From: Flammulina velutipes
Taxonomy: Eukaryota > Basidiomycota > Agaricomycetes > Agaricales > Physalacriaceae
Direction: 5' to 3'
NCBI GenBank assembly: GCA_011800155.1
Contig: CM022368.1
Span: 1,240,001 to 1,304,000 of the forward strand
DNA: 64,000 nucleotides
Made by a program: the position numbers and the translations under genes. Below, in pieces: positions 1 through 64,000 of this stretch; the first letter of the stretch is position 1, and every line of letters starts with the position of its first letter. Below the pieces are notes generated by a model. That model had not been told where the DNA came from. It saw nothing but the letters and a program-made list of their open reading frames with translations, and did not search any database.

Positions 1-2
1 TG

Positions 3-1829
3 GCACCGACACATGATACCATCCAAGCACGGAGAGAGAATGCTCCCAAAGTACTTGACATCAACGCGGCTCTCAAGAGTGCGTAACTGCCATTCGTTTT
101 ATTTATTTCCGCTCAAGGTTTGCTTAGCCTCTGGGACACCACCGTTGACTCCCGGATCTGGATATTCCTCTACCTCTCCGGGACCGGTTTCGCCATTGTC
201 CCGCGATGTTTCTCCTGTATCTCCCAGGCCTTCAAACCAATCGGCGTTGGTCGCTGATATTTCGACCAGCCCAGTGTCTCCTCTCGGTGCTCGTCTACCG
301 TTCTTCGACAAAATACGCAATAAGCTTCCCGAAAATGTGACGCAGATAAACACTACACCTGATAACGGTCGTAGCAGAGCATCGTCTTCTGCATCTGGAG
401 GACCCCATAGTTCCAAGGCTCATGATGTACCTCCTTCACCTAGTTCAGGATCTGAGTATGGCTTGGCGTATGCCGATTCGACAGATTATGAGGACGAGGA
501 TGATCGCGATTTTGATCAAACGAATCCGAAAGGCAAAAACTTACCTCCACCTCTCCCGTTGACAGGGACTCCCAACCACAGGCCTACCAAATCGCAAACA
601 CACCAGAAGGATCTCCAGTCCGTTTCGTCGGCTTCCGGAGGAGAGCGCGAGGGAAGGAACAGGAGCAATTCCGCACTGGTTGCCCAAGCGCTGGGCCTTT
701 CTCAGACGCACCCTAGTGCGTACGGGAAGTTGGGCGGTCCCCCAACACGTAGTGGACGGTCATCGAGCACGAGCAGTATCGGAAGCAAGAGCGCGTACTC
801 GCGCGCTTCGTCCGTTTCGTCCGGCGCCGGATTGGGTCTCATTGCTTCAACGTCTTCTGCAGCCCCCACTGGAAGATTGGAGCGTGCCATGGAGACTTTA
901 CTGGAGGATGTCGATGGTTCAAAAAATCGACCTTCATTGATGAAAAGCAAGTCGACTGGCAAACAGGCCTACTTTGACAGAAAAGATGAAACCCAGCTGC
1001 TGAGTGCCAGTCCAACGTCGCTCAGCAAATCCTTGCCAAGTCGCAGTAATACTGTCGGGGTTCCTTATAGCCCGGAAACTAAACCTGTTAAGCTTCCCGC
1101 AAGAGCGAGGACCGAACGCGAACGCTCAACTGATTTTCGTGGCACTGGACATTCAAAGCGTCCAAAGACCTGCGTTCGCTGCGAGAGAAGGATTGAGGAT
1201 GGCCGATGGATACAGGTTGATGGTGGAGGTGTTCTTTGTGAGAAATGTTGGAAGAACATGTATTTGCCTAAGGTGCGCGCTCTGCACTTCCCGAAGTTTT
1301 GCATAATTTTGACCGATGCCTTTTTTAGTGCCGGCGTTGCGACTTGCCTATAGAAAAACAAGCCGTATCGTCCTCTGACGGTCAACTCAAAGGAAAGTAT
1401 CATAAAGATTGCTTTAATTGCCATATTTGCCACGTATGTTCTTTCTTCGTCCTGATTCTTACTTTTGTCGCTGACTCAAGCTAGAAACCATTCCCCGATA
1501 AGACATTCTACGTATTTGATGGCAAACCTTTGTGCGCTTATCACTACCACGAAGCGAACAGCTCGTTATGTGCTGCTCCCACTTGTGGACAACCGATTGA
1601 AGGACCGTGTGCGGTTTCTCACAACGGTGAACGCTACCACCCGGACCACTTGACCTGCGAGTTCTCGGGCTGCAGAGAAATGTTAGAGGAATATTGGGAA
1701 GTCGATGGACGTATGCTTTGCCAACGTCACGCGAAATGGGCTGGGGAGGATGACTACGTGGGGAACAAGGCGAATAAGCGAATCACCCGCTATATCGACC
1801 TCTCTGGTGGTCCCGAAGGACTGCGGTGA
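3..1829 (+). CDS. LIM-domain protein, 5' end outside window
   Basis: Exons 3-78, 128-1272, 1329-1433 and 1485-1829 join in frame; the gene starts left of the window. The long second exon encodes a Ser/Pro-rich, probably disordered region. The C-terminal part holds at least two LIM zinc modules: CVRCERRI, then CEKCW, CRRCDLPIE, CFNCHICH, then CAYHYH, CGQPIEG and CQRH, with the spacing of paired Cys/His zinc ligands. LIM domains bind proteins, and fungal LIM proteins of this layout (disordered N-terminus, C-terminal LIM pair) act at polarity or septation sites as paxillin-like or Rho-GAP-linked adaptors. No RhoGAP domain is visible in the part seen. The LIM assignment is firm; a paxillin-like role is inference. 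Stop is TGA at 1827-1829. Confidence 0.85.
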
Positions 1830-2098
1830 ATTAATGGACTTCATTCATTTTCAAGGGATTTTTCATTTCTTAGGATCAAGTTTCGAGGCGGACCGTTGCA
1901 CAATCCTATACCATCATTCATTTGGGACACTGCCTGCATTTTTGTAGTACTATCTCGTTCACCCTTTCTTGTTTCTATCCTTAATTTATGTTGCTAGTAA
2001 CACTTGTAATACTCATTCGTGCTTTCCACCCATACATCTAGTATACAGGGTAGTAGTTGACGTCACTTAAGCGCCTTAACTTTTGACTTCTTACCACC

Positions 2099-3521
2099 AT
2101 GTCGGAAGAAATCCAAATCAACGTGAAGGGTATGTTATCTGCAAAGATTCGAGCATCCCAAGCTGAATGTTTCTCGAACAGGACCTGCCGAAATTAAGCT
2201 GCAGATAACGATCTCGACGGATAAAACAGTGCTTGAGTTAAAGCAGGCTATCGCTGAGAAATCTGAAGTGGAAGCTGACAGGCAGAGATTGATATATTCC
2301 GGTGCGTCTTTTCTCTACAACGCTTTCATCCATGAACTTATGATATCTCAGGGCGTGTATTGAAGGTGCTGTGGTTGGTTTCGCACATTAGTCAACCTGA
2401 TCTGACCAGCTTATCAGGATGAGGAACCTTTGTCAACTTACAAGATACAATCCTCGCATACTATCCACATGGTAAAAGGTGTGGCTCGTCCAAACGGCTC
2501 GTCTTCGACATCCGGAGCAACTGCGGCGCCTCAACCACTGCCAACCATGCAGACTGGCCAGAATGTTCACGACCCTCTCACCCAACTTAATGGCCACCAA
2601 GGCTTTGGGCTTATGGCTGGACTCAACCCCTTCGCTGACATGGGCCTCAACCAGAACGATCCCAATATGGTGCGTAGCTTCTAGTCTTTCCCTTACGCGT
2701 CCTCACAAGTAACTCAGCTCCAAACCATGATGAACTCGCCTCAATTCTTGCAGCAAATGACCAGCATGATGTCTAATCCTCAAGTTCTGGATCAAGTCAT
2801 CGCGTCGAATCCACAACTTCAAGGCATGGCCCCCCAAGTGCGAGAGATGTTCCAGAGCGAACAGTTCCGCCAGATGATGTATGTATCTTGCATCTTATTC
2901 TGTAGTGTAATATTGTTGACCTATTGGCAGCTCTGATCCCCAACGCTTACAGCAGATGATGCAGATGGCTTCGCTACTTCGTGGCAATGGTGGCGCCCCA
3001 GGCGCCGGAATGTTTGGGGGTGCAGGTGGCATGGGAGGCAATAGTTTCCCAGCACCCGGTCTCCCAGGCGGGGATGCTGCGACTGCAGGAACGCCCGGTG
3101 CCGGAGCAAACACCAATCAAGCACCAAACCCCTTCTCACTATTCGGAGGAATGCCGAACGCTGGCGCTGGCGCCGGACCTGGTGCCAATCCGTTTGGTGG
3201 TATGGATCCCGCATTCCTTCAGCAAATTCTCGGTGGTGCTGGAGCAGGGGGACCGTTCGGTGGCGCACCTTTTGGAGGTGCAGGATTTGGCGCGCCAACA
3301 AGTCCTCCGGCAGACACTAGGTCACCTGAAGAACGCTTCCAGGTTCAGCTACAGGTAATTCTCCAATGCCGTTCCCTTGATACCTCCGGGCTCACATGTT
3401 ATCTTAGCAATTGCAGGACATGGGATTCACGAATGCCCAACAGAATGTACGCGCACTCCTTGCTACTGGTGGGAACGTGCATTCTGCAATTGAGTATATC
3501 CTAGGTGGCGGAGGGCTGTAG
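2099..3521 (+). CDS. DSK2: Ubiquilin / UBL-UBA proteasome shuttle Dsk2
   Basis: Seven exons (2099-2129, 2182-2301, 2352-2365, 2418-2669, 2718-2878, 2931-3354, 3408-3521) encode 371 residues. Residues 1-80 are a ubiquitin-like domain beginning [21 protein letters not shown] Met/Gln-rich STI1-type region follows ([20 protein letters not shown] and [20 protein letters not shown]), then a long Gly/Ala-rich linker and a C-terminal UBA domain ([20 protein letters not shown]). The order UBL-STI1-UBA is that of yeast Dsk2 and ubiquilins, which bring polyubiquitinated proteins to the proteasome, including in ER-associated degradation. The 14-nt exon 3 is unusually small but is needed to keep the frame. 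Length and domain order are normal, so the gene looks intact. Confidence 0.95.
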
Positions 3522-3725
3522 ATCTCGTGTAACTATACTTTGTATGTACGTTGCCCCGGAGGGGTTGTTCAATACCACTAAGCAGTTCATCTGAGAGGAT
3601 GTTGTGATCATTGGGCGACAAGAATATGTAAGTAAATAGATAACAATTGCAATACATTTACAAAGATGCAGTGTAGAGTAAGAGGATAATATATGATGAA
3701 GGCATTCCAACCACCGAGCGGCAGA

Positions 3726-4321
3726 TCATTTGGGGATAAGAGAACGGTTTATGCAATCTGTGCAAGTAGTGGTATCGCTGCGAAATACATGAGTTCGTCT
3801 TTTACGATTGAGCAAGGATGAACGTGCCTTTGAACGTTTTCCACGCAACAGTCGCGACAGATGATCCTCCCACATCCGCGACTCCCATCATCATCGTCTG
3901 ACTTATCGGCGCGTTCGTCTTCGTGTTTCTTTCGCTTATGTGAGGAAATGGCGGACGAAGGCGCTACGCTGGTATTCTGAGACTGGAGGGAGAGCGCAGC
4001 ACGGCTGGGAGTTGATATGGCCGCGCCACTAGGAGGGCTGGTACATCTACGAGAGCAGACCATACATGTCAAGGATCCACAACTGCAAGGGTGAGATTAA
4101 TTGAGTGATTTCGGGTAGAATTAAAGAGGAGAGGCCCACCAGGAGCATGTAATAGGACACGAAGTACGCGTGTTGAGTGCTCGATGACAAGAAACACATG
4201 TGCTCGTAGTTGAAGGGAGAAGGCATGCCGTCTTCGAGGGAGTCGATATTAGGTGTAATACAGCTGCCGTCGCTGTGGGCGTAGATTTGTTGAACGAAAT
4301 GCGCCTGCGTTTGTGCATCAT
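3726..4321 (-). CDS. Small Cys-rich zinc-binding protein
   Basis: Three exons on the minus strand (4140-4321, 3828-4082, 3726-3777) give 162 residues. The protein starts MMHKRRRISF and has a basic N-terminus, then CxxC pairs (CVSCHRAL, CPITCSCCGSLTCMVC), a Ser/Asp-rich linker, and a second cluster CGRIICRDCCVEN ending TTTCTDCINRS. The regular CxxC pairs imply two zinc-binding knuckles. The second intron has a GC donor (AAAG|GCACGT) and is required to reach the final TCTDC motif in frame; without it the ORF runs to a different end. I recognise the pattern as a small zinc protein found across fungi but cannot name a function. The Met at 4318 is an alternative start. Confidence 0.7.
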
Positions 4322-4623
4322 GGCAGTAGACAATGAAAAGTATTATTTGCCACGCAAAGTCACGTTAAAATGCCACCGGCAAAAGAGCGGAATTCGGGAC
4401 TGCTTCATATGGATATCTAGGATTTTGTGGCAAGTAGTTCGCTGCACGAACTTGATGAATATGTAACTGCCGACCGCTTTCCCAAATATTTATTCGTACA
4501 GTGGAGACCGATGAGCACAATGCAACTCTGGGTCGACATCTCGAGAAGGAATTGATTGCGGTGCCAACTCACTCGAAAGACGCCACCTAAGGTTGTGGTT
4601 AAGTAGGTGGCCTTTGTTTAGAA
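4322..4623. other. Intergenic, no gene seen
   Basis: This spacer lies between a minus-strand zinc protein gene and a doubtful plus-strand ORF, so it should contain the start region of both. I see no repeat, RNA gene or clear promoter motif in it. Confidence 0.5.
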
Positions 4624-4954
4624 ATGGATGGCTCAGAGAAGGTTAACAAAAGAGAAGAGGAAATGATTGAGAATTTGAAGAAGGCAAGGGAGGCAATTGA
4701 AGAGGTCCTCCTCCAACGAGGTGTTCTAATAGCTATAGACTCGTGTGGAGGGTCATCCGATTATAGAACTATGACTAGATCTGCTTACAACACTCACCTC
4801 AAGATTTGGGTTAACCGGAAAAGAGAAATGGGCATTTTGACGTCGAAACCAGCGAATATGGTGCGTAGATGTCGCTGAAGGACAGATGATTAGTAAAAAC
4901 GATGTTTCTGAAACACGTTAGCAAGTTCTATCAGTTCAAGTGACCCGCAAATGA
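4624..4954 (+). CDS. Possible small hypothetical protein
   Basis: A 237-nt exon (4624-4860) starting MDGSEKVNKREEEMIENLKK joins through a canonical intron (GTGCGT...GTTAG, 4861-4921) to a 33-nt exon ending at a TGA (4952-4954), giving 89 residues. The first 35 residues are strongly helical with heptad-like spacing, so a short coiled coil is possible. There is no recognisable domain. Because the protein is short and has no family, it may be a chance ORF or the remains of a gene. The coding direction fits the gap before the DUF1349 gene. Confidence 0.35.
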
Positions 4955-5031
4955 CTTGAGACGCGTCAAGTCCTACGTGGCGCTTCACAAGAAGTTTCAC
5001 CGACGATCCTCCGCGCCTGCCTAGACACTGC

Positions 5032-5038
5032 TATAAAA
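5032..5038 (+). promoter_or_regulatory. TATA box of DUF1349 gene
   Basis: TATAAAA lies about 49 bp upstream of the ATG at 5087, in the position expected for a core promoter with a short 5' leader. Confidence 0.6.
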
Positions 5039-5086
5039 GCCAGTTCGTAGGAGACTTTATAATAATCGCATCACTACCATTCCGAC

Positions 5087-5659
5087 ATGACGAAAGAACA
5101 GCAAACCATCGTGGCTCAGCCTTCCACCGATATTTGGCGTCAGCTGCCATCGACAAATATCTTCAACGCACCCATTCAAATCCAATCCTCCGTCCCGCTG
5201 CAATCTTTCAATAGCGCGCGCATCTCCTTCAGTGCGCCATGGAAATATCGCTTCGACCAAGGCGGTCTTCTCCTTCGTCTTACCAAACCAGGACAGAAAG
5301 ACAAATGGCTGAAAACTGGCGTTGAGTTCTACAACGGTTCCCAGTTCATCAGCACCGTAGGCTGTGATCAATCGGCCGATTGGAGCGTCTATCCCACCAC
5401 AGGCAAGGACACAGAGTTTACCGTGGAGGCTAGGAGGGAAGGCCACGAGCTTGGGACGTCGCTATGGGTGTATCGCCTCATTGTTGACAAAGAAGGAAAG
5501 GAGGCCGAAAGAGTTCCGTTGAGAGAAGTGGCGTGGTTCCTTGCTGATCAAGACGGTTGGGACATTGCCATTGGTGCATACAGTGCGCGCCCAGCAGACA
5601 AGGATGTCACTGGGGGGGAGTCATTGGAGTTTACCTGGTGGAATTTAGTCGTCGCCTGA
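5087..5659 (+). CDS. DUF1349 family protein (concanavalin A-like fold)
   Basis: A single-exon gene of 190 residues. The sequence FDQGGLLLRLTKPGQKDKWL, then KTGVEFYNGSQFISTVGCDQ and a C-terminal IAIGAYSARPADK segment are characteristic of the DUF1349 family, whose bacterial member YesU has a concanavalin A-like jelly-roll fold. Such proteins are thought to bind or process carbohydrates, but no reaction is established for the fungal members. There is no signal peptide, so it is probably cytosolic. The full family length is present and the TATA box sits just upstream. It is intronless, unlike its neighbours, which is common in this family in fungi. Confidence 0.85.
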   Translation: MTKEQQTIVAQPSTDIWRQLPSTNIFNAPIQIQSSVPLQSFNSARISFSAPWKYRFDQGGLLLRLTKPGQKDKWLKTGVEFYNGSQFISTVGCDQSADWSVYPTTGKDTEFTVEARREGHELGTSLWVYRLIVDKEGKEAERVPLREVAWFLADQDGWDIAIGAYSARPADKDVTGGESLEFTWWNLVVA

Positions 5660-5722
5660 ATGGAAGGACCCAAAAAAGAAATGTTTAATAACACGTTTTA
5701 TGTATAATCATTGCGAACGTTA

Positions 5723-6506
5723 TCATGAATCCTCATCATCCGACTCCGACATTCGCATACTTTCAACGAATGATCCATCGATGGGGCCTGCGCTATGGTG
5801 AGATTGGATAAAGTGACGCTAGACAATGGACTTACGAACGCCCCTTGCCGAATTCCCTTGCATCCTCCCACGATATGCAGATGTAGCAGGGCTAGGCGTT
5901 GGTGGTAGGGAGCTCGTTGACGGGAATGTGCTTGTGGACGCTGAGGGAGGGAGATTGTAACGTAAAGGCGACGCCGCATAATTGGGTCGTAATGAGGAGC
6001 CGGGGATGAAAGGGCCACGGTTGTGACTTTGTTCAGGAGTTCTCTATTAGACGTTGTGAGCAGCGATTGAACGGAAAGGTATATTCAACGTACTGGGGGG
6101 CTGGACACGAGTTCAGATAAACGTTTGGCTTTGGTTGGAGAAGCCGTCACGGGTCGTTTCTTTGGAGATACTGGAGGAAGAGGCTGTCGTGGATATTTTA
6201 TTGCGTACGCCGATTGGAGGATGTTGTAGGCCAAAAGAGACGCAGCTGCGAGTTCTAGTGAAAGACACAATCAACGAGAGCGCGTAAAATGAACAAGGCC
6301 TGCAGCATACCAAGCTTCCAAATAACAGATGACAGTTCACCCCCATTCCATTTTGTGAAATCGAGGAGAAACGGGGTGGGAAGAAGGTATGTGACGAGCA
6401 GCAGCGCTATAAGGCAAAATGAATTTGTTCGAATACGCGAGATGGCCTCGGCACGGTGGGGTTTGAGGTAGTTGGATATAGTTGTTACCAGTGACGAAGA
6501 TGGCAT
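5723..6506 (-). CDS. POM34-like nuclear pore membrane protein
   Basis: Four exons (6311-6506, 6094-6254, 5836-6043, 5723-5787) encode 209 residues. The first third carries two hydrophobic segments (SFCLIALLLVTYLLPTPFLL and LELAAASLLAYNILQSAYAI), followed directly by YPRQPLPPVSPKKRP and a Ser/Pro-rich tail ending ESMRMSESDDEDS. Two membrane helices followed by a PLPP(V/L)(S/T)P motif is the layout of Pom34, an integral protein of the nuclear pore membrane ring. Assignment rests on layout and motif, so it is probable but not certain. The LINE target duplication begins 59 bp upstream of the start codon, so the native promoter now lies on the far side of 47 kb of mobile DNA. Confidence 0.65.
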
Positions 6507-6564
6507 TCTGACGCGTCGTAAACACGATACAGTTCAAAGTTTCTGGATCCTCGTGATGGTTCGT

Positions 6565-6579
6565 AGAAAAGGGTTAACC
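6565..6579. repeat. Left target-site duplication of the LINE
   Basis: AGAAAAGGGTTAACC is repeated exactly at 53406-53420, directly after the poly(A) tail of the LINE. A 15-bp direct repeat flanking an element that ends in poly(A) is the signature of target-primed reverse transcription. Confidence 0.9.
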
Positions 6580-7297
6580 AGAGCTTCTTGACCTCTTACC
6601 ACCATCATCTCCGGATGGTGATTGGATATTTGGCGAGAGCTCTCGTCGCACGGCGCGACGAGGAGCGTACGATTCGTCCTCACCACTCGTGTAGTGGAGA
6701 TCCCGTCGGGATCTGAGCTCGTCGAGCTCATCGTTGGCTGCGCGACGCACGACGACCATCCTGAGGGATGCCACCAAGCCAATTGGAGGATACATGCGTG
6801 GTTTTTGCAACCCTTTTGTAATTAATGAACCCAATAATTGCATATCTACACACTGTGTGTCTCAAGGAGAAGGAGAAAGTCGAGCTCGTCGAGTTCGACG
6901 ACGCCCAGCACGATTAGCCAAGTCATGGCGCGCTGGCGCCATGACGCCATGAATAAGCTGACGTGTCGATGACATCACTCGTCCAGAAGTTGGACAGCTT
7001 CTTCGTGCTTCTGACGAGACCACCCGAGGACAGTCTTCTTCCTACGAAACCCCCCCGAAAACATATTGGCCAGATGTTATTGTCTCTCCGACGTAAACAA
7101 ACACAGATGGCGACAACACAGAGCAGACGCTGGCATACCCAAATACTCAAACCCAACGACCCCGTAAGAGAGCCCAGCTGTGGTTAAGAACCGATAACTA
7201 AAATACCCTAGACAGATGTCACTCCCCGGGAGAAGCGTCCTGACATCGGGGGCAGCGCCCAAGCTATATAAACCTGGAAAACAAGAAACAACCCTCT
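6580..7297. other. LINE 5' leader
   Basis: This stretch is inside the LINE, before ORF1. It is rich in short palindromes, for example GAGCTCGTCGAGCTC near 6716 and a related one near 6888, and a GC-rich arm pair around CGTCGCACGGCGCGACGAGG. A TATATAAA sequence lies at about 7265-7272, shortly before the ORF1 open frame. No convincing gene lies here; an 89-codon minus-strand ORF (6574-6843) crosses the element boundary and is taken as chance. Confidence 0.6.
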
Positions 7298-8661
7298 TTG
7301 CCTCTCTCCCCACTACCTCGTCGTCGCTTACGCTCACTGATCTTCATCCTGGAATCTCCACGCCGCCCAGTATCTGGCAACAGCCCGCGCAAGAGTGCCA
7401 AAACTACGTCCAGTAGTGGCGCTAGGAAGCGAGATCAACCTAGGCTGCCATCTCCGCCGCGCAAAAACGCGTATCAGAGCGGCTCAGACCACGACGACAT
7501 CGACACTGAAGTCCCCACCTGGACGATCAACAAGAACCTCACTTCGACATTTAAAGACGCTGAGCCCGACTCTGACCCCGAACCTAACGAAGACGTCACA
7601 ATGGACGAAGATAATGAAGGACAAACCGGAAGCATGCCCCCTGATACGCCAAACTCTGAACCCGCCGCTAACTCGCGAACCACGACCCCCAAGCAAACAA
7701 CGTCCCCAGAAACAAGCAAACAGACAAATACCGGCCCTCCCCCAGTCCCCAATCCAGCTCCTCGCAGACCGTTCGCCTACCCTGCCAACAAATTTGACAC
7801 TAGATGGAAATCCCACTGGGTACGTGACGATATACCCGCGCCATGATCAATCACTAACACTTGACTCAGGCTAGGAAGACAAACCCTCATGGGCTGATCC
7901 CAAACTTCGAACCCCAGTCACCCGCGGAATCTTTAGACCTAGCTGCCTTTGCACCTAACAATGGGAAGTGGAAAAATCCGGTAATCCAAGCGCCTGCCCT
8001 AATGGCTGGCTTTCCGCAACACGTCCGGGACGAAATCATGCTCCACCCCAACAAGTACCGTATCGCTCACGGCTTCAACTTCGGTGCTGGCCTGCTCAAG
8101 AACGTCGACATCGCAAAAGTCCTGAACGACGCCCTCCAGCCACTCGCCAATAACCGAGGCACAGTCAGCGTCACCCCAGTAACCAGATTCGAGGAGCACG
8201 ATAAACGTCACATCATCCTCAACAAGAGCCGAAAACTCCTCATCCTCCCGGAACAGAACCAGCCCTCTCGTGCAGAACGTCTCTCTGGACGCTGGACACC
8301 TCCCAATTCCCTTATTGTCACTATCGAAGGCGACAAACTACGGAACCTCATCGATCGCCAAATCACGTTTGCGCTCAACGATACTGTCGCAGCGCACATC
8401 CTCAGAGTCGACCCTCGCGTTCGCTCCTGGGTCGTCGGTATCTTTGCCACGTCGATTCAAGGGAAAGACACCTTCATCATGGAGGAGATCCAATGGCACA
8501 TCATGGGAAACCTCTTTCGCGACCACGGATTCCGTCGCTTCGTCAGCATCCACACGAGCGACTGGCGTGACTCGTCGGAGGAGAAGACCTTCAACATCCT
8601 TCGCTCGATGACAGTGGAATCGATCATCCACGACGAGGACGACATTCATTATGTCGTCTAC
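7298..8661 (+). pseudogene. LINE ORF1 (Gag-like), 5' part
   Basis: The open frame runs from about 7244 and shows no early ATG; the translation start is undecided. A Ser/Pro-rich acidic N-terminal region is followed at 7820-7869 by a 50-bp sequence with every mark of an intron (GTACGT donor, CACTAAC branch site, ACTCAG acceptor). It contains an in-frame stop, and splicing it joins KSHW to ARKTNPHGLIP in frame. The downstream part (LLKNVDIAKVLNDALQPLAN, then SWVVGIFATSIQGKDTFIME) is a globular Gag-like region. The frame is cut after TAC at 8661 by element 1 and resumes at 21001. ORF1 proteins of LINEs bind the element RNA and form the ribonucleoprotein needed for retrotransposition. Confidence 0.75.
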
Positions 8662-8685
8662 CATCAGGAAAAGCCCTCCTGGCCT
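8662..8685 (+). repeat. Element 1 left terminal inverted repeat
   Basis: The 24 bases are the exact reverse complement of 20975-20998. The first ten (CATCAGGAAA) are shared with element 2. Confidence 0.95.
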
Positions 8686-9064
8686 CAGTAGGTAGTAGGT
8701 CTAGCTATGTTACAAATTTCAACCTTGTACAACTTGTAGTTAACTTCATTGACTTGACTGACCTACAAGCTATAAGGCTTCCTCAGTACACATAGAAAGT
8801 CTCCAGGTCAGGAAACATCCTTCACATAGCGTAGGCATACCTGAGACAGCAGTAAGTCCACAATATTCTCTCAATTGACCTATGGGCACCTAGAATACCT
8901 ATAGGTTGATTGTACCCACTTCATTACCCTAAGTATCACCAGGCCTACTTATAGTTCAAAGTATAGAACATGTACACCTCAGTTCCTGTAAGGCTTAGAA
9001 TATTAAACCAAACTACAAGCTTGAAGCAATATAATTATTTAGATGGTGATATAAGAACAGTAAA
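8686..9064. repeat. Element 1 left subterminal region
   Basis: AT-rich DNA between the terminal repeat and the transposase stop codon, with many degenerate copies of short motifs such as ACCTA, CAAGCT and GTACAC. No ORF is credible. Subterminal arrays of this kind bind the transposase in CACTA-like elements. Confidence 0.55.
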
Positions 9065-12000
9065 CTACATATATAAAGTCTGATAGGCGTACAGACTCTG
9101 CCAATTATTAATAAGAAAATGAGTACATGTATCTAATATTGAATCATCCGTATCCCATACGTCTAACGATGTCTTACCAAAGTCGGGAAATAACATGCAA
9201 GACTGGCGAACATTACCGAGAGGTACTATGGACCAATTTGGCTTCCCGTTGCGAGTCTCCTTCGAGATAGACGGCATATTGTGGATTCTTGCAGTTCGCG
9301 GTGTCAGCTTTGGCTTGGTAAACCATTCGATGTAGGCGAGTGGTCCTTTCGGCCAATAGGGTGGTGTTGGCATATCTTCTCCCTTTAGCTTGATAGCACT
9401 CGGAATTTTGAATATAACTCGTATCCGCCCAATTCGCGTTCCTAATAGCTTGAGTTAGAAGAAATTTGAAGATGACAGTATTTCAACTGACCTTCTAACC
9501 CCGTCGACTCTGCATCATCGTCTGTAAGCACAACGACAGTGTCGAAGCGCCCGCCGTCAACCGGAGACGCGCGTACCCAATCTCTCTCTATGGAATCATC
9601 CAGCAGGCCCTCGCGGCTGAACTTGAAAGAGTAAAAAATGTCGATACGTTGGAATGGAAGGGGATCGTAAACGAGGGGTGACGCAGCATGAAGTTGCTCA
9701 ATACCATTCACGTAGTCCCGTAAGTTGGTGGGAAAGTCGCGCACATGATGCTCTCGAGCGACGGCTCCTAGTAGCTTCTTGGGGGCGCTGGGAATCTTGC
9801 GCAGTGTGATGGACTGGCCGACTCTAGTTATATCCTTCTGGGAAAGTGTCTCTGTCTTTCCCTCTGCGATTATCGAGTCCTTAGAAGCAACGGCTTCAGT
9901 TGCTGTGGCCTTCGATGCAACGGCTTCAGTTGTCGGTGTAGCCGCTTCTCCGGTCGACGCCTCCTTCGAATCAGTAGTAGCAGATAGTGACTTGAGAGGA
10001 CGTTTCGGTTCTGGAAAGCCATAAGTTTTCACGTAAATGAGACGGTGTTGATACTTACTACGTAGCTGTTCATTTACCCACTCGAGGTAGCCATCAAAGC
10101 AATGGACGCTTTCCTTTCGTGTGATCCATTCCGTCATCTGCGGGAACTCGTCGCGTTTGTTAGACGCTCTCCAACCCTTCTTCGAATAGTCGATATGAAG
10201 GCGTTCAAACATCTCGGTGTTGTAATTGTTTGTTGCGCCGAAAAGACGAATCGAGTCGACATAGTGAACGAGGGAGTGGAATTTCGGAATGTTGAAGTGA
10301 TCACGGACCCCGACATCAGTGAAGTAGCTCTTGTTGGCGCGCCAAGTTTCGAGTGCTGTGTCCATATAGCCCAGTGTGTCGTCGTCATGGGTAGGGTACT
10401 GCGCCAAATAGATGAAGTCTAGGATAGCTCGGCATGCGGTCACAGCTCGACTGTCCATTTCGTCTGCGATGCAACCTAGCAGGATCTTCCCCATATTCTT
10501 CCGTTCAGAGCCACTAATCTGGGAAAGGGCGCTGATGCCATTCTTGAAATGGCGAACACCAATAGCGGGTGGGAGGCACCGAATGCGGCGGTCAAGTTCC
10601 TGCTCCGTCATCAGGGTTTGACACCACTCCAGTAGATGCTTGAGAACGCCTTGATACAGCTGGTGGAGAACGTCGGGAGTTTGAGAAAGGTGGATGTTGG
10701 TATAGGGAAGCCCTTCCCAAAACGGATTTGGCACCGTCCCATTGACATTCTTTGCATTGCACGCCTTGATATATGCCGTACGTGACGACGTCGACTGTTT
10801 CGATGTGGCCATAGCATCCAAAGTGGTCTGGGGGGTTCGACGCTTGAATTTGGTATCACTATCCAGCTCTGAGGCGCCCGCCCAGCACTTCGGGCAGGTG
10901 CCGTACTTGGAACAGGTCACCAAACATTGTTCGGGGTAATCCGCAACATAGGCGGCAAGGACTGGATGCACGATTCTAACCTTTCCATCCCCGCTCGTCA
11001 TCTCGACACCATTGATCCCAGCATCTTTCAACGGCTCGAACAGGACCTCCATGGCTGCGTGAAAGAGTCGACGATAGCGGGCTGAGATCTCTGTCTTGGA
11101 AAGGTTTCCTGGAGTGACCTTCTCGACGGGGAGGTAGCCTATGAGAATGCACGCCTGCTCAGAGGGCTTACGGCGAAGGTAACTTGGTATATTTCCCAGC
11201 GTAAGATACACCGGATATGCTTGTTTCCCGCCAGAGAATTGAGTTAACTGAGTCTTGTCTGTTGAGACGATCAGAGCTGCCAATGTGTGGGTCTTTGGTA
11301 ACAAGTCCTACAAACAATAAGGCTAACATTTATCTAGGCAAGAAGAATACGTACTTGCACTTTCCACCACCAGTCTGCCGTCCACATCTCATTGATGATA
11401 CGCGACTTTCGGTCCTGGTTGGTGAACAGCTTTCGGGGCTTGTAAACGAGGTATTTTGAGAGCTTGGGATCTCCCCATAGGCTGCGAATTGCTTCTAGGA
11501 GGTCACGATGGCGTAGAGTGAATGGATCGTCTGATCGGTCGGGAAACGTTATATGTTTCGTGTGCCATGTCCCGGCGCGGCGAGGAATCTGGTCGATATT
11601 TTCGTGCAGGCGTTTGGCGTTAGAATACGATAGGCCTAATTTTTCCTTCACCTGCGAAGACGTCAACATTAATTCGGGAAGACAAAAATTTACAACTCAC
11701 CCCGTCAATTCGTAGAAATCGATTAAAAGAGCTATGTCCGATACCATCCTCCACCATCCACTTGGCGATTTCCCAGTCAAGCTTCGAAGCAAATGGATGA
11801 TAGATATTGAAGTTGCTAAGATCCGTGTCGCCGCTGCCATCCATCTTTGCATCGACTGTTGACGGTAGAGAGGCAGTTCCGAAAAGCGCGCCCCAGCGCT
11901 CATGAAGATTAGAAGCCATTTTGATTACGGCTCCGCCCTTCGGATGTTCGTCACACACTCGCCCATCCTCTTCGACATCCTCTTCACCATCGTCCAGGTA

Positions 12001-12510
12001 ACGCTGCCGAGCACCCAACATACGATTCATGCGAGCGCGTAAAGTCGAGGGACCTGGGCCAGCCTCTCCAACAGCAACAAGAGGAAGGACGACATCGTAG
12101 CAGTCCTCAGGATCATTCATCTCCATGAGTTCCCGGAGGAGCTCAGGTGACGGACCGACGAAAGTGTTTACTCCGCTTTCCTCTTCCTCCAGCTTTCCTT
12201 CCCGTTCTTCTTCTCCCTCGTCGTCGTCGTCGTCGTCATCGTCGTCGTCGTCGTCGTTGTCGTCGTTGTCGTCACCTTCCCAGACATTCTCCTCATCCTC
12301 CCAGAACGACGTTGTCATGTCGTGGATAGAACCCAGCACTACAGTTGGCGCTGGTGGCACGTTGAGCTTGGTGGCAGCCTCCTTCACGTGGCTAGGCCAC
12401 CATTTGCAAGTCGCTGCCTGTCTGAGATGGCTTCGCATGTGCCCGTACGTGGCGAAGGTGAGTGTGCACATCGGATTTTCACAGCGGAAGCCAGTGATTT
12501 GAGAAGCCAT
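9065..12510 (-). CDS. Plavaka-family transposase, element 1
   Basis: Five exons (11701-12510, 11355-11651, 10059-11307, 9492-10010, 9065-9441) encode 1083 residues. Residues 10-36 form a C2H2-like zinc finger (CENPMCTLTFATYGHMRSHL), followed by an acidic stretch with a long Asp run coded by a GAC-rich microsatellite. The catalytic body includes VHPVLAAYVADYPEQCLVTC, KYGTCPKC, LPYTNIHLSQTPDVLHQLYQ and FNIPKFHSLVHYVDSIRLFG, which mark the Plavaka transposase family. This enzyme should cut and join the element ends. The 48-bp intron at 10011-10058 is in frame, so an unspliced form would also be translatable. Divergent transcription with cargo A from a shared 1-kb spacer is likely. The gene looks intact. 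Confidence 0.9.
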
Positions 12511-12965
12511 GTTTGTGGGCGTGCAATGGAGTGGGTATGAATGAGAATGATATTGAGGATAAGTACATCTATGATAAGGCAACCCGATGATTATCGATGG
12601 CGCCATGGATTAATGTTGATGTTCGGGTCATCTGTGAGGAACATATGAGTAAAAAGAGTCGAAATGGGACCATGGAGCACATGGAGCAGCCAAAGAATTG
12701 AAAACTCACCGGGTGCCAAAAACAGGACACGGGCAACCTGACTGGAATTCCGACTAGGTGAAAAGAACTCTGTGCATTGGGTTGAGAGTGGCATCCTGTC
12801 GCCGTCCAACGGCAGAGGAATGGTTCTCGTCCAAGGGTAAGTCGCCGAGAGTGGCGTCCAGTCGCCAAGCGGAACGTCCAATGGTAGAGGACGGTTTCGT
12901 CGCCCAAGAGTAAGCCACCTCCACATCACCATATTGCGGGAACATGAGATGTCAAAGCAGCGCGC

Positions 12966-13012
12966 ACAGGAACGAGTCCAACGTGCATGGCAGTGTAGGA
13001 ACGGGTCCAACA
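12966..13012 (+). promoter_or_regulatory. Paired GGAACGGGTCCAAC motif, element 1
   Basis: Two copies, AGGAACGAGTCCAACGTGC and AGGAACGGGTCCAACACAC, lie about 30 bp apart. Element 2 has the same pair with the same spacing at 29728-29773. Each half contains the inverted pair GGAAC/GTCC, which suggests a dimer-binding site. Confidence 0.55.
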
Positions 13013-13220
13013 CACCACCAGTAAGTTACTAGTTCCATGACAGTGCTGTAAAGGTATCAGTAAATCTCTATATCCTTGCACTCGTACTCACGTCGTCGAA
13101 GCGGTAACCAGCATGAACGGAAGAGGCAGGAGGATCGAACCGGGGTAGTGGCGGTGCACCTAATTTAGGGGGGTCGGGTGCGCCTTTTTCGCACTCTAAC
13201 CATCAATATACACAACACTT

Positions 13221-13290
13221 GGACGCTCCCGCGGCGTTCACTGCTGTCTACTCCCGAAGTAGTCATTGCATACGCTCCCGAAGCGTATGC
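13221..13290 (+). promoter_or_regulatory. Three CCCGA/CCCGC-loop hairpins before cargo A, element 1
   Basis: Hairpin a: GGACGCT-CCCGC-GGCGTTC (7 pairs with two G-U). Hairpin b: CTACT-CCCGA-AGTAG (5 pairs). Hairpin c: GCATACGCT-CCCGA-AGCGTATGC (9 perfect pairs). Stems differ but the 5-nt loop is nearly constant. The equivalent place in element 2 (29996-30080) also has three. Confidence 0.75.
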
Positions 13291-13488
13291 TTGTTGTTGA
13301 ACCTTGCCGATTCCTGGCCAGATCCCTCCCTAGCACGTCCGGTCCATCGATCCGTATATCAATCCATCGCCATCCATTATCCATTTAATTGTGTGGCTGC
13401 TGCACAGTTTTAGTATATCGTGTGTTCCTTCTATCAGTGCGTAATCTCCATCTCATCAGTCTCGATAACTTACCTTCTCTCAGCATCC

Positions 13489-15712
13489 ATGAACAGCCTT
13501 CAAAAGGCCCCGCCGACTTGGCCTGATATTGGTACGCTGCGCACTGACGGGCGCCTTGGTGCTACGTTTGGAGATATCGCCGTCTCGACACCCAATGCCG
13601 ATGTTATGTATCGCCCCCTCATTGACCAGCCTGCGTCAATTACTCTCAATGAAGATTTTCGTTTTGGATTGCACGACCCAATTGCCCATCCTCAGCCGTA
13701 TCATCGGTCATCGCAATACCTTGTCGCCATGCGCGCTTCCACCGTTGACGGACTCGACCACCTCCTTTTCCGCCGTGTCACCACGTCCGACTGGATTCCG
13801 TCACCCAGTGTTCAAGCCTTCACTGGCATGGGGGTGTTGGATGAAACTATCACCGTCATGCTTGTCGAGCACGGTCGGGAACTTATAAGAAGGTTCAAAC
13901 GAGTGGCAGACGACGCAGCTGGGAAATCAGGCCCTATCAAGCTCGAGTATCTGGAGAACGATAAGACGCAACGCGACCTCTGGTACCTCTCGTTGTATCA
14001 TCGCCTGGTTCGTCGCCCTGCCTCCTTCGATGAATGCATGTTTCGCTGGGTCAACGTGCAGCGTCTGCACTTGAACCTTCTAGCGTATCTCGATTATATA
14101 ACCATCTTTCTGCCTCGCTTCAGAAATCTTCCCCAGAAACCACTTCCCGTCGACTCCTCTCGCGTAGGGTGCATCACAACAGTCATGTCCACCGCACTGG
14201 AATGTTTTTACGTCGGTCTGCCCGTTTGGTTCGTCTTCGATGCCTCCGCCGCCCGCCCGTACATGTATAAGCGCTATTTCACGGAATCCGAAGTCCAAGC
14301 GCTTCTGCAAGCGACCACCATTCCTGTCCGTTCTGATCAGATGGGGGCCTCCGGCAGTGAGGATGGGCTCTTCTCGCTAACTCCTGCTCCCGGCGCGCAG
14401 GTTCTTTGGACGGGTGATGCAGACGATCCAGCTCGTTATGCTGTTATGTCCAAGGTTTTGCAGCGCGATCTTCCTACGGGCAGGAAAACAGCGCAATCTC
14501 AACCTCCCGTGTCTGACCCTTCTAACTCATCTACGCTGCTCGTCTCCCAGCCAGGTTCTTCGTCCCACTCACCCGCGATGTCCCCTGGAGCATTGGTAGT
14601 GTCCTCCAGGAAGCGCACTCACTCCCCCGACCCCCGACCAAAAGGACCCCCGGCGAAGAAGAGTCGTGCCTCCAGCCCGGATACGTCGAGTCACCGTAGT
14701 CGCTGGCAAGACGTTGAGGCTGCCATCATGCCGCTTGCCATGGAATACTGGATGGATATCGTAGCAGAAGAGAAAATCACACTGGGTGCCAATGACCAGG
14801 ACAAGCCCACGTTTCCTGGCGTCTCTCTCCAACATAGTCACTTTGCAGCCCCTGATGGCTTCATTTTCGCCATTATGCAGAAGGAAAGCACACAGGCCGG
14901 CGCCTTCGCGAACTATGCTCGCCTTCGTCCTCTTATACAATACCGGCTGGACTCAGTCAACGACCCTAAAGCGGGTGTCCAAAACCTTCATGCTCAAATA
15001 TGGCGCACCGTTCTAGGGATAGGTGTTCTGGGATCTAACAAGAAGGCGGGGCGGGCAGCTACAAAGCGTGCCACCGCGGTTAATTCTCTCAATAAGAGCA
15101 TGTCCGATGCCCAACTGGAGGTGAGGGTTTTCGTCGCCATGTGTTGCGCACAGTCTCTCATCTACTTACTAGGTTTCAATAGATATCTCAAACCTCCGAA
15201 GTGTTCAAGCTTTGTGGCGTGACGGTACTATCCTTATCGACAACGGCTCCCTTCCCCCGATATCAGTTTGCCGGGAAATACTGTGGGAGATGTACGAGCT
15301 TAATTTCCGCTCAGAGCTGGTCCTTTTGGACGCTTTCGTCTTCAGCCCCAAAGGAGATGATGTAGCGGCGTCGGAGAGGCGCATGGTGGTGCTCAACACA
15401 ATCTCGCACTTCAACGGTAGTGTTGTTGTGGAGGACGATGATTTTCGGTCTCGCGGGTTTACTTCGCCAAGTGCTACTGAGCGCAAGACCGCTCTTTGCG
15501 AGCTGGTGACTGTGATGCGAGGCTGGGGCGGTGGCGCAACTTTGCCGGTAGCTCTCGACAACCAGACGAAGAAGCTCCAGGGTCTTAGCACTGTCTTTGC
15601 GGAGGAGATCGTGAATTTCACTAAGGATGTAGGGCGTCACTACATCAAGACGTTCTACAAGGTCTTTGCACGGCCCCCAACACTTCCACGCCGGCTCCAA
15701 GAGGAGAGTTAG
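13489..15712 (+). CDS. Cargo protein A of Plavaka-type element 1 (unknown function)
   Basis: Two coding exons (13489-15120, 15173-15712) encode 723 residues. I do not recognise a family. A globular N-terminal half (GATFGDIAVSTPNADVMYRP, then FDECMFRWVNVQRLHLNLLA) is followed by a Ser/Pro-rich basic linker with a likely nuclear signal (SSRKRTHSPDPRPKGPPAKK) and a second conserved half (WEMYELNFRSELVLLDAF, then GRHYIKTFYKVFARPPTLPR). The start codon is the first ATG after a leader intron that is also present in element 2, where a diverged homologue occupies the same place. Conservation of both halves and the intron before VSID argues for a selected role in the element, probably nuclear. It has no transposase-like motif that I can see. 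Confidence 0.75.
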
Positions 15713-16205
15713 AGGTTCGGGGCGAAAAGGTGAGCGACACTCCATACTATGAGATGAGTGACGAAACGGGCGGAGAGATGTGCAGGCAGGTGGCGCTCAT
15801 TTCTTATTTGTTTCTTATCCTGTAAATTGTTTGGACTCTTTCTATATGTATATTAGTTACAATGTATAACACTTTAGATATGACAATGAATGAGCAGACT
15901 GAGATACAAGGAGGCGCCGCTTCCACGTGATAAAGGATCAGTAGTTTGTCAATATTTGTACTACGCTGTCTACTCTCAACGACCACTATCGTCCATGCTT
16001 TCTATCTTCTCCTCTTCAAACATCGTCAAAACAAGTGACAGGGCCCCGCGCTAGTCACTTGTTTTCTCTTTAGACATTGTTGGCCCCGCGCTAATAGTGA
16101 CTGAGAGATCTATCTTGCTGTCGGGCCCCGCGCCAACAGCTGCTGCCACCGTTGGACGCGACGAAAACACAAAGAGCAAGTCCAAAACGCGAGATTTACG
16201 CGTCA
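15713..16205. promoter_or_regulatory. Leader region of TET-like gene, element 1
   Basis: No gene. AT-rich at the left, then three hairpins with a GGCCCCGCGC loop core (16028-16141) ending about 65 bp before the proposed start codon of the dioxygenase gene. Confidence 0.6.
16028..16141 (+). promoter_or_regulatory. Three GGCCCCGCGC-loop hairpins before TET-like gene, element 1
   Basis: Hairpin 1 has 12 perfect pairs (AAAACAAGTGAC / GTCACTTGTTTT) around a 14-nt loop. Hairpin 2 has 7 pairs with two G-U (CATTGTT / AATAGTG) around an 11-nt loop. Hairpin 3 has 5 pairs (GCTGT / ACAGC) around a 14-nt loop. Element 2 has the same series, with loop lengths 14, 11 and 14 in the same order but different stems. 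Confidence 0.75.
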
Positions 16206-18160
16206 ATGTCTGAAAAGGTGTGTGTATCATTTTCTTGTTGTATATATCTTCCCTTCGACGAGGCGTTGAGGACAGCTACCGTCGTTGGTGGTTGACCTCC
16301 GTTATATATTTCGGTTCGGAGTGTCGAGGACGGCTACCGTCGCTGGCGGCTGGCCCTTCATGATGAACTGGGGTGTTGGGCATGTTGAGAATAGCTACCG
16401 TTGTTGGTGGCTTGCCTCCGTGCTTTGCAATGTTTTCTTTGTGGGTGTCCCTGCTGATTGTCTGGTCTTTAGTTTCTTGTTACCACATGGGACACGAACG
16501 AGCGCGCTGCTCTGATAGAAGAGCTATTCGGTGGCGCTCTAGATGATCTCTCAGATGCCAGCGATAACGACCAGGTTGAACTGCCTGCACCGTCCCCGCA
16601 AAGTCGCTTGACGTCTATAGCGCAGCATATTGATCCAAACTCACCTCCCGCCACGACGTCTAGGTCAACACCCTTCCCGTCCGCACGCTCCCCATCTACG
16701 CGCTCCCCATCTACGCGCTCCCCGTCTACGCGCTCCCCGTCTACGCGCTCCCCGTCTACGCGCTCCTCATCTACGCGCCGCAAAATAAAACCCCTTCCAG
16801 TATATTCAACGTCGGGACATTCTCGAGCGCAATCTACTTCCATGAACACCCTCATCTCAACATCCATTCAGCTTCCCCATCCAAAGACGCCAGAGGACAC
16901 TTCATCGGTCTCAGAGCTCCCACTTCCCAACACGCGCAAACGAAAACGAAAACGACATGACAGCGAAGAGGAGCATCGGCGCCGTAAACAGAAGAAGAAA
17001 GACGCAAGGAAGGTGAAGCGGGCAGCTGAATCCCGCCCTCGAGGTCTGAGAGACATCTGGCTCAAACATCTCATGAATGCGCAGCCCATTATCTTCCCAG
17101 ACTTCGATATCACGTCTCTAGCAGTCGGGCCCAGTGGGTTTCGTGGATGCCAGCGTCCCACGGATCGGAGGACTTTCAGTGCGGATGAGCTGAAGCAGCA
17201 GAACTTCCAGACTTTTGCCTACGATGGAGACACAACCTACGTGTTTCTGGATCGAAATAGGAGACTTATCATGCTTCTCCGCAAGCGCGATGGCAGTGAG
17301 GAAGGCTCTCGGAGGCAGGAGCGAATGACAGTGTCACTGGATAGCGCGAGGAGGGAGGCAATATTTGACACGGAGCGGCGAGGATCGTTCGGTGTACTAC
17401 GGGATGGGCACATCCATAGTGGAGGAACATGGGTGAGGGATATTGCTTCGAATGCCCGCCTCGTATTGACTTAAGTATTAGGAACCAAGTCGGGTTGTGA
17501 ACAATGCCGGAAACACTCAAGTTCTCAACGCACTTTTAGGGAGCAAGGACTTCCAAGAAGACGCGAGGCACTCTGATAGTAAGTTCAGATAAATTTCCGA
17601 CCAGCATACCAATTCTAATAATGGTCTTAGTCGCATTGGAGGTATTCAATCCAGGAATGAGAAATCTATACTGGACAGTGCGTGAGGCTCTGTCCAGCCA
17701 GTATCCCGACCTTCACTGGAACTTTTCTCAAAGTGCCTTCTCTACCACTACCGTCAACTTCGGACCTCAAACAGTTTGCATTCCCCACGCGGATGAGAAC
17801 GACTTTGTGTTTGGCTGGGGAACTCTCAGAGCGTTCGGACATTTCGACCACACAAAGGGTGGCCACGTTGTCTTCTGGGATCTAGGTATCATGTTCGAGT
17901 TCCCTCCTGGGCCCGAATTCTTCTTCCCTAGTGCACGCTTCATTCACGGAAACACGGAACTACAAAGGGGTGAAACCCGCTTCTCTACAACTTCATATTC
18001 AGCGGGTGGATTGTTCGAATGGGTGCATCGCTGCGGCCTTCCCCTCTACGCCTGGCAGCAGCATCTATCCCGCAATCCAGGTGTTGAGGAGGAAGAGATA
18101 GCTGCTGAAAGGGAGCGATACACTCAGCTTCTTGATACATGCTTTCCGGTTTGCCTGTAG
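16206..18160 (+). CDS. TET/JBP-like 2-oxoglutarate Fe(II) dioxygenase, element 1
   Basis: Four exons (16206-16217, 16473-17432, 17482-17578, 17631-18160) encode 532 residues. The catalytic part has the iron-binding triad: H409 and D411 in CIPHADEND, and H462 in RFIHGNT. R473 in GETRFSTTSY is the likely 2-oxoglutarate contact. The segment TKGGHVVFWDLGIMFEFPPG is typical of fungal TET/JBP proteins, which oxidise the methyl group of 5-methylcytosine (or of thymine in JBP). The N-terminal part has six RSPST repeats, a basic nuclear signal (TRKRKRKRH) and a conserved FRGCQRPTDRRTF domain. The four-codon first exon (M-S-E-K) is inferred because element 2 has the same arrangement. Acting on the element's own DNA to counter methylation is inference. 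Confidence 0.82.
16274..16412 (+). promoter_or_regulatory. Three hairpins in intron 1 of TET-like gene, element 1
   Basis: The unit GAGGACGGCTACCGTTGTTGG is repeated at about 60-bp spacing. Each copy can fold as a 7-bp stem with a 6-nt loop: AGCTACC/GGTGGTT (16274), GGCTACC/GGCGGCT with one mismatch (16332) and AGCTACC/GGTGGCT (16393). Element 2 has two copies in the same intron. Confidence 0.6.
16686..16777 (+). repeat. 15-bp tandem repeat coding RSPST
   Basis: Six near-identical copies of CGCTCCCCGTCTACG inside exon 2 of the element 1 dioxygenase gene. The homologue in element 2 lacks the array, so it expanded recently. Confidence 0.85.
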
Positions 18161-18357
18161 GACTACTTGACCCTATTTATTTCCCTGGCCCTTTTTACTT
18201 CTTATATTAGACATTCTGGCCTCATTTATTAGCCCTACGGCGCCATGGCCGCCTCAGACCCTGTCTGACTTTGTTTAAATATTCGTGTTCTTCGCACTTT
18301 TCCTCTCTTTCATTCCCTTTCCCCCCACTCTTTCACCTCATCTCACTCTCTCTCGCT
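18161..18357 (+). promoter_or_regulatory. Promoter of DUF6532-like gene, element 1
   Basis: A TTTAAATA box lies about 80 bp before the ATG, followed by a pyrimidine-rich leader (TCCTCTCTTTC). Element 2 has TTTAAATA at the matching place (about 48665), also followed by a pyrimidine-rich leader. Confidence 0.55.
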
Positions 18358-20133
18358 ATGTCTGGACGTCGAAAGAATACTCAAACTGCAACTGCTGCTG
18401 CTGCGGCCAAGGCCAAGAAGGCTGCTGCTGCTGCTGCTGCCAAAGCTCAGAAGGCTGAGCAAGACGCTGGTGTGTTATATTGTTATGTTTAATAGGATAT
18501 ATGTTAACTCTTCTGCTTAGCTGTGCGCATGCGTGCGGCGGCGCTCAAGGCTCATCTTCTCAAGGCGCTCAGTCAGCAACAAGCTGATGCTGAGTTGGAC
18601 TCTGGCTCCTCATCCGGACGCAACAAGAGTGAGACTCCTGATCCTCCGTCCGGTACTGTTGCACCCTCGCAGCAGGAGCTCGATGATGACGACGACGACG
18701 GCCTTGGCTTTGAATTACCTATTGCCTCTTCCCCACCTCACTTCGTAGAGGATGAGGATTACAACGGAGATCTTCCACCTTCGTCGGATGTGTTTGATAT
18801 TGGTCTAGAGTCTGACGACGAGCTGGTGCGTTTTTGTTTCTTCACAATGAATTGTGTACTAATATTCTTGCAGGATGTGGCCGATGTCTGCACTCCCACT
18901 CGTCCTCGCAAGCGCGTCGCTTCTGGCGGCCTGTCCACTGCACCAATGCAGAAGAGGCAGAGAATCCCTCCTGGTCTTACCGCCCACCCGGACGACATTC
19001 GGGGCAAGCGCAAGATGTCTCACTTCACTCCCCGTACTGCCCGTGTCATGGCCAAAGTGAAGACCGTCGCTCGTGGTCAGACTGTTACTGCCAATGCCTT
19101 TGTTCCCCCCGAAAGCCGCCTTGAATACTACAAGAGTCTCATCTCCGAAGTTGCTCATGATCCCAAGATGGGCTCAGAGGACATGGTCAAGACAGTTCTT
19201 CGCATTTTGAACAATTGCGTTGAGTCTGGATCGATGAACATCTTTGGGGACTTTGTGAGTCTGTCCTCTTGTATGTTTCTTTGTTCTAACTCTTTCGTAG
19301 ATTCATTACGGGGATGGCGACATCAAGTATCGGATGATGACGCATGTTCGGAGTGCCATCCATCCTTTGGTCACGTCGTGTGGGACTGACAAGGCTAGCA
19401 TTCAGACAAACGTCGCCTGGCTGAAGAGTACACTGGCCTTCATCTTTGGCAACTTGGACATGAAGGTTCGTCTCTTCTTTTCTTATCATTCACATATATA
19501 CTAATGTTGTCCAAGTCGAAGACATTTGATGCTGACAAGCAGTTCCTGGCTGAGTGGTTTGTCCTGGTACTTCGATGGTATCTTTTCGAACAACAGGGCA
19601 AGAGTGATCTTCCTGGCTTTCATGCTATCATTGGAGTGCAGCAAATTCCCGGGCCCACTATTGCTTTGCTTTCAACCATGGTATGTCTTCTTCTTTCTGT
19701 CTTTTACTGATACTTATCTCTTCCTTTAGGCGTTCCATGTCCTTACAGAGTGGGAAGATGGGACACACTCTCGGGCTGACTTTAATCATAAGTCGTCGTC
19801 CCGGTGCGTCTTTTTTCTTGTTGACTAGCCCGTCTAATATCTTTTGCTTTAGTTATCTGGATTTTCTGGCCCGCATTGATAAGCTCCAAAAGCTAGCTCC
19901 GGATTACTGGACTGAAGTTTCTACTGGTATCTTCGAAGACATTGTGTACGTCTTCTACTTGTATTTGTTTTGCTTCTAACTTCTTTTTCAGCCGTCAGTC
20001 CAACAAGCAATGGCTTCTTCAGAAGGCCATGGACGACGTGGCTGATGATAATATTGATTATAGTAAGATCCAAGCAGCTGCTCAGGCTCGTCGAGCAGCT
20101 GTTGGTGCTACTGCCTCGTCGTCGTCCTCTTAA
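18358..20133 (+). CDS. DUF6532-like cargo protein, element 1
   Basis: Eight exons (18358-18469, 18521-18825, 18874-19254, 19301-19465, 19516-19680, 19730-19803, 19853-19945, 19992-20133) encode 478 residues. The N-terminus is an Ala/Lys helix (AAAAKAKKAAAAAAAKAQKA), then an Asp-rich acidic patch, a basic nuclear signal (RPRKRVASGG) and a helical C-terminal half with IHYGDGDIKYRMMTHVRSAI, LRWYLFEQQGKSDLPGFHAI and YLDFLARIDKLQKLAPDYW. That half resembles the basidiomycete DUF6532 domain, but I give this as tentative. Its role is unknown; charge and layout suggest a nuclear, perhaps DNA- or chromatin-associated protein. All seven introns recur at the same places in element 2. Confidence 0.75.
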
Positions 20134-20974
20134 TCATTTTATTCTGTCTTTACTCCTGTGCATACTCTATCATCACTATATCGTCTATCTACACTCACTA
20201 GTAATCTGGTTTGGTTTTTATATTTGCTTGTATGGATAGCTAGCCTTTAGGGGTTTTAGTTTCCAATAATAATCATGATTTAGTCCGCATTTTTATCTGG
20301 TTTTGTAAGGATAATTTTAGTAGCTTCGTCTTCTTAAAGCTTTATTCAAGCATACTTGATGATTTCCTCAAGACAGGTTTATGTTTCTCTCATGCTACTT
20401 GTAGGTGTAACTCTATATCAAGCTCTGACATATGTATGTCAATAGTATTCTTAATGATGACTCTGAGTCCTCTTCATGTTAAGGCCTTATAGGTTGTGTA
20501 ACCTAGAGTATTACTTATGATTGACTACAAGTTACATTGAGTTAACTCTACAAACAAGATAATACTTTGAGTATTGTATAGGTAGACCTAATGTAAAGGT
20601 TCAAAGATAGATCGTACCTAGAGTATACCTACCGTACCCTGTTCGTTGATCTGTGGTTCACATAGAGTTGAGTTTATAGACAGCACTTGACCTATCGCTA
20701 AATGTAAGTACTACAGAAGTATACTGTGAGTCAAGGTTCAAGCTATTACAATACTTAGAGTATTCTACAAGTCATACTTCTGCATACTTCAGGTTATTGC
20801 TTTCTTGTTCTTGAACTATAGGTAGAGCAAAGTATCATCTCAATACTTAGGTACATCGGGGATTTATTCAAGCTTTCTTCAAGTTACTTAAGGTCAAGTC
20901 TTGACCTGAACCTTTACCTGAAGTCAACCGGGACCTGAGCAACCTAGGCTTACTAGGTTAACTGAGGCTAGCTA
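20134..20974. repeat. Element 1 right subterminal region
   Basis: AT-rich, gene-free, with many degenerate copies of short motifs such as CCTAGAGTAT, GAGTATACCTA, TTCAAG and CTACAAGT in both orientations. The last 100 bp (CTGAACCTTTACCTG, then CCTGAGCAACCTAGG) are closely matched by the right end of element 2. Confidence 0.6.
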
Positions 20975-20998
20975 AGGCCAGGAGGGCTTTTCCTGATG
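20975..20998 (-). repeat. Element 1 right terminal inverted repeat
   Basis: Exact reverse complement of 8662-8685, followed by the AC target duplication. Confidence 0.95.
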
Positions 20999-21342
20999 AC
21001 CTGGAACCATTCGCAAGAGACCCACTGGAATGGGACAAAGTACGCGACCACATCGGCAAAAAAACTTATAGCGCCGGTGTCTTCGCCATATACCCCGCGA
21101 AATCTGGAGGTGGCGACACTGTCTGCCACGTCTGCAAACTCGACAATCATCTCTCATTCCATTGCACTTTCTCCAACGACGACCTGGAGTGGACGGGTCC
21201 ATACGGCACGCCGGACCAGATGGAAAAAGCTAAGGCGCCGCAACCGTCGTCATCGTCGTCGTCGAAGACGCTGCCGGCCAAGGACTTCAACCGAGGTCGA
21301 CAGAGAGGCGACCGAGGACAGAGACGTCGCGGTCGAGGATAA
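20999..21342 (+). pseudogene. LINE ORF1, 3' part with zinc knuckle
   Basis: Continues the frame broken at 8661: TAC (with AC duplicated) is followed by CTG GAA CCA TTC. The segment LEPFARDPLEWDKVRDHIGK leads to VCHVCKLDNHLSFHC, a CCHC zinc knuckle with spacing C-2-C-4-H-4-C, and an Arg/Gly-rich basic tail ending at TAA 21340-21342. A knuckle and basic tail at the C-terminus are normal for nucleic-acid-binding ORF1 proteins of fungal LINEs. Confidence 0.8.
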
Positions 21343-22295
21343 GACTCCCGGCGACATGTCCCACCTACGCTCGTAAACATTGCTCAACCATGCTGTACCA
21401 TACCTCTCTCGATATGTTCGTACTTTGCTCTCACCTGCTGCTTTCGATATGTATATTGCCAAACTCTTCACAATACATTACCACTCTGTACATGATTCTT
21501 GATACTGTAACTTCTCAATATGTCACACATACACTCCTTGCAAGAATGAAATACTGATATGTGTATACAAACACGACGTGCTTGAAGATAAAGCTGGAAT
21601 AGTGTTTCCAATCAAAATCCCGGCCTGGGGCCGGAAGAAGTCGCGCGAGCTACAAGAGCGCGCGCAAACACGTATCGCCCACATTTACTGACTGCTGTAG
21701 CCGCGGCAGGACAGGAAAGCGAGACGTGAATATATCTTGATGGTTGAGGAAAACAAGCGTTAAAACTTGTGGATCCGGAAATCATCAGGCCAGCAGCCCT
21801 GGCTAGCAAAGAGTCCCGAAGGTGTAGCCCAGTAATACACCGGAAGGTCTTGAGCAAAATAGTAGTCTAGTACCTCGGCAGGGTGCTAGATGAAACCAAC
21901 CAACCGCAACAGACACAACAACAACGAAGAAAACAACAAACGGTGAGTTTTTAACAGGTCCGGCCACTCGTAACGTCGACTCTGGAGAGCGCGATTCCAA
22001 CGCCCATGGCTTCGCGAATTTCGATGAAAGAGTTCGACGGGTTGGGGATTTCTCAGGCCTTCCAGAGGATGGCAGAGGAGAGATCCACGGCCCATCTGAG
22101 GAAGGAAGGCCTACCCCTCATGTTTGTCAACCTGAGGGGCGCACCACGGCAGGTGTAGATGTACACGGCGTACATGAGTTACACGGCGATAACTCTGTCC
22201 CAGATGGGCATGACGCACGGCGCGTCAACCAGCAAACGGCAGCTGGTAATGCACTCAGAACAGAGCACGGCGCTCAGAGGCGAGAGGGACAGACA
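21343..22295. other. LINE inter-ORF region
   Basis: No separate gene. From 21894 to the first in-frame ATG at 22296 the ORF2 frame is already open but has no ATG (about 134 codons). ORF2 could therefore start at a non-ATG codon, be joined by splicing (a TTTTTAACAG acceptor-like site lies at about 21948-21957), or be reached by reinitiation. Confidence 0.5.
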
Positions 22296-25200
22296 ATGAA
22301 TCCCACACAACGGCCAGTAGTAGAGAAGGTCGGAGGAGCTAGACAGAAAAAGCGATGCAAATTAAACACAAAGGCAACAATACGAGTCGCCGGACTCAAC
22401 ATAAGTGGGCATGGGAACGTGAACCCGTATCACCCTGACAACAAATGGAACCACATACCTCAAATGATGAGAGAGAAACGTATAGGAATCCTGGTAGTCG
22501 GCGAAGCTCACCTTAACGAAGAACGTCATAGAAAGATATCAGACATACACGAGAGGTCCCTCAAGATCTTCTATTCGGAGGGCCCAGAAGGCGAGAATGC
22601 CAAAGGAGTAGCTATCGTTCTAAACAAAGCAATCACAAATACCGAGGACGTCACAGCCATTGAAGTAGTTCCCGGAAGAGCCCTATTACTAACCACAAAT
22701 TGGCACGGAGAGGAGAAGATGTCAATACTCGGTATATATGCCGATAACGACCCAAGGGACAACGCAGAACTGTGGAAGTTGATTGAACAATTCTTTGAGA
22801 CAAACAGAAGAGTTCGTCGACCAGATATCGTACTGGGAGACTTCAACGTAGTGGAGGACGCGATAGATAGACTTCCGCCAAGGCACGATCCAGATAAAGC
22901 AGTCCTAGCACTCGACTCAATGAAGCTAAGCCTGCAGCTAGTGGATGGCTGGCGCGATACATACCCGGACAAACTGGACTTTACCTTCTCCTACCCCAGA
23001 GGCAAGTCACGACTTGACCGGATATACGCAAGAGACAATATCATCCAAAATAGTTGGGACTGGAAAATCGAAGAAAGTGGAATCAAGACAGACCACATGC
23101 TAGTAAGTGCACAGATAGCAAGCAATCAGACAGTAGAAACGAAAAGGGGCAGATGGACTATCCCGAAACACTTGCACAGCGACAAAAAGCTAACAGAGGA
23201 GATCAAAGCGTTGGGAAAGAGCAAGCTGTGTGACATGGAAGCGGTCACGGGAGACCTAAGAACAACAGACACGAACCCGCAGACCATATTCTACAGATTC
23301 AAGCTCGAACTAATAAGAGCTGCCCGCACTCGAGAAAAGGTGGTAATCCCCCGAGTCCAGAAGGCGATCCAGATCCTCGAAACAGAACGGGAGAACATAC
23401 TCAATGACCCAGACATAGAAAATGAAACAAAAATCCAAGAGACTGGAATAATTGAGGCGGAGGTCACGAGACTATCAAAAAAGAAACACACCTCTGCTAG
23501 AATGGCAGTAAAAATACGCCACATCATCGAAGGGGAGACCCTCTCCAAATCCTGGACTCAACTTGGAAAAGAAAAGAAGACAAGAGACCTCTTTAGACAG
23601 CTAAAGACAGGACAAGTCAACAAAGCAGGACTCCCAATATATGAAAGGGACTCCAACCGGATGGCAGGAATAATGCGACGTCACCATGATGAGTTACAAA
23701 GAGATGACATAAATGAAGCAACTATTGAAGAACGGTTAGAAGAGATATCGGATGTAACGGACATAATTGACAATGGACTCACAGACGATGAAAGGGCAGA
23801 GATAGACGAGGCAATAACAGAAGAAGACATTACCTTGGTCCTCCGGCGACTTGGAAACAACAAAGCTCCCGGTATAGACGGAATCACATATGAATACCTG
23901 AGGAAACTCATGATAGACTACGAAAACGATACAAAGAAGGAGGAAAGGTCCGGAAATGCCTTTAACATCATAAGAATGCTGATGTTAGTCTACAATGATA
24001 TCCTCGAACATGGAATGACACACGGGACAGAATTTGCAAAAGGCTGGATGTGCCCCATATACAAGAAGAACGACAAAACAGAGCCCGCAAACTATAGGCC
24101 AATTACACTACTTAACTCTGACTATAAGATATACACGAAGATCCTATCAATTCGTTTAGCAAGAACTGTACCGCGAATCATCCACAAAAACCAAGCTGGA
24201 TTCATCCCGGGACGGAATATCTATGACCAAGTAAAGCTCGTTCGAACCATCATCAATTACGCAGAAGCGACCGAGACTAATGGACTGATTGTGGCGCTCG
24301 ATCAGGAGAAGGCATATGATAAGATATCCCACGACTATTTATGGGAAGTTCTTGCGCGATTCAAACTGCCGGCGAAATTTATAGACTCACTGAAATCACT
24401 GTACAGTGATGCAGAAACACAAGTAATGATTAACGGCTTCCTAAGTAGACCGTTCAAGGTAACACGAGGGGTACGACAAGGTGATCCATTGTCATGCCTG
24501 TTATTTGACCTAGCGATTGAGCCACTCGCAATAATGCTGAGAAAATCAGGCCTGAGAGGAATTCCAATCCCCGACCCAGAACGAGTAGAAAATCTTGTAG
24601 CAACCTTATTTGCAGATGACACGACAACATACCTATCCGAGTATGATGACTTCGAAGATCTCCAAACAGTCCTTCAAACCTGGTGTAAAGCATCACGCGC
24701 TAAGTTCAACATAACCAAGACGGAAGTAATCCCGATCGGTACAGAAGAATACAGAAAACAAGTGATTGAGACTCGGAAAACACACAACACAAGCAGTGAA
24801 ATCCCTCAGAATGTTCATGTTGTCGAGGATGGTAATTCAGTCAGAGTGCTAGGCGGATGGGTTGGCAACAATGTTGATGATGTCGCCCCGTGGACAAAGA
24901 TCCTCACAGATATAGACCGACGACTCGCTATATGGGAAATGTCGAAGCCGACAATTGAAGGGAGAAGATTGGTGATCCTGATGGTTATTGGGGGGAAAAC
25001 TCAATACCTAAACATGGTTCAAGGTATGCCGGAATGCATAATGACCAAACTCAACCGCCGGATCAGTAGGTTTATGTGGGAAGGAAAACACCCCACCGTG
25101 AACTCAGAAAAGCTCAAACAAAGCAGTGCAGATGGAGGCAAAGATATACTTGACCTAGTAGCACGCAATGAAGCAATCACGATCATGTGGCTTAAATCAT

Positions 25201-25388
25201 ACCTTAACTTCGGCGAAAACCGCGCCACATGGGCCTTCTTTGCAGACGAACTCATAGCGAGACACGCTACAAAGGAGATTAGTCTAGAAGAATTCTGAAT
25301 CAACCAAAATGAATATATTCCTACAGTCATGGAACGCCACGAAGCTACCCAAAGACCTGAACAGCATGATCAAAACCGCCAAACTATA
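22296..25388 (+). pseudogene. LINE ORF2, endonuclease and reverse transcriptase part
   Basis: The frame 22296-25298 encodes 1000 residues. An AP-type endonuclease (about residues 25-270) shows GEAHL, VLGDFNVVEDAIDR, KSRLDRIYARDN and TDHMLV. The reverse transcriptase (about 515-800) shows NNKAPGIDGITYEYLRKL, YRPITLLNSDYKIYTK, GVRQGDPLSCLLF and the catalytic FADD near residue 772. A 1-nt insertion near 25285-25293 brings a TGA at 25296. In the +1 frame the sequence continues as KNSESTKMNIFLQSW up to 25388, where element 2 is inserted. The two domains nick target DNA and prime cDNA synthesis from the LINE RNA. Confidence 0.88.
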
Positions 25389-25417
25389 CATCAGGAAATG
25401 CCCTCCTGGCCTTGGTT
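25389..25417 (+). repeat. Element 2 left terminal inverted repeat
   Basis: Matches the reverse complement of 51265-51293 at 27 of 29 positions. Confidence 0.93.
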
Positions 25418-25799
25418 TCCAGTAGGTTTCATCATACTTTAATACCTAACTCTATGTAGGCCTCAGTTAACCTGACAGACCTGACAGACCTCATTGACCT
25501 ATATAGCCTAGGTATTCCCAGGTATACCTCAGTTATCTGCAAGTTAGTATAGCTACAACATGTACTTTAAGTAGATCTAAGATATCTTCAAGTCTAACAA
25601 ACTGTGGCCATTGACTTGAGTATACCTTGGACGGTCAGAAGTTACTGGATATTGCATCACAGACTCAAGTATACCATGGTTCACCTCAAGTGAGCTCAAC
25701 GGACTCTCTAAATCACTAGTTCAGTCATATCATTATACATTCAGTAGGTAGTTAGTAATGTAAATAAGTTCATGGTGAAGGTAATATACAACGAGTAAG
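25418..25799. repeat. Element 2 left subterminal region
   Basis: AT-rich and gene-free, with degenerate direct and inverted copies of motifs such as CCTGACAGA, AGGTATACC, CTTGAGTATACC and TTCAAGT, as at the ends of element 1. Confidence 0.55.
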
Positions 25800-28700
25800 C
25801 TACAAGTATATAGTCTGATACGAATAGAGACTCTGCCAATTATTGATCCGAAAATGAGTACAAGTATCTAAAATAGGTTCGTCTGTGTCCCATATACTTG
25901 ATGGGGTCTTGTCGAAGTCAGGAATTAGCATACATGATTGTCGAATATTGCCAAGCGGGATAATGGACCACGCGGGTTTACCGTTTCTAATATCTTTCGA
26001 AAGTGAAGGCATATTGTGCACTCTTGCGGCGCGCGGAGTTAGTTTCGGTTTGGTGAACCATTCGACATAGGCCAGTGGTTCCTTAGGCCAATATGACGGG
26101 GTTGGTATGTCGTCCCCTTTTATTGAGATTGCGCCAGGGATCTTGAATATAATTCGAATACGTCCGATGCGAGTTCCTACCAATGAGTCAGTGAATACTA
26201 TCAACAAGAGAAGGAGAAGAATAACTAACCGTCCAGTCCAGTAGACTCTGCGTCATCATCAGTGAGCACGACGACTGTGTCAAACCGTCCATCATCGACA
26301 GGAGTCGCACGGACCCAATCCTTTTCCAGTGTGTCGTCAAGGAGGCCCTCGCGACTGAACTTGAAAGAATGCCAGACGTCGATACGTTGGAAAGGCAGTG
26401 GATCATAGATAATGGGCGTTTTTGCTTTGAGCTGCTCGATGCCGTTGATATAGTCCCGAATGTTGGAAGCAAAGTCTGGAACACCATGCTGGCGAGCGAT
26501 AGCACCCAGGAGTTTTTTCGGAGCACTAGCAATCTTTGGAAGTTTGATGTGTTGATATGCGGCGGGGAGACTTGTCTGTGGAACCGTCTCGGTATCTTCG
26601 GAGGCTTTGTCCTTTGGTGGAGTCTGCGTCACAGAGGTAGTGTCGACATTCGCTGTCTGTGATGTCTGAGTAGACGAGGTGGCCTTGATGTCTAGATGAA
26701 GATGAATTAGATTTGCATTCAGACATTGAAGATATTTCAAAAACTACCTAGCTGCTCCCGGACCCATTGAAGGTAGTTTCTGAATCCATGAACACTCTCC
26801 TTCCGCGTAACCCATTCCGTCATCTGCGGAAATTCATCCCGCCGATTGGACGCGCGCCATCCCTTCTTCGAGTAGTCGATGTGTAGGCGTTCAAACATTT
26901 CAGTATTGTAGTTGTTGGTTGTTCCAAAAAGTCGAATCATGTCGACGTAGTGGCAGAGGGAATGATACTTGGGAATGTTGAAGTCATCGCGGACCCCAAC
27001 ATCGATGAAGTAGGCTTTGCTGTTGCGCCATGTAGCGAGAGCAACGTCCATGTACCCCAGAGTGTCGTTGTCGTGAGTGGGATACTGCGCTAGGTAAATG
27101 AAGTCCAATATGGCTCTGCAGGCCGTCACCGCTCGGTCATCCAGTTCGTCGGCTACACACCCCAAAAGAATCTTTCCCATATTCTTCCGTTCCGTCCCAC
27201 TAATCTGAGAGAGCGCGCTTATACCGTTCTTGAAGTGACGAACTCCTAAGGCCGGTGGAAGACATCGAATACGACGGTCGAGCTCTGCTTCTGTCATCAG
27301 AGTTTGGCACCATTCAAGGAGGTGTCTTAGAACACCCTGATATAGCTGATGAAGGACGTCCGGCGTCTGGGAAAGATGGATATTGGTGTAAGGAAGCCCC
27401 TCCCAGAACGGAGCTGGCACCGTCCCGTTGACGTTTTGAGCATTGCATGCCTTCAAATACGCTGTACGCGATGTGGTCGCCTCCTTCGCGCGTGACATGG
27501 CATCCAGAGTACTCCTCGGGGTTCGACGTTTGAACGTGTCCTCTTCGTCAAGTTCCGTAGCCCCTGCTGTGCACTTAGGGCAAGTGCCGTACTTGGAGCA
27601 AGTAACAAGACATTGCTCCGGGTAGTCAGCAACGTAGGCGGCCAGGACAGGATGTACGATACGAACGACCCCGTCGCCACTAGTCATCTCAACACCTTTG
27701 AGGCCGGCCTCCTTCAAGGGCTCAAACAGAACAGTCATCGCAGCGTGGAAAAGTCGTCGATAGCGAGCGGAGAGTTCGACTTTGGAAAGTGTCCCGCGAG
27801 TGATCTTTTCGACGGGGAGGTATCCAAGAAGGATACATGCCTGCTCAGAGGGCTTACGGCGAAGATGGCTAGGTATGTTTCCAAGGGTGAGATAGATGGG
27901 ATATGCTTGTTTGCTACCCGAAAACTGGGTGAGTTGTGTTTTGTCAGTGGAGACGATGATAGCCCCAAGAGTATGGCGTTTGGGCAGTAGGTCCTAGAAA
28001 TACTCAATACAACATTTGGATATTTGGCTAAAAAAACATACCTGGATCTTCCACCACCAGTCAGCCGTCCACATTTCGTTGATTATCCTTGTCTTCCGCT
28101 CCTGGTCGGTGAAGAGCTTTTTTGGCCTGTATACGAGGTATTTGGCAAGCTTGGGGTCGCCCCAGAGGCTCCGAATCGCCTCTAGTAAGTCGCGATGACG
28201 CAGAGTGAAGGGGTTGTCAGGACGGTCGGGAAATGTTATATGTTTCGTATGCCAAGTCCCAGCGCGACGAGGGATCTGATCGAGATTGCGATGTAAGCCT
28301 TTGGTATGAGAATAAGAGAGTCCCAGTTTCTCTTTGACCTACCAAGAAGTTAGCACTAGAAAAACAACAAATGAATAAAAACGCACCCCTTCGATACCCA
28401 GTAATCGATTGAAGGAGCTATGCCCGATCCCGTCTTCCACCATCCACTCAGCAACCTCCCAGTCCAGCTTCGAGGCAAAGGGATGGTATATATTGTGCGC
28501 ATCAAGATCTGCCTGCCCGCTACCGTCCATCTTTGCGTCGAGGGTCCCTAGTGTCGGAGCTGTGCCAAAAAGGGCTGCCCAACGTTCGTGAAGCCCACGC
28601 GCCATCTTGATAACAGCGCCAGCCTGCTTTGGGTGCTCGTCAATGACACGTCCGTCTTCCTCATCATTACCCTCTTCGCCGTCATCGAGATAACGCTGAC

Positions 28701-29184
28701 GAGCTCCCAGCATGCGGTTTAGTCGAGCGCGCAGAGTCGAAGGGCCTGGGCCTTCTTCTCCAATGGCGACGTCTGGGAGAACGACATCGTAGAGATCCTC
28801 GGGGTCGTTCATCTCCATGAGCTCCCGAAGTAGTTGAGGCGATGGGCCCAAAAGTTCGGGGCTGCCCTCGTCCGCCATCTCCAACCCGCTTCCTTCTTCT
28901 CCCTCCTCCTCCTCCTCCCCGTTGTCGTCGTCTTCCTCCTCCTCCTCCTCCTCCTCATAATCGCTTGTGGTGTCCCAAAAGGACGTAGTCATATCATAAA
29001 TGGATCCTGCGACAATTCTTGGTGACGGCGGTTGGGCGAGCTTGGTAGCAGACGCCTTTGCATGGCTAGGCCACCATTTGCAAGATTCCGCCTGCTTGAG
29101 ATGGCTGCGCATGTGTCCGTACGTGGCAAACGTGATCGTACACATCGGGTTCTCGCAACGGAAACCGGTGCTTTGGGAGGACAT
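25800..29184 (-). CDS. Plavaka-family transposase, element 2
   Basis: Five exons (28387-29184, 28042-28338, 26748-27993, 26230-26691, 25800-26176) encode 1059 residues. It is homologous to the element 1 transposase over the full length: the same C2H2-like finger (CENPMCTITFATYGHMRSHL), the VHPVLAAYVADYPEQCLVTC and KYGTCPKC core, and the same C-terminal domain (FTKPKLTPRAARVHNMPSLS). Intron positions agree with those of element 1. The acidic region carries Glu runs from a CTC-rich microsatellite in place of the Asp run. No stop or frameshift was found, so this copy may also be functional. It should act on the CATCAGG ends. Confidence 0.9.
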
Positions 29185-29727
29185 GCTGGCGTGTGTGGTG
29201 GAGGAAGAATGGAGAGAGATTTCGGAGCGAATGTGTCTGGATAAGGCAGCCTGAGCCAATCGATGGATCGGTGGTACTTGTGGGGATGAATTTTGATGCG
29301 ACGGTCATCTGTGAGGGCGCGGTCAGCAAATACAAACCAAAGAGAACCATCACATGGTTCTAACCAGCGATAACTCACCAGTAGATGTAGGAATGGCTAT
29401 ATGAAGGTCAGGCCAGGTCGCTTGCATGGATTCGAAACTGGTTCCGCATGAAAAGATGGGCAAGACGCTGGGCCATGACACAGGTAGCTGATTGTCGAAA
29501 TAAATGAACCGTTCGATTGGGGTTGCGGGTGAATTTACAGAGCACGAACATAGTCGTAGGGGCCGGTTTGAGGGTACGATGTCCATTTGCATGTGTGGCG
29601 CAAACACCGAACGACAAAAACGGCGTCCGGAGAGTGGAGGAAGCGTCCCAATGAATGTGAGCGGAATACATTGCCAGTTGAACCACTTCTATAGACGCAT
29701 ATTACGGGAACATGCATCTATAGCGCA

Positions 29728-29773
29728 CAGGAACGGGTCCAACGTGCGAAGGCAGCACAGGAACGGGTCCAGC
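29728..29773 (+). promoter_or_regulatory. Paired GGAACGGGTCCA motif, element 2
   Basis: CAGGAACGGGTCCAACGTGC and CAGGAACGGGTCCAGCGCGC lie about 31 bp apart, matching the pair and spacing in element 1. Confidence 0.55.
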
Positions 29774-29995
29774 GCGCTGCCCAAGTGACTGGCCAGTGTA
29801 AGAGGCTAAAGGTAAGGGGTCAGCGAGTTCTTACATTCACGAGCTTCAATGCTTACCGTCGCGCTACGATGATAGTAGGAGACAGCAAAGGTGACCGGGG
29901 TAGTGGCGGTGCAGTTCGCCCCGGTCCAACCGACATTTTCATCAGCAACTACAACAACAATACCGACTCTCTCACCGCCGTTCTGGAAATCAGTT

Positions 29996-30080
29996 GGACA
30001 CTCCCGCAGTGTTCAAATCGTGTCTCAACGACTGGCCGCTCCCGCAGTAGCCAGTTAGTCAGAAGCTCCCGAAGCCTCTG
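29996..30080 (+). promoter_or_regulatory. Three CCCGA/CCCGC-loop hairpins before cargo A, element 2
   Basis: Hairpin a: GGACACT-CCCGC-AGTGTTC (7 pairs, one G-U). Hairpin b: ACTGGCCGCT-CCCGC-AGTAGCCAGT (9 pairs, one mismatch). Hairpin c: CAGAAGCT-CCCGA-AGCCTCTG (7 pairs, one mismatch). In hairpin a the fifth pair is G-C in element 1 and A-T here, a compensatory change. Confidence 0.75.
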
Positions 30081-30271
30081 TTGTTGAACACAGCTGATAT
30101 CGTTTGCACATCTACCAGGGTGGACTTATTGGAATCTATTGGATAAACCGCCGTCATCGTTGTCTTATTCGGTCGCTAGTCTTCCCAGCATCGCACTGCT
30201 ATACTCTGCTTGTAACCAGTGCGTATTCTAACTGTCTTTGCTTTTTTGTTCGTTCTAATTTACTAGTAGTC

Positions 30272-32673
30272 ATGGATAATCTCCATAACGCGCCTCCCGT
30301 TTGGCCCGCACTTCCAGCGCGATATTCAGATGGAATAGTGGGAGCCACATTTGGGGATATTGCCGTGTCGACGCCCAACGCTGAGGTTATGTACCGCCCC
30401 CTCGTCGATCAGCCTGCGTCTGTCATTCTCAATGAAGATTTCCGCTTTGGTCTTCATGACCCGACGACCCATCCTCAGCCCCTTCATAATTCATCCCGGT
30501 ATCTTGTCGCCATGCTGGCCCCGACTATGGATGGTGTTGACCATGTCCTGTTCCGCCCCTTCTCCCTGTCAGACTGGACACCGTCTACGGACGACCAGGC
30601 CTTCACTGGCCTGGGAACGTTGGATAAAAAGATCACTGGCATGCTTGTCGAGCACGGGAGGCAGCTTCTGACGAGGCTAAAACAGGCAGCTGACGATGCG
30701 TCTGCGAATCCTAACGGTCCTGTCAAATCGGAACACCTCAAAAACGAAAGAATGGAGCGCGAAATCTGGTACTTCAAGATGTACCATCGTCTCGTTCGCC
30801 GCGCGGCCTCTTTCGACGAGTGTCACTTTCGCTGGGTCAATGTGCAACGTTTGCACTTGAACCTTCAAGCGTACCTCGATTATATCACCATCTTCCTCCC
30901 CCGTTTCCGAAGCCTCTCAACCAAACCTCTCCCTGTCGACGCCTCTCGCGCTGGATGCATCACAACCAGCCTGTCCTATGCAATGGAATGCTACTTCGTA
31001 GGGCTTCCCGTTTGGTATATCTTCAAAGCCACCGGTGCACGCCCATCCCTGTTCAAACGTTATCTCGGAAAGTCTGAAGTGCAGGCCCTTCTGTGCGACA
31101 CTTGCATACCCGTTCGTGCTGTTCAGATGGGGGCTAGTAGGAGCAATGATGGGTCGTTTTCACTGGCCCCTGCGCCTGGTGCCCAGGTTCTCTGGATGGG
31201 ACAAGCAGACGATCCTGCGCGTTATGTTATCATGTCAAAGGTCCTGCGGGGCGAGTACTCCTACAAACAGCAGCTTTCGCCTCCTCAATCCAACACCCAG
31301 CCTTCGTCGTCTGCTGCCCCTTTGGCAGGATCTTCGTCTTGTAAGTGTATGCAACTGGACTCATATACCTGATTCTTACTCAGCTGTCACAGCCAACCCC
31401 AAACGTCCGCGCTCGCCTTCACCAGATGTCAACCTCGACAAACCTAGCAAGATATCCCGCTCCAAAAAGCGTAGCAAGAAAACGCCTCATACCAATGCCA
31501 CTCCGAACAACAGGTCCCTAAACGTGGAACGCGATCGCTGGAAAGACATTCGTTCTCCCATAACGCCTGCTGGAATCGACTGGTGGACTAGCCTCCTTGA
31601 AGAGGAGAAACATGCTCTCCATGCAGGACCCAACGTCGAGATCTCGTTTCCCGGGGTCTGCAAACCACATACGTTTTACGCCGCTCCTGATGGCTTCATC
31701 TTCGCAGAGATGGAGATGGAGACTACCCAAGCAGGATCACTTGTCAATTACGTGCGCCTCCGCCCTCTCATTCACTATAGGCTTGACTCGGTCACCGATC
31801 CCCTGACCAGTGTCAAGAGCTTGCGTGCACAAAGCTGGCGTACCATGCTCGGGCTTGGTGTCCTGGGTGCCGGCAAAGCTGGTAGTCGAGCTTCAATTGA
31901 CCGTCTCGCTGCAATCAACAATCTGAGGGATACCATGGCAGAGGCTCAACTGGAGGTAAACAACTTCTGCATGGGTCTAGTTCAGTACCTTACCAAACGA
32001 ATTATAGGTTTCTATTGATCTTACGAATCTCCGGAGTGTGCCAGCGCAATGGAAAGATGGCAACGTTCTCCGCGATGATGGTGTCCTCCCGCCTGTATCT
32101 GTCTGTCGGGAAATAATATGGGAAATGTACGAGTTGAACTTTCGCTCGGAGCTAGTTCTTCTCGACGCATTTGTCTTCGACTGGGCAAGGAACAGGAGGG
32201 AGAGAGAGGAGGCAAGAGCAAGGGAGACGAAGGAAAGAGAAGAAGAAAGAGCCAGACAAGGAGGAAATGCGAGGGAAGCAGAGGAATGGTTAGAGGCGGG
32301 GGAATTGTTAGAGGTGGGGGACTTGTCAGCGGCGGAGCGGCGTCTCGCCGTTCTCAACATGATTCCGCACTTCAAAGGCAACGTGGTGGTTGACAACGAC
32401 GATTTTCAGTCCCGGGGATTCGCAGCGCCTACCGCTACTGAACGTAAGATAGCGCTTTGTGGCCTGGTTGCTGTGATGCGCGGTTGGGGCGGGGATGCTA
32501 GTTTACCTCTGGAGGTTAACAACAAGGCGAACGTGTTCGAAGGGATCACTACAGTGTTTGGGGACGAGATCTTGGAGTTCTCGAAACTGGTTGGCCGGCA
32601 CTATATCAAATGTTATTACAAAGTCTTTGCTCGGGCGCCCACTCTTCCCCGGCGACTGCAAGCACAGATATAG
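30272..32673 (+). CDS. Cargo protein A of Plavaka-type element 2 (unknown function)
   Basis: Three exons (30272-31340, 31384-31955, 32008-32673) encode 768 residues homologous to cargo A of element 1 from end to end (GATFGDIAVSTPNAEVMYRP, FDECHFRWVNVQRLHLNLQA, WEMYELNFRSELVLLDAF). The last intron is at the same place as in element 1; the extra intron (31341-31383) falls in the Ser/Pro-rich linker. The basic nuclear signal in the linker (KISRSKKRSKKTP) is retained in character though not in sequence. A roughly 35-residue Arg/Glu-rich insertion (RNRREREEARARETKERE) is present only in this copy, after LLDAFVFDWA. No enzymatic motif is recognised. Confidence 0.75.
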
Positions 32674-33178
32674 AGGGATGTTTTTTTGGGACTGGCATTG
32701 TTTGGACTTCCCATATCTTCAACGCTTTGTATTGTATATCTATTTACTCCATGTCTCGCATATTTGGAATGCCTTGCTTCGTGTATATAATCCTAATATA
32801 GTCTACCTTTACGCACCTGCCCTATTGCTTAGTTTTACAACGTACATAGTTATATACCTGTAATTTGATGAATTCAAGAACTAGAAGGACTGCTCATCGT
32901 CGAGACTGAATCGTACACTAGTAAATTATTTAAACGATATAATAAAATAGAAAAACGTGATCCTTAGTTTGTTGGTATTTGTACATCATCTTGACTTCAT
33001 ACCTCCTCGTCGTTTGCACCACCGTCTTCTTTACCACCATCGTCGTTGCCAATATACGCTACCGGGCCCCGCGCCAGTAGCTTGTTGCACTTGTCGTCGC
33101 TGTCGGCCCCGCGCTGATAGTAGTGACAGCAATCTGTCGGGCCCCGCGCCCAACCATGGCTGCAGGGTAGGTGGATCT
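32674..33178. promoter_or_regulatory. Former leader region of element 2 TET-like gene, left part
   Basis: No gene. AT-rich sequence, then three GGCCCCGCGC-loop hairpins (33058-33162). The KDZ element is inserted immediately to the right, so these hairpins now lie about 13.6 kb from the dioxygenase gene they precede in element 1. Confidence 0.6.
33058..33162 (+). promoter_or_regulatory. Three GGCCCCGCGC-loop hairpins, element 2
   Basis: Hairpin 1: GCTAC/GTAGC with a 14-nt loop. Hairpin 2: GCTGTC/GATAGT (two G-U) with an 11-nt loop. Hairpin 3: only an outer CAGC/GCTG pairing remains around the 14-nt loop core. Loop lengths follow the order in element 1. Confidence 0.7.
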
Positions 33179-33231
33179 GCAGTGGTTATAATCACTCAGC
33201 AATTTTGCGGATCAGGTGGATATAACCACTG
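33179..33231 (+). repeat. KDZ left terminal inverted repeat
   Basis: GCAGTGGTTATAATCACTCA, then a TTTTGC block and TGGATATAACCACT; these blocks align in order with the reverse complement of 46515-46567. Confidence 0.6.
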
Positions 33232-33264
33232 GCCATCTCAATACCCCGGTGGTTATACCCACTG
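33181..33264. repeat. GTGGTTATAnnCAC motif array at KDZ left end
   Basis: Three copies in 85 bp: AGTGGTTATAATCACT (33181), the reverse complement of GGTGGATATAACCACTGG (33215) and CGGTGGTTATACCCACTGA (33248). They look like binding sites for the transposase. Confidence 0.55.
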
Positions 33265-33440
33265 AGTCCTAGGTCCACCTAAGCCTGTGCTTACTGCCAC
33301 TTCCAACCACTCCGGGAGGTATAACTCCTTGCAATACCATTAATTTTCTCGCATTTCAGCTAAAATGTTTAATTTTTCATTAAACCACAAAATATATATA
33401 TATACAGCGCGCGGAGCGCGCCCAAAAAAAGTCCACGTGT

Positions 33441-36400
33441 CTAAGTGTCCCGCGTAGCCGCGTCGTCGTCTCTGTTAGCCACACCACTCGGAGTCCTCTC
33501 CTCAGCCTCGTGCTCGTCATCTGATTCCTCCACGACCTCCAGGTCTACGCGATCAGGGACACGTTGCCTACCCACACGCGCAGGTTTCGCCCATGTCGCC
33601 ACAAAGCTCGAACGAATGCTCCGGTAGACATAGGCCTGGCGCCGCGCGAGCGCTTTGACTCCCTCCAAGCCTAGAGCATCCAAATCGTCTCGCGCCGTCT
33701 CACGCCTCTCCCACTGTAACGCCTCGTACTCCAGGGAGGCTAGCGTGTAGGTGCGCTCGTCCATACCCAGCACCGTCTCCTCCCGCCAGCGTGCGACCCG
33801 TGCACGGCTTTTCAACCATTCAACACGAATGGCCCCATCAAGATCATCCTTGCCAATCCCCTCCAGCGCCCCACCCATCAACCAGATCCACGAAAGGGTA
33901 TGACTCCCACTCCCAAAAGAAACACCGGCGCTTGGCTTCCTGGCATTATCAATATCGAAAATCTCGGTGTCCAGGGCTCGGATATCCTCTTGTTTCAGAA
34001 TACGAAGAACCTTTTCCCATTCCCCGGGCCCACGCAACACAAGAAGGGCATCTCGTGCACGATGGTACTTCTCAGCTGCAAGGCTTGACTTCCCCTCCAG
34101 GCGCTTGATAGCAGCAAAAGCACGTCCCGTCTGGCGTTGTCCGCGCAAGTTTCGGCGACGGAATGCCTTCAGAGAGCGCCGTGTCCTCTGCATCGTACGT
34201 ATCGTTTCGAGTGCGTCATAGCACTGCGCCTCTCGGAATTTTTCCTCCTTCAAAGCAAAGCCTTCCGTGCATCCAGATCCTCGCAGCCCAGCTGCCACCT
34301 CAGAGGGCAAGATCAACATTTCCGTCTCCACATCGCCCTCTCGACACCCTGATTTCGCGGCCAGAAGTGCCACGCTACACGGCATATAGACGGCTTGCAG
34401 TTCGCGGAATTGACGTAGATGGCGCTGCAGGGCAATTCGCTTGTCTTGGATGTCTTTAACGACGGCGGGAGCTTCCGAATCATCACTGTTGAGCAGATGA
34501 ATGATACGGCGCCTTTTTGACAAAAAACCAGTCAATTGCAATGCCGATATCAGAAAACAGAAAACTCACTGTTGATCTTCGATAAGAAGACCCAGCGACA
34601 TGCACTGGGTTGCGCTGGTGTCGTGAATAGGCGATGTTCCCTGATCAGAGAGACGTTCATCCTCGGCCAAGTCCTGTCGCACCACAGCCTCAGAGGCATC
34701 TAAATGGGTTCGTCAGCTTGTAAATAAAGGAAGGAGTAGCGCAGACATACACGTCGCAGGAAAGTAGTACGGACTAGGAAGGTCGCGTTTTTTCTCCCCA
34801 GTCTCCCTCTCCCAAGCCTCGATCTCCTTTGTCCACCGTGCAATAGCTTCCTTGGGAATAATCGCAGTGAAATCTTCGTGCGCCTCGGTATGGGTTCTGC
34901 ACGCGATGTTCGCCTTCGCCAGGCGTTGATGAAGCAATGTTCCTACAACCGATATTAGCTCAAACCTCACTGAAAAGAGCAAAAACTCACCGAGCCGTGT
35001 TAATTTCTCCCAATTATGGGCACCGAAGCGTCGGTCAAGCATATCATGACGCCCGCCAGGGAGCATCTCCTTGGTTGCAGGAGCAGACGCGTTGATACCG
35101 GACCAAGTACGTTCAATGCCCTCCCCATCAGTGCGCCCTATGCCATTCTGTATGTTCATACAATACTTGCACTGGCAGGCGATTTTATGGCCTGGCGAAT
35201 GACATTTCGGTATGCCCCCTTCTGGCACGAGGTCGTCCGGAAGACGCAGGGCTTCTGGAAGTTTGCGCATTCGTTCCATTAACTGGATGCTCCACTGACA
35301 CCAGATATCATAAGAGAAGAAGAGCCTCTTCAATGTTGACGTCTGGATCTGGATCGCGGAAAACGCGATGTAATCCATGTTACAATACCTACAAAAAATG
35401 TATCAGCCAAATCCCGCGCCCATGAAAGAGAAAACGTACCGTTCTCCTCGCTGGAGATCTCCTACTCCGCGGGGACGAATCATTTCGTGACGCGCACAGA
35501 TACACATCCCTACGCCGGTAGCTTGGAGTCCCGCGGAGGCTTTGGTTTCTGCGTGGGCCAATGTCTTGAAACCACTGCAGGAACTAACCTGGAAAACATC
35601 AGAATGTCGTTCTCACCTGAATAAGAGCGCGACTTACATCCTTCTGACGCGGGTACTTCGCCAGGTGCTCCAAATAATCTCGGTTCTCAACAAAATAGGC
35701 CTTCCCGGTATGAAGGCCAGGGTCCCTATTACTCAGTCGGCGTAGGTTACTCAGTCGAAAGTTGGCGTCGAGGGCAATGATCAGCATGAAACGGTACCTA
35801 AGGGGAGGTGTCAAAATTGAACCCAATAAATGATAGTATAGTGAACTCACTGTTCCGCATCGGGTAAGGATTGCCATCCCAATGGCAAGTTCACCCCATC
35901 CCGTGGGCACGCAGGGCAAGGTATGGCTAGTTCCCCCGGACCAGTCGTTGCAACGCCATCCGCTACGTTTCCGCGGCCCGCTCGCTTCATCATCTTGAGA
36001 TGCGCAAACTGGCGGTTCATTCGGAGATATGCCTTGTAACGCGACTGAAACATGGTGATTATTAGAACAAAATCTTTGTCAAATGAATTAGCGTACCTTG
36101 GGAATATCAACCCCCGTATTATCAGTCATCCGCGCCAGGCCATTGTAGTGTTCGTAAGGCGACAGTTTTCCTGTTGTAGCAAGCTTCTCAAAGGACTCGA
36201 GAAGACGGAAAGTGGCGCCAGACCACGGGAATCGATAAGTGGATGGAAAAATTTCGGCACGAAGCAGCTGCAAACGGCGAGCGACTCGGTGTTCGCAGCC
36301 GCAGAAATCGACATTGACGTGATGAATACCGTTGTCGTGCAGGATGGTGAAATCGTCCCGGCCGGGTTCTGGGTTGGTGCAGCCGCTACTGCTGTGCGGT

Positions 36401-37089
36401 CCGAGTGAAAGACGTAGTCCCAGGTTTTGAAGTGTGACTCTCTTGAAAAACCCATCCTCCCAAAGCTAGATAACCAAGTCAGCGAGGGAAGGAGGGATTC
36501 AGGATTAACAAAGACTGACTTTAATTCGATGGAACGGAAGACGGGCGTGCGAGTGGAGAATGCACGAGTGGCACTCTAGGAATGATCCAAAACAGTCCTC
36601 ACACGCGAAGACAGCGGGGCCCGCCACTACTTCTGAACCCGCCAGTGGGCATGAAGCACACCGTTCCGTGTCTGCATCCCCTCGACCTTCCAAGCGCACA
36701 AACTCATCGAGAAACTCTTGCTGCCGCCCCTCTCGCACCCAAACCAACAATGTATCGTCCTAGGTAGTAGATGTGATGTGAATAAACGAAGCCTTAGTGT
36801 CCCAAGGAAAACGCACCGAATTGGCATAACGGCGAGCGGTCTTTACAGCACGTGTTGGAGCTTGGGGAATGAACGAATCCGCTACAGCAGAATCGAAGTG
36901 TCTAGCCCAGTCAACGCGTTGGGAGGCTCCAGCGACCACGTCCACCTGTGCGCAAACCTCCGGGATAGAAGTGCGTAAACGTTTGCGGTCGCGAGTAAGT
37001 TCTTGCCTGCGCGCCAAAAGGGATGTGGTTCCTTGGTCTTCGTCATCGTCTGCGCGAGCAACACGAAGAGCACGTTTGGAACCAACCAT
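33441..37089 (-). CDS. KDZ (Kyakuja-Dileera-Zisupton) transposase
   Basis: Ten exons (36817-37089, 36520-36759, 36097-36465, 35851-36044, 35638-35797, 35440-35588, 34991-35388, 34751-34942, 34570-34699, 33441-34512) give an intact 1058-residue protein. Residues 92-171 hold a CxC2-like Cys cluster (CASCPL, CEDCFGSFLECHSCILHSHA). The core shows VDFCGCEHRVARRLQLLRAE, RMTDNTGVDIPK, IPCPACPRDGVNLPLGW, FFSYDIWCQWS and GRTDGEGIERTWSGINASAP, all diagnostic of KDZ transposases. The C-terminal 350 residues are helical with many charged residues. This enzyme should mobilise the 33179-46567 element. KDZ elements are an abundant class in Agaricomycetes and are known to be linked to TET/JBP genes. Confidence 0.92.
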
Positions 37090-37366
37090 TAGGAGGACCC
37101 GTGGAATAAGTACGAGGAGGTTGTAAACAGACCCTAACCCGCCATCAGTATCAGTTGTTGAATGTTCCCACGCAACCAGCTGCGATCCGTGGCCAACACC
37201 AGCCTTTGGCTGGCTTATCGGCGTTGCCGATATGGCCTACGTTCGCATGCTGATAGAGAAAACATTGTAATTTTTACGGGACACTCTAAATGAAGCTACG
37301 GTACAACTAAATTTAATGCGGTTTACTATGTATATACTCTATTACAATTTCTACCGACCCCAATGT

Positions 37367-38501
37367 TTACCTAGGAGGACCGGACATCAAGCCACGTACA
37401 ATGCCACAAACCAGCATATGATCCTCGGGGTCGCGGGGGTGGTCGGCCAAATATCTCGCGTATGTGTGAGAGACCATCCCCGGCGTCATCCCAGTGAAAT
37501 CGGGGTAACGGGAGGGGTCGTACCTCGGGGGTGACCGACCAGACGACGACGACGACGACGCCTCGCTGTCAGGAGAGCCTGAACGAGAGCCCGCGACAGG
37601 GGATGGGGAAAGCGATGAAAACGACGACGGAGAGGAAGGATAGTCCAATGGTGAGGACGACCGCTCCCTCTTGATATAGATAGGCGAGGACGACCGCTCC
37701 CTCTCCATTGCGATTTGGGGGGATGAGCTCTCCCTCTTGATTGACACATCAGGAGGAGGGGGCGACAACCTCTCGGAGGAGGGCGAACGTGCTGGAGAGG
37801 GAGTCGTGGACGGGCGCGGCGACGTCGTCGCACGCGGCTTACGGGGACTGTTGGGAAGCAATGCAGCGCGGTTCTCTCCCTTGACCGGAGAGGAGTGACT
37901 CGGTTTGGCTCGCGCCTTGCGTGGACTGTCAGGAATAATGACACCCTTCGGCCTGGCAGGGAGCATGCGAGAGCTCGTGTAGCCCTTTCCTGCTTGCTTT
38001 GGCAACGGGCGCGGGCCTTTTGGGCGATCGTTGGCCTCCAAATTAGACATATCGATGGGGCGCCAAAGACCATACTTGGTCCGGCGATACCTCAGCATTT
38101 CTACAGCCCACATAAGGCCTGGCCAGATGAGACCCTAGAAAATTGTTAGCCAATCTCCTGCATACGCAAGGAACATCCTCACCAAACGGCGGCGGCGAAG
38201 ACGAAGTTTGAACGCGAGTTCCCCTTCATCCAGCTCACGGGCCTGACGAAATTCGACATCGAAAGCAGTGAACAGCTTTTTCCGGAATCCCCGAAGTCCT
38301 CCGATTTCCAGGTGTGGATTCCCGCGTACACGAACGAAACCAGTGGCGTACGGCAGTAAGAACGATTTCATGTCTCCCAACAGGCCCTAAGTGGGAGATT
38401 AAAAAAAGATGCACAGGTCAGAGAATGCATACCTTGGGAGCAATCGGGGTGAAGAGCAACGCTTGTCCGCGGATGAGCACCTTGCTTTTTTTCCTACCCA
38501 T
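37367..38501 (-). CDS. KDZ cargo protein B, unknown
   Basis: Three exons (38433-38501, 38183-38386, 37367-38134) encode 346 residues. The N-terminal 120 residues look globular (LLPYATGFVRVRGNPHLEIG, FDVEFRQARELDEGELAFKL). The rest is a long disordered region rich in Ser, Pro and Arg with repeated IKRERSSSP-type units, ending MVSHTYARYLADHPRDPEDH. The start MGRKKSKV is almost the same as that of the next gene upstream (MGRKKLYK), hinting at a shared N-terminal targeting peptide. No domain is recognised. Same strand as the KDZ transposase and 277 bp from it. Confidence 0.65.
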
Positions 38502-38720
38502 GGATGTGCAGAAGCTTGAGCTTGATTGTAAAATGTGAGGGTACCAAACGCGATAGCGTCGACCGGAGTCTGAATTGCTCCTGTACAGTACCCTAATCAA
38601 GGTTTAGAAGCGCACTCTACGCACGTAAGTGGCGGTGGCACGGTGGCAGTGCAAGTGTGGCGCATCGTCGCGTACAGAATCCTGAGTGTAGCGGCTGACG
38701 AAGCGACAATATTGATAGAT

Positions 38721-39395
38721 CTATGAAGACTGTTGAAATAACAAGGCTCTATTTTTGGCGGCGTTACGCAGCTTATGTTTCTCCGCCCACCCTAACATAT
38801 CCTCAACGTATTCTAGCATGCGGGCAAATTTGTCCCGCGTGGCCGCTCCCTCCTTCCAGGCATTGTGCAGAATCCCGCCCTCCTCTTTGATGCATTCCAA
38901 ATCGACCTCGATTGCGGCGAGAAGAGTGTTGTATTCGGCGACAAAGTCGATGAAAAGGAGGCGGCCGTCCTCTCTGTCCAAGGACTTGTACTGCTCGAGC
39001 AGCGTTTTGGCGTATTTGCAAAGGGACGGGCCCACAGTGGCTGTCATGCATCCATCTTGCACGCGAATGCGTCGGATATGGCGTCGAATGGCAGCTTCGT
39101 TGACGATACTAGTGCACAAAATTAGCGAGCTGAGGTCACATAATGGAAACACACGTACGGAATGGGGGCGCTTGCTCGGACAGGCTGGACTGCGGGACGG
39201 ACTCGATCTCCGCCTGATTTCTTGTCATAGTAGCGCCGCATTTTCTCTTGTTGCTCCTCGCGATTGCTGCTGCGCAGTCAGTTTTCCAGTACCATGAGAG
39301 GATATGAGATCGCACCGATGATACCAAGCCCGTTTACGGGCACGCTCGGCTTCCAGCCGTTCATCCTCGTCCTTGTACAATTTCTTGCGGCCCAT
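38721..39395 (-). CDS. KDZ cargo protein C, unknown
   Basis: Three exons (39316-39395, 39159-39269, 38721-39108) encode 192 residues. It starts MGRKKLYKDEDERLEAERAR and continues as a highly charged helix (REEQQEKMRRYYDKKSGGD), followed by a helical domain (IRRHIRRIRVQDGCMTATVG, FIDFVAEYNTLLAAIEVDLE, FARMLEYVEDMLGWAEKHKL). The N-terminal Lys/Arg/Glu helix is likely a coiled coil or nucleic-acid-binding segment. No family is recognised. It sits in a minus-strand run of genes that ends with the transposase. Confidence 0.65.
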
Positions 39396-39657
39396 GGCAA
39401 TTCGGAAAGAAAAAGACGACGCCAAACGATGATCGCAAATCCAACCGGGTCACATGTGTGAGAAGAAAAGGATCTTGCTCCGAGTCCTACAGGCGTACAA
39501 ATACTATCTATTTCTATCCATGCAAAGAGAAACCATTGCTTTATCCAGTTGGCTTGCTACATGACGACATAATATCTCTAAGGGAAAGAGTCAGATAATA
39601 TCTGGCCAGACAGAGACACTCACATACAGTTCGGACTTGGGCGCATTATTTTCACCT

Positions 39658-39990
39658 TCAGCAAAAGTGATGCTCGGACGTAGAGGTAGCTGAGTGAGCG
39701 TCGACAGCGACGCTTGGACTGGCGCAAAATTCGTAGACGCTGGTGACGGCAATGAGCTCAGGTGATGGAGGGACTAAAGGGAAGGCATACCTTTGAGCGA
39801 CGTGCCAGTACATTTGCGCATCATCCATCCCGCTCATGTTTCCCTTCCAGCACAGGCAAGCAGCGTTGGCGGCGACAGAACATTGGTCCGGCGGAAATCG
39901 ACACCTAGAATAGCTGGGCTGGAAACACGTCAGAGCCAGGCTACTAACACCCAGAAAGAGAGAAAGAAGACGCCCTCGGGAACGAGACAT
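39658..39990 (-). CDS. Possible small secreted Cys-rich protein in KDZ element
   Basis: Two exons (39791-39990, 39658-39739) encode 93 residues. The N-terminus (RSRGRLLSLFLGVSSLALTC) reads as a signal peptide with a basic n-region and hydrophobic core. The mature part has several cysteines (RCRFPPDQCSVAANAACLCW). The intron is 51 bp with good splice sites but is in frame, so the unspliced reading also stays open. No homologue is recognised. A secreted small protein would be unexpected cargo for a transposon; it could also be a host fragment captured by the element or a chance ORF. Confidence 0.4.
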   Translation of the reverse strand: MSRSRGRLLSLFLGVSSLALTCFQPSYSRCRFPPDQCSVAANAACLCWKGNMSGMDDAQMYWHVAQRYAFPLVPPSPELIAVTSVYEFCASPSVAVDAHSATSTSEHHFC

Positions 39991-41018
39991 GCCAGCTAAC
40001 AGTCCTCTAGCGCAGTCCCTGGTTGAACCGCGTAGAGGCGGCATGAAGGCATACGGCGAAGACGAGGGAAAAAGGGAATATGTAAGATATGAAGATACAA
40101 GACATACCAGCAGGAGACGTTACTTGAGGATCCAGTCGCGGGAGTCGGTGCTCAGAGAGTAGACGACAGTGGTGGGCAATACTAAGATGGCTTTGTTTGG
40201 TCTTCGGTGGGGCCTGGGTTTGGCCATTGATGGGTTGCCATCTAGTGACGAATAGCCGTCTAGTAACGAATAGCCGTCTAGTAACGAATAGCCGTCTAGT
40301 AGATGGAAATCGCCGGATCAGTACCTTGGAAATTTGGGAAATTTAAAAGTCTTTCTACATTGCTCCTGTGGTCAATCCTTCATAGTACAGGGGCTTAACG
40401 AGTGTTACTAACCTATTTGCGACCTTCGTCCCGCTACAATTATATCATTTCTGGCCCTAACGAGTTAGCGTCTAATAAAAGTCTAATGGGAACGAAAGGC
40501 ATTCATATTCCTGTACGCAAGATGAGAATGAAGTAAGTAATTGGTCGAGGTGCGCTCGGTGGGTGGTCCGGTTATTGGGGAAATGTCGGAAATGCATTGG
40601 CATACAATACAAAAGAGTTATGCAACCTCAAACCAGGCAATTAGACTGTCGTGAGCTCTAGAATGAGTGAACGATTGGTCTGCGGTGGGAAACTTACCAC
40701 GGAAGTTCAGGTTATATTTAGAGACATTTGATGGCGTCGCTTGATGGTGGTGCCGCCTTGTCTTACTCCCACCATCACGACCAACTGTCGAGCCGTAGTG
40801 CTGCAAGACCGACTTTCCTTCCAGCAGGCAAGACAGACATGAACTGGAAACACGCGCAATGTAGCAGCGGCGGGTCATAGGACGTGCCTATTATGTAGGC
40901 GTTGCCAACGGCCGACGGAGTTTTTGGTCAGACTTTTTGCTCGCTGTTCGGTTCGAGCTAACTAAATTTTCAACCATCACCTCCACCAACCACCACTGCT
41001 ACCATCGCTCTGTTAGCC
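39991..41018. other. KDZ central spacer
   Basis: About 1 kb without a supported gene, between the minus-strand and plus-strand gene groups of the KDZ element. It includes an 18-bp tandem repeat (40241-40302) and the likely promoter of the plus-strand group. An 86-codon minus-strand ORF (40618-40878) has no recognisable features. Confidence 0.5.
40241..40302. repeat. 18-bp tandem repeat, 3.4 copies
   Basis: TCTAGT(G/A)ACGAATAGCCG is repeated three times and followed by a partial copy TCTAGTAG. Confidence 0.9.
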
Positions 41019-41568
41019 ATGCCTGTCTATGACTACCACCAGTACGTTCCCCTTCCGTCTTTTTAAGCATCTGCTTCAACATTAATCTTTAGTTTCACTG
41101 GCCTGCGGAAATTGTTCTTGGACGGTCAATGCGCCATGTATTTCGCCATGCGCCAAAGATCCAAGAACGCTCAAGCCCGCATCTGTGTTGAGGCCGTCTC
41201 CGTTGTCTTCCTCGAGGCGTTTCCGTGGTGGTTGCCTGAAAGCGTTGAGCCCAGGGACCCCAAGATTTACGTGGAACCGACGGGGCCAGACGTGCCAAGG
41301 CAGAGAGCAGAGGCGACGTTACGCGTGCAGGGGGTCCGTTGTCTTTCTCTGTTCATCTTTCGTTGGGCTCATCCCTTCTTGATAGTGGATTCAAGCTCAT
41401 CTGGAGTACGCGTGGGGTCATCGTGTTCTCGCTCATGCGGTTCGCACCTTCGAGGACCAATTTGGGATGGCATTCTGCCAGGTAGACCACGCGTGCGCCT
41501 GCGGTGATCCAAGGGCTCCCGTTACCTATGTGCCAGAGGCGTTACAGGACGTTCATAAACATGACTGA
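41019..41568 (+). CDS. KDZ cargo protein E1, unknown
   Basis: Three exons (41019-41041, 41093-41333, 41386-41568) encode 148 residues. It has the same gene structure as the next gene: a tiny first exon (MPVYDYH), then FTGLRKLFLDGQCAMYFAMR, the motif FPWWLPESVEPRDPKIYVEP, an intron, and a last exon WIQAHLEYAWGHRVLAHAVR ending with a Cys/His cluster (CQVDHACACG). The Cys/His cluster could bind a metal. No family is recognised, but the N-terminal half is shared with E2 and partly with the longer E3, so the three form a local paralogous group. Confidence 0.7.
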
Positions 41569-41741
41569 TATCCCACCGTCTGGATTGGACAGTATTTCTT
41601 GTACCTATCGTGTTCGCGCAGTGTTTTTTTACATCCCTTTTTTTGTATAGTTCATACTGTACATTTTTCGTCCTGTAAATAAATGACTGATGTGATTCGC
41701 GAAAATTGATGTGTGACCCAAGTTGGCTTCAACCATCAGCT

Positions 41742-42321
41742 ATGCCTCCGTATACGTTCTATCAGTTCGTCGTCTTGTCTTCCTTGTTCTTTTGCTTTGC
41801 GTTAATCTCTGTTCCACAGCTTCAAGGGTGAGCGTAAACGCTTCCTTGACTCACATTGCACCGTCTATTTCGTGTTGCGCGAGAAACAAACCGATTCGAC
41901 CAACCACGTCGATGCCCACATACGTGCGGTGTACCTCCTGTACCTGGAGAAGTTTCCGTGGTGGTTGCCAGAAGAGTTGGAGCCCGAAGAGGGAAAGGCT
42001 TACATAGAACCAGCAGGACGCGGTATGGCGAAGCACAAGGAGGAGAGATGTTACCTCATCCAGCAGGTGTGTTTCTCTTCAGTTCGAATTGTAGCTATCA
42101 CTGACGATGTCTACTGGCATTAGTGGATAGAAGCCCACCTGGAGTTCGCCTGGAATTACCGTCTCGCTTCCCATCAAATCCGCGTCTTTGAAGACCTTTT
42201 TGGCCTGGCATTTTGCAGTTCCGACCATGCCTGTCATTGCAGTGGAGTCCATCCCTCACCCAACCCGCGCCCCCCTGTAGCATACGTTAAAGGGCCTCTT
42301 CAAGATGTCTTTCAAGTATAA
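41742..42321 (+). CDS. KDZ cargo protein E2, paralogue of E1
   Basis: Three exons (41742-41764, 41820-42066, 42124-42321) encode 155 residues. Key parts align with E1: FKGERKRFLDSHCTVYFVLR, KFPWWLPEELEPEEGKAYIE, WIEAHLEFAWNYRLASHQIR, RVFEDLFGLAFC and a Cys/His cluster (CSSDHACHCSG). Intron positions are the same as in E1, so the pair arose by tandem duplication inside the element and both copies have stayed open. Function unknown. Confidence 0.7.
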
Positions 42322-42532
42322 GACGCGCCGCCCAGTCAATTCTTTTGTACGGAGTGGTGTATATATATATATCTTGTTCCGAATAACGATACCGCCTACG
42401 AAGTTCTACGCACACGTGACGCTCAGCTGTCAAAAAATTTGCAGCGTCTCACTGTCAGCCCGGACCAGTACTTACCACAAGTCCTAGTACCTACGCGCTT
42501 GATAACTTCAACGCGACTAGCCGCGATATAAA

Positions 42533-44956
42533 ATGACCGCCAGCACCGAGGAAATGATGACCCTGTATGTTACAGCATCATGATTTCGCACACACGCTGA
42601 CTTACCTCCGTTAGGCCGTCAACGCCTGCAGACCTACGTCCATTCAAAAGAGGTTGGCTCAAAGGCTCCCGCCGCCTGTACCTCGAAGAACGCCTACCCA
42701 CCTTCCAAGATAAACGTGCCAAAGGCAAAAATCTCGGACGCGAGTACTCGGATGGAGTTTTCAACGCGTTCTGCCAGGCCTATCCGTGGTGGTTAGCGAT
42801 GGACGTCGAACCGAATCCCGCAGTGGTCTACGACGAGGCGGCCTTGCCCCCCAGCGTCATGGAATTCAAGTCTGCCATCATCGCCCGTTTGACTACCGTG
42901 CGTAACTCCATCCCCTTTCGCAAGTAACTCGTTAATTTTTTTCGCAGGGGATTCGAAACTACTTCGAAAATAGCTGGAACAAGGCGGAGCCAGTTAACAA
43001 GATGACGAAGGCTCAGATAGCCAAAAATCCTGTCGCGTCCTTGCTGGCGAAAGTCAGCGACGTCAAAATCCATCGCCAGCGCGGTCGAACCCCCAGCAAA
43101 TGTATTCCTCGGAGGCCTTTGCCTCGATTCGCGACGAATTTAATCAGGAATTTGCGGAAACGGGGAAGAGTGGGAAGACTGCACGCGTGGATGAAGCAGC
43201 AAACAAGGTGCGGAGGGCATTCGAGGAGCTCCCGGACGACGAGAAAAAGTATTGGGCACTGCGCGCGAAGCAGGATGCTGCTCAGGTTGCAAAAGAAAAG
43301 GCTGAGGGTGGTCTTCTGCCCAGTCGCCTTGAGCCCGCGGAAACGCAAGAGTACGTCGCTAGCCTTGGTTCTCTCTTTCGTTTCTAACATGACCTAGGGC
43401 GTTAGATGGTCTGGCCAATACCATGCAGCCGCTGCTCGAAGGCTTATCAAATCTTCTGGGAGGGAATGTTTCGTTCTTTTATGCTGGACCAGAGCCTCGC
43501 AGAGGCGGCCAGGTCAACGTTATCTCGTACGTTGGTCAAAATAAACTCTCGGATTCGTTCTGACCGTTTGATGATAGACTGCATGTGGGAAATGATAAAT
43601 CGGCCATTCCACAGACGTTCGCCACGGCAGGAGGGGAGCGTGGCAATCGACGACGCAAGATGGCTGAGGCTTGCATTGGCGAGTTCGCCATGGAGTGTTT
43701 CTGTATGTCATCTGGATGCGCACTCGAGGTCTGTGCTGATCTTACCCTTAGCCTACGCAGAACAAGAGGAACGCGCCCTTCCGGGCAGCGTTATGCCGGC
43801 AGCACTACCCATGTTCATGCGGCAGCAAAACCCGTGGAACGTTGCTGGTAGTAACTTCGTGGTCAACGGGCCTTCTGCGGGCTCCGCGACATTGAGTTCA
43901 GAGCCCCAGATGTCGCTGGGAGTGCCAGTGGCTTCGTCTCCTACTATCATCGCGAACAGCAAGAGCACGAAGAAGAGAGGGCGCCAAAATCGGGACAGCC
44001 CACGGAAGAAGCGTCGCACTCGCAACACTCAGAAGGGCGCGGATGCGGATGAAGAATCTAGCGCTAGCGAATCCTCTGACAGCGACGACGACGGTGACGA
44101 CGAAAACACCGGTGTCCGTCCTCCGTGTTCTCCCCGCCCAACTCGGACGTGTACCAAGCAGGCTGCCCCCACTTCTCCACGCTGCCCTTTGGAAGACCTT
44201 ACCAACAAGGAAAGCCCGCTCGACAACACTGTCATTGATCCTGCCTTGCTGGAGGACGATGTCCCGCCTGCTACGCCGCTGCAAGTGGTCATCCCGACGT
44301 GTGGGCCTCTTGACTCCGAACACCCTTTCGGCGACAGTCCGGCTTCGAAAATCCCGGACCTTCCTCCCGCTGTTCCTTCTGGCGCTACCGCCTCAGCTGG
44401 TCTGCCCGTGGGAAAGAAGGATGGGCGCAAGACTGTTGGAAAGAAGGATATTGCTGGTATCACCCCCAAGCTCCTCGTTCACGCCGAGGCCTACATTCGC
44501 GGCTTCCAGCTGGCGGAGCCCCTTTGGGAGTCGCTGATTGACGTATATCTGGAGATGGAGGGAAATGGGACCTGGGCTGGGAAACCGCTGCCATCGCGCT
44601 CTCGCCCTCCCTTCGTCCATCTATGGCTGCAAAATGCTCGTCGGATTGATCCTGAGTTGCCCAGCCAGGTGAGGGATGTCGCCAACGGATTTTGGGCATG
44701 GTGGGCAGGAATGCAACCTGATTGGCGTGGCGTTTCTGCTGAGGATTGTCCACTCCGTGAGCGTCATCGTCCGATTGTCAAGGATGGTAGCAGCTGGGGT
44801 GCCTTGCAGACACGCGGGCTCAACGGTCACTTCACGACACTTGCGCTGCTTGGATGGTGGGGGCGCGCATGTGGAGATGATGTTTTGGCTTTGGGTGAGT
44901 GGATGGCTGCTGTTGAGGACGTATCTTGGGTCCTTACGGGTCTCTCTGCCGCTTGA
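42533..44956 (+). CDS. KDZ cargo protein E3, large
   Basis: Seven exons (42533-42564, 42615-42897, 42948-43052, 43097-43350, 43398-43526, 43578-43702, 43752-44956) encode 710 residues. The N-terminal domain matches E1 and E2 (SRRLYLEERLPTFQDK, AYPWWLAMDVEPNPAVVYDE). A middle part reads QMYSSEAFASIRDEFNQEF, ELPDDEKKYWALRAKQDAAQ and FFYAGPEPRRGGQVNVISLH. A disordered basic/acidic linker with a nuclear signal (KKRGRQNRDSPRKKRRTR) precedes a Trp-rich C-terminal domain (AWWAGMQPDWRG, HFTTLALLGWWGRACGDD, EWMAAVEDVSWVLTGLSA). The layout is one I associate with large proteins of unknown function in mushroom genomes. The 44-bp intron at 43053-43096 has a weak GTCAGC donor; a 1-nt frameshift is the alternative. 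Confidence 0.65.
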
Positions 44957-45140
44957 GGCCTTTTTTGCTCTTGTCATATAAACTATTTTTTGCACGCCGA
45001 GTTTTTGTACGGTACCTTTCTTGTACGATATCTTTCTTGTACGCTATCTTTCTCTTCGGTTCCCGTCGTTTGTACGTATGTATATACCGAGGCGTGTCCG
45101 TACGTCATGTTGGACTTTGCAACGTCTGTCGCTGTCCAAT

Positions 45141-45696
45141 ATGGCTACCTCGTCGGCTGCGAATCCATCGCCGCCACCTTCACCTTTGCTCAACGCGACA
45201 ATTGGCCTCCCTACGCCTCCCCTGGATGCGACTGCCGAGCGATTGGAGAGGGAAGAACGTGCTCTGCGCGAGTTATCAGAAAGAGATTGTTGGCTGGAAC
45301 GACGCGCGGGGGAATTGGAGTTGGTTCGCCTCAACCACAACGAACATATCCTCTACAAACAGGGGTTGATTAGATTCTGGGCCCCCGTGGAGCTGGAATA
45401 TTGGGAACCGAGCGAGCTGGGCGATCTAGGAGGTAGCGACGAGGTTTATGTCAGGAGGGCAAGTAACGACGAGGTTTACATCGGTGCGTGTCTGTCTTGA
45501 TTTTCGGTCGACACTGACCTTAACAGCAGTCGTGTCTTCAGACGAAGATGAGGATGTGGAAAAGGAGGGGGACAGCTTGCGGGAGAATGAGAAGGAGGTG
45601 TCTGGGTCTGAGGAGTCTGAAGATGATGAGGCCAGCGAGGAAAGTTTCTATTCCGCGAGCGAGGGCGATATCGACTTAACGGCGCTGCATCTCTGA
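45141..45696 (+). CDS. KDZ cargo protein F, acidic, unknown
   Basis: Two exons (45141-45483, 45527-45696) encode 170 residues. A Pro/Ser-rich start (MATSSAANPSPPPSPLLN) leads to a charged helix (ERLEREERALRELSERD), a short WAPVELEYWEPSELGDLGG segment and a very acidic tail (SSDEDEDVEKEGDSLREN). The helix could form a coiled coil and the tail could contact basic proteins. It is the last gene before the right end of the KDZ element. No family recognised. Confidence 0.6.
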
Positions 45697-46514
45697 TGAG
45701 TGTAGACCATATAAATAAAATCTGTCTTTGCATCGCGCTATCCTCAGGCCTCCGTTCCCAGTTTTATTCGACCGATTCCGTGGAATGTTTTGGAGAGTGA
45801 TGCCGCTGTGTCGCTCCTTGTGTACCGCCTGGGAGGTACCACAGCGGCAACTGACCATGCGACTTTTCCCGCTCCATTTCCCGCCTGCCCGAGCTTTTTT
45901 CCCGCTCACACGAGTATTTTCCCCGCCTACCCGCCACACACGCATTTTTGCGTGCTTCCGCAGGTGTGCACGTGGTCTCCGCTCAAAGAAAGATGTATGA
46001 GTGGCTGCGGGAGCGGCATTAATATATTTCCTGCCCCCCCGGTCCTAATGCCCGCCCGCCCGCCCGACCGCTACGCCACACATGAATTATGTGGGAAAGC
46101 AATGTCCCAGAGACAAATACTATTGAAGGAGGTGTATATTCGTTATAGTACTACAATAAACTACGACTATTCCCGTTTCCCGCATCTTTTGGGTCGGATA
46201 CGAATTGTGTGCGCCACACACGGCATATTTGTATAATATGATTCGGTGCTAGCGTGAGAGCACCTCTCTTCACACGCAGACTAATACGTGGTCGCCGAGC
46301 ACAGTGTGGTGTACAGGAACCATTTCCCGGATTAAATTTCCCGCCCGTTTTGGGATTTTTTTCTGGCGCGCGGCGGCACAGCCGCCGCGTTGACCGGCAA
46401 CGCCCGGTCTTAACGGTTATTATGGATTATGGATTAATGGATTTGTGGTAGTTAATGACGAGTGGTTAATAAAGGAGGATTAAAGCATTTGGCATATGCC
46501 AGGGCACGGGATTT
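45697..46514. other. KDZ right subterminal region
   Basis: No supported gene. It contains many TTTCCCGC or CCCGCC copies (for example 45866-45930 and 46050-46070) and several GCCACACA(C/T) copies, plus a GCCGCCGCG/CGCGCGGCGG palindrome near 46370-46395. Such motif density is consistent with subterminal transposase-binding DNA. Confidence 0.5.
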
Positions 46515-46567
46515 GAGTGTTTATATCCAGTTTGTTTGCAAAAGGCCTCACTGGGACCAACCACTGC
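46515..46567 (-). repeat. KDZ right terminal inverted repeat
   Basis: Reverse complement starts GCAGTGGTTGGTCCCAGTGA, then TTTTGC and TGGATATAAACACT; it aligns in order with 33179-33231. Confidence 0.6.
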
Positions 46568-46735
46568 TTTTTGGATAATATTACAGTGTGGCCTGCCGCG
46601 CCAGCAGTTCTTGTTTGGGCGCCTACATCGTTTGGACGCGACATACACGCGTTGGGAAGGCGTATATACGCGTCGAGGACTGCTACCCACACGCTTAGGA
46701 GTTACGTACCTTCCAGGCTTGGAACAACGCGTCAA

Positions 46736-48560
46736 ATGTGTTCGAAGGTGAGCACAATATATCTTGCTGTGTTTTTACTATTTATTTGAGGGACTGAGGA
46801 CGGCTACCGTTGTTGGTGGCTGGCCTTCGCGCGATGGAATTCTCTTTTTCGTTTGAGACGCGTTGAGGACGGCTGCCGTTGTTGGCGGCTGGCCTCTTTG
46901 CTGTTTCATTATCTGTTTCTTTTTCACACTTCCAATCTATTCTGTGCTCTCTGCTGATTATGCCTCACAGTTCGTACCTACATTTTGGAACGTGGAGGAA
47001 CGAGCCGCGCTAATTGAAGAATTATTTGGTGGAGAATTGGACGATCTCTCAGACAGCAGCGTAGACGACTCTCCTTTGCCTCACCACTCGTTGTCTGCCC
47101 CCGCCCATCACTCAGAGCATCCTGATGTTTACCCATCTGCCTCTCAATCTCCCATTCGCATCCGCCGACCTACGCGTCGCAAAAAGACACTCCCAGTCCA
47201 TGCGCCGTCCCATGGTTCGCGGGTAGAGCCAACAACCCTCCAGAACCTCCCTTCGACCTCGATACCTATGCCATATCGTGTCGCTTCATGCCCTGATACT
47301 CTATTAGACGAGGACAAATCCGGTCTTCCTAACTCAAATGGGCGCAAGCGAAAACGACACGATAACGAAAAGGAGCAGAGACGGCGCAAGCGCAAGAAGA
47401 GGGACAACAGGCAGGCGCGTCGCGCCGCCGAATCACGCCCTAGAGGCCTCAAAGACATCTGGGTCAAACATCTCCGCACAGCGCAACCCATCCTCCTCCC
47501 CGATTTCGATATTACGTCTCTCCCTGTCGCACCGAGCGGGTTTCGAGGCTGTCAGCGTCCCACTCAACGGTCAACGTTCAGTGCTGCTCAGTTGCAGGCC
47601 TTGAACTTCGAGACCTTCCCTTACGCTGGCGACATTACCTACGTCTTTCTAGACAAGAACCGCCGGTTTGTCATGCTTCTCTGCAAACGCGACCGTAGCG
47701 AGGAGGGTGTTCAGAGGCAACACCGGATGACTCTTGCGATAGAGAAGGTTAGGGATACGGCCACGCTGGTGGCAGAACGTCGTGGGTCTTTTGGAGTGCT
47801 GAGAGATGGGCATATCCACAGTGGAGGAACATGGGTACGTGGTATTTCTTCTTGTCTTCAGCTCAGTGCTGAACTGCAAATCAGGAGCCTAGTCGTGTTA
47901 TCAATAATGCTAGAAACACCCAAGTCCTTTCGGAACTTCTAGCAAGCGACGATTTTCAGCTAGATGCTAAGCGATCCGATAGTATGTTTCATTACTCCTT
48001 ATTCCATGTTCCTTCTAACGTGTATTACAGTCGCATTGGAGATTTTCAATCCAGCCATGAGGAAATTATACTGGACGGTTCGGGAGGCGCTGACGAGCCA
48101 ATATCCCGACCTTCACTGGAACTTCAAGCATTCAGCCTTCTCTACCACTACTCTCAACTTTGGTCCCCAGACCGTTTGCATCCCCCACGCGGATGAGAAC
48201 GACTTTGTATTTGGCTGGGGCACGCTCAAATCATTTGGCTCGTTTGATTACACCAAGGGCGGGCATGTGGCGTTCTGGGATCTCGGCATTATGTTCCAGT
48301 TCCCTCCAGGCGCTGAGTTCTTCTTTCCGTCCGCGCGTTTCATCCACGGAAACACGCAGTTGCAGGAAGGCGAAACACGTTACTCAATGACTTCTTATTC
48401 CTCCGGCGGGTTATTCGAATGGGTTCACCGTGGTGGACTTCCCTTATACGGATGGATTCAGCATCTTTCCCGCCATGTAGGACTTGAAGAGGCGGAGATA
48501 GCTGCTGAGGATGCAAGAAACACTGCATTCCTAAACGCTTGTTTTCCCGTTTGTGACTAG
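46736..48560 (+). CDS. TET/JBP-like 2-oxoglutarate Fe(II) dioxygenase, element 2
   Basis: Four exons (46736-46747, 46971-47834, 47885-47981, 48031-48560) encode 500 residues. Iron ligands H377 and D379 (CIPHADEND) and H430 (RFIHGNT) and the 2-oxoglutarate arginine R441 (GETRYSMTSY) are all present. The catalytic region is about four-fifths identical to element 1 by eye, while the N-terminal linker is strongly diverged and lacks the RSPST array. Exons 3 and 4 have identical lengths (97 and 530 nt) in both copies. The four-codon first exon (M-C-S-K) is conserved in layout. The KDZ insertion ends about 170 bp upstream of it, which may have separated the gene from its promoter. Confidence 0.82.
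46802..46890 (+). promoter_or_regulatory. Two hairpins in intron 1 of TET-like gene, element 2
   Basis: GGCTACC-GTTGTT-GGTGGCT (46802) and GGCTGCC-GTTGTT-GGCGGCT (46871). Between them the third pair from the loop changes from A-T to G-C on both sides of the stem, a compensatory change. Confidence 0.6.
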
Positions 48561-48761
48561 CTACGCGACCCTACTTATTTCCCTTTTCATTTCGCTGTCT
48601 GGCGTTCACGGCCTCATTACATTTACCCATTCATATACCCGGCCCATTTTACGTTTAGTTTCTCTTTAAATACTGCCCGTCCCAGAGCAATTCATCATCT
48701 TTCCTTCCTTCCTTTTTCTTTTCCCCCACTCTTTCTCTATCACCTTGCTCGTTGTGCTCCG

Positions 48762-50481
48762 ATGGCTGGTCGAAGACCGTCAAAGAAGGACGCCGTTACC
48801 ACTGCTGCCCCTACCACCAAGAAAGCGGTCGCCGCCGCCGCCGTCGCTGCTGCTGCTGCCAAGAAGGCAGAACATGACAAGGGTGCGTTTATTTCTATTG
48901 GAGGTTTGATCTTCACTGACATTCTGGTCAGCTATCCGTGCCCGCGCCGCCTTGATGAAGGCGCAACAAGCAGCGTCTGAGTCCCAACGGGCTTCTTCGG
49001 AGCGCGAGAAGACCAAATCGCCTGACCCCTCCTCTGGCGTCGAGTCGGGTGATGAGGTTGACATCGACAATGACGACCTAGGCTTCGACGCTCCTGCTGG
49101 ATCTGGCGAGAAGTATTTCGTCGAAGATGAAGACTACTGCGACGCTGCTCTCCCACCGCCTTCCGATCCCTTTGGTTCTGATGGCGAATTGGTGCGTTTC
49201 ATTCATTCTTCCACGGAGATTTCCTGGTACTGATGTTACTCTAGGACGTTGCAAATGTTCATACTCCCACTCGTGTTCGAAAACGTCGCGGTTCTGGAGG
49301 CGTCGATGCCCCGGCAAGGAAGAAGCTGTGCATTCCCTTTGGTCTCACTGCTCATCCCGTCGACATCCGGGGTAAGCGAAAGCTTTCTCATTTCACCCCC
49401 CGCACTGCTCGCATCATGTCGAAAGCAAAGATCATCGCTCGTGGCGACACCGTCACCATCAACGCCTTCATCCCCCCCGAGAACCGTCTTGCCTACTGCA
49501 AGAAGCTCATTCGAGATGTCGCAAATGATCCAAAGATTGGTGGGGTTGAACTCTCCAACAGGGTGGAGAAGATTCTGCACGATTCAATGGAGACGGGCTC
49601 CTTGAGCATCTTTGCTGACTTTGTAAGTCTTACATTCTTTTGGTTGACCTCGTTCTGACTTATTGTCTTTAGATCCAGTATGGCGTGGGCGACGTGAAGT
49701 ATCGCCTAATGGGCCAAGTTCGCAGTGCTGTGCATCCTATGGTGACGGCTTGTGGAACTGACAAGGCCAGGATCAAGGAGAACGTCGCCTGGCTCAAGAG
49801 CACCCTTGGTTTTATCTTCGGAAATCTCAATGTCAAGGTATGTTTTTTGTATCATTCTCATGACTGTTGCTAATGATATGCTATAGGAGAAAACCTTCGA
49901 CGTCGACACCCAGTTTGGCAACGATCTATTTGTTACTGCCTTGCGGTGGTACTTGTTTGAACAGCAGGGTAAGAGTGACCTTATGGGGTACCATTCTATT
50001 GTGGGTATGCAAGGAATTCCCGGACCGACAATGGCGTTGCTGTCCACCATGGTGCGCCACTTTCCTTTTCTTTTTCTTTTTATCTTCTTACTCTTTCTAG
50101 GCCTATCATGTTCTTTCGGAATGGGAGGAGGGTACACATGGACGTCAAGATTTTAACCATACTGCGTCATCTAGGTGTGTTTTCTTCTATCTTTTTAAAC
50201 TATCTCATAAAACTTCGGACTAGGTACTTGGACTTTCTTGCCCGCATTGACAAGCTTCAGAAACTTGCACCTGACTATTGGCAAGAGGTCTCTACTAGCA
50301 TCTTTGCTGATATTGTGTATGTACCCTTCTTCTTGTCTTGCTTGATAAAGCTAATGTTTTCTCTAGCCGTCAGAGCAACAAGGAATGGTTGATTCAGAAA
50401 GCCATGGCCGACGTTTCTGATGATAACATTGACTATGCTAAGATCCAAGCTGCTGCTCTTGCTCGTAAATCTGTTGTTTGA
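48762..50481 (+). CDS. DUF6532-like cargo protein, element 2
   Basis: Eight exons (48762-48882, 48932-49191, 49245-49622, 49673-49837, 49887-50051, 50101-50174, 50224-50316, 50367-50481) encode 456 residues. Exons 4 to 7 have the same lengths as in element 1 (165, 165, 74, 93 nt). It keeps the Ala/Lys N-terminal helix (KKAVAAAAVAAAAAKKAEHD), acidic middle, basic patch and helical C-terminal half (LRWYLFEQQGKSDLMGYHSI, YLDFLARIDKLQKLAPDYW). The very high similarity of the C-terminal half compared with the diverged N-terminal half marks it as the functional domain. The DUF6532 assignment is tentative. Confidence 0.75.
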
Positions 50482-51264
50482 TTCTTTCATTCATTTCTAT
50501 TATCTACCGTCGTTTAATGCTTGCTCGTTATCTATATCAACTTAATAGTGGTTTGATATGCTATGTAGTGTAGTAATCATCATATCTGGCTGTTTAGCCA
50601 ACCGTCTTTTAACCTGAATGAACTGAGTCATATATTCAAGTCTCAAGCATTCTCTTAGTTATCTAGTTGTGACATTCAAGTTGTCTTTAAGTTATTGTTG
50701 AGTATACTTACAGTGAACTTGTATCTTTTCAAAGTGTATGTGTATACTTTATGTATTCTGAGAGTCTCCTTAAGGTTAAGTCTATATATACCTGTTTACT
50801 TTATGTTAACTTGGAGATGTACTTAGGTGATCTAAAGGTACATGTTAGGAATACTATAACACTTTCGTATATCTTCAAGTTAACTAGAGGTATATTGATA
50901 GTATACCTAGAGTCTAATGTATTGTAATATTGAACCTATGGTATGCTCTACGGTAACCAGTATAGTTCCGAGAGTTATCATATAGTATACTTCAGGTAAA
51001 GGTTCAGTTCCACACTAATCTTCAGGTTTCGTACAATAGATATATTCAACCGAAGGCAGTCTATTAGCTATATACAAGTTTACCTCAGGTTGAGATTACT
51101 TTAATCTAAGCCTGAGGTAGGATAGAGTAGGATCGTTAAACCTATGTATACTCAATGTTCCATAAAGATATCCTGAGGTTAGCTCAGGCTTAGTATTGAG
51201 CTGAACCTTTACCTGTGATAGACCGGAGCCTGAGCAACCTAGGTTAGCCGGATCGACCTAAGTT
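50482..51264. repeat. Element 2 right subterminal region
   Basis: AT-rich, gene-free and full of degenerate motifs such as TTCAAGTT, AGTATAC, CTTCAGGT and CCTAGAG. The last 100 bp closely match the right end of element 1, including CTGAACCTTTACCTG and CCTGAGCAACCTAGG. Confidence 0.6.
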
Positions 51265-51293
51265 AACCAAGGCCAGGAGGACGTTTCCTGATG
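51265..51293 (-). repeat. Element 2 right terminal inverted repeat
   Basis: Reverse complement of 25389-25417 with two mismatches, followed by the TA target duplication. Confidence 0.93.
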
Positions 51294-53204
51294 TATGGCC
51301 TCCGACTAGAAGGACTAGCCTTCTCCCGCGACACCATGCGTGAAATGCCAATATGGATGCACATTGAGGCTGATACTAAAATACGTCAACTAAACAACTC
51401 CAAAGAAAGCAAATGCCTACGAGTAAATCACGGAGTACGCACAGTTGGAGATGCAGAACTGGTAGCAAGATTCATTAAGACGCCGAATCATAAGCCAAGG
51501 AAAGACTGCAGATGCATGCTCTGCAAACAGATACGGAAAGATTTCCGTTGCAAGAACCCACACAAATGCTCAATGAAAGCGAATGAACTCCTAAGATGTA
51601 TCCCACAAAAATGGAACCCATTAGAACCGCAACCAGAAGATTATGAGCCCCAAGTAGAAAACGAAGACCGATATAAACGGGAGCTGATCAACGACGAGAC
51701 CCAAACATACACCTTTGATCCCCGGATAACATGTCAAGGCTCTATCAAAGATGCGTTTAGAATCTTCACAGATGGGAAGACATGCAACAAGCCACCCTGG
51801 ATAAGCCCAATAGACGAAGAGGCACAGATAGAGACAGTATACACAGACGGATCGTGCATCAATAACGGAGCCGAAAACGCGCAAGCAGGAGCCGGAGTAT
51901 GGTTCAGTAATGGAGATGACAGGAACATGGCCGTACGCGTCCCACGAACAATGAAAAGCTCCAACAACTCAGGAGAGATTCTTGCAGCAAAAATAGCAAC
52001 AGAAGAAGCATTCGAGCAACGAACCCTACATATGAACATTGACTCGAAACTAGTAATTCATGGGTTAACAAAGAACCTTCGCAAAAGGGAAGACCTGAAC
52101 TATATGGATGGCGAAAACTCAGCACTATGGAAAGTAACGATAGCACGATTAAGAGAACGGAGAACACCCACCGTGCTCCAGTGGATCAAAGGCCATAGTG
52201 GTAATGCCGGAAACGACGAAGCAGACAAACTAGCTGGAAAGGGAGCAACAAGTACCTCCAATGCAAACGAAGTCGACCTTGATATACCAGCTGAGCTCCG
52301 CCTAACGGGAGCAAAACTTACCGCCCTGAAACAGTCCGACGTGTATCGCATGATTAAGAACAGATGCCACCAGTCTAAAATGACGAACCAGAAACCGTAT
52401 AGAAAGAAAATCGAACGGCGAGAAACAGCCAAGAACCTAGATCGCACCAGATATGCTGCACTCAATCTGGGTCAAAACATCCCGACAGATGAAACGATCT
52501 GGAAAGCGCTGAAAAGCAAAGACCTTACAAAGAAAACCCGTCAATTCTTCTGGAAAGTGATGCACGAAGCGCACCGTGTGGGGCCATACTGGCTGAAATG
52601 CAAGAACGACGAGCTGAAAGATAGAGGATATTGCTTAGAATGTGGAGTCGTCGAAAGCATGGAACACATACTCACCGAATGTGGAGCACCCGGACAGGAG
52701 GAGATCTGGGACTCAGTAAAAGAACTGTGGAAGCGGAAAAAGGGGAAGTGGACAAAACCCAAGCTTCCCACCATTCTAGCAAGCACATTAGCAGACTTTA
52801 CAACAAACGAAGAGAAACGGAAACCAGGAAAGTCAAGGTTCTTCAGAATAATGACCTCCGAAGCCGCCTTCCTAATCTGGAAGCTGCGGAACGAACGCGT
52901 AATTCCCGACGAAGCCACCGGAGACATAAAACCTGTGACCACCAGAAAAGAGATACGGGCAAGACTGGAAGCATCTCTGAATGAAAGACTAGGAGAAGAC
53001 CGGGCCAGAATGGACACCCAAAAGTACGGAAAGAAAGCGCTCCGAAAAAAGATCGTCCTTGGCACATGGCAAGGAGTGATAAAAAACGAAAGAGACCTCC
53101 CAGATGACTGGACCAGGGAGGCAGGGGTTTTAGTGGGTATACCGAATTTGGATATCTCATGGCTAGACGAAGGGAGTGAAGGAGAGGAGGATGAGGAAGA
53201 ATGA
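51294..53204 (+). pseudogene. LINE ORF2, RNase H and C-terminal zinc motif part
   Basis: Continues ORF2 after element 2. An RNase H domain (about 180-325 residues into this part) has all four acidic residues: D in VYTDGSC, E in NSGEILAAK, D in MNIDSKLVIHG and D in NDEADKLAG. Near the C-terminus YCLECGVVESMEHILTEC gives a C-2-C-7-H-4-C motif, found in ORF2 proteins of many non-LTR elements. The frame is open to TGA at 53202-53204. The ATG at 51291-51293 that appears to start this frame belongs to the end of element 2, not to the LINE. Confidence 0.88.
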
Positions 53205-53387
53205 GAGACGGTCAAGCCAGGAGCTCCAATCGGAGAGTCCCACACTCAGTGCGCAATGCATTTCCCCTGGGTGAGTTACAAATTGAGGTTTCGATTCCTC
53301 AAATCCAACAAGCGGGTCCAAAGTGGCGACATTGTCGTCGTGTGTGTAAAAGCACTCTCGACCTAGGATCATTCCCACGCTTCCACC

Positions 53388-53405
53388 AAAAACAAAAAAA
53401 AAAAA
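53388..53405 (+). other. LINE poly(A) tail
   Basis: An A-rich run with a single C ends the LINE, immediately before the right target duplication. Confidence 0.85.
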
Positions 53406-53420
53406 AGAAAAGGGTTAACC
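53406..53420. repeat. Right target-site duplication of the LINE
   Basis: AGAAAAGGGTTAACC, identical to 6565-6579. The leading A may belong to the tail. Confidence 0.9.
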
Positions 53421-53928
53421 GGCAATTGCCGCCAAAGCCACTAGTTGCTAGAATTCAAGAATTTTGCAAGAATAATTGGCTGATGGTAGTGCTCAGTGAT
53501 AAGTGTACTCCTAGTTATAGGCCGCGATTATCGTGAAGGAAGCACGTAGATAAATACATTTTACAGGCCTGGTCACTTGCTAGCGCCTGGCACTATATCA
53601 TTTAGAGTGACACGTAAGAAATAATCTTTGTTGGAAACGAGAAAAGGTGGTTTCGGATACATTCAGTCACTTCAACTTGAATTAAATCGTTGCAGTCTTA
53701 AAGAGATCCACTCACGCCACAGCAATGGTAGTCCGAGTCGGGTACACATCGTTGCCGAGCCGGTGCCTTGTCGGAAGCAATGCGCACTCAAAAAACCGTG
53801 ATCCGCTCGGCCATGAAGTTTACGAACTCTACCATCTCAGTCTGCCCCAGGTGCCAACAAACTCAACTTGACCCAGAGCAAGCATAGCTTCGCGATTACT
53901 GCGCCATTTGAGGATCGCTTCCCCCGCG
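53421..53928. other. Host intergenic region right of the LINE
   Basis: No supported gene. Before the LINE arrived this would have been part of the short divergent promoter region between the POM34-like gene and the hydrolase gene. A 5' exon of the hydrolase gene could start at the ATG at 53726 but no splice joins it cleanly. Confidence 0.5.
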
Positions 53929-55442
53929 ATGAGCCAGTCAAATATCGTCTTTCCATCCTCCCCCGTCTCCGTTACTCTTCGAAATGTCGAGTCGAAGGAG
54001 ATAACCACGAAATCTTTACGGAAGGCGATAGAAGAGCGATGCCCGACACTGTTCCAATGCTTTTCTCCTGCGTGGTGGATGTCCAAGTTCGTGGTTTCCT
54101 TGCTTACCACAACTCTGATCGTAATACGGAGAGTAGTGGCCATCTACAGACATTATACTGCGTCGTTGGCGACTTTACAAAGATAGACCAAGTCTTTTAC
54201 GAAAGGTGGGTGAAGCGACTCACGTCTGGACGTTCAACTCATTAAATACATAGAACTCACCTTGGTCTAACCGATGGGGGCACAATTGGCCTCGACTTTA
54301 CTCCTGCCGAGAGCGACGCGCTCAAAGCAGATACACCCGTCATAGTTGTTTTGCATGGCTTGACCGGAGGCTCCCACGAATCCTATGTCCGAGATATCTT
54401 AGTAAAGGCCTGTGCCCCCGTAGACAAGGGTGGCCTGGGTTATAGAGGTGTCGTCGTCAACTTTCGAGGATGTAAGTTTCCTACCTTCATTTTCTTAGCC
54501 CGATGCTCATCATATGAAGGTGCTGGAACGCCAATCACCGCTCAGCAGCTATATTCGGCTGGTTGGACGGACGATATTCGTCAAGCACTAATGTACATAG
54601 CCCACCGGTACCCGTCGGCTCCCCTTCACGGCCTAGGATTCTCTCTTGGAGCCAATGTCCTGATTCGTTATCTTGCAGAAGAAAAGGAGCAGAGCAGGCT
54701 TGCTTCGGCTTGTGCGTTGGGCTGTGTAAGCAAGTTATCATCCCTTCTAGATGTTGAAGTTAAACCTCCTCACTAGCCATGGGATCTTGCTGAGAACAAT
54801 GCGGCGCTTGAAAGCAGCTATCTCGGTCGCTACGTCTACTCCAAGGGCATGGCCAACAACCTTTTGCGTCTTCTTCGCCGTCATTCAACCGCCATGATGA
54901 AAAAGCCCGAGCACTTTGTGACTCAGGCTATGCAGGCCGTCTTCTCACTGAAGTCGCCAACACTTGAAGCATTTGATAATATCTTCACATGCAAAGCTGG
55001 TGGCGGTCCGCCTGTATTCCCCTTCAATAACTCCTCCGAGTATTACAAATGGGCTTCCAGTCATTATGTTCTACCGGATGTACGCACACCGCTATTGACT
55101 ATCAACGCTGCCGACGATCCCGTTGTGCAGAGGGTACCGCTGGGCGTGGATAATCCGAACATAGTTATGATGGTTACACCTGGCGGTGGGCATTTGGGAT
55201 GGTTTGAGGCGTCAAACGTCGGCTGGTTCCACCCAAAACGATGGATATCCAAACCGGTGCTAGAGTGGTTGAGGCTAGTAGGCGATGATCTAGTCGTCCA
55301 GACACGAGGGAAGGAGATTTTTGTCGGAGAGGATGGCTATGTGCGGGAGAAGGGAAGTGACGATCTTGGGTGTAAAGAGGTCGATGGAGGTGGATTGGTC
55401 GAAGGAGCGACGAAAGATGAGGGTTTGTTTCAAGGACTCTAG
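53929..55442 (+). CDS. Alpha/beta hydrolase of the YheT/Eht1/ABHD1-3 type
   Basis: Five exons (53929-54086, 54134-54205, 54254-54471, 54520-54725, 54777-55442) encode 439 residues. The family features are in order: PAWWMSNSGHLQTLYCVVGD, VVLHGLTGGSHESYVR, VVNFRGCAGTPITAQQLYSA, the nucleophile elbow GLGFSLGANVL, the acidic residue in INAADDPVV and the catalytic His in GGGHLGWFE. Yeast members Eht1 and Eeb1 make medium-chain fatty acid ethyl esters; others are lipid esterases. The start at 53929 (MSQSNIVF) is the first ATG in the coding frame; an upstream exon is possible. Not tied functionally to its neighbours. Confidence 0.88.
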
Positions 55443-55658
55443 ATGTCATGTTTTTTTTGCTATCGTCTCGCTATATTGTCATACACGCTTTAATTTCTAT
55501 GTTACGTTACCAAAAAAGGCTCCTGCTATCAGAGACGGTACACAATCCTCAACCCCGGAGTGCAGCAAGCGTGGGAGTAATGCTTAGCGCGATCTTGCGT
55601 AAATCTTCACCGTTGGCGAGCCTAAGGGCTATAGAGAAGATCAGCATCGAAGAAAAAG

Positions 55659-57333
55659 TTAGACGCTAAAGGGCTGACATCTCTTTAGACGCTGGACACG
55701 CGTCCGGCGGTATACCGCCCTTGCCTGAGTATAGTCGGCATGTCCGTCCGGGAGAGAAGAATGGACTAAAATTTCTCGTAACTGGACTTTGTCGTTCCGT
55801 GACCTATGGTTTAGCTCGTCTGACTGTGTGGTTGTATTCATCCGTGCACCATCCGCAGGATCCTGCGATCCAGGAGCTGCATGCCCGACGAGGCCTGTAT
55901 TGGGGTCCGCATGAGGACTCGTCTGGTGCGCGCGACAATGACCAGCCGCCCCGGACAGAAGATGAAGTGGTGCGTAGCAGAGGGGAATGTGATGTGCAAG
56001 GTAATGAAGTGGGAACTGATCAGGGATGCCATGAGGACTCGTCCAGCCACCGTGGCCGATGATAGTGTGAAGCGGATATTGAGTAGATGCCTGCGGAAGT
56101 GGTAGTAGTTGAAGGGTAGGTGCACGATCTTCGTCTGGCACTGACGGCAATGGCTTCGGTGTCGATGAACCGGGGATGGATTGAGGTTGCGGATGACAAC
56201 TCTCGCGCTTTGCGGAAGAGTGAAAATCGCGAAGCGCACCAGTTATCATTGCTGGAAGGCGCTCGAGAGTTGCAGACAGCTCTTGATATTCTGATTGAGA
56301 ATGGGCGCATCGACAACGAGAGTCGTCGACCACTGTCGGTAGTTCATCGATCACATCTTCAACTTCGACTTCATGGCCAATAGGCTCCTCCTGTAATTCC
56401 AGAGTTGGGCTGGGAGCAACGAAGTAAAGTTCTTCCTGGGGGTACGCTGCTTCAGGTTGCTTCTGCCAGATGGGTGCACGCGGTGTCTTCGAATGAGCCT
56501 CTGAACGGGCGGGCGGGACAGAGGACTGGAATTCTGGCGCCGCGGACAGCGGCCGAACAGAGTTTTCGACAACTTGCGAGGGCCATACGTTGTATGAGAC
56601 CTCTTGTGGGTAATAGGCTCGGGTACAGATAAACTATCGTCGGATTTGAGTTTAACTGATGTTTGCATGACGGTGAACCGTACATACCTCAGTCGGAAGT
56701 CCAAATGCTGCGAATGATACACACTCTGAGGAACAAGAATGCGCCGCCGTAGTATGATTGAAAGGTTGAAATCGATCAATAGGTTCGTGAGTTATCCATC
56801 CTCCAACCATCAGCGCTTCCAATTCACTGTCCTCCGTCTCTTCTAGACGTGGAGGAATATTAGAGAATCGGACCATGCGCGGGGTCGTTGATTCGACTCG
56901 AATAGCAGTGGACGCTTCGTACTCTTCGGTGGCAGCGTCAGACGTCGAACCCTCCCCGTTTCCATCCATGTTGTAGTCACAAGTCTCTGGTACGGCCTCT
57001 GCAAGGCAAGGTCAGACGAGGGTGTGGATATCACAGAGAGGGCATACCTTGAACTTCGCCTTCATATTGCTGCTCTCCAATTTCAACTGTGTTATCGATT
57101 GGCCGAGTCGGAATCGGATGTATTTCCTGTTCAACAACGGTTGGAATGGCCTCAGATGCGGCCTCACGATGCCAAACCACTTCCGTCGTAATGCGCGTGG
57201 GGCGATCGTGGAAATGATAGTGAGTCAAAGCCTCGAAATGTCCATGAGATTCAGCAGGAGTGGGAGACGCTTTGGTTTTGCCCCATCCGAAGATGAAATT
57301 GAACAGCCGTCGAAGGTAGGAATCTTCAGCCAT
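55659..57333 (-). CDS. Hypothetical protein, mostly disordered
   Basis: Three exons (57048-57333, 56688-56998, 55659-56633) encode 523 residues. It starts MAEDSYLRRLFNFIFGWGKT, a possible amphipathic membrane-binding helix, and continues with Glu-rich and Pro-rich segments (RMVRFSNIPPRLEETEDSEL, AYPQEELYFVAPSPTLELQE, GHEVEVEDVIDELPTVVDDS). No domain is recognised. Splice sites are canonical and the frame is consistent over all exons, but the last 150 residues have an odd composition, so the 3' end of the model may miss an intron. It is convergent with the hydrolase gene. Confidence 0.55.
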
Positions 57334-57707
57334 GGAGGAGGTCTTAGTGAATGCAGAGGGACGAATCCATGATTTTGCTCATCATATAGACAGATTAAGC
57401 GCGCGCCTGGCGCCGCTGAGAAGAGGCGGATCCCCTCCCGAATACAATCCACGAGACGAGAAGTCAGATAAAATCGAAGCTAAGTACGTCCAAGAGGCTT
57501 CAAGAGTTTCGACGCGAATGCTGGCGAGCAGTTATGTACCGAATATTCGATTGGGATGCTAAATATTAGCATCATATCCGCTTGAAAGGACCAACCAAAA
57601 TTGAGCTATATGTTCAAAAAGGTTGGCAACATGAGAGCTGGAATAAGAAATGATAATTCGCGTTATTAGTCACATTGACGTGACAGTCTACCTTGGCTCT
57701 GTCCTCG

Positions 57708-59045
57708 ATGTCGGCGTCCCCACACTCGTTAGCTTTCAGTTCTCCTCCCGCCACGCCCAAGCGAAGCTCATTCAGCCAACTGCCACTACCCTCCACGTTG
57801 ACTGCGTCCTCCACTCCTCGAAGACTACAGGGCCATGCACCAGGCATAGCACCGTCTGCATCCTTTTTCCGTCCCTCTAAACCGTCAGCTTCGATTGAAC
57901 AGGACCACCCACTGAGGGCATTCAAGTATGTCTCTCGTACATCATTGGACGATGATCAAGACACATACGGAGCTCGCAAATCCCCATCCCACATATCCTC
58001 CCGTTCACCGTCCCCCGGAGCAGCATCGTTCGATTATTCGAATGAAAAGGACCTCACACATGTTCCCCGCGACCCACCAATCAAACGATGGTCCCTTCAC
58101 CCTTCACGCAACCGCTTCTTTTTGGGCGGCAGAATCCTAACTGGAGGAGATGCACCTTGGGCTTTTATTGGAGCGCTGTCCATTGTTCTAGGAATGGCTG
58201 GTGTATACTCCTCAACGACGGCTGTTTGGTGGTGGAGAAACCAGGGTGTTGGTGGGAAGGTCCTGGTCGTGATCACTGCATATTTTTCGTTGGTGACGAT
58301 AAGCAGCATGCTTGTAACCGCGTTCACTGATCCCGGTATTTTACCTCGCGATCTTGACCCAGACCCTCCCTATCACGAGGTGGAAGGCTCGGATCCCGCG
58401 CCCATGCCTCGTATACTCAAAGTACGAAGTGATGTGTACGTCCTTTTTTGCACCTACTTCCTCCTCTCACATATCAACAGCGTACGCGTCAAATACTGCC
58501 AAACTTGCTTAACTTATCGGCCACCACGCTCGACACACTGCAAACTGTGCGACAACTGCGTGGACGCCTGTGATCATCACTGCCAATGGGTGAATAACTG
58601 CATTGGGCGACGAAACTACACCCCCTTCTTCACGCTTCTCTTTTTTGCATGCACCACCCTCGTTTTGATCATCATCCAATGCGCGCTCGTTTTTGCTCTA
58701 TCTTCTATATCCTTCCGTAATACTCTCAAAACCAACGAGGGAATTGGGAGTGGGGTTGCATTCATCCTGGGCATGTCAGTTATCTGGCCTGTGTTTGCCT
58801 TGCTCGGATACCATTGTCGCCTCCTCCTCCTCAACATTACCACAATCGAGCAAATCCGAAATCAGGCCCACAAGAGCCTGACGAGCGGGCCCGCGCCTCC
58901 AAATCCATTCTCTCATGGCAAATGGAGGCGCAATGCCGTCGCCATTCTCTGTCGGCCCCGTGGATACTCATGGCTGGACCCGACTGGCGTCGTCACGGAT
59001 GATAAGCGGACGGTCAATCCTGGGCTAGGAGAAGATATTGTATAG
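57708..59045 (+). CDS. DHHC-type protein S-palmitoyltransferase
   Basis: Two exons (57708-58435, 58481-59045) encode 430 residues. After a Ser/Pro-rich cytosolic N-terminus come two membrane helices (FIGALSIVLGMAGVYSSTTA, VLVVITAYFSLVTISSMLVT), the Cys-rich domain CQTCLTYRPPRSTHCKLCDN with the catalytic CDHHCQWVNNCIGRRNY, and two more helices. The 45-bp intron at 58436-58480 is in frame but is needed to give the family-typical RVKYCQTC junction. Layout and TDPGILPRDLDPDPPY match the Erf2 group, which palmitoylates Ras-type proteins at the ER; the exact substrate is inference. The first ATG in frame is at 57708. Confidence 0.92.
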   Translation: MSASPHSLAFSSPPATPKRSSFSQLPLPSTLTASSTPRRLQGHAPGIAPSASFFRPSKPSASIEQDHPLRAFKYVSRTSLDDDQDTYGARKSPSHISSRSPSPGAASFDYSNEKDLTHVPRDPPIKRWSLHPSRNRFFLGGRILTGGDAPWAFIGALSIVLGMAGVYSSTTAVWWWRNQGVGGKVLVVITAYFSLVTISSMLVTAFTDPGILPRDLDPDPPYHEVEGSDPAPMPRILKVRSDVYVLFCTYFLLSHINSVRVKYCQTCLTYRPPRSTHCKLCDNCVDACDHHCQWVNNCIGRRNYTPFFTLLFFACTTLVLIIIQCALVFALSSISFRNTLKTNEGIGSGVAFILGMSVIWPVFALLGYHCRLLLLNITTIEQIRNQAHKSLTSGPAPPNPFSHGKWRRNAVAILCRPRGYSWLDPTGVVTDDKRTVNPGLGEDIV

Positions 59046-59280
59046 CTTTTTTTGTGGTAGTTACTTGGTGGATCTCATATTTTTATTTGTTTTAATATTG
59101 TAATGGCCATGTGCGCCCGGCCGGCACCTCCTCTGGGAATAAAAACCTTATGTCTTCATCCTTGCACATTGTACTTACATGTAGCACGCCAATCGCCACT
59201 AAGTCGACTAGACCAAATGTGCGCCACATTATGTCACAGATCACGCACGTTTAGTGTGTGACCATTTCAAATTGACTTGA

Positions 59281-59611
59281 CAGCTGTTTTCAAAACCGTA
59301 GACGCTTTTAAAAGTTTGGCCCATCAGCTCCGCATCCCGAAATGGCAGGTAGTTGCATCATCAGCGCCACTTTCATTTGCACCTGGGCAATAACATAGTA
59401 CAGTATGTACATAACTTTGTACCTATACGACCATGGAAAACTACAGATACATTCACTCCAAGAAGCTTGTCCTCTCCTTGACTTCTCATGGTACATGCAC
59501 CCGCGCAAGATGTAAATTCACGGTTATCCACCTACCATTTCGGGATGCGGAGCAGACACCGGAACTGATGGGCCGGATTTTCGAGAGCGTCTACGGTTTT
59601 GAAAACAGCTG
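59281..59611. repeat. Imperfect inverted repeat, about 330 bp
   Basis: The left arm 59281-59352 (CAGCTGTTTTCAAAACCGTA, CATCAGCTCCGCATCCCGAA) is the approximate reverse complement of 59531-59611 (CATTTCGGGATGCGGAGCAG, TACGGTTTTGAAAACAGCTG). Arms are about 72-81 nt with a 13-nt extra block in the right arm; the central loop is about 180 nt. It lies in the 612-bp spacer between the palmitoyltransferase gene and the next gene. It may be a small foldback element or a source of hairpin RNA. Confidence 0.85.
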
Positions 59612-59658
59612 GAACTGCGTAGCTCTCGCCATCATCCATTTACGACCTTTCACGACAA

Positions 59659-61311
59659 ATGTATCACCAACATCATCTCGACTCGCAGCCGCCAGCGTCT
59701 CAGTTTCGTCGACCATGGTCTCCAGAGCCATTCGATCCCAACCCATCCGACGAGCCGTACAGGCCACTCCACTCAAGCCGGACACTACCATTTGACTCTG
59801 ACTACGACAATTCAAGATATCCCCAGACAAGAAGAGAACCTTCAGACGTCTCAGTAGAGGCTTTGGATCTTGCAGACTATGCAGCAACACTGCGGCGGAA
59901 TCCATACCCAGACTATCCCCCAGCATCACATCACTCCAGCGATGTCTATTCCAGTCCACGGTCACAAAGACATCAATCGATGCCCCCAGCCTCGGACGCT
60001 GGCATTGATACATCCCGCTTTCCTTTATGGTCCCAGCATTGGTACGACAATCCTTCCCGGCTCCCTCCTTCCAACGACTATGACAGCGACATTTACTCTC
60101 CCCCTCCACAACGCTCTTCGAAAAATTATTTCGATCCGTCACATACAGTTCGTTCTCCGCAATATGGCGCGTCGTCTCCGCCTCCCTTCTCGCCGCCTCC
60201 GCCGTTTTCATCATCAGCCCACGACTCGCTGGTGCCGTGGTCTCTGGATCCTCCAGACGTTCCCGTAGACCATGGCACCAAGGAAGAGCGAATCCGTATG
60301 CTTGAACGCGAGTTTGCAGGTGCACATCCTGCCTTCGAGTCGGAGGAAAAGCCAGAATCTCTCGTGGGCACAGCTGATGCCAAAGGGAACCTCATAACCC
60401 AGGGTCCTCGGAAACGCATCGCTTTCCGAATAACACAGATCCTTCTGGCTCTCGCAGCTGCCATACCTGCCATCTATGCCGCTCTCGTAAGTTTCCTTAG
60501 ACCCCCCAGACCGTCACTTCACTTACTTCCGTCTCAGGCTATCAAACCCACTATCGCGCCAACCCCTTCAGGTACTCCCGCTGCATACGTCCTCTATGTC
60601 ATTTCCTGCATCACATTTCTGGGTCTCTTTTTCTACTTCGCTATTCGTCCCTGCTTTCGGAAACGCCCAAAACCCCAACAAGAGGGCATACCAGGTCTCG
60701 CGGGCATGGTCCTTCCGGGAGGCGGTGGCCAGAAGAAGAAGAAGAAGGGAAAGAAGGGATATCCTCAGCAACAAGATGTTCACGTTAACTTGATTGTGGA
60801 CCCCTCCATGTTTCGCCCTGCGCAGGATGACCAGGATGAGGATTGGGAAGGCAGCACAGCAGTGAGCTCAAGTGCGGGTGGAAGGAAACGGGGACCAAAG
60901 CGCAAGAGCATCATGGCATCCTTATTCGAGGAGCGATTATGGGTTGCCGCCCGTTCGAGAGCGAAGAAAATCCTGTGTCTGGATATTTTGCTCTCGATCG
61001 TATGGTTGGCTGTCTTCATATACATCATGCTTGGGAAAAGGTGCGCGGCGGGCACAGCTTCCGACGATAGCGAAACACCTGGGTCCACTACGGGCACGAC
61101 AACGGGCTCTTTGCAACCTCGTGCAATACTCCATCTCGTTTCAAGAACATTAACAGCACGCGGTCCGGACGACGACAAAACCTCTTCATGGTGTATGGCA
61201 TGGAACGTTAGCAGTGCGGCGGCATGTCTCCTTGCTGTAGTCTCTGGTGTTTGTGCATTTTTCGGCGTCAAGGACCTTGGCGCCAGTCGGGTCAATCCTC
61301 GCAAGAGGTAG
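59659..61311 (+). CDS. Four-helix membrane protein, unknown
   Basis: Two exons (59659-60486, 60538-61311) encode 533 residues; the 51-bp intron has a GTAAGT donor and CTCAG acceptor and is in frame. The first 240 residues are Pro/Ser/Tyr-rich and disordered. Four hydrophobic helices follow: ITQILLALAAAIPAIYAAL, YVLYVISCITFLGLFFYFAI, ILCLDILLSIVWLAVFIYIM and SSAAACLLAVVSGVCAFFGV, with a Lys-rich loop (QKKKKKGKKGYPQQQ) between helices 2 and 3. This looks like a conserved fungal plasma-membrane or septal protein but I cannot name it. The start codon lies 48 bp after the inverted repeat. Confidence 0.75.
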   Translation: MYHQHHLDSQPPASQFRRPWSPEPFDPNPSDEPYRPLHSSRTLPFDSDYDNSRYPQTRREPSDVSVEALDLADYAATLRRNPYPDYPPASHHSSDVYSSPRSQRHQSMPPASDAGIDTSRFPLWSQHWYDNPSRLPPSNDYDSDIYSPPPQRSSKNYFDPSHTVRSPQYGASSPPPFSPPPPFSSSAHDSLVPWSLDPPDVPVDHGTKEERIRMLEREFAGAHPAFESEEKPESLVGTADAKGNLITQGPRKRIAFRITQILLALAAAIPAIYAALVSFLRPPRPSLHLLPSQAIKPTIAPTPSGTPAAYVLYVISCITFLGLFFYFAIRPCFRKRPKPQQEGIPGLAGMVLPGGGGQKKKKKGKKGYPQQQDVHVNLIVDPSMFRPAQDDQDEDWEGSTAVSSSAGGRKRGPKRKSIMASLFEERLWVAARSRAKKILCLDILLSIVWLAVFIYIMLGKRCAAGTASDDSETPGSTTGTTTGSLQPRAILHLVSRTLTARGPDDDKTSSWCMAWNVSSAAACLLAVVSGVCAFFGVKDLGASRVNPRKR

Positions 61312-61583
61312 TGTCAAGGAGCCACTACTTCATATTCGGTTTATACATTCTGTTGACGCTTCATTTAGTTATTGATCTTTAACGCATTTTCACGGACCCT
61401 AATGACCACCCACGCAATTACTACACTTATTGTTAACTAGCTAATCTTGATCCTGACGCTTTGACTACTCAAATATCATGATTATCATCCCAACTATGGA
61501 TCGAAGGGAACAGCATGCCTAGCGATGACGCTTCAAGCTTCCAATTACATTGATTACACTCTTTTATCCTTACCTTAATTTAT

Positions 61584-63618
61584 TCAGCTCGAACAACTGC
61601 ACTGGAAACCTAGCATGTCTTCCCCTCCCACGCTGCATAACCTTCTCTCCTCCTTCTCTTCATCACTCAGCAGCGCTTCATCTTTGCCTTCTCCTCCCCA
61701 TCTCTCGAAAGGTCTCTGGGCCATCTCCAGGACTTTGTTCAGTTTTCGTCTCCCCTCGAACCTCTTCTCGGGATCTTCCAAATCAGCCTCGACGTCTTTG
61801 ATAACTTCCTCCAACACCCACTGTCTCAAGACGAATTTCGGGTTGGCCTCGATCAGCGCATCGCGGTCGATGGCGTTGGCCTGCCACTTGCCTACCCATT
61901 CTGTCACTGCCTTTCCAATTTCGGACTCGCTGTCTTGATCTGGGAGAGGCTCTCCAACGGCGAGTGCGCGGAACGTATTGTGGAAATCCCATCCACGCTC
62001 CTGCATGAGATCCAACAGAGGTCGCGTCACGCCAGATTCGTCGTTTTCTTTCATGCCTAACCTCCGTGCCATCTGCCTCCCATACTCTTTCGAAGTGACA
62101 GTTTGTATATGGGCCTCCAAAGACGGCAGGATGGAGAGACCTAATTCTGTTAGCTCCTCAACCTCCTCGTCTTTGAGCTGGGACGACGATGGGAAGGGTT
62201 GGTTGTGCTTCTTTTCGTATCCGATGAGCGGGGCAAGCGCTTTGAGGAGCGCAGTAAGAGCGTAAATGCTGTAGGCCAATTAGACATTAGTTCCAAGCCA
62301 AAATGCACGGACGCACATCATCTCAGGCTGTCGTCGGTATGTATATCGTCCTCCGTCGTCTGAATGGTTGCAAATGTGGAAAGGGTCGAACATGTCCATG
62401 AAGGCAAACGGTCCATAGTCAATCGTCAGTCCCAGAATAGATATGCTGAACGTCAATCAGAATAGAATGAATGGATAGAAACGTTTGAACCCACTTGTCC
62501 GTGTTAAGCACACCGTGCATGAAACCAAACGCCTGCCACGCAGCGACCATCTTCGCATTCCTCTCTGCTACCTCCCAAACCAGTTTCTCTGCCCATACTC
62601 CATTTCCTTCTCTGACATGTAGAAGACATTCAGCAGTATACTCCCCAAGCAACCTCAGACTCTCCAAGTCGACCGTCTGCTGCCCACCCCCGAACCACAT
62701 CATCCCCTGATCACTTTTCAAAGGGTTGAACGCCTGGAAATTTCCGATTCGGACAAACGAAGGCGCCACCCGCGCCACGACAGACGCGCGCTCTTTCCTT
62801 TCCCTGTACACCTGTACATCGGGAGCGCTGATGAGCGACAGAGCGCGGGTAGTTGGGATGCCCAAAGCGTGCATGTACTCTGAGCATAGGTATTCGCGGA
62901 TGGAGGAACGCGTCACTGCAAGTCCATCTGCAGTACGGGAGTATGGGGTTCGACCGGAACCCTTGAGCTGGATCTCTAAACTGTCCGGTCCCGACGTGGA
63001 GGTGGACAGCACCGTCGTAGCTCTTCCGTCCCCTAGCTGGCCTGCCCAGCTCCCGAACTGATGCCCACTATATCGCAAGGCGTATGGCTCAAAGTCCTTT
63101 CGGATCGCGACGCCTCCCAAGACCTGTAGCAGCTCATTGGCCGCTTCGTCGGGCTTGGCTGAGGCGTCATACAGAAGAGAGGGTGCGTTTCCAACGTCAA
63201 GAAACGGAAGGGCAGACGGGGATATAGACAGTAGAAGTCGTGTACCAGAGTCGTCCTCTTCCGGTACGAGTAGATCTCCCACAGGGACATTGGGTTCGCG
63301 TTTGGCTATCCAGTCCTCTATGAATGCTGCTTTGTCAAGTCCAGTCTGTACCTCCTCGGAATCTGGCTCCGTGGGGAACCTGATGTCGTAGGGGAATCCA
63401 AGGACAAGGGGTCGGACATATGAGAAATGGACATTGGGATCGACAAGACGAGCGCGCCGGATAGAGGACGGTACGAATGCAGACTCTCCGGTACGTACAG
63501 AAGCTGGATCCGCTACGAGTCTGCTCGGTAGAGGCGTGGAAGAGATAGGTAGACTGGAAACTTTGTATGATTGTGAGCTCATTGCTCGACGATAGATGAG
63601 CGTCGGGAGAGGGCGCAT
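61584..63618 (-). CDS. SelO-family protein AMPylase (mitochondrial pseudokinase)
   Basis: Three exons (62495-63618, 62317-62445, 61584-62268) encode 645 residues. SelO hallmarks are seen: [40 protein letters not shown] (around residue 220), [11 protein letters not shown] with the catalytic-loop Asp, and [20 protein letters not shown]. The C-terminus ends QCSCSS, the cysteine form of the selenocysteine-containing end of animal SelO. SelO has a kinase fold with ATP flipped and transfers AMP to proteins in redox control. The N-terminus ([20 protein letters not shown]) is basic and hydroxylated, consistent with mitochondrial import as for yeast Fmp40. A second Met at residue 13 is an alternative start. 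Confidence 0.93.
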
Positions 63619-63839
63619 TCAGATGACGTTATCATCTTTCCTCCGATAGAGTTCGTGTGATCGCGGTCTCCAAAAAATCGTGATCCCAGATTCATAGTGA
63701 GTACTAATGTTGTGGCATGGATGTTGGCTGATACGTTTTAAGATGTCGGTACAGGGTGGTGGGAGATGCAAACATTCTTAACAGATCTAGACCTACATAT
63801 CTACATTGAGGGCCAGGTGTCAACAAAGCAGCGTTAATT

Positions 63840-64000
63840 TTACGCTTTGTACTTGAAGAGATTCCTGTCTTCCTCGTCCCTCTCTAGATATTCATTATCA
63901 ACACACCAATCAATCTGGCGCTTGATCAAGTCCACATCAGGCTTGAAGTGCACAGAAACCGCTTTGATTACCTCTTCCTTCAGGCGCTCGTATTTCAGTC
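63840..64000 (-). CDS. Cullin C-terminus, 5' part outside window
   Basis: About 53 C-terminal residues are visible: KYERLKEEVIKAVSVHFKPD, VDLIKRQIDWCVDNEYLERD and the end EEDRNLFKYKA. Helices ending in IKRxID...EYLERD...YxA are the winged-helix end of cullins, which includes the neddylation region (the acceptor Lys lies just outside). Cullins are scaffolds of RING ubiquitin ligases. Which cullin this is cannot be told from this part. The stop is TAA at 63842-63840. Confidence 0.88.
   Translation of the reverse strand, partial: LKYERLKEEVIKAVSVHFKPDVDLIKRQIDWCVDNEYLERDEEDRNLFKYKA

Follow-up and report, generated by a model that had tools for sequence, protein, structure and literature searches.

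Analysis of a 64,000-nucleotide stretch of the Flammulina velutipes genome (the window) identified two Plavaka transposons, A and B, each of which carries a gene for a predicted Fe(II)/2-oxoglutarate dioxygenase with a TET/JBP fold. We propose that this enzyme is a regular cargo of PlavakaB elements and that it would oxidise 5-methylcytosine (5mC) on DNA and relieve silencing of the element, a reading to which we assign a probability of about 0.6. Removal of cytosine methylation, the role suggested in the initial annotation, is a published hypothesis for TET-bearing Plavaka-type elements (excerpts of Kojima 2025, PMC12730594).

Element A is complete, spanning 12,337 bp (8662..20998) between the termini CATCAGG...CCTGATG, with the 2-bp TSD AC at 8660-8661 and 20999-21000. 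Element B (25389..51293) is 25,905 bp long including later insertions and is flanked by the TSD TA at 25387-25388 and 51294-51295. The sequence around the two elements is a single LINE (EN, RT, and RNase H) at 7244-8661, 21001-25388, and 51296-53204 that has received two insertions, its first part being interrupted by A and its second part by B. When the flanks of A are joined with one AC, an open frame runs through the join in the interrupted LINE. The same operation on B, again with one duplication, also gives an open frame through the join; because this frame differs from the one in which the long ORF that ends at 25298 is read, the LINE itself also contains a frame break.

The transposase gene of A is on the minus strand (9065..12609, span approximate), and its product has a C2H2-like N-terminus, as judged by eye. 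This transposase matches PF18759 (Plavaka) at 10621-11298 and 11355-11627 with 273.7 bits (cut-off 26.3); Plavaka was the sole match of the main transposase exon at E <= 1, and KDZ (PF18758) was not matched by this exon. The transposase gene of B, also on the minus strand (25800..29304, span approximate), has its PF18759 match at 27307-28314, which crosses one TAG that is either an intron or a defect. The termini, the AC duplication, the restored LINE frame, and the PF18759 score of A bear out the initial annotation, which had located the TET-like gene within a Plavaka-type element that brings its own transposase.

Genes 2 and 4 are on the plus strand in both elements. Gene 2 (13414..15709 in A and 30098..32673 in B, spans approximate) has relatives in Cylindrobasidium; a Pfam search with gene 2 of A gave no match, and the structure model of its product was poor (mean pLDDT 37.6). 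Gene 4 is DUF6532-like, with scores below the cut-off of 24 in both A (18358..20492, end approximate, 18.6 bits) and B (48762..50392, span approximate, 14.9 bits). The distance from gene 2 to the TET-like gene is ∼0.5 kb in A, and the equivalent stretch in B (32674..46735) is ∼14 kb. We infer that this stretch consists of one or more later insertions, among them a KDZ transposase (34713-35399, minus strand) that we take to be nested in B and that has equal-scoring copies at C5:2823744 and C10:2221136 among the matches listed.

The TET-like gene of A (16206..18160, plus strand) begins with an ATG at 16206, and its stop ends at 18160. Its four exons (16206-16217, 16473-17432, 17482-17578, and 17631-18160) are separated by GT..AG introns and encode a product of 532 amino acids (533 codons with the stop). 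The gene of B (46736..48560, plus strand; exons 46736-46747, 46971-47834, 47885-47981, and 48031-48560; 500 amino acids) has an identical four-exon layout, with exons 3 and 4 as long as those of A (97 and 530 nt, respectively). Intron 1 of copy A contains two 30-bp repeats (16268..16355, plus strand) and a weaker third near 16390, found by eye. Two further occurrences of this motif lie in intron 1 of copy B (46796-46825 and 46865-46894), for a total of four matches within the window compared with 0 expected from shuffles. The protein of copy A has the H-x-D...H...R set that the initial annotation had reported, at exactly the coordinates given; it consists of H409, D411, and H462 as metal ligands and R473 as the arginine for 2-oxoglutarate, and D414 and Y479 are discussed below.

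The best Pfam family for this protein was PF12851 (Tet_JBP), with 14.5-17.3 bits, which is under the cut-off of 34.9. A profile check for another dioxygenase family found none that matched the copy A protein. When the family rows were compared with Pfam, 13 of 30 matched PF12851 at E <= 0.1 (best 1.2e-6), and 2 of 30 had a weak match to PF13640 (2OG-FeII_Oxy_3, best E 0.013). A six-frame search of the genome, which ignores introns, gave no PF12851 match above the cut-off. Among 7996 candidates scored, 88 proteins were homologous at E <= 0.1, and the precomputed PF12851 assignment was present on none of these 88. Going by their names, the named homologues are presumably all from Agaricomycetes; the best named relatives are from Cylindrobasidium. 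The homologues include two fusion models, P0065 with Plavaka and P0074 with KDZ.

Placement by sequence alone failed, as phmmer and profile searches of the PDB returned no TET chain at E <= 10, and CcTet was not retrieved by the sequence profile. For this reason, we used the fold for placement. The structure model of a relative, P0001, is of high confidence over the region that runs from about residue 230 to the C-terminus, one loop excepted. When this model was compared with known structures, the order was CcTet, NgTET1, TET2, and CMD1, followed by AlkBH3 and FTO. AlkB/FTO and the prolyl hydroxylases were rejected as the closest family (with this model, Z ∼12 versus 23.7). Judged on this relative, the comparison supports a TET/JBP fold for the window protein, a double-stranded beta-helix nearest the TET structures, and with it the TET/JBP-type identity first proposed for the gene, even though the Tet_JBP score is under the Pfam cut-off. 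A shared fold alone is no proof of function.

A search of the 38-Mb genome for the terminus CATCAGGAAANGCCCTCCTGGCC, allowing up to 3 mismatches, gave 22 forward and 18 reverse matches, compared with 0 and 0 when the reversed pattern was used as a control. Five pairs of these termini bound elements larger than 5 kb: A, B, C9:952227-964961, C8:955501-969640, and C8:2609078-2622022. According to the excerpted text of Kojima 2025, PlavakaB elements have CATCA..TGATG ends and a TSD of 2-3 bp (PMC12730594). All five TIR-paired elements have CATCA..TGATG termini and a 2-bp TSD (AC, TA, CT, GG, and TA, respectively), and in each of them the Plavaka transposase, gene 2, and the TET-like gene all lie inside the termini. 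Gene 2 is also present with some distant Plavaka loci, and a DUF6532-like gene was found in three of the five (below the cut-off in A and B and above it in C8:2609078).

The transposase and the cargo-end terminus of B are nearest those of the C8:955501-969640 copy, and its TET-like gene is nearest that of A (83/74 on the tree described below); this pattern gives weak support to B being a mosaic, which would point to an exchange of genes among elements. The genome also contains 10 pairs of Plavaka-like ends (CATCAGGAAATGCCCTCCTGCTC...GGCCAGGTAGCCCTTTCCTGATG and variants) that are ∼1.47 kb apart (C5:154408-155884, C19:42969-44437, C6:1643189-1644657, and seven others) and are probably non-autonomous elements. 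The C5 pair among them adjoins a TET-like fragment at C5:154179-154418. The region C1:2445324-2452873, which has fragments of gene 2 and of the TET-like gene and in which no transposase was detected, is probably a decayed element.

To describe how regularly the gene accompanies Plavaka, the 30 matches to the transposases of A and B were merged, where they were pieces, into 20 loci. The resulting counts are lower bounds, as the weak loci C10:760k, C10:804k, C3:158k, and C2:2737k were left out and further weak PF18759 loci are hardly found by these two transposases. Seven of the 20 loci have transposases 83-100% identical to those of A or B, namely the five TIR-paired elements plus C1:2.95M and C12:1.77M, where a TET-like gene lies 9.5 and 25 kb away, respectively, on the contig of the transposase. 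In another seven, at 66-70% identity, a TET-like gene lies 1.8-29 kb away on the contig (within 3 kb in five of the seven). The other six have no TET-like gene nearby, the distance being 62 kb or more or the gene being absent from the contig; these are C3, C10, and C8:853k (46-48%) and C15, C21:119k, and C22 (matched in pieces, 40-73%). Overall, a TET-like gene lies within 10 kb in 11 of the 20 Plavaka loci, compared with 1.7% under uniform placement, a baseline that ignores the clustering of mobile elements. In this count B was scored through the gene of A, its own gene being 19 kb off behind the insertion. By comparison, 8 of 91 KDZ loci among the matches listed (of 166) have a TET-like gene within 10 kb. 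The association with the element stands for the close relatives of A and B, of which five hold the gene between the termini and two have it elsewhere on the contig; the six of 20 loci that lack it are among the more distant Plavaka loci.

These six loci show that the transposase can do without the gene. They favor an explanation in which a host gene was captured by chance in one element lineage and is either useless to the transposon or directed at a substrate other than DNA, as does the name prolyl 4-hydroxylase alpha that three homologues bear in one source. We consider such a passenger gene very unlikely, and the least probable of the alternatives weighed here.

Analysis of substitutions showed that exon 4 of the TET-like gene is under strong purifying selection. 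Comparison of A with the C9 copy gave a dN of 0.033 and a dS of 0.34-0.51 in this exon (ratio 0.06-0.10; dS by the NG86 method was saturated in 17 of 21 pairs), and its frame is open in all seven copies. The exon-2 matches of the C9, C1:2.94M, and C12 copies cross stops, which represent a defect or an intron, so some copies may not be intact.

The TET-like gene and the transposase are found in two arrangements, head-to-head at 12 loci and on the same strand with the TET-like gene first (upstream) at two loci, both on C5. At three of the 12 head-to-head loci (C12:1.77M, C6:2.82M, and C21), the two genes are separated by 14-29 kb and may be parts of different elements. Paired termini define the five elements listed above, a set to which the C5 loci do not belong. 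A tree of 30 rows was built from 27 genome rows, representing 26 of the 33 TET-like loci, and three Cylindrobasidium proteins. The seven loci left off (C1:2452266, C5:154179, C8:151015, C8:235881, C8:581803, C9:1392998, and C11:110366) were fragments, had stops in the stretch, or had no alignable piece cut out.

In this tree, the 12 head-to-head loci and the three Cylindrobasidium proteins form one side (94/92). Support of 100/99 places the C5 pair with five loci at which no Plavaka transposase lies within 36 kb. A single capture by all Plavaka elements, with all Plavaka-linked rows and Cylindrobasidium held together, was rejected (p-AU 0.0015) in a test whose group was set by distance to a transposase after the tree was known and in which long branches can contribute to such a result. 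Based on this test and the placement of the C5 pair, Plavaka elements in this genome probably acquired a TET-like gene at least twice.

Active-site residues were counted in 91 rows, comprising A, B, and 89 homologues. HxD is present in 86 of the 91 rows and HxE in none (the others comprise four gapped rows and one row gapped at the second position). Five residues beyond the first His, 80 rows have Asn, 6 have Asp, 1 has Thr, and 4 have a gap (Asn or Asp in 86 of 91); this position is occupied by Asp throughout the seven A/B-group copies and in all three Cylindrobasidium proteins. In copy A this residue is Asp414, matched by sequence spacing alone to the residue that contacts N4 of 5mC. Excerpts of the published work state that this contact is made by Asn1387 of hTet2, Asp234 of NgTet1, and Asp350 of CMD1, that these residues block 6mA, and that hTet2 N1387G acts on 6mA (PMC11040006). 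The residue six after the 2-oxoglutarate Arg (R+6) is Tyr or Phe in 88 of 91 rows, as in the stacking aromatic. The arginine itself is replaced by His or Gln in 4 of 91 rows, and going by these replacements some relatives may be inactive. At R+8, the position that contacts the base O2 (CcTet Arg393 and hTet2 His1904), 83 of 91 rows have Ala or Ser, and the enzyme may therefore have a different substrate; this contact residue varies among the known TETs covered in the same excerpts (PMC11040006). Weighing the Asp or Asn and the R+6 aromatic against the altered R+8 leaves 5mC as the likeliest predicted substrate, with real doubt.

The R+8 position, unlike that of hTet2, NgTet1, and CcTet, could instead reflect an enzyme that acts on another base or at another step on DNA, such as 6mA, thymine, or the marking of termini for the transposase. 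In the source texts as excerpted, CcTet is also active on 6mA (PMC11040006) and CMD1 yields another product from 5mC (PMC12730594). Activity of this kind is distinctly unlikely in our judgment, as the Asn or Asp that contacts N4 and blocks 6mA in hTet2, NgTet1, and CMD1 (PMC11040006, in part) is kept in all but five of the rows counted.

Oxidation of 5mC, the reading that we prefer, would act as follows. The predicted enzyme would oxidise 5mC on element DNA, with Asp414 serving as the N4 contact like its counterparts in hTet2, NgTet1, and CMD1; this would lift methylation-based silencing, and the transposase and other genes could then be expressed and the element could move. The genome has DNA_methylase matches above the cut-off at four loci. 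The CpG observed/expected ratio is 0.94 in the element versus 0.96-0.98 in host-like flanks, and neither the element, the LINE, nor the flanks show CpG depletion as a trace of methylation-driven decay. This flat profile accords with the remark, in the excerpted Kojima 2025, that hypermutation was not detected in Agaricomycotina (PMC12730594), and it supports past methylation neither way.

In Laccaria and Coprinopsis, oxidised methylcytosines accompany non-expressed genes and transposable elements (PMC8889193, in excerpt), a pattern that would suit silencing as well as escape from it. The oxidised product could accordingly be a lasting mark by which the element is kept silent or its copy number held down, and not an intermediate on the way to demethylation. 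The 5hmC and 5fC of L. bicolor and C. cinerea, found in transposable elements and preferentially in non-expressed genes, point in this direction (PMC8889193, in excerpt), and Kojima 2025 allows a regulatory role for oxidised forms (PMC12730594, in excerpt). However, these data are correlations from other fungi, and strong purifying selection on an element-borne gene is more easily explained by a benefit to the element. We therefore regard a lasting mark as rather unlikely and retain relief of silencing as the preferred reading.

TET-bearing PlavakaB transposons have been published from Agaricus bisporus and Gymnopus confluens (excerpts of Kojima 2025, PMC12730594), and the elements described here resemble them in their Plavaka transposase, CATCA..TGATG ends, 2-3 bp TSD, TET/JBP-fold cargo, and occurrence in Agaricomycetes. 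In those excerpts, Plavaka-borne TETs are of the PE type, with HxE as the hallmark, and the AG type has Gly or Ser at the position of CcTet 331 and a conserved Asp at 337 (PMC12730594). Unlike the PE enzymes, as published in description, the window enzyme has HxD with Asp (Asn in most relatives) five after the His. At the ungapped positions that match CcTet 331 and 337, A and B have Asp (again Asn in most relatives) and Gly, the second of which a gapped alignment could move. Judged by these published residue hallmarks, the window enzyme fits neither PE nor AG. The initial annotation mentioned neither the published TET-bearing Plavaka elements nor this difference from their enzyme type.

The AG-type TETs of Kyakuja and Zisupton, which are transposon-borne, and CcTet of Coprinopsis cinerea share the TET fold, the HxD...H...R set, and a basidiomycete origin with the window enzyme, but CcTet has Gly331 and Asp337 where Asp and Gly are found here, and it is ∼14% identical in a structural alignment with the P0001 model. 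NgTET1, human TET2, and CMD1 share the fold and the Asn or Asp five after the first metal His; unlike them, the window enzyme has no His or Arg at R+8, and identities in structural alignments with the P0001 model are 9-13%. The KDZ (Kyakuja-Dileera-Zisupton) elements with TET genes are similar in that their TETs are transposon-borne, and relatives of the window enzyme occur near KDZ transposases (the eight listed loci noted above) and in the fusion P0074, whereas the transposase of A and B is Plavaka. A TET-fold cargo gene of PlavakaB is thus a known kind of system, in which this enzyme fails the residue tests of both mushroom-borne types.

We tentatively suggest, at somewhat less than even odds, that the window enzyme and its relatives represent a further Agaricomycetes TET type besides PU, AG, and PE, which would have HxD with Asn or Asp at +5, lack the Pfam Tet_JBP label, and travel with Plavaka as well as KDZ elements. 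Within one genome, Plavaka elements would have taken it up at least twice, once in the head-to-head lineage (12 loci, one clade with Cylindrobasidium) and once in the same-strand, upstream arrangement (two loci), and Asp would have replaced Asn in part of the head-to-head lineage, perhaps with a new substrate. If the inferred function is correct, the element would be a DNA transposon with its own eraser of a silencing mark. The diversity of TETs borne by mushroom transposons would then exceed that of the published types, with such TETs going undetected by the Pfam model at its cut-off. Since this fungus has several related copies whose ends are well defined, it would offer a direct way to ask whether element-borne TETs aid the element or feed its silencing.
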